20,611 bases of DNA from a virus: positions 1-20,611 of the IMG/VR virus record IMGVR_UViG_3300028550_003233, one strand, 5' to 3'. Within the stretch, counting starts at the first letter, position 1, and each line of letters begins with the position of its first letter. The translations under genes were made by a program, and so were the position numbers. This document shows, piece after piece, positions 1 through 20,611 of the stretch. Below the pieces are notes generated by a model, which was given only the letters and a program-made list of their open reading frames with translations, was not told the DNA's origin and did no database searches.

Positions 1-36
1 GGTAGCATCTTCGCTATCGACTAAAGGTATATAATC

Positions 37-327
37 ATGGAAAAGTTATTTGATCAAACTGCAGCTCTCTGTAAGAAAGTGTGCTACATCGCATTGGCTA
101 CGTTACTATTGCTAACGCTGGTTGATCGTGCTAATGCAGGAGAAGAAGTAGCCAGTGCTGAGGTCATTGCACCAGCAGCGATAACAGTACAGACTGAAAC
201 TGATGAAGTTAGTGGTCTGACCCGTGTTACGGTCTATATCCGCACCTTCATCAAGGATGTGCAGGATAAGTATCGTGATATCGTTTCCACCGATACTGAG
301 GCAACTGAGCTCCCAAAGGCCAGCTAG
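37..327 (+). CDS. small Sec-signal protein; N-terminal part of a likely frameshifted hydrolase
   Basis: The conventional product has 96 residues. It starts at ATG 37 after a weak purine-rich stretch (AAAGGT at 23-28). Residues 12-15 give a positive N-region (CKKV), residues 16-29 are strongly hydrophobic, and ANA at 32-34 followed by G35 is a typical signal peptidase I site. I therefore infer export to the periplasm, or anchoring if uncleaved. The remaining 60 residues show no domain I recognise. The last codons carry a CCCAAAG heptamer in the phase required for -1 frameshifting. The hydrolase frame is open from 309, so the gene most likely makes two products: this short protein and an exported hydrolase fusion. 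Seen: signal-like N-terminus and heptamer. Inferred: function. Confidence 0.75.
   Translation: MEKLFDQTAALCKKVCYIALATLLLLTLVDRANAGEEVASAEVIAPAAITVQTETDEVSGLTRVTVYIRTFIKDVQDKYRDIVSTDTEATELPKAS
312..318 (+). promoter_or_regulatory. putative -1 programmed ribosomal frameshift site (CCCAAAG)
   Basis: The codons of the upstream gene here are CTC-CCA-AAG, so the heptamer reads C CCA AAG, the canonical X XXY YYZ phase. The hydrolase frame has a stop at 306-308 and the upstream frame a stop at 325-327. The heptamer therefore lies inside the only 16 bases (309-324) where a switch could join the two frames. A GAGG at 298-301 lies 10 bases upstream, a spacing like the Shine-Dalgarno stimulator in dnaX. 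I see no convincing stem-loop just downstream. Confidence 0.6.
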
Positions 328-365
328 TCTTACGTCCCCCAACACCGTTCGACAATGCAGAAATT

Positions 366-794
366 ATGTGCCAAGCAGTTAACATATACTACGAGGCACG
401 TGATCAATCTGTACTAGGACAACGTTGGGTATTAGATGTGGTACGTAACCGTGTAAGAAGTAAGCGGTGGCCTGATACATACTGCGGTGTGGTCAAGCAA
501 CGCTTACAGTTCAGCTGGTATAACTCCGCAAAGTCGTGGATGCCAGAAGATCCAGCAGAGTGGTACGGCTACCTTAAAGGCCGTATACACAACACTGCTG
601 ACCGCATGGCCCTTGAAGAGGCTATGTTTCACGTTACGTGGTACTACCATCAGCAACCTCTCGACCGCACCGGTGGTGCAACTAACTACATGACATGGAA
701 CCTGTGGAATACACACACTGTGTCGTGGGGTGAGACGTTAGGTATTGCCGGTAGAGTGGGCGATCACATCTTTTTCTTAAGTGAAGAGAGGTAA
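366..794 (+). CDS. SleB-type cell wall hydrolase (endolysin); probably translated by frameshift from 37
   Basis: The frame matches the Hydrolase_2/SleB peptidoglycan hydrolase family. It has the NIYYEAR motif with the presumed catalytic Glu (E10 from the ATG at 366), GQRWVLDVVRNRV, a TYCGVVKQRLQFSW segment, ATNYMT and a C-terminal GDHIFF. These enzymes cut glycan strands, here presumably for lysis. The ATG at 366 has no Shine-Dalgarno sequence and begins only nine residues before the catalytic Glu. The frame is open from 309. A -1 slip at 312-318 would join it to the signal-bearing gene and give about 252 residues, with the catalytic Glu near position 120. The stop overlaps the GTG/ATG region of the next gene. 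Family call is confident; start by frameshift is inference. Confidence 0.85.
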   Translation: MCQAVNIYYEARDQSVLGQRWVLDVVRNRVRSKRWPDTYCGVVKQRLQFSWYNSAKSWMPEDPAEWYGYLKGRIHNTADRMALEEAMFHVTWYYHQQPLDRTGGATNYMTWNLWNTHTVSWGETLGIAGRVGDHIFFLSEER

Positions 795-801
795 GGCTAT
801 T

Positions 802-1470
802 ATGTTAAATTTAATTCTTTTTCTCCCGAAGGTAGCAATCTTCGGGGCTACGATGGGCAGCGTGAACTTCTTTAAGAAGAAGCGCAGCTCTGACCTTCCC
901 GCACATATTCATCATGTCATATTCGCACCTAAGTTCGGTGTTGATATGAAGAAGTTGATGAAAGGTATTGAAGCTGTTCTAGGTAAGGATCTTGAAAATA
1001 CTATTACTGAGCTACCTAACGGGTTTAAGCCAGGCCGCTCTATCGGTATGGGTGACCCGACATACACTGATGCTGAAAGCTTGATAGAGGCTGCGCAGGG
1101 GACGACATCCGTAGATGATGAATTCACTATCTTCCACCGACCTCGACTACGTACCCTGACTGCGTTGGTGTCGCTCGACACATTGATCAAGCTCAAGACT
1201 TCTAACTGTTTCAATATCTACGATGATGACGATCATACACAGAGTATCTACGAGAATCATCGTCGCTTTAAGCGTGAGAAGTTCTTAAGTGCTGCTGTCA
1301 AGGTGCTGTGTGGTATGGGTGAGTTTGAGAAGGAGTGCTTTGAGTGTGAGGAAGATCTCATTAATGGTGGGTTAGATTCCGATGGTGACTGTTGCAACTG
1401 TGGTTCTAGAATAGTCAATACGGAACTTCTGAACGATACTATTAACGAACTGGAAAAAGCAGCAGCCTAA
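802..1470 (+). CDS. hypothetical protein with hydrophobic N-terminus and C-terminal zinc-ribbon-like cysteines
   Basis: I prefer ATG 802 (222 residues). AGAGAGG at 785-791 is a Shine-Dalgarno sequence with a 10-base spacer. The GTG at 781 would add seven residues inside the hydrolase gene and lacks a good site. Residues 1-17 are hydrophobic (MLNLILFLPKVAIFG) and are followed by a basic KKKR. The middle is soluble-looking and matches no family I know. Near the C-terminus CFEC and CCNC lie about 14 residues apart, a possible zinc ribbon, followed by a short helix ending in Ala-rich sequence. It follows the lytic hydrolase directly. The function is unknown. Confidence 0.75.
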   Translation: MLNLILFLPKVAIFGATMGSVNFFKKKRSSDLPAHIHHVIFAPKFGVDMKKLMKGIEAVLGKDLENTITELPNGFKPGRSIGMGDPTYTDAESLIEAAQGTTSVDDEFTIFHRPRLRTLTALVSLDTLIKLKTSNCFNIYDDDDHTQSIYENHRRFKREKFLSAAVKVLCGMGEFEKECFECEEDLINGGLDSDGDCCNCGSRIVNTELLNDTINELEKAAA

Positions 1471-1487
1471 AGGTGAGGAGGTGAGGT

Positions 1488-1739
1488 ATGACCACACTGC
1501 GTAATAAAGGCAAGGGTCAGAGTATGGAGAGGGAAGACCATACAATGTGTCGTGTTAAAACTAAGGCAATACAGATTACGATGCTAGCGCTCATGCTGAA
1601 TGCTAGCTTTGTCCTTCTCTATATGTCAGGGATGTTAGAGTTTAAGAAGGAGAACTTTGATATCATCGTTACGACGGTGCTTATCAGTTCTGATCTATTA
1701 CTATTTGCGTTCTTACACTTCTTTACGGAGAAAGGTTAA
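1488..1739 (+). CDS. small two-span membrane protein; holin-like candidate
   Basis: The product has 83 residues and begins after a very strong GAGGAGGTGAGG-type ribosome site. It has a basic N-terminus of about 27 residues and two predicted membrane spans (about 28-48 and 59-79) joined by a short charged loop (EFKKENFD). Size, two spans and position two genes after the SleB hydrolase are compatible with a holin, but no holin family motif is recognised. If the hydrolase is Sec-exported, a pinholin-like role would also fit. The stop (TAA 1737-1739) overlaps the next start by one base, suggesting coupled translation. Confidence 0.7.
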   Translation: MTTLRNKGKGQSMEREDHTMCRVKTKAIQITMLALMLNASFVLLYMSGMLEFKKENFDIIVTTVLISSDLLLFAFLHFFTEKG

Positions 1740-1990
1740 TGGCTGAAGATACAGAAGGTGGTGGCGTAGTACCTGGGGTGTTTGGTGGTAATCATAATAT
1801 CGAGCATCTTATTAAGCATCTTAGAGACGATGCTAAACCTGAAGGCCCTGCACTGGTGATGTTTGAGAATAAGGATGGCGAGTTCGTCCCTATTGTCCTT
1901 AACCTCACCACTGAGGAGCTCTGCCTCTTTAAGGAGATGCTGGGAGGTATTATCCGTAGCATGATGAATGGGTCGGAATGGGAGGAATAG
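1739..1990 (+). CDS. hypothetical small acidic protein
   Basis: The product has 83 residues. Its ATG overlaps the preceding TAA by one base (TAATG), and the preceding frame ends in GGAGAAAGG, which can serve as ribosome site. The N-terminus is Gly-rich (GGGVVPGVFGG). The rest looks like a compact alpha/beta protein with ALVMFENKDGEFVPIVLNL followed by an amphipathic helix rich in Met and Leu, then an acidic end (EWEE). No signal peptide or membrane segment is seen. I do not recognise the family. Confidence 0.65.
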   Translation: MAEDTEGGGVVPGVFGGNHNIEHLIKHLRDDAKPEGPALVMFENKDGEFVPIVLNLTTEELCLFKEMLGGIIRSMMNGSEWEE

Positions 1991-2058
1991 TAACACAATC
2001 GTAGGGCATTCGCAATAGTGTCCTACCGTGGTGTAACTGATGAAAGGAGTGACGTGTA

Positions 2059-2484
2059 ATGAGTAAAAGTAATAGTGTAAAGGTAGCTCTCGAAGAGATG
2101 GCGGGCAATGCCCCCAGCTACCTGTTGTATGGGAGCGGGATGCTCCTCCTAGGGGTAGCTTTCTTGTTTGACCATCTTCACAATGCCACTGTGTTGATGG
2201 GTAAGAAAGCGATCAATAAGGCTTTCCCAGTAGGCCAGAAGAGTGAGGTAGTTGCTCGAGCAACAGCCTGCCACGCTGAGAAAGAACGAGAGCCGGCGGT
2301 CTCTCGAGAGAGAATAGATGACGTCTCTGAGGTCAGTCCCAAGGCTGGATCAGAGACTACCATCATTGATGAGCAGCCGTCTACTGACTCGTCCTCTACT
2401 GGTGAGGTGACGCCTCTTAAAGCCTCTGCTGAGGTTCAACTGCAAGAGTTGAAGTTCGACGCCAGCCATTCCACCTCTGAGTAG
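2059..2484 (+). CDS. single-span membrane protein with disordered Ser/Thr/Glu-rich tail
   Basis: The product has 141 residues and starts after AAAGGAG (2043-2049). A hydrophobic span lies at about residues 20-38 (YLLYGSGMLLLGVAFLF). It is followed by a long polar, low-complexity tail of about 95 residues rich in Ser, Thr, Glu and Val, likely disordered. The last codons contain a TTCAACT/AGTTGAA inverted repeat (2435-2453), whose arm is repeated in the loop of the T-arm-like hairpin just after the stop. Membrane anchoring is inferred from composition. No function is recognised. Confidence 0.7.
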   Translation: MSKSNSVKVALEEMAGNAPSYLLYGSGMLLLGVAFLFDHLHNATVLMGKKAINKAFPVGQKSEVVARATACHAEKEREPAVSRERIDDVSEVSPKAGSETTIIDEQPSTDSSSTGEVTPLKASAEVQLQELKFDASHSTSE

Positions 2485-2509
2485 CAAGGTTCAACTCCTT
2501 GACCCCGCT
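2485..2509 (+). other. tRNA T-arm plus 3' acceptor-like fragment
   Basis: The stem CAAGG/CCTTG (5 bp) encloses a 7-base loop TTCAACT that fits T54 T55 C56 R57 A58 N59 Y60, and the closing pair is G53-C61. It is followed by seven bases, ACCCCGC, and a T in the discriminator position, as in the 3' end of many bacterial tRNA-Gly genes. No CCA follows. No tRNA 5' part lies upstream, where the preceding gene is. It may be an attachment-site remnant, part of a tRNA-like RNA, or chance. Confidence 0.35.
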
Positions 2510-2901
2510 AATGCTGGGTAGCTATCGGTAGCTGCCAGAGATATGGTAGGTAAGAAATGCACCAGCTAGTATGTAAGCTGGGCAGTGTCACATCCTAAGA
2601 TGATTGCCCTACATGGATTCCAATCTAAGTAGCATCTTTAAGCCCTGTGGTACTTAAAATAGAGATTGCCAGAACTAGGGCTGAGCGTTTCCCTAGTACC
2701 TGTAGAGGTTATACTCACTACTAACCAACCTAACACCAATAGGTTGAGGACTACCTGATTACTTGCGTAGTACCTGTACTTTAAAACCGTTGCTTGTAAT
2801 CACATCTGTCACAAACGAACTGTGCATAGCTCTGAAAGGCCCTGCATGAGGACATGGCAGGTTATAAATGTACTACCACACGAAGTCTAGGGTCTTCATC
2901 C

Positions 2902-3007
2902 CTAACCTCTCAACGGGTATGCCTGCCTACCACCAAGGGCTTATATCTTCCCAGCAGTCTGGGGTTAAGGTGTAATAGGACTGTAGCGGGTCCACTAGAG
3001 AGGTTAG
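2902..3007 (+). other. long-range 10-bp stem enclosing a multi-hairpin domain
   Basis: CTAACCTCTC (2902-2911) is exactly complementary to GAGAGGTTAG (2998-3007). It encloses 86 bases that contain GGTA/TACC, CCCAG/CTGGG (2950-2963) and GGAC/GTCC (2978-2993) hairpins. The left arm overlaps the right arm of the TAGGG/CCCTA hairpin (2888-2904), so the two structures exclude one another over 2902-2904. This is read directly from the sequence; folding energies were not computed. Confidence 0.45.
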
Positions 3008-3060
3008 AATAGAGGGCCTTAGGCTTCATCCTAAATGTAATGTCATGAAGGAGATCTCAA

Positions 3061-3435
3061 TTGAAGCTTTTCATTGAGAAATACTTTGGTCTGGCGGTAA
3101 TTGTTACCTTGTGTCTGAGTGCAGGTGCTTGGTTTAACATTGATCGTCACAAGTCGGAACCCTTAACGCCGACTACTATCAATGCGCCTAAGGTCGGGTC
3201 GGAAGTCGGGAGCAAGTCAATTGTTCTTACGTCCCCCAGTCCTCTGGGTGTAGATGAATCTAATCCCAAGCAGACAGAGGAGGAAGTGATGGCATCTATT
3301 GTCCGTAACGCCTGTCTCCAGCGGTGCCCTTCAGGTACCGTGCCTGTGTTTATTGGTGATGAAATAGTGGGTTTCTTCGACCATGTGTCCGCACGTATGA
3401 CTGATTTCACTCTAGGGGAGCGTCTTAATTTATAG
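3061..3435 (+). CDS. hypothetical protein with N-terminal membrane anchor
   Basis: The product has 124 residues and starts at TTG 3061. The unusual start is supported by AAGGAG at 3048-3053 with a seven-base spacer and by the lack of a nearby ATG in frame. Residues 8-25 are hydrophobic (YFGLAVIVTLCLSAGAWF), after a short K/E N-terminus, and look like a signal anchor. A polar Ser/Pro/Thr-rich stretch (about 30-70) leads to a compact C-terminal part with ACLQRC, VPVFIGDEIVGFF and RMTDF. The two cysteines could form a disulfide if the domain is periplasmic. No family is recognised. The start site may be masked by upstream CTTCAT hairpin loops. Confidence 0.65.
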   Translation: MKLFIEKYFGLAVIVTLCLSAGAWFNIDRHKSEPLTPTTINAPKVGSEVGSKSIVLTSPSPLGVDESNPKQTEEEVMASIVRNACLQRCPSGTVPVFIGDEIVGFFDHVSARMTDFTLGERLNL

Positions 3436-3460
3436 CCGTATTCCTCCAAAGGAGGCTTAT

Positions 3461-3694
3461 ATGCAGCACTACGCCGTGAAGTTAGCAGCTAAGAATGACT
3501 TCCTCAGCTTGTATCCAACTTTTAAGTGTGATACGACTGCTCTCTTGTCAGAATGCGACGAGGTATTACGTTCAATTCCAGTGGACAAGCAGAATGTTGA
3601 GATTGCTAAAGTCATGTTAAAGTACGAGCTGTTTACGGAAGCTGATTGCTTCGAAGATGACGACGGAACCACTGATGAGAACGTATCTCATTAA
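3461..3694 (+). CDS. hypothetical small soluble protein
   Basis: The product has 77 residues and follows a near-perfect ribosome site, AAAGGAGG, five bases before the ATG, so strong expression is likely. The sequence looks helical, with no membrane segment, and ends in an acidic stretch (FEDDDGTTDEN). Three cysteines are present without a zinc-ribbon pattern. It sits in the run of small host-takeover-type early genes. No family is recognised. Confidence 0.7.
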   Translation: MQHYAVKLAAKNDFLSLYPTFKCDTTALLSECDEVLRSIPVDKQNVEIAKVMLKYELFTEADCFEDDDGTTDENVSH

Positions 3695-3723
3695 GCTAGT
3701 ACTCGTCTCACAGGAGTAAGTGT

Positions 3724-3810
3724 ATGAATACCACTGTACCTAAGCGCACTGGTACAAGGGAACGAGGAGCTGATAACCGGAATAGCTCCTCAAATGAAGG
3801 TGACGGATAA
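3724..3810 (+). CDS. 28-residue hypothetical microprotein
   Basis: A short frame of 28 codons opens at ATG 3724 after AGGAG (3712-3716, spacer 7). The product is polar, basic in its first half (VPKRTGTRERGA) and Ser/Asn-rich at the end, with no hydrophobic core. It is probably disordered. Support comes only from the ribosome site and its fit between neighbouring genes. Confidence 0.4.
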   Translation: MNTTVPKRTGTRERGADNRNSSSNEGDG

Positions 3811-3884
3811 TACACACACCTGAAGGCCAAGCTTGCCTTAAACGCCAATTAAGGTAGGATAACTAACCCCCTCCAGGAGAATAC

Positions 3885-4040
3885 ATGTTTCCAAACCTGA
3901 GTTACCCTTTCGCATATGCGTGGAAAGGCACTATGGTGTTTGTTATGGGTAGATATTACCATAATGAATACCTCAAGACCCGTCGAGCTAAGTTTGAACA
4001 CTTGCTCAACGGAGATCCGCAAGTTAATGTATATCATTAG
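3885..4040 (+). CDS. 51-residue hypothetical protein
   Basis: The frame opens at ATG 3885 after AGGAGA (3875-3880). The leader CAGGAGAATACAT at 3874-3886 recurs before the gene at 4640. The product is aromatic-rich at the N-terminus (FPNLSYPFAYAWKG) with a short hydrophobic stretch (TMVFVMG), then a basic segment (KTRRAKF). It could be a small membrane-associated protein, but one span is barely long enough. It ends eight bases before the next gene. Confidence 0.55.
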   Translation: MFPNLSYPFAYAWKGTMVFVMGRYYHNEYLKTRRAKFEHLLNGDPQVNVYH

Positions 4041-4048
4041 AGGTTGAT

Positions 4049-4321
4049 ATGCCCGAAGAAGAAGAGAAGAGGTTGCGTTTCGGTACCATTGCATGGTTTA
4101 AGTTTGCATGGGGCTGCTTACGTTACAAAGGCTATACAGCCGAACACGTCGCAGTAGACACAGTGTCCTCTGCACGTAGCTATGGTACGTCGGCATTACT
4201 AGTAATGGTCAATGCAAAGTTACCATGGGTATGGCCTGCACTGAAAGGTATTGTGACTAAAGTCGCAGCCTTCTTTGCGGCCCTGTTTGCAGTTGCGAAG
4301 GATTTCGTACTGCATAGTTAA
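4049..4321 (+). CDS. small membrane protein with two hydrophobic segments
   Basis: The product has 90 residues. ATG 4049 has only a weak AGAGGT ribosome site (4039-4044) and lies close behind the previous stop, so coupling is possible. The N-terminus is charged (PEEEEKRLR). Hydrophobic segments lie at about 48-64 (SALLVMVNAKLPWVWPAL) and 68-84 (IVTKVAAFFAALFAVA). Together they suggest an inner-membrane protein, perhaps a hairpin. No family is recognised. The intergenic region that follows (4322-4436) has inverted repeats AGCGTA/TACGCT and GTAATAC/GTATTAC. Confidence 0.6.
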   Translation: MPEEEEKRLRFGTIAWFKFAWGCLRYKGYTAEHVAVDTVSSARSYGTSALLVMVNAKLPWVWPALKGIVTKVAAFFAALFAVAKDFVLHS

Positions 4322-4436
4322 GCGTAATACCTGTATTACTTCTTAGTACTCTCAGGCTGTACGCTAAGGTGGGATTTACACAAAGAGTCTCATCTTAAAG
4401 TACAGTCTGTTAAGAGCTAAGTAGGAGGGTTACATT

Positions 4437-4610
4437 ATGTATAACCCCAAGCTAGATGAAGTATGTAAGGAGTTTATACACCTTGCAATTAAGCATGCAG
4501 GTCAATATCATAGCATATGTCTGGAAGGTCAAGTTATCGAGCTTACCTCACCTATGTTTAAAGGAACTGTCGACCAGATCGTACCCTCGGTCGTAATTGA
4601 CTGGAAGTAA
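4437..4610 (+). CDS. 57-residue hypothetical protein
   Basis: The frame opens at ATG 4437 after a strong AGGAGGG site (4423-4429). The product is soluble-looking: an N-terminal helix with two Cys and several His (PKLDEVCKEFIHLAIKHAG), then a strand-rich half (VIELTSPMFKG, IVPSVVIDW). No family is recognised. Good ribosome site and clean spacing support a real gene. Confidence 0.55.
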   Translation: MYNPKLDEVCKEFIHLAIKHAGQYHSICLEGQVIELTSPMFKGTVDQIVPSVVIDWK

Positions 4611-4639
4611 TCTATGTACTATCTAACAGGAGAATACAT

Positions 4640-4762
4640 ATGAAAACTATACATGTTGATGAAACTAAACACGAAATAAGTTGTCCAATAGAGAAAAGGA
4701 TAACAAAGGTAGAGACTTCTATCCTAAACTTATCCTCTTACCTCCTATACTTTCCTCTGTAG
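4640..4762 (+). CDS. 40-residue hypothetical protein (uncertain)
   Basis: ATG 4640 follows AGGAGA (4628-4633), with the same CAGGAGAATACAT leader as the gene at 3885, which favours translation initiation here. The 40-residue product begins MKTIHVDETKHEI and ends in a Leu/Tyr/Ser-rich tail. A second frame, open 4681-4863 in the -1 phase, encodes a more membrane-like sequence (LILLPPILSSVGLVGSLF) but has only a TTG start without a ribosome site. Either the short product is correct, or the two frames are joined by a frameshift or a sequencing error. Confidence 0.4.
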   Translation: MKTIHVDETKHEISCPIEKRITKVETSILNLSSYLLYFPL

Positions 4763-4763
4763 G

Positions 4764-4962
4764 CTTGGTTGGTAGTCTTTTTACGATCTCCCTAAGAAAG
4801 CATCACCGTGTTAGGAGTAAAGACTGCAACGTGGCATCCTTGCGAATACTTAGTAAGGTATAGTTACATTATACTGTTATATTTGTGTATTGAATTGAAC
4901 TTGTGTTGATTCCCATAGTCTTATGTAGAAGAAGAAGAATAACTACATGAGGAGAACCAGCT
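4764..4962 (+). promoter_or_regulatory. AT-rich leader before the replication operon; possible host-type promoter
   Basis: No supported gene lies here. The stretch 4860-4930 is AT-rich and contains TATACT at 4870-4875, one base from the -10 consensus. TTGAAT/TTGAAC at 4890-4900 and TATGTA at 4922-4927 are weaker possible elements, but none has a good -35 at 17 bases. A sigma70-type promoter serving the primase-helicase is plausible but unproven. The AGGAG at 4950-4954 is the ribosome site for GTG 4963. Confidence 0.25.
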
Positions 4963-6687
4963 GTGGGAAAGGTACTAGAATCTAATGTGTGTCCGAACCC
5001 CGACTGTGGCAGCAGAAGCGGCTATAAGATCTATGAAGGGGAGAATGGTTCTGGCGATAATGCACACTGTTTTTCTTGTGGTAAGTACTTCCACGACCCG
5101 TATCAACGGGGCAGTAACACTGTTGAGGGAAGTAATACTGAGCATAAGAAAACACCTACTGTTCGAGGTCCGTCTCATGTACTGAGTATCAGTAGTACTG
5201 ACGAATGTTTACACCACCCTGTTCGTGAACTTAGCGGCAGGGGTATCTCTCATGCTTCTTGTGAGAGGTATGGTGTAAGAGTGGGGCTTGACTCTAGAGA
5301 CGGGTCAACCCCTATCTTCCATCTCTATCCTATGTCCAAGAATCGCGACATAACAGGATTTAAACAACGTGTCTGTTCAGACAAATCATTCCGCTCCATC
5401 GGCGACTGTAAGAACGTCGAACTATTCGGAGCTAACGTTGTAAACCCCACCGGAAAGAAACTATTCATAACTGAAGGCGAATTAGATGCCTTATCCCTAT
5501 ACCAAGTCCTTAAAGAACAGTCTAATATATCATGGGAACCATCTGTGGTATCACTCCCACATGGGTCCAGCAGTGCGGTTAGAAGCATCTCAGAAAATAT
5601 GGATCTCATCGACGGCTACGATGAAATTGTTCTTTGTTTTGATCAGGATTCTCCTGGCAAGCAAGCAACACAAGAAGTCTGTAAAGTCTTAGCTGGTAAA
5701 GTCTTCGTTGCTAAGTTCACTGAGAAAGATCCTAACGAGATGCTTGTCAAAGGTAAGGGCACTGACCTTAAATGGGCTGTCCTCACTAATGCTAAGAAGT
5801 ATCAACCAGATGGCATCCTTGATGCAGGAGATTGCTGGAGTCGCTATAAGGACTCTAACAACTCTGTCTGTCACCCATACCCCTCCACCATGTCAGGATT
5901 AACCGAGAAAACATACGGTTGCAGGCCTGGCTCCATCATTACAGTCACCTCTGGCTCAGGCTGTGGTAAGACACAGTTCCTTCGAGAGCTCAAGTACCAC
6001 TACTATCAAACAACCGACTTCAAGATTGCTGACATAGCACTAGAGGAGGACGTAGGGGATACTATTGGTGGCATGCTGTCTTTACACCTTAATAAAAGGA
6101 TAACCCTCCCAGATGTTAAAGTTACTCCAGAAGTTGAGAAGCAGGCCTTTGATGAGATATTTAGTTCTGGTCGTTTTACCCTCTACGATTTCTTTGGTGG
6201 TATGGATGACGATACTCTTTTCAGTAAACTCCGTTACTTTACCTCTACCGGACATAATATCATCTTCCTCGATCATCTTTCTATCATTGTTTCTGAGTTT
6301 GCAAGCGATGGTGGGGAAAGAGAAAGAATAGATACCATAATGACTAAGCTAGCTAAGCTAGTGAAAGAGACTGGTGTAATCATCTTCTTGGTGGTGCATC
6401 TCAAGAAAAGTGACTCCTCTAGACGATCGTTCGAAGAGGGAGCCACTCCTACCTTAGATGACTTGCGGGGCTCAGCCTCGATCAAGCAACTCTCCTGGGA
6501 CGTTATAGGTCTGTCCCGCAATCAACAACACCCTGATATACACTGTGCTAATACTACAGAACTCACAGTCCTCAAGTGTCGCTTCACTGGACGTACAGGT
6601 AGCGCTGGCTTCCTTAAGTTCGATGAGACAACTGGACGAATGCTCTCTACTATAGAGCCGGCTAACTATAGGCAAATTAAGAAATGA
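4963..6687 (+). CDS. T7 gp4-like DNA primase-helicase
   Basis: The product has 574 residues, close to T7 gp4 (566). It starts at GTG 4963 with AGGAG eight bases upstream. In order: a zinc-binding domain with C10, C15, C36 and C39; a TOPRIM primase core with TEGELDA (E171) and LCFDQD (D227, D229); and a RecA-like DnaB-type helicase with Walker A GSGCGKT (K336) and Walker B IIFLDHLS (D437). It should unwind the fork as a ring and prime lagging-strand synthesis with its own polymerase. The stop overlaps the next ATG by four bases, so it is coupled to the MazG-like gene. Assignment is secure by motif; symbol withheld as naming is phage-specific. Confidence 0.95.
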   Translation: MGKVLESNVCPNPDCGSRSGYKIYEGENGSGDNAHCFSCGKYFHDPYQRGSNTVEGSNTEHKKTPTVRGPSHVLSISSTDECLHHPVRELSGRGISHASCERYGVRVGLDSRDGSTPIFHLYPMSKNRDITGFKQRVCSDKSFRSIGDCKNVELFGANVVNPTGKKLFITEGELDALSLYQVLKEQSNISWEPSVVSLPHGSSSAVRSISENMDLIDGYDEIVLCFDQDSPGKQATQEVCKVLAGKVFVAKFTEKDPNEMLVKGKGTDLKWAVLTNAKKYQPDGILDAGDCWSRYKDSNNSVCHPYPSTMSGLTEKTYGCRPGSIITVTSGSGCGKTQFLRELKYHYYQTTDFKIADIALEEDVGDTIGGMLSLHLNKRITLPDVKVTPEVEKQAFDEIFSSGRFTLYDFFGGMDDDTLFSKLRYFTSTGHNIIFLDHLSIIVSEFASDGGERERIDTIMTKLAKLVKETGVIIFLVVHLKKSDSSRRSFEEGATPTLDDLRGSASIKQLSWDVIGLSRNQQHPDIHCANTTELTVLKCRFTGRTGSAGFLKFDETTGRMLSTIEPANYRQIKK

Positions 6688-6995
6688 ATGATTTAGAACA
6701 GTACCAAATAGATGCTATGAAGTTTGCTGATTTCAAGCATGAGGTCTACCCATTTCTAGGCTTACCCGAAGAAGTGGGAGAGTTCCTTAGACTATTTGCT
6801 AAGCTCTACCGTGGTGACTATGACAGCGTATCTACTGACGATGTCCTTAAAGAGGCTGGAGACGTCCTCTGGCAACTCACAGCATGCTTAGACACTCAGG
6901 GCCTTAGCCTCTCTCAAGCTGCTCAGATGAACATAGAGAAGCTTACAGACCGTAAAGAGCGGGATGTCATCAAAGGCTCAGGAGATAACCGATGA
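6684..6995 (+). CDS. MazG-like nucleotide pyrophosphohydrolase
   Basis: The product has 103 residues and shows the all-alpha NTP pyrophosphohydrolase signature: EEVGE (E29, E30, E33) followed 24 residues later by EAGD (E57, D60), the metal-binding EExxE...ExxD pattern. These enzymes hydrolyse NTPs or modified (d)NTPs to NMP and PPi. Phage copies have been proposed to sanitise the nucleotide pool or alter ppGpp levels. The ATG overlaps the helicase stop (ATGA). The length matches the short single-domain MazG form. Substrate cannot be read from the sequence. Confidence 0.85.
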   Translation: MNDLEQYQIDAMKFADFKHEVYPFLGLPEEVGEFLRLFAKLYRGDYDSVSTDDVLKEAGDVLWQLTACLDTQGLSLSQAAQMNIEKLTDRKERDVIKGSGDNR

Positions 6996-7120
6996 GTGAT
7001 TCAGGATACGGTGTAGCGTGTTGCAACAACCCAGATATACAGTCTAGTACTCACTGCGACTGGTGCAATAACTGCGGATGGTCTTATGACTATATCAACA
7101 ATGAGGAGTCTCCTGGATAA
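6992..7120 (+). CDS. 42-residue cysteine-rich (zinc-binding) microprotein
   Basis: ATG 6992 overlaps the preceding TGA by two bases and has AGGAGA at 6980-6985 with a six-base spacer. The 42-residue product has CC at 10-11, then C22, C25 and C28 in CDWCNNCGW, consistent with a small zinc ribbon or knuckle, and an acidic tail. It belongs to a series of Cys-rich microproteins spread through the replication cluster. The function is unknown. Confidence 0.6.
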   Translation: MSDSGYGVACCNNPDIQSSTHCDWCNNCGWSYDYINNEESPG

Positions 7121-7275
7121 TGAGAGGACAATGGCACGGCGGTAAAGGTACAGCAAGACGTCCAGAAGACAATAGTAAGATACTAAGCAGATGGCCCTAC
7201 CAAGAGCCTGGGGAGAGTAAAGATGACTACTTATTGCGAATGCGGGAACTTAAGTCTGGAAAGACTGTCATATAA
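7120..7275 (+). CDS. 51-residue hypothetical protein of the RGGKG/RRP type
   Basis: The ATG overlaps the preceding TAA (TAATG), with AGGAG 11 bases upstream, so coupled initiation is likely. The product starts RGQWHGGKGTARRP, which resembles small phage proteins with a GGKG...RP N-terminus that recur in many tailed phages without known role (from memory, not searched). The rest is charged (ESKDDYLLRMRELKSGK). Its last 53 bases are also read in another frame by the gene at 7223. Confidence 0.55.
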   Translation: MRGQWHGGKGTARRPEDNSKILSRWPYQEPGESKDDYLLRMRELKSGKTVI

Positions 7276-7315
7276 AGTATATTGCACTAAGTGCGGATTC
7301 ACGAGGTACACCTGA
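7223..7315 (+). CDS. 30-residue zinc-ribbon microprotein overlapping the previous gene
   Basis: ATG 7223 has GGAGA at 7212-7216 with a six-base spacer. The product contains CECG near the N-terminus and CTKCG near the C-terminus, 13 residues between the pairs, which is a classic CxxC...CxxC zinc ribbon in a minimal form. It overlaps the preceding frame by 53 bases in a different phase, and its TGA overlaps the next ATG by one base. The motif makes it credible despite the overlap. Confidence 0.5.
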   Translation: MTTYCECGNLSLERLSYKVYCTKCGFTRYT

Positions 7316-7461
7316 TGAGTAATAATAATGATCACATCTTCTTAGGTACTGACTACCAAGGCGAATACGACGATGTCTATGTGTCTCTATCAGATGTGCA
7401 TGAGCTAGAGAAGCAAGCCTATCAAAGAGGTTTGCGGGATGGTAAGCCATGTCAAGATTAG
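7315..7461 (+). CDS. 48-residue hypothetical protein
   Basis: The ATG shares its first base with the preceding TGA (TGATG), indicating coupled translation. The product begins SNNNDHIFLGTDYQGEYDD and continues with an amphipathic helix (HELEKQAYQRGLRDGK). It is acidic and soluble, with no recognised family. It overlaps the start of the DNA polymerase gene by 13 bases. Confidence 0.5.
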   Translation: MSNNNDHIFLGTDYQGEYDDVYVSLSDVHELEKQAYQRGLRDGKPCQD

Positions 7462-9242
7462 TATTCGACCTCGAAGCAAATGGGCTGTACGATGAAGCAG
7501 ATACGATCTGGTGCATATGTGCAGAGGACTTAGATACAGGGGAGAAGTACGAATGGACAAGCGAACTAAACAAGACAACTACGTACTCCTTTATGGATCA
7601 GGCGACCGAATTAGTCGGACACAACATCCTGAACTACGACCTACCCCTCTTAAAGAAGCTATGGAGCTGGGAGCCAAGTAAAGATGTTAAAATCACTGAC
7701 ACTCTGGTTATGTCGCGTCTGTCAAATCCAGATCGCCCCAAACCATTTGGTTTTACCTCTAAGGGTGGACCTCACAGCCTTGCATGTTGGGGATATCGAG
7801 TCGGCAAGGGTAAACCTGGACACGAGGACTGGACAGTATTCAGTCCCGATATGTTACATCGCTGCAAAGAAGACGTGGGAATCAACGTCCTCACATATCA
7901 TTCACTTACCTCTGAACTGACCCCGATAAAAGAGTGGCAAGATGCTCTTGACATAGAGTACAGGATCGCTAAGATAATCTCGGAGCAAGAGCATTATGGA
8001 ATATACTTTGATAAGCCAGCGGCTGACAGCCTCATTGAAGAGCTTACACACAAGATTGATGGAATTGATAGAGAGCTGGTTCCCTCTCTTCCCAGTACAG
8101 TCAAGCAGCGGGGAGCAACTGTTATGGCTCCTTTCACAAGCACTGGTAAGTATACTAGGCGCTATCGGGAAGACATTAGTTATTGTTCTGGTCCTTTCAC
8201 TCGTGTTGATATTATCCCTTTTGACCTTGGTTCGGTCGCAAAAGTAAAGGACTACCTACTATCACACGGCTGGGTTCCGGAGAACTGGAACTACTCTAAG
8301 CTGACAGGAGATAGAACCTCCCCTAAGCTAGAGGGAGACTTCTATGGTATCGAAGGTAACTTACCTACTAAAGTGAAGGAGAGATTGACATGCAGGCATC
8401 GTCGCTCACAGATAGAGGGCTGGTTGAAGTCCTTGAGACCAAATCAGACTTTACCCGCTGGAGCGAATCCATGTGGGACAAATACTGGACGGATGAGACA
8501 CTTTACCGTCGTTAACATCCCGAAGGCTTCGGTGAATGTTCCCTACGGTACCGCGATGCGTTCCTTGTTCATACCCCGTCCAAACTACAAGCTGGTTGGA
8601 CACGACGCCTCAGGTTTAGAGTTGAGGATGTTAGCCCACTACATGAACGACGCTGAATACACCCACGAAATCCTATCAGGAGATATCCATGAGTTTAACC
8701 AACGAGCAGCTGGACTTCCAAACCGCGATGCTGCAAAGACTTTTATCTACGCATTCATCTATGGTGCAGGGGATGCAAAACTCGGATCGATTATTGGAGG
8801 ATCTGCCAATGACGGAAAAGAGATTAGAGGAAAGTTTCTCGACGCTATCCCTAACCTTGAAAAACTTATCAAACGAGTTAAGCGCGCAAGTAGCAAAGGC
8901 TGGCTCAGAGGTCTGGACGGTCGCAAAGTAATGATGAGAAGGGGTCCTGACGGCCGTGTAATGGCCCACAAGGCACTTAATACTCTTCTCCAACACTCTG
9001 GAGCCATAGTAATGAAACAGTCTTGTATCGAACTATGGGACGACGTAGCAGCTAACGATATTACAGCACATAAGGTGCTTGATATGCACGATGAAGGACA
9101 ATCTGAGGTTTTACCGAAAGATGTTGAACTTTACAGTAAGTTAGCAGTCAAATCAATTGTAACAGCAGGCGAGCACTTCAACCTAAACATATCACTTGAC
9201 GCAGAAGCTAAGGTGGGTATGAATCTAGCGGAGACGCATTAA
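7449..9242 (+). CDS. family A DNA polymerase, T7 gp5-like, with 3'-5' exonuclease
   Basis: The product has 597 residues. The exonuclease domain shows DLEANGL (D7, E9) and GHNILNYDLPLL. The polymerase domain shows motif A HDASGLELR (D386), motif B RDAAKTFIYAFIYG (R426, K430, Y434) and motif C MHDEG (H547, D548, E549). Y434 aligns with T7 Y526, the residue linked to easy dideoxynucleotide incorporation. It replicates the phage genome with the primase-helicase. T7 gp5 has 704 residues and a roughly 76-residue thioredoxin-binding insertion; the shorter length here suggests that insertion is absent or reduced, so processivity may not depend on host thioredoxin. Assignment is secure. Confidence 0.96.
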   Translation: MSRLVFDLEANGLYDEADTIWCICAEDLDTGEKYEWTSELNKTTTYSFMDQATELVGHNILNYDLPLLKKLWSWEPSKDVKITDTLVMSRLSNPDRPKPFGFTSKGGPHSLACWGYRVGKGKPGHEDWTVFSPDMLHRCKEDVGINVLTYHSLTSELTPIKEWQDALDIEYRIAKIISEQEHYGIYFDKPAADSLIEELTHKIDGIDRELVPSLPSTVKQRGATVMAPFTSTGKYTRRYREDISYCSGPFTRVDIIPFDLGSVAKVKDYLLSHGWVPENWNYSKLTGDRTSPKLEGDFYGIEGNLPTKVKERLTCRHRRSQIEGWLKSLRPNQTLPAGANPCGTNTGRMRHFTVVNIPKASVNVPYGTAMRSLFIPRPNYKLVGHDASGLELRMLAHYMNDAEYTHEILSGDIHEFNQRAAGLPNRDAAKTFIYAFIYGAGDAKLGSIIGGSANDGKEIRGKFLDAIPNLEKLIKRVKRASSKGWLRGLDGRKVMMRRGPDGRVMAHKALNTLLQHSGAIVMKQSCIELWDDVAANDITAHKVLDMHDEGQSEVLPKDVELYSKLAVKSIVTAGEHFNLNISLDAEAKVGMNLAETH

Positions 9243-9273
9243 TGGGATGTCACTAGAATATGAGGAACTCACC

Positions 9274-9390
9274 ATGCAATACGGATGTGTAACATGCGGA
9301 GCTGAATGGTACGGATACAAAGAAGCGTGTCCTGTATGCTCTAAAGAGAAATCAGACCCTATAATTATTAAGGGCGAAAAAGACATATGA
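9274..9390 (+). CDS. 38-residue zinc-ribbon microprotein
   Basis: I prefer ATG 9274, with GAGGA at 9262-9266 seven bases upstream. An in-frame ATG at 9247 would add nine residues without a good site. The product has CVTCG at 5-9 and CPVC at 19-22, a rubredoxin- or ribbon-like CxxC...CxxC pair, with a lysine-rich tail. It lies between the DNA polymerase and the putative SSB. A nucleic-acid or protein-binding adaptor role is inference. Confidence 0.6.
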   Translation: MQYGCVTCGAEWYGYKEACPVCSKEKSDPIIIKGEKDI

Positions 9391-9406
9391 AAATTGAGGA
9401 TATAGT

Positions 9407-10000
9407 ATGAGCTTAATAGCAAGAAGTAGTAAATCAGCCAGTACAGCGGATCATCCAACTGCTGGCACGCATATGGCACGCCTAGTCGGTATTACAGATT
9501 TAGGTCATCAGCCAGGGTTTGTATACGAAGGTAAAGAGATCGAGTCTACCTTTAAGATGGAATTCACATATGAGTTAGTCAACTCTCTTATGGCAGACGG
9601 ACGTCCACACTGGGTATCTGAGCAGTTTAAGAATAATGACTTCGTACCAGATAAGCCAGGCGGTTTCATCGCTACCATGATGGCTCGTGTTGCAGCACTG
9701 ACACCTGAGTCTCCTGTTGATACTGACGTGTCTAAGTTGATTGGTAAGCCTTGTATGGTTACTGTGTCTATCAACTCTGGTGGGTATCCTAAGGTAGCTG
9801 GTCAAGGTGCAGTCACAGGCATCCCAGTAGGCATGGATATTCCAGCCCTAGTTAATGATACCTTTACCTTCGACATGGATGATCCTGATATGGACTTGTG
9901 GGAGACCTTCCCAGAGTTCAAGCAGAAGCGTATCAAGGAAGCATTAAACTTCGAAGAGACTGAACTTTTCAAACAGGTAGCGCTTCAAGGTGCATTCTAA
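9407..10000 (+). CDS. putative single-stranded DNA-binding protein
   Basis: The product has 197 residues. The sequence from MARLVGITDLGHQPGFVYEG through a strand-rich core (FKMEFTYELVN, PCMVTVSINSGG) looks like an OB-fold. It resembles proteins annotated as SSB or of unknown function near phage replication genes (from memory). It ends with an acidic segment (DMDDPDMDLWETF) and a C-terminal Phe, features reminiscent of gp2.5-type SSBs whose acidic tail contacts polymerase and helicase. Position between polymerase and 5' exonuclease fits. No catalytic motif is seen. ATG 9407 has GAGGAT upstream. Confidence 0.6.
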   Translation: MSLIARSSKSASTADHPTAGTHMARLVGITDLGHQPGFVYEGKEIESTFKMEFTYELVNSLMADGRPHWVSEQFKNNDFVPDKPGGFIATMMARVAALTPESPVDTDVSKLIGKPCMVTVSINSGGYPKVAGQGAVTGIPVGMDIPALVNDTFTFDMDDPDMDLWETFPEFKQKRIKEALNFEETELFKQVALQGAF

Positions 10001-10149
10001 TGAGTGACTGTGACTCTTGCTGGTATGCTAATAAGGGGTGGGATTACTGTCCCATCCACTATCCAGGCAAGCAGACAGAAGACTGTCCAGCTTATTGTCG
10101 CGATGATGTTTGTACTGTTGAAGAAGAAATCAGACAAGAGGATAGCTAG
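10000..10149 (+). CDS. 49-residue cysteine-rich microprotein
   Basis: The ATG overlaps the SSB stop by one base (TAATG). The product carries C4, C7, C17, H20, C29, C33 and C38, enough ligands for one or two zinc sites, then an acidic tail (VEEEIRQEDS). It has the richest Cys content of the series. Translational coupling to the SSB gene is likely. The function is unknown. Confidence 0.6.
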   Translation: MSDCDSCWYANKGWDYCPIHYPGKQTEDCPAYCRDDVCTVEEEIRQEDS

Positions 10150-10242
10150 ATGTACTCTAACGATATCATTTTTTGCCCTCACTGTAGACGTTCTAACTAT
10201 GATCATCAAACTATCTGCCAATGGTGTGGAGAAGAATTATGA
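10150..10242 (+). CDS. 30-residue zinc-ribbon microprotein
   Basis: The ATG follows directly after the preceding TAG with no gap. The product has CPHC at 9-12 and CQWCG at 23-27, a complete CxxC...CxxC ribbon in 30 residues, similar to the zinc ribbons at the ends of larger DNA-binding proteins. Its TGA overlaps the next ATG by four bases. Confidence 0.6.
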   Translation: MYSNDIIFCPHCRRSNYDHQTICQWCGEEL

Positions 10243-10382
10243 CATATAATAAGATCTGGTTAAAGTATTCAGATAACACTCACTATACTGTATGTGTACA
10301 GGAGCCTGTTGATAGATCTGACTTTGTAGAGTATGAGCTGTCTCAAGATGAGCAACGAGCGGAGTCTGGAGTCTACGGATGA
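10239..10382 (+). CDS. 47-residue hypothetical protein
   Basis: The ATG overlaps the preceding stop (ATGA). The product begins TYNKIWLKYSDNTHYTVCVQ, which looks like a pair of beta strands, and ends in an acidic helix-like stretch (FVEYELSQDEQRAE). It has one Cys and no zinc motif, unlike the genes on either side. Its TGA overlaps the next ATG by four bases. Confidence 0.5.
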   Translation: MTYNKIWLKYSDNTHYTVCVQEPVDRSDFVEYELSQDEQRAESGVYG

Positions 10383-10465
10383 ACGCATTCTGGATCTGCG
10401 ATGACTGCTACACTAAGAATACGATAAAAGATAGCTTATGTAGAAAATGTGGGGAGAGAAGGTGA
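10379..10465 (+). CDS. 28-residue zinc-ribbon microprotein
   Basis: The ATG overlaps the preceding stop by four bases. The product contains CDDC at 7-10 and CRKCG at 21-25 and ends GERR, so almost the whole protein is a minimal zinc ribbon. It overlaps the GTG start of the 5' exonuclease gene by four bases (GTGA), and its last codons supply that gene's GGGGAGA ribosome site. Confidence 0.55.
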   Translation: MNAFWICDDCYTKNTIKDSLCRKCGERR

Positions 10466-11223
10466 AAGCACTAATAGACTTCGACATCTTTTCCTACGAG
10501 TTCGGTAACTGTTCAGATGCAGAGTATCGACCACTAGCCTGGCCTCTAGTCCAAGCAAGACTGCAAGGACGTATAGACAAGATCTTAGAGGCTACTGGAG
10601 CTGATTGTTACCAAGGTTATCTGACCAGCTCAGACAAGTCTAACTTCCGGTACGACATAGCCACTATAAGGCCTTATAAGGGCCAGAGAGTGTCAGAGAA
10701 GCCTCACCACTATGACAGGATAAGATCCTTCCTAGTGGAATATAGAGGCGCTATCATGTGTTACGGTCAGGAAGCTGACGATGCCATGTCCATTGAGCAA
10801 TATAAGTTGCTAGGGAAGGAACCAAGCGACTGTCACACTGTCATAGCTACAAGAGACAAAGATCTAGACATGGTACCTGGTTACCATTACAACTGGGGAG
10901 CGGGGAAGCAAGTTGAAAAGAACATGTGGTTCCAAGATAAGATCGGCGGTCAAAGGTGTTTTTACAAGCAACTACTTACTGGTGATACTGTTGATAACAT
11001 CCCAGGCCTCTTTGGTGTTGGGAAGTCCAGCTCTCATGTTAAGCGCATTGATACTTACGATACCGTATATGATATGTATAGTGCGGTACTATTAGAGTAT
11101 AAGAAAAGGTTCGGGAGCTATGCAGAACAGTTCCTGACAGAGAACGCTATCCTCTTGTGGATGCGAGAGTTTGAGGACGAGATATGGAAACCTCCAGTTT
11201 TGACTCCCTCTACAGAGCAGTAA
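10462..11223 (+). CDS. T7 gp6-like 5'-3' exonuclease (FEN/PIN-like)
   Basis: I prefer GTG 10462 (253 residues, starting KALIDFDIFSYEFG) with GGGGAGA at 10451-10457. The ATG at 10447 would add five residues and lacks a site. Metal-binding acidic residues of the flap-endonuclease family are visible: D6 and D8, GQEADD (E104, D106, D107), ATRDKDLD (D132, D134) and LLTGDTVDNIPG (D175, D178), the last followed by a helix-hairpin-helix (FGVGKSSS). It likely removes RNA primers and degrades DNA ends during replication and recombination. The end overlaps the endonuclease gene by 40 bases. Confidence 0.9.
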   Translation: MKALIDFDIFSYEFGNCSDAEYRPLAWPLVQARLQGRIDKILEATGADCYQGYLTSSDKSNFRYDIATIRPYKGQRVSEKPHHYDRIRSFLVEYRGAIMCYGQEADDAMSIEQYKLLGKEPSDCHTVIATRDKDLDMVPGYHYNWGAGKQVEKNMWFQDKIGGQRCFYKQLLTGDTVDNIPGLFGVGKSSSHVKRIDTYDTVYDMYSAVLLEYKKRFGSYAEQFLTENAILLWMREFEDEIWKPPVLTPSTEQ

Positions 11224-11660
11224 TAGAGACGGATCAAATGATGAAAAAGAAGCAACCTAGCTTCAGAAGTAAGTTAGAAGAAGACAACGCTAAGATACTA
11301 GACCAGAATAATATAGACTATGATTTTGAACCTAAGTGGGGGAAGCTTAAGTATATAGTTCCTGCTAAACAGTGTACATACCTGCCGGACTTCTATGTCC
11401 GTACACGTAGCGGGAAAGAGATCATAATCGAGTGTAAAGGTATCTGGGTCTACAATGATAGACTTAAACATCTCCTCATCAGGCTACTTAGGCCTGAGTT
11501 GGATATTAGATTTGTCTTCTCTAACTCAAAGAACAGAATCAGGAAAGGCAGTAAGGCCTGCTATGCTGACATCTGTAATGGCAAAGGCCGTGGTGACTTC
11601 AAAGGGGTTACATGGCAATACGCGGACCGTAAGGTTCCATTGGAATGGTTAGAGGAGTAA
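11184..11660 (+). CDS. T7 endonuclease I-like Holliday junction resolvase
   Basis: The product has 158 residues from ATG 11184, which has GAGGA at 11173-11177. An in-frame ATG pair at 11238 would give a start closer to that of T7 gp3 (149 residues). The active-site residues of the family align: E32 in RSKLEED, D69 in YLPDF, and E83 and K85 in IIIECKG (T7 E20, D55, E65, K67). DRLKHLLIR...PELDIRFVF and the closing VPLEWLEE also match. It resolves branched DNA and helps break down host DNA. The 40-base overlap with the exonuclease gene suggests coupled expression. Confidence 0.92.
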   Translation: METSSFDSLYRAVIETDQMMKKKQPSFRSKLEEDNAKILDQNNIDYDFEPKWGKLKYIVPAKQCTYLPDFYVRTRSGKEIIIECKGIWVYNDRLKHLLIRLLRPELDIRFVFSNSKNRIRKGSKACYADICNGKGRGDFKGVTWQYADRKVPLEWLEE

Positions 11661-11664
11661 GGTT

Positions 11665-11772
11665 ATGGGTTTTTGTCCCTGGTGTGATAGAGAGATCGCT
11701 TTCAATGATCACGATGTAGTCTTCATCGACGGTCAAGAATACCACAGCCGATGCGGCTCTCAAGTAGAGTAA
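11665..11772 (+). CDS. 35-residue Cys/His microprotein
   Basis: ATG 11665 has AGGAG at 11653-11657 with a seven-base spacer. The product has CPWC at 4-7 and a second pair of potential ligands in HSRCG (H27, C30), giving a CxxC...HxxC zinc site. It is acidic overall. It belongs to the set of Cys-rich microproteins flanking each replication enzyme. Confidence 0.55.
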   Translation: MGFCPWCDREIAFNDHDVVFIDGQEYHSRCGSQVE

Positions 11773-11777
11773 CAAAC

Positions 11778-11978
11778 ATGTTCAACTTGATAACGACCTT
11801 AGAGGTTAATCAAATAAAGGATACTCTACAGGAATTATCAGCACTCGCTGACCCTTCTGAGTACAGTAAGAATGAAGTAGAAGAACTTATTGAGCTACTA
11901 GGCTCTTTAGAACCTCTGGATACAGAGACAGTATTACAACTTAATAAGGAAGACGATAATGGAAGCACTAATAAGTGA
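11778..11978 (+). CDS. hypothetical small acidic helical protein
   Basis: I prefer ATG 11778 (66 residues), just after the preceding stop. An in-frame ATG at 11751 would add nine residues inside the preceding gene and has no ribosome site. The sequence is Leu/Glu-rich and predicted helical (VNQIKDTLQELSALAD, EVEELIELLGSLE). It may form a helical hairpin. No family is recognised. It overlaps the next gene by 20 bases. Confidence 0.55.
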   Translation: MFNLITTLEVNQIKDTLQELSALADPSEYSKNEVEELIELLGSLEPLDTETVLQLNKEDDNGSTNK

Positions 11979-12099
11979 GTTTGAAGCAGTACTAGGTGAA
12001 GTGGGTGTAGATCAACGTGATGCTCTCGTGCGTGTACGTGACCTGATTGATTCTAAGATTGGTTCGTTTGTAATAGAGACAATAGAAGTAGGTGAATAA
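11959..12099 (+). CDS. 46-residue hypothetical acidic protein
   Basis: ATG 11959 follows AAGGA (11946-11950) with an eight-base spacer and lies within the end of the previous frame. The product is an acidic, probably helical microprotein (EALISEFEAVLGEVGV, VRDLIDSKIGSFVIETIEV) without Cys or a membrane segment. The next ATG is two bases after the stop region. Confidence 0.5.
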   Translation: MEALISEFEAVLGEVGVDQRDALVRVRDLIDSKIGSFVIETIEVGE

Positions 12100-12100
12100 C

Positions 12101-12253
12101 ATGGCAGCAGTAAAACCGAAGACTACTAAAGTAGCCAATGCCAAGGTTGCTAAAAAAGTACCCCGTAAGACCTTACGAGACTATAGCTTTATAGAGCAAT
12201 GTTTAGTCGTGATCATAGGCCTGAATGTGGTACAGATAGTACTGGGTTGTTAA
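12101..12253 (+). CDS. 50-residue basic protein with C-terminal membrane segment
   Basis: ATG 12101 follows an AGGTGA site. The first half is strongly basic and low complexity (VKPKTTKVANAKVAKKVPRK). The last 20 residues are hydrophobic (CLVVIIGLNVVQIVLGC), suggesting a tail-anchored membrane microprotein. It is the last gene of the rightward operon before the terminator. The function is unknown. Confidence 0.55.
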   Translation: MAAVKPKTTKVANAKVAKKVPRKTLRDYSFIEQCLVVIIGLNVVQIVLGC

Positions 12254-12309
12254 GTATAACCCCCGACATGTCTTAAGTAATCCGTCCCGATTGGGACACT
12301 GTAGAAACG

Positions 12310-12349
12310 AAAAAGCCCCAACGTCCATAGAGGATGCTGGGGCTTTTTT
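12310..12349. terminator. bidirectional rho-independent terminator
   Basis: AAAAAGCCCCA (12310-12320) pairs with TGGGGCTTTTT, followed by a sixth T at 12349. The inner CGTCC/GGATG pairs extend the stem around a short loop. A T run after the stem on each strand lets it stop both the rightward replication operon and the leftward late operon, which converge here. Confidence 0.93.
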
Positions 12350-12367
12350 GTATCTGTAAGAAAGTGA

Positions 12368-12607
12368 TCAGGCTAGTATTAAATCTCGTACACTGTATCC
12401 GAAAAAGAGTAGTGAGGCTAAAATGAGGGCTCGAAAGGACCCAGTGATAATCTTCTCTTTTAACAATTGCTTGAGTTCCTTCTCAGCTTTATGTTCTTCG
12501 ATTAGAACACGAAGATATTCATGCTCTATATTGTGCTGTTCCTTGTTCTTTTTATTGTCATCAGCTATTTGATTCAGTAGCTTCAGTATTTCCTTCTGAT
12601 TATCCAT
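12368..12607 (-). CDS. small coiled-coil protein with C-terminal membrane span; holin or lysis-accessory candidate
   Basis: The product has 79 residues. Residues 1-54 are highly charged and helical (LNQIADDNKKNKEQ, EEHKAEKELKQLLKEK). Residues about 58-74 form one hydrophobic span (FRALILASLLFFGYSV). This is the last gene of the late operon, a place where T7-like phages often carry lysis genes. A single C-terminal span would be atypical for the common two- or three-span holins, so a holin call is tentative. It could also be a virion or antiholin-like membrane protein. Confidence 0.7.
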   Translation of the reverse strand: MDNQKEILKLLNQIADDNKKNKEQHNIEHEYLRVLIEEHKAEKELKQLLKEKIITGSFRALILASLLFFGYSVRDLILA

Positions 12608-12627
12608 TCCAGCACCCTTAGTTCGTG

Positions 12628-15600
12628 TTATTCTGCCACGTTCTGAAGATCTTGCACATATTGAGGGGTTCTATCGTCAAACAGATATTCTTCTGCACCT
12701 GTGGCGAATGCGCCTGGTACAGCTATTTTAAGGGCAGCACGACCAAAGTCATCTAGATTAAGACTACCTTCGTCTATACTTGCCATTGCACTCTTAGCAG
12801 CGCCTTCACCGAACTTCCACATATCATTGATAATGGGTCCTGTGATCATCCTTCCAGCTCCGCCGGATCTTCCGCTAAATACCTCTTTAACCACGTCACC
12901 AGCAATACCTGCACCACCAGCGTTCATATAGGCACCTAGGTATCCAGCTGCGGATACGAGTTCATACTCTTCCCAGTCACCTGAGATCCACTTACTGAGC
13001 ATGTCACGAGGGGCACCTACGTATCCTATAGCACCCATTACGATTAATGGCTTGATATCACCCTCACGTATAATAGGTTCTACAATATTCTTCTTAATAA
13101 ATCCTGCTTGCCAGAGAGAGTAGCTCTTAAACATATAGAATGCTTTAGCCCAAGGACTCTGAGAGAGTAAAGGTTTATGAGCTTTACTTGCCTGGAAGTT
13201 TACAGTGTTAGAGAACCACTGTGATCCCCGTAGCATCTCTTCTTGAGAGATAGCGAGGGCAGGCTTAGGGGCACGTGGATCTATCGCGGTGTTAGGGTTG
13301 ATTCCCATTTCAGCTAACTGGTTTTGATACCTAATTAACTTCTTCTCCTGTCTTCTACTCAGGCCGTTAGAAGCCTTCTTAGTCAGAAGCTTAGCAGTAT
13401 TAGTAGAGATGTTCTCAATCATTGCCTTACCGATAGCAGCACCGAGGAGTCGTTGACCTTTCTCAATGGCTAAGAAGCCTGTGCCTCGGAGGAATGCGGT
13501 AGTGAACTTGGCCGAGTTACCGCCCATATCAGCCAGCAACTGCATCATTGTACCTTGATACGCAGCACCTGTAGCTTCAGCGAACTCTCTACCTTCTTTA
13601 GTGAAGAGGGATTGCAGACCCTTTGTGTATGCTGAAAGAGCCTCCACAGAAGAACCTGACATACGAGAGGTCAGAATAAGACCGTTAAAGGTTGCTTGTG
13701 GTACGTTTGCTACCTGAGCGAGGATAAGGTTGGTAGACTCTAACCCACTCATAATATTTAGGTAGGTATGGTTAGAATCATCTTTTAGTGCATTTTTAAC
13801 AACTTGAGATTCTGGACTACTAACAGCAGTGTAGTAGATCTCTCTAGCTTCTAGTCCACGGGCATTATTCAGCTTCTGTAGTTCTAAGAGGTCTTTACCA
13901 ACGTGACGACCATCCTTACCGAACCACTTGTTATATTGCACAGCAGTGTAGACTTCATCAAGGTACTTCTCTACAACAGCTTGTGTGTTGTGGACCATGA
14001 ATGGCTGTAGGGCTTCTTCCAGTTCATCAGGAATCTTACGCGCCTTAAATGATCCAGGCTTACCCGCACCAGCAGTCTTACCCTTCATCTGATAGATGTA
14101 GTCGATAGACTCTTTAGTTAGGCTGAAACTACCATCATCATTCTGCTTGTACCCACGATACTCTGATGTACCGTCACTCTTCTTCACCTTAGATATCTTA
14201 CGATCTCTTCCAGACAGTGCAGCTATTATGTTCTCAGCAGTTTGAGAGTTACCGAACTTATGGTTCTCTAGCACTTCATAGAAATGAGCCTTACCGCCTC
14301 TCGAATCCAAGTAGTTATGGTTATACACACGGTTAAGATAGATATCAGCGTTAGCCTTGAACTCAAGATACTCTTTCTGAGTAATCACACCTTCATCACG
14401 AGCAGCTTTCAGAGCATCAGATTGTACAGCACGTACGGTATTTGCCGCGCTCTTCTCTGCCTCTGTAAGCTGTGATTTAGGTAGGTAGCCCCTAAGGTAT
14501 GACTCAACGTTTAAATCGCTCTGAGAGCTCTTAGGGACGTCTCTGAAGGCCTTTGTGAGCCTAGTTACCTTCTCTTGGAGAACAACAGCTGTTGTCTCTT
14601 CCCATCTACGGATACGGGCAGCTACTCTCATCCCGTGGACACCCATGTTGTCTAGATAGATTGTTGGATCCTGGCCCCAATGCTGTAAGCCTACAGCTCT
14701 CCAGCTATTATGCCAGAAGCCACCACGTATCTCTTCACCCTTATTCAGGAGAGGGACATGTACACCTAGATCTGGCATGCTCTCATGACGGATAACGTCA
14801 CCAGAGTTAGTCATAGTAGAGGAAGCATAGCTATTCTCACCACGACGTGCTGCTAGTACAAGCTCTTCACGGTTACGATAAGGTGTTATAGGGTTAGGGC
14901 TTAAACCTAAAACATACTCATCCTTAACATCTGCACGGCGAGGTGAGTCAATAACTCTACCTTCTAGCCTAGCAGCTTTAACCTCTTCACTGATCTGACG
15001 AGGAATGATCTCGAGGTAATCATGTAGTATCTGATCTTGCTGGACCTTCATATCGTTGATGATATTACGTTCCATCTCATCCATCTTCACACTGAAAGGA
15101 CCAAGACCTTTAGACTCAGTAGCTGTACGAGGTGGGTGCGTAAGCAACCTATCAGGTATTGCCTTAACAGCTGCTTGTGTTTCTTTCAGAGCTTCTTTAG
15201 AGATCTCTAGCTTCTTCACATCCTGTGGAGCTAAGTCTTCCTTAAAGCGTAGCAAGGTTAGATCAATATCCTTAATGACTTGATAGGCAGTCAGGTGAGA
15301 CTTACCATTAAGTATACCGGTAGCAGAGGCTACTTGAGTCTTAAGAGCTTTCTTAGCACTAATCTTAAAGGTAGTATTGATCTCTTTAGCAACCTTTAAC
15401 GCTTGCTCGAAGGACATGATCTCCTCAACTATGCTAGCTGAAGTCTTATTAGTCATGGCCTGTAGGACATCATCAGCTGTAACTTTGATGTTCCGTGAAA
15501 CATTGGAAGTTACAGTCTTGGCTAGCTCAGTACCGCCACCAGTAAAGTGACCTAGTGTACCACCGAACAGACTAGTCAGGAGACCGGTTACTATTACTTC

Positions 15601-16410
15601 TGTAGGGTTGATTTCACCCTTAATGTATCCACGAGCAGCAGCATCAGTCACACCGATAGCACCACCGATGGCAGCACCAGCTTGGAAGCCTTTACCTACA
15701 GGGAGAGCTAAGGTAGGGTCCTTGACCTGACGCATAAAACTACCACCAGAGTAGTTACCACGATCAGCGAATCTCTCTACATGAGAATACTTCTGCTCAT
15801 GCTCCTCTCGAATAGCCTGAGTAATCATCTGCGCTCTCTCAGGAGGAGTTGAATCTTCCCATTGCTGGGCTGCTGGTGAGTCAGCTACTATACGTCTAGT
15901 AGCATCATTCAGTACATCATTAGCCATAGGAGTGTTAGCAACGACTGTGGCGAAACCCTCAGAGAGTGTCTTCTGTCCAGTCATAGAGGCGAACTTAGCG
16001 AACTGATAGTCTACACCTACGGCATTTAAGGCCATGTTAATAGGCGTGGTAATACCTTGATCGAGGTAGTTCAGAGGGTTGACTAGGGCAAGAGCACCCT
16101 CAGCAACATTCTTAAACTTCTCATCGAAGTCTTCACCACCGACAAGATTCTCAAGACCATCAGGACTCTCACTTGCAGCTATGATAGCACCCTTACCGAA
16201 GAGACTTTCCTCTTTATCATGGGCTCTATCATATCTAGCACTCCAAGATCTATCGACAGGCTCAGAAGTTATTTCACTTAGGTTTGCTTCTTCCAGCATC
16301 CCACGCATATCAGTATCTGAGAAGGGGAGTCCATTAGGTGAGTGACCTGCTCTCAGATCAGATGCCTCAACTAGCATTCTTTTCATTTCACTTTCAGAGA
16401 ACATGCTCAT
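12628..16410 (-). CDS. large internal virion / DNA ejection protein (T7 gp16-like by size and position)
   Basis: The product has 1260 residues (T7 gp16 has 1318), lies last among three large late genes and is mostly helical, which fits the biggest ejection protein of a podovirus that crosses the cell envelope ahead of the DNA. No lytic transglycosylase motif was found, unlike T7 gp16, so any wall-cutting activity would be elsewhere. Gly/Ala-rich hydrophobic patches occur, for example GFQAGAAIGGAIGV and PLIVMGAIGYVGAP. The N-terminus carries two copies of a short helix motif (residues 4-17 and 30-43). ATG 16410 has GAGG nine bases upstream; a second Met at residue 3 is possible. The role is inferred from size and order, not from a recognised domain. 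Confidence 0.75.
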   Translation of the reverse strand: MSMFSESEMKRMLVEASDLRAGHSPNGLPFSDTDMRGMLEEANLSEITSEPVDRSWSARYDRAHDKEESLFGKGAIIAASESPDGLENLVGGEDFDEKFKNVAEGALALVNPLNYLDQGITTPINMALNAVGVDYQFAKFASMTGQKTLSEGFATVVANTPMANDVLNDATRRIVADSPAAQQWEDSTPPERAQMITQAIREEHEQKYSHVERFADRGNYSGGSFMRQVKDPTLALPVGKGFQAGAAIGGAIGVTDAAARGYIKGEINPTEVIVTGLLTSLFGGTLGHFTGGGTELAKTVTSNVSRNIKVTADDVLQAMTNKTSASIVEEIMSFEQALKVAKEINTTFKISAKKALKTQVASATGILNGKSHLTAYQVIKDIDLTLLRFKEDLAPQDVKKLEISKEALKETQAAVKAIPDRLLTHPPRTATESKGLGPFSVKMDEMERNIINDMKVQQDQILHDYLEIIPRQISEEVKAARLEGRVIDSPRRADVKDEYVLGLSPNPITPYRNREELVLAARRGENSYASSTMTNSGDVIRHESMPDLGVHVPLLNKGEEIRGGFWHNSWRAVGLQHWGQDPTIYLDNMGVHGMRVAARIRRWEETTAVVLQEKVTRLTKAFRDVPKSSQSDLNVESYLRGYLPKSQLTEAEKSAANTVRAVQSDALKAARDEGVITQKEYLEFKANADIYLNRVYNHNYLDSRGGKAHFYEVLENHKFGNSQTAENIIAALSGRDRKISKVKKSDGTSEYRGYKQNDDGSFSLTKESIDYIYQMKGKTAGAGKPGSFKARKIPDELEEALQPFMVHNTQAVVEKYLDEVYTAVQYNKWFGKDGRHVGKDLLELQKLNNARGLEAREIYYTAVSSPESQVVKNALKDDSNHTYLNIMSGLESTNLILAQVANVPQATFNGLILTSRMSGSSVEALSAYTKGLQSLFTKEGREFAEATGAAYQGTMMQLLADMGGNSAKFTTAFLRGTGFLAIEKGQRLLGAAIGKAMIENISTNTAKLLTKKASNGLSRRQEKKLIRYQNQLAEMGINPNTAIDPRAPKPALAISQEEMLRGSQWFSNTVNFQASKAHKPLLSQSPWAKAFYMFKSYSLWQAGFIKKNIVEPIIREGDIKPLIVMGAIGYVGAPRDMLSKWISGDWEEYELVSAAGYLGAYMNAGGAGIAGDVVKEVFSGRSGGAGRMITGPIINDMWKFGEGAAKSAMASIDEGSLNLDDFGRAALKIAVPGAFATGAEEYLFDDRTPQYVQDLQNVAE

Positions 16411-16412
16411 GT

Positions 16413-17876
16413 TTAATTACCTCTATACAGGCGTTTATTCCCACTACCCACACTCTTCTTACTTTTCTTTCTTTTCTGGAACTCAGATCCAGTAACCATG
16501 CCACGAACAACAGGATTACCATAGTACTCCATAATCAGCATCTGTTTCGTCGTATCTTCTATCATCTTATCAGCTTTCTCACGAGAGATCTTACCTTCCT
16601 CTACTCCCCTTAAGAGTCTCTGAACTTCCGGCTTCTTATACAGTATATCCCAGATCTGACCCACATTCTCTACTATCACAGGATCAGGACTTCTCATCAT
16701 CTCATTAGCGAAGATCTGCTGATCCTTTATAAGCTTCTTAGTTTTGAGAGCTTGCGGTTCACCGTCTAGCGTAGTCATAGAGACTACGTGCTCTAGAGCT
16801 TTCATACGATACTCATCAGGATTCAGAGGACGCAGATGAGGATTCTCTCGCCACTGTCCAGGAGTCATAGAGTTCCAGCGAAATGTATCAGCATCTACAA
16901 GCTTAGTGTATTGTTTCTGAAGAGCTACACCGAACTTAAGGGATAGGCTCTCCATCTTGATACCACCAATTTGCTTACTCTTCATCTCTTTAGTAGTTAT
17001 GTCCTTATCCAGAAGCAGCTTAGTTAGTACACTACGAGCCGAAATGGTAGCCTGAGTTAGTTCCTTGTCACCCATACCTCGACTATAAATCTTCTGCACA
17101 GTCTCTGCATCAAACTTACCACCTGCAGTAATAGTGTCTTCTCTTAACTGCGAAGCTTTTGTTTTGGCCTTCTCATCTTTTATACTCTGCTCCTCGACTT
17201 TTCGTGCAATCCGTGCATCGTGGTCAGCATCCTCCTGAGCAATCCGTGCATCGTGGTCAGCTTTCTTCTTAGCAATCCGTGCATCGTAGTCAGCTTGCTC
17301 TTTAGCAATCCGTGCATCGTAGTCAGCTTGCTCTTTAGCAATCTGCGCATCTCTTGCATCACCACGGATATCTATATTTTCCTGCTGAGTCTTTAACGCT
17401 GCATCGCTTACAGACTTCTCATCGTGCTTATAGCCAAAGGTCGCAGACTCTTGTATCTGAGAGGCATAGGCAGACAGGTTTCCAATTCCACCTGGAATAT
17501 TATTCAGTATCTCTTCTGGAGAGGCATTAAGGCTTGAACTCAGTGAGTGCAAAACATTCTCAACTCCATTTTGATCACCACTATTCATTAAGTTTGAAAG
17601 GTACTTACCGTTAGTGCTAAAGTAATCCTGTACACCAGCAGTGATGCCATTAAGGCGCGTAGCCTCATCTGTCTGCACTTTCAGTGCAGCTTCTTGCTGC
17701 TTTGTCTGAGCTTCTAACGACTTCATGTGCATCTCTTGCTCACGTTGACGTAGAAGCTGATCATTCATAGCTAAGGTTTGAAGCTCAGCCATAGGGTCTT
17801 TCCCTGCACGTGCAGCTCTCATACCAAAATCTACTCGGCCAAGGGCTGTCTGTGGTGTGTATTGTCCAATAGCCAT
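16413..17876 (-). CDS. putative internal virion protein with long coiled coil
   Basis: The product has 487 residues and starts after AGGAGGA at 17884-17890 on the minus strand. The N-terminal third is helical and Gln-rich (LLRQREQEMHMKSLEAQTKQ). Residues 176-230 hold five 11-residue repeats of the form DARIAKEQADY. The C-terminal half is helical with no catalytic motif, and the end is basic (KRKKSKKSVGSG). It sits between the other two putative ejection proteins, the position of gp15 in T7 (747 residues), with stop and start codons two bases apart. A DNA-ejection role is inferred from context. Confidence 0.7.
   Translation of the reverse strand: MAIGQYTPQTALGRVDFGMRAARAGKDPMAELQTLAMNDQLLRQREQEMHMKSLEAQTKQQEAALKVQTDEATRLNGITAGVQDYFSTNGKYLSNLMNSGDQNGVENVLHSLSSSLNASPEEILNNIPGGIGNLSAYASQIQESATFGYKHDEKSVSDAALKTQQENIDIRGDARDAQIAKEQADYDARIAKEQADYDARIAKKKADHDARIAQEDADHDARIARKVEEQSIKDEKAKTKASQLREDTITAGGKFDAETVQKIYSRGMGDKELTQATISARSVLTKLLLDKDITTKEMKSKQIGGIKMESLSLKFGVALQKQYTKLVDADTFRWNSMTPGQWRENPHLRPLNPDEYRMKALEHVVSMTTLDGEPQALKTKKLIKDQQIFANEMMRSPDPVIVENVGQIWDILYKKPEVQRLLRGVEEGKISREKADKMIEDTTKQMLIMEYYGNPVVRGMVTGSEFQKRKKSKKSVGSGNKRLYRGN
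17187..17351 (-). repeat. five 33-bp / 11-residue tandem repeats
   Basis: On the + strand the block GCAATCCGTGCATCG starts at 17206, 17239, 17272 and 17305, and a degenerate copy starts at 17338, exactly 33 bases apart each time. The encoded units are DAQIAKEQADY, DARIAKEQADY, DARIAKKKADH, DARIAQEDADH and DARIARKVEEQ. The central units are nearly identical in DNA, suggesting recent duplication. An 11-residue period fits three helical turns, as in hendecad coiled coils. Confidence 0.9.
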
Positions 17877-17877
17877 C

Positions 17878-20472
17878 TTATAATCCTCCTACCCATGCAT
17901 CCATGTAACCACTGCCATAACCTGCTTGAGAAGATCCAAGATTGCTACTCTGGTTGTAATTACTATTATAGCCACTGTTGTTGAAGAGACCGCCTTCCCC
18001 GAATGCACTACCTAGTAAGGATAGACCACCACTGACCATGTTAGCCATGTTCGACTGAGATTGACCTACAGCTGCTTGTGTTCCAGCTACGTTAGCACCT
18101 ATCTGAGGGTTCACTTGTCCCCACTGAGAGTTAAATTTGTCAACTCCAGGGGTTAACATTGCTTGTAGTTGACCCATACTGTTACGGTTATTGACTAGGT
18201 TCTGTCCACGTTGCATCTGTAAGTCAGCTGCGGATGAACCATACCGTTGACGATAGTTAGCTCGGTTCATACCATGCTGATTCTGAATATCAGCCATGTT
18301 CCGACCAAAGTCACCTGCAAGGTTAGCCCTATCCTGACCATAGCCACTTGCAAGGTTAGCCATATTCAAGCCCTGAGAAGATGCGAGATCTGCCAAAGAA
18401 CCACGTCCCTGCGCTAGCTGTAGACCATAGTCACTTTCTAAGTTAGCTAGGCTACCACGTGCTTCTACACCTGCTTGACCGAAGTTACTCAGCTGATCCA
18501 TATGAGTATCGAAGTACTGCTGTGCAAGGCCCTGAGCACGCTCCTGAAGCTCGATAGCGGCACGACCGGACCTAGAGCCCCCAGTACCTGCTAAACCTCT
18601 CTCAGCGCCTCTCATGGCTTCTTCCATACGGAACTTATATCCTTCTGATTGCTCTAGACTCGCCTGATGTCCGCCTATACCTAGGAGTCCCATCTGACGC
18701 TTACGTGTAGCATCGGACTCATTAATCATAGGACCTAGTGCTTGGCGGCTCCGATCACGAGAACCACGTAGTTCTCTTAGGGCTGCATTAAGATCTGAAC
18801 GAGCAGTCTTATACCCTCTGCCAAGATCTCCACGACCAGTACTATACCCTTGCGCTAGAGCCCCACGACCAGTATCATAACCACCCTGGAGAGCTGTACG
18901 TGCACCTGCGGCACCTTCGTTCAGGTTAGCAAAGCCTCGATTAAACTGATCTCCAAGACGCCTAGTAGCTGTAGCTTGGGTATTCTCGAGATCTTGTCTA
19001 TTCTGACCTCCCATGGTACGGATTTCATCACGGACCTGTCCACGTTCCTTATTAATAGCTTGCTGCTGAGCTATACGGAGACCGAGAGTCTTATCTGCCA
19101 TACTGAACTGACGTTGAGTCTGAGCTTTCGATTGAGTATACTGCTGCTCAGCGACCTTATTCGCTTTCTTAGCTGCACTCTTCTGTGCTGATGCACCTTG
19201 GAGCTGTCCATAGATGCTGGCAGCTTGACCTGCTGCACCGAGGATATTCCCCCAGTCTGCTCCGCCACTAGCAGTGGTGAAGTAATTTGTTGCTGTATCC
19301 CATAAACTCATATTTGTTCCACCTGCTGCTGCTGCTGCTTTTGCTGCTTTTGCTGCTCTTGTATTGGCTGCTGCTTTTTCCATCAGGCCTGTTGCCTGCA
19401 TGAAGCCACCCTGGAGGCCTCCAGTGATACCGCCCATTGCTGCGCCTTTAAACATAGCGCTTGTTGACTCTGTACCTGAACCTGCTACATTAGCAAAGCC
19501 CATTACGGCACCTGTTGTAGCGCCACCTGCGATAGCTCCACCAAGGGTCTGTACACCACCGGCCGCAACCTGTGCTGCGGTTAAACCACCTGCTGCGGTT
19601 GTTGCTAGTGGAGCTAGTACTCCAGCAGTTATAACACCACCAACAACACCTGCTATTGCATCTGCTGCCTTGAAGAACTTTCTCTGACTTGCAGTGACTT
19701 TCCTTCCAGTGTGCTTCTCGTAATCGCTAAACGACTTCTGAGAAGGACCGCCCATCTGTGTAGTGAGAGGTTTTATATCATCACCCGTGAGGGTGTTCCA
19801 GAGCTTAGATGATAGAGGAGATGCCATTAAGAGACGCTTAGGGTTGCGTAACCCCGTCTTCAGCATGTCAATGCCTATACCAATGATACCGCCTATACCA
19901 GACTTCTTACGAGACTTCTTGCTGTGGTAAGCCTGCTGCTCCCGATCTTTCTTAGCCATCGCGTAGGAGTAGTCTTTAGCATAGGTCATCGTACTATAAG
20001 TGTACCCACCTGGTACCAGACCCTTCGCCTTCTGCCACTCTTCATAGACCTCTTTAGGAGGACCCATGGCGTGAGGGAACGTCTCTTTCCAAGTCTTAAC
20101 AGTATCTCGGAAAACTATAGTAGCGCCTTTCTTACCTAGTAGTTTATTCTGTCCCGACTTATAGAACCAGTCCCTATTTATTGCAGCTTTACCACGAGGT
20201 GCGGTAGGGCCCTTCCTATGACTGGCTAGGTACTTACTGTAGCCACCACCGTATCCACGCTGCATGTACTCCGTCACGCCCATGCCTCTACCTTTGGCAT
20301 CGGACTTCAGCCACTCAGGTCGGGTTAACGCTGGCTTCTTCTTACTCTTTTCCGTATTAGACTTAGTGAGTTTTGCCATGTAGGAGTCGGAGATCTTAGA
20401 CCCAGCTCGGGTCTTCGACATTATCCTCTGGCCTATATCATACGCAGCCTGTGCGTGTGCTTGACGGCCCAT
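17878..20472 (-). CDS. putative internal virion protein with gp14-like C-terminal part
   Basis: The product has 864 residues. Residues 1-190 are basic and polar with Tyr and Gly (RGYGGGYSKY). Residues about 270-350 are a long Gly/Ala/Val hydrophobic stretch (IAGVVGGVITAGVLAPLA). An Ala/Lys run at 371-384 follows. From M388 the sequence (SLWDTATNYF, ILGAAGQAASIYGQLQGASA, KSAAKKANKVAEQQY) resembles the start of podovirus ejection proteins such as T7 gp14, then becomes a Gln/Gly/Asn-rich helix with two blocks of 11-residue repeats (525-568 and 694-770) and a Gly/Asn/Ser-rich end. It is the first of three ejection-type genes. A fusion of an extra N-terminal module to a gp14-like protein is inferred. 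Start ATG 20472 has GGAG upstream. Confidence 0.7.
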   Translation of the reverse strand: MGRQAHAQAAYDIGQRIMSKTRAGSKISDSYMAKLTKSNTEKSKKKPALTRPEWLKSDAKGRGMGVTEYMQRGYGGGYSKYLASHRKGPTAPRGKAAINRDWFYKSGQNKLLGKKGATIVFRDTVKTWKETFPHAMGPPKEVYEEWQKAKGLVPGGYTYSTMTYAKDYSYAMAKKDREQQAYHSKKSRKKSGIGGIIGIGIDMLKTGLRNPKRLLMASPLSSKLWNTLTGDDIKPLTTQMGGPSQKSFSDYEKHTGRKVTASQRKFFKAADAIAGVVGGVITAGVLAPLATTAAGGLTAAQVAAGGVQTLGGAIAGGATTGAVMGFANVAGSGTESTSAMFKGAAMGGITGGLQGGFMQATGLMEKAAANTRAAKAAKAAAAAGGTNMSLWDTATNYFTTASGGADWGNILGAAGQAASIYGQLQGASAQKSAAKKANKVAEQQYTQSKAQTQRQFSMADKTLGLRIAQQQAINKERGQVRDEIRTMGGQNRQDLENTQATATRRLGDQFNRGFANLNEGAAGARTALQGGYDTGRGALAQGYSTGRGDLGRGYKTARSDLNAALRELRGSRDRSRQALGPMINESDATRKRQMGLLGIGGHQASLEQSEGYKFRMEEAMRGAERGLAGTGGSRSGRAAIELQERAQGLAQQYFDTHMDQLSNFGQAGVEARGSLANLESDYGLQLAQGRGSLADLASSQGLNMANLASGYGQDRANLAGDFGRNMADIQNQHGMNRANYRQRYGSSAADLQMQRGQNLVNNRNSMGQLQAMLTPGVDKFNSQWGQVNPQIGANVAGTQAAVGQSQSNMANMVSGGLSLLGSAFGEGGLFNNSGYNSNYNQSSNLGSSQAGYGSGYMDAWVGGL
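18163..18393 (-). repeat. seven 11-residue protein repeats in the 864-residue virion protein
   Basis: Residues 694-770 divide into seven consecutive 11-residue units: ADLASSQGLNM, ANLASGYGQDR, ANLAGDFGRNM, ADIQNQHGMNR, ANYRQRYGSSA, ADLQMQRGQNL and VNNRNSMGQLQ. A or V comes first, N or D second, and G is fixed at position 8. The DNA copies have diverged, so this is an older repeat than the one in the downstream gene. Confidence 0.85.
18769..18900 (-). repeat. four 11-residue protein repeats, second block in the same protein
   Basis: Residues 525-568 read as RTALQGGYDTG, RGALAQGYSTG, RGDLGRGYKTA and RSDLNAALREL. R at position 1, L at position 4 and GY at 7-8 recur in the first three. The period equals that of the other block and of the neighbouring 487-residue protein. 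Confidence 0.8.
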
Positions 20473-20475
20473 AGC

Positions 20476-20611
20476 TTATAACTCCGAGTCTGCTGTCCAT
20501 CTACAACCAAAGAAGCCGCGCGCTGCAGTGCCTGTAGCTACTCGCTGTTCTCTAAAGTAATGTGTACTAACTGATGCTGACCCTGGTGTAGTGCCAAAAT
20601 TAGACGCACTT
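20476..20611 (-). CDS. C-terminal end of an unidentified virion gene (partial)
   Basis: On the minus strand a frame is open from the window edge to TAA at 20478-20476, giving the last 44 residues. They include ASNFGTTPGSASVST and end ARGFFGCRWTADSEL. The stop lies three bases before the start of the 864-residue gene, in the same operon direction. It is probably a structural protein by position. The family cannot be told from this fragment. Confidence 0.6.
   Translation of the reverse strand, partial: SASNFGTTPGSASVSTHYFREQRVATGTAARGFFGCRWTADSEL

Follow-up and report, generated by a model that had tools for sequence, protein, structure and literature searches.

The locus examined here raises the question of how a cell-wall hydrolase of the SleB family is translated, and whether it leaves the cytoplasm, in a virus where the hydrolase frame and the signal-peptide gene ahead of it lie in different reading frames. 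An earlier note on this DNA proposed that a programmed −1 frameshift joins the two. We find that −1 frameshifting yielding a 252-aa exported lysin is the best reading of the locus, with a probability of roughly two in three. The evidence for such a lysin is sequence-based and comes from one phage lineage. The coordinates of the features discussed below are collected in Table 1.

Table 1. Positions of the features at the orfA/SleB locus and in sister phages, with the basis for each
Feature	Position	Strand	Basis
orfA, zero-frame ORF of 96 aa encoding signal peptide and linker	37..327	+	frame 1, stop TAG 325–327
Predicted Sec signal peptide MEKLFDQTAALCKKVCYIALATLLLLTLVDRANA, cleavage between ANA and G	37..138	+	read from sequence
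SD-like GAGG, 10 bases 5′ of the heptamer, possible stimulator	298..301	+	at chance frequency
TGA closing the SleB frame on the upstream side	306..308	+	sequence
SleB (Hydrolase_2) frame from one stop to the next, with 158 codons past the shift site	309..794	+	profile, family comparison, structure model
Slippery heptamer C_CCA_AAG; a −1 shift would have base 318 decoded twice	312..318	+	phase, statistics, E. coli efficiency
Speculative stimulator, weak hairpin 327–353 plus loop pairing	327..429	+	RNA folding, no comparative support
Strong RNA hairpin burying ATG 366	357..412	+	folding, −20.6 kcal/mol for 355–412
Sole ATG of the SleB frame ahead of the catalytic Glu; judged an internal Met codon	366..368	+	family comparison, ribosome-site energy, model
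Holin candidate belonging to this cassette, 83 aa with two hydrophobic stretches	1488..1739	+	read by eye
Signal-peptide proteins in the orfA slot	L005 6566–6841; L012 6020–6478; L013 5947–6462		

Source contig and a second genotype

The window, meaning the whole stretch of DNA that was analysed, is the 20.6-kb IMG/VR virus contig IMGVR_UViG_3300028550_003233 (positions 1–20,611), which is incomplete and contains replication genes for a primase-helicase, a family A DNA polymerase, an exonuclease and endonuclease I. A second contig, IMGVR_UViG_3300030105_002900, is 100% identical to window positions 1–800, with the same orfA/SleB layout, and 99.96% identical over 1–10791; over 10792–18672 the identity falls to 98.6% with several indels, and it therefore represents a different genotype. 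Since a contig of another genotype agrees over 1–800, an assembly error confined to a single contig was rejected, and a random, one-off assembly error at the orfA/SleB junction is unlikely on this comparison. A tandem repeat encoding ADYDARIAKEQ-like units was observed at approximately 17180–17365, where the two genotypes differ by indels.

The window contained neither a tRNA detectable by ARAGORN nor a match to Rfam. Of the windows sampled for RNA structure, the one at 4336–4437, 5′ of the ORF at 4437, was far more structured than any other (z of about −7.3, −41.6 kcal/mol, no Rfam match). Long stretches between short ORFs, without convincing genes, were seen at 2485–3060 of the window and at approximately 3700–4230 of contig L002.

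Overlap of the orfA and SleB frames at a slippery heptamer

The upstream signal-peptide gene and the SleB frame were recovered as the earlier note had described them, namely an ORF at 37–327 (96 aa) and a SleB ORF at 366–794. A ribosome site, AAGG, is found 9 bases 5′ of ATG 37, and the predicted signal peptide of orfA is clear by eye, the sequence across its predicted cleavage site reading MEKLFDQTAALCKKVCYIALATLLLLTLVDRANA followed by GEEV; it is joined to SleB only given a frameshift. The SleB frame, lying one frame back from orfA, opens after TGA 306–308 in frame 0, and the orfA frame ends at TAG 325–327 in frame 1, leaving an overlap of the 16 open, sense bases (309–324) that had been claimed. 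Within it, CCCAAAG occupies positions 312–318 between the two stops and is read C_CCA_AAG in frame 1, so the exact −1 phase asserted for this heptamer is borne out.

The overlap site is the only copy of CCCAAAG on either strand of the 20.6-kb window. Among 5235 codon positions in 15 genes, in-phase XXXAAA[AG] heptamers were counted at two, the overlap site being one of them, and in-phase X_XXY_YYZ heptamers of any kind at 10. The chance expectation over the four usable positions of the overlap is approximately 0.0015 for the XXXAAA[AG] type and 0.0076 for any X_XXY_YYZ, figures that were computed after the heptamer had been spotted. When all 64 heptamers were compared systematically in E. coli, C_CCA_AAG ranked in the top three for efficiency, and together with the IS3 pseudoknot it gave the highest value of that study, 54% (PMC4066793). 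Atkins and colleagues also class it as highly shift-prone, and slippage on AAG depends on the tRNA-Lys set of the host (PMC5009743). A further heptamer, G_GGA_AAG, was observed at 4963–4971, right at the start codon of the primase-helicase, whose ORF begins GTGGGAAAG; its occurrence there is probably due to chance.

With regard to stimulators, the SD-like GAGG pointed out in the earlier note is indeed present at 298–301, and a motif of this type at such a distance is a known kind of stimulator (PMC4066793); however, 17% of gene positions match it in both quality and spacing, and the motif is therefore unremarkable and carries little weight. No stable hairpin directly follows the heptamer, and none was detected within 50 bases of the site except the one over ATG 366. 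The weak hairpin at 327–353 begins 8 bases past the heptamer and exposes a loop, CCCAAC (338–343), which can pair with GUUGGG (424–429). The long-range structure after the heptamer has a z of about −3, placing it in the top 5% of windows; a long-range stimulatory element spanning 327–429 is possible but speculative. Without a strong stimulator the efficiency of frameshifting may be low, yet it could suffice for a lytic enzyme.

Architecture of the predicted fusion and integrity of the SleB domain

A shift at the heptamer would give 94 + 158 = 252 residues, the length originally proposed, in the order signal peptide, linker of approximately 80 residues, and SleB. The claim that the shift adds a signal peptide to the hydrolase thus holds for the predicted fusion. 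The junction had been given as LPKKGQLV; it is actually ELPK-GQLV (LPKGQLV), with a single Lys, and is spanned by the predicted Glu-C peptide LPKGQLVLRPPTPFDNAE.

A comparison set of 169 SleB sequences, 89 from phages (window included) and 80 from bacteria, shows that a signal peptide, a linker and SleB form an ordinary architecture and that the frame break alone is unusual. Signal-peptide-like N-termini in one frame with SleB were found in 26 of the 89 phage sequences and in 78 of the 80 bacterial relatives. Xanthomonas phage X1, Stenotrophomonas phage DLP6 and phage C48C1 likewise encode a signal peptide, a linker and a SleB domain in which both the conserved Cys and the catalytic Glu are present, and the linker of X1 is acidic and similar to that of the window; in these three wall hydrolases, however, all parts lie in one frame, whereas in the window they do not.

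The SleB domain itself matched PF07486 (SleB/Hydrolase_2; cut-off 27 bits) with a score of 55.8 bits (E 7.5e-15). Its predicted structure has an intact fold (pLDDT 88.7), the nearest solved structures being those of SleB, 4fet (Foldseek E 1.2e-05) and 4f55. The catalytic Glu and 29 of 40 family-conserved columns are kept; the remaining 11 deviate, the most for any of 84 members, and one of them is a His present in all 83 others. The changes within 366–794 include GATHYH to GATNYM, CDG to NSA and a four-residue insertion, WNLWNTH. Since almost invariant residues are altered, the surroundings of the active site may differ. Divergence may account for the deviations, as may a broken gene at an early stage of decay.

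The latter is the main rival of the frameshift reading: a signal peptide–SleB gene once in one frame would have been broken recently by a one-base indel, the heptamer being coincidental or the site of the indel itself, and slippage would be accidental at most. We consider this unlikely, though it is the best of the alternatives. It accords with the deviance of the domain and with the fact that no homologue shares the split (0 of the 168 other relatives), and the two contigs, near-identical in this region, may descend from one mutant. Indels also favour short homopolymers, of which the site has two, CCC and AAA, so a broken gene is somewhat likelier than random sequence to display a slippery site. 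Nevertheless, the SleB frame has remained open from end to end and is still the one preferred by codon statistics. Over 309–365, frame 0 is the best of the three, weakly, by an estimated threefold for coding. Furthermore, a heptamer ranking with the most slippery known sits in exact phase at the break, and none of three common lysin families (Amidase_2, Phage_lysozyme and Peptidase_M15_4) scored above cut-off in the window, which is incomplete, or in the contigs of its sister phages, which may be fragments.

Initiation of SleB and the putative lysis slot of related phages

Somewhat less likely still is that orfA and SleB are separate genes, with SleB translated from ATG 366 (or ATT 363) by reinitiation or weak initiation, 39 bases 3′ of the orfA stop, to give a cytoplasmic enzyme released by a holin. 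In its favour, 56 of the 89 phage SleBs are short at the N-terminus and have no signal peptide; the short SleB lysin of Roseobacter phage CRP-6, for instance, has the same catalytic domain as that of the window. A holin candidate with two hydrophobic segments follows at 1488. However, short lysins of the CRP-6 type have a start of their own 5–7 codons before the conserved Cys, and the window has none. No ATG, GTG or TTG occurs in the SleB frame between 309 and 366, and ATG 366, as the earlier note had stated, is without a ribosome site: with an anti-SD duplex energy of +0.2 kcal/mol it ranks last among 12 plus-strand genes, but two further genes of the window, at 10447 (−0.9 kcal/mol) and 6684 (−2.4 kcal/mol), also have weak sites. 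The codon is moreover buried in a hairpin in which AUUAUGUGCC pairs with GGCACGUGAU; among the 102-nt windows sampled, 5% were as structured as this region.

The family comparison strongly supports translation of SleB from 5′ of ATG 366. A start codon is present at least five codons ahead of the conserved Cys in 168 of the 169 sequences, the window being the sole exception with its start codon one codon ahead; a start with a ribosome site at least five codons before the Cys, as would mark a stand-alone SleB, is absent from the window. The codons 5′ of this Cys encode A-E-I-M, in agreement with the family N-terminus, where E occupies position −3 in 84 of 168 relatives and L, I or V position −2 in 124 of 168. 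The predicted structure places Met 366 fourth in the first main helix, the one bearing the catalytic Glu, and initiation there would drop the first turn of this helix. The lack of a ribosome site, the hairpin, the family N-terminus and the position within the helix together led us to judge ATG 366 unsuitable as a start. The tryptic peptide GQLVLRPPTPFDNAEIMCQAVNIYYEAR is encoded in the SleB frame upstream of Met 366.

Relatives of the locus were sought in IMG/VR (with SleB, primase, orfA, polymerase and two DNA patterns as queries) and in GTDB. These scans yielded no SleB of intermediate distance, the best homologues reaching 38% identity across the full domain and 53% across a portion of 70 residues. 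Nor did they recover a homologue of orfA other than the near-identical contig; that genotype is the sole relative with both the orfA and SleB parts and the heptamer. Three sister phages (L005, L012 and L013), whose primases are 47–56% identical to that of the window, encode a signal-peptide protein in the orfA slot and, after it, a small protein containing two hydrophobic segments, and no SleB gene was found anywhere in their contigs. A stand-alone signal-peptide protein in this slot is in keeping with separate genes, and its retention without SleB indicates that an exported protein occupies the slot even where the enzyme is missing. The pair of proteins is possibly a lysis cassette without a recognised endolysin. 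Homology of orfA to the slot protein of L005 was not accepted, the 23% identity having come from a forced pairwise alignment. The slot proteins of L012 and L013 have a coiled-coil-like tail, and L013 also contains, at 10001–12513, a helicase gene divided between two frames around residue 339; extra DNA separates the parts, as an intron or homing element would leave.

A sequencing or assembly error common to both contigs is a very improbable source of the frame break: both are metagenomic, but they are of different genotypes and agree over 1–800, the homopolymers at the site are just three bases long, and no frame break was found in the five conserved genes aligned to relatives (primase, polymerase, the gene at 9407, exonuclease and endonuclease I).

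Proposed mechanism and its significance

According to the frameshift reading, the orfA and SleB frames would constitute one gene, on which ribosomes begin at ATG 37 and translate the signal peptide and linker. Most would stop at TAG 325–327 and release a 96-aa exported protein, and a fraction would slip back one base at C_CCA_AAG, with tRNA-Pro moving from CCA to CCC and tRNA-Lys from AAG to AAA. Reading would then continue as GQLVLRPP... into SleB to give the 252-aa precursor, which would be exported by Sec and trimmed by signal peptidase to a periplasmic wall hydrolase. We infer the slippage, its level, the export and the role in lysis. It is conceivable, though on balance doubtful, that −1 frameshifting sets how much of a secreted endolysin is made, and perhaps when, and that the zero-frame product is a separate exported lysis partner; the signal-peptide protein that the sister phages have in this slot, without the enzyme, would fit such a role.

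With dnaX, IS3-family elements and phage tail chaperones (PMC4066793, PMC5009743) the locus shares an in-phase X_XXA_AAG heptamer, a short overlap of two frames, an SD-like motif upstream and, as predicted here, a longer product fused by a −1 shift. The window differs from these in that the downstream frame encodes a wall hydrolase and the upstream frame a signal peptide, and no conserved or clear stimulator is seen. In the lysis gene of MS2, a lysis function is likewise tied to an irregular event in the translation of an upstream frame; there, L is produced as a protein of its own once translation of the upstream gene has terminated, whereas a fused enzyme is predicted for the window.

In the parts of the open-access literature consulted, no frameshift control of an endolysin was identified, and in papers naming both endolysins and frameshifts the latter appear to affect tail or structural genes; the main text of a frame-transition survey of 1106 genomes contains neither "lysin" nor "lysozyme" (PMC3711429). 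If confirmed, frameshifting used for endolysin export would be new, a provisional statement as the literature search covered open-access papers alone. Phages must not lyse their host early, and an endolysin that reaches the wall through Sec by itself escapes the timing imposed by the holin. If the frameshift reading is true, restricting the export-competent enzyme to a fixed fraction of translation would provide a simple translational brake on lysis, and the locus would be a compact natural frameshift cassette that is easily tested.
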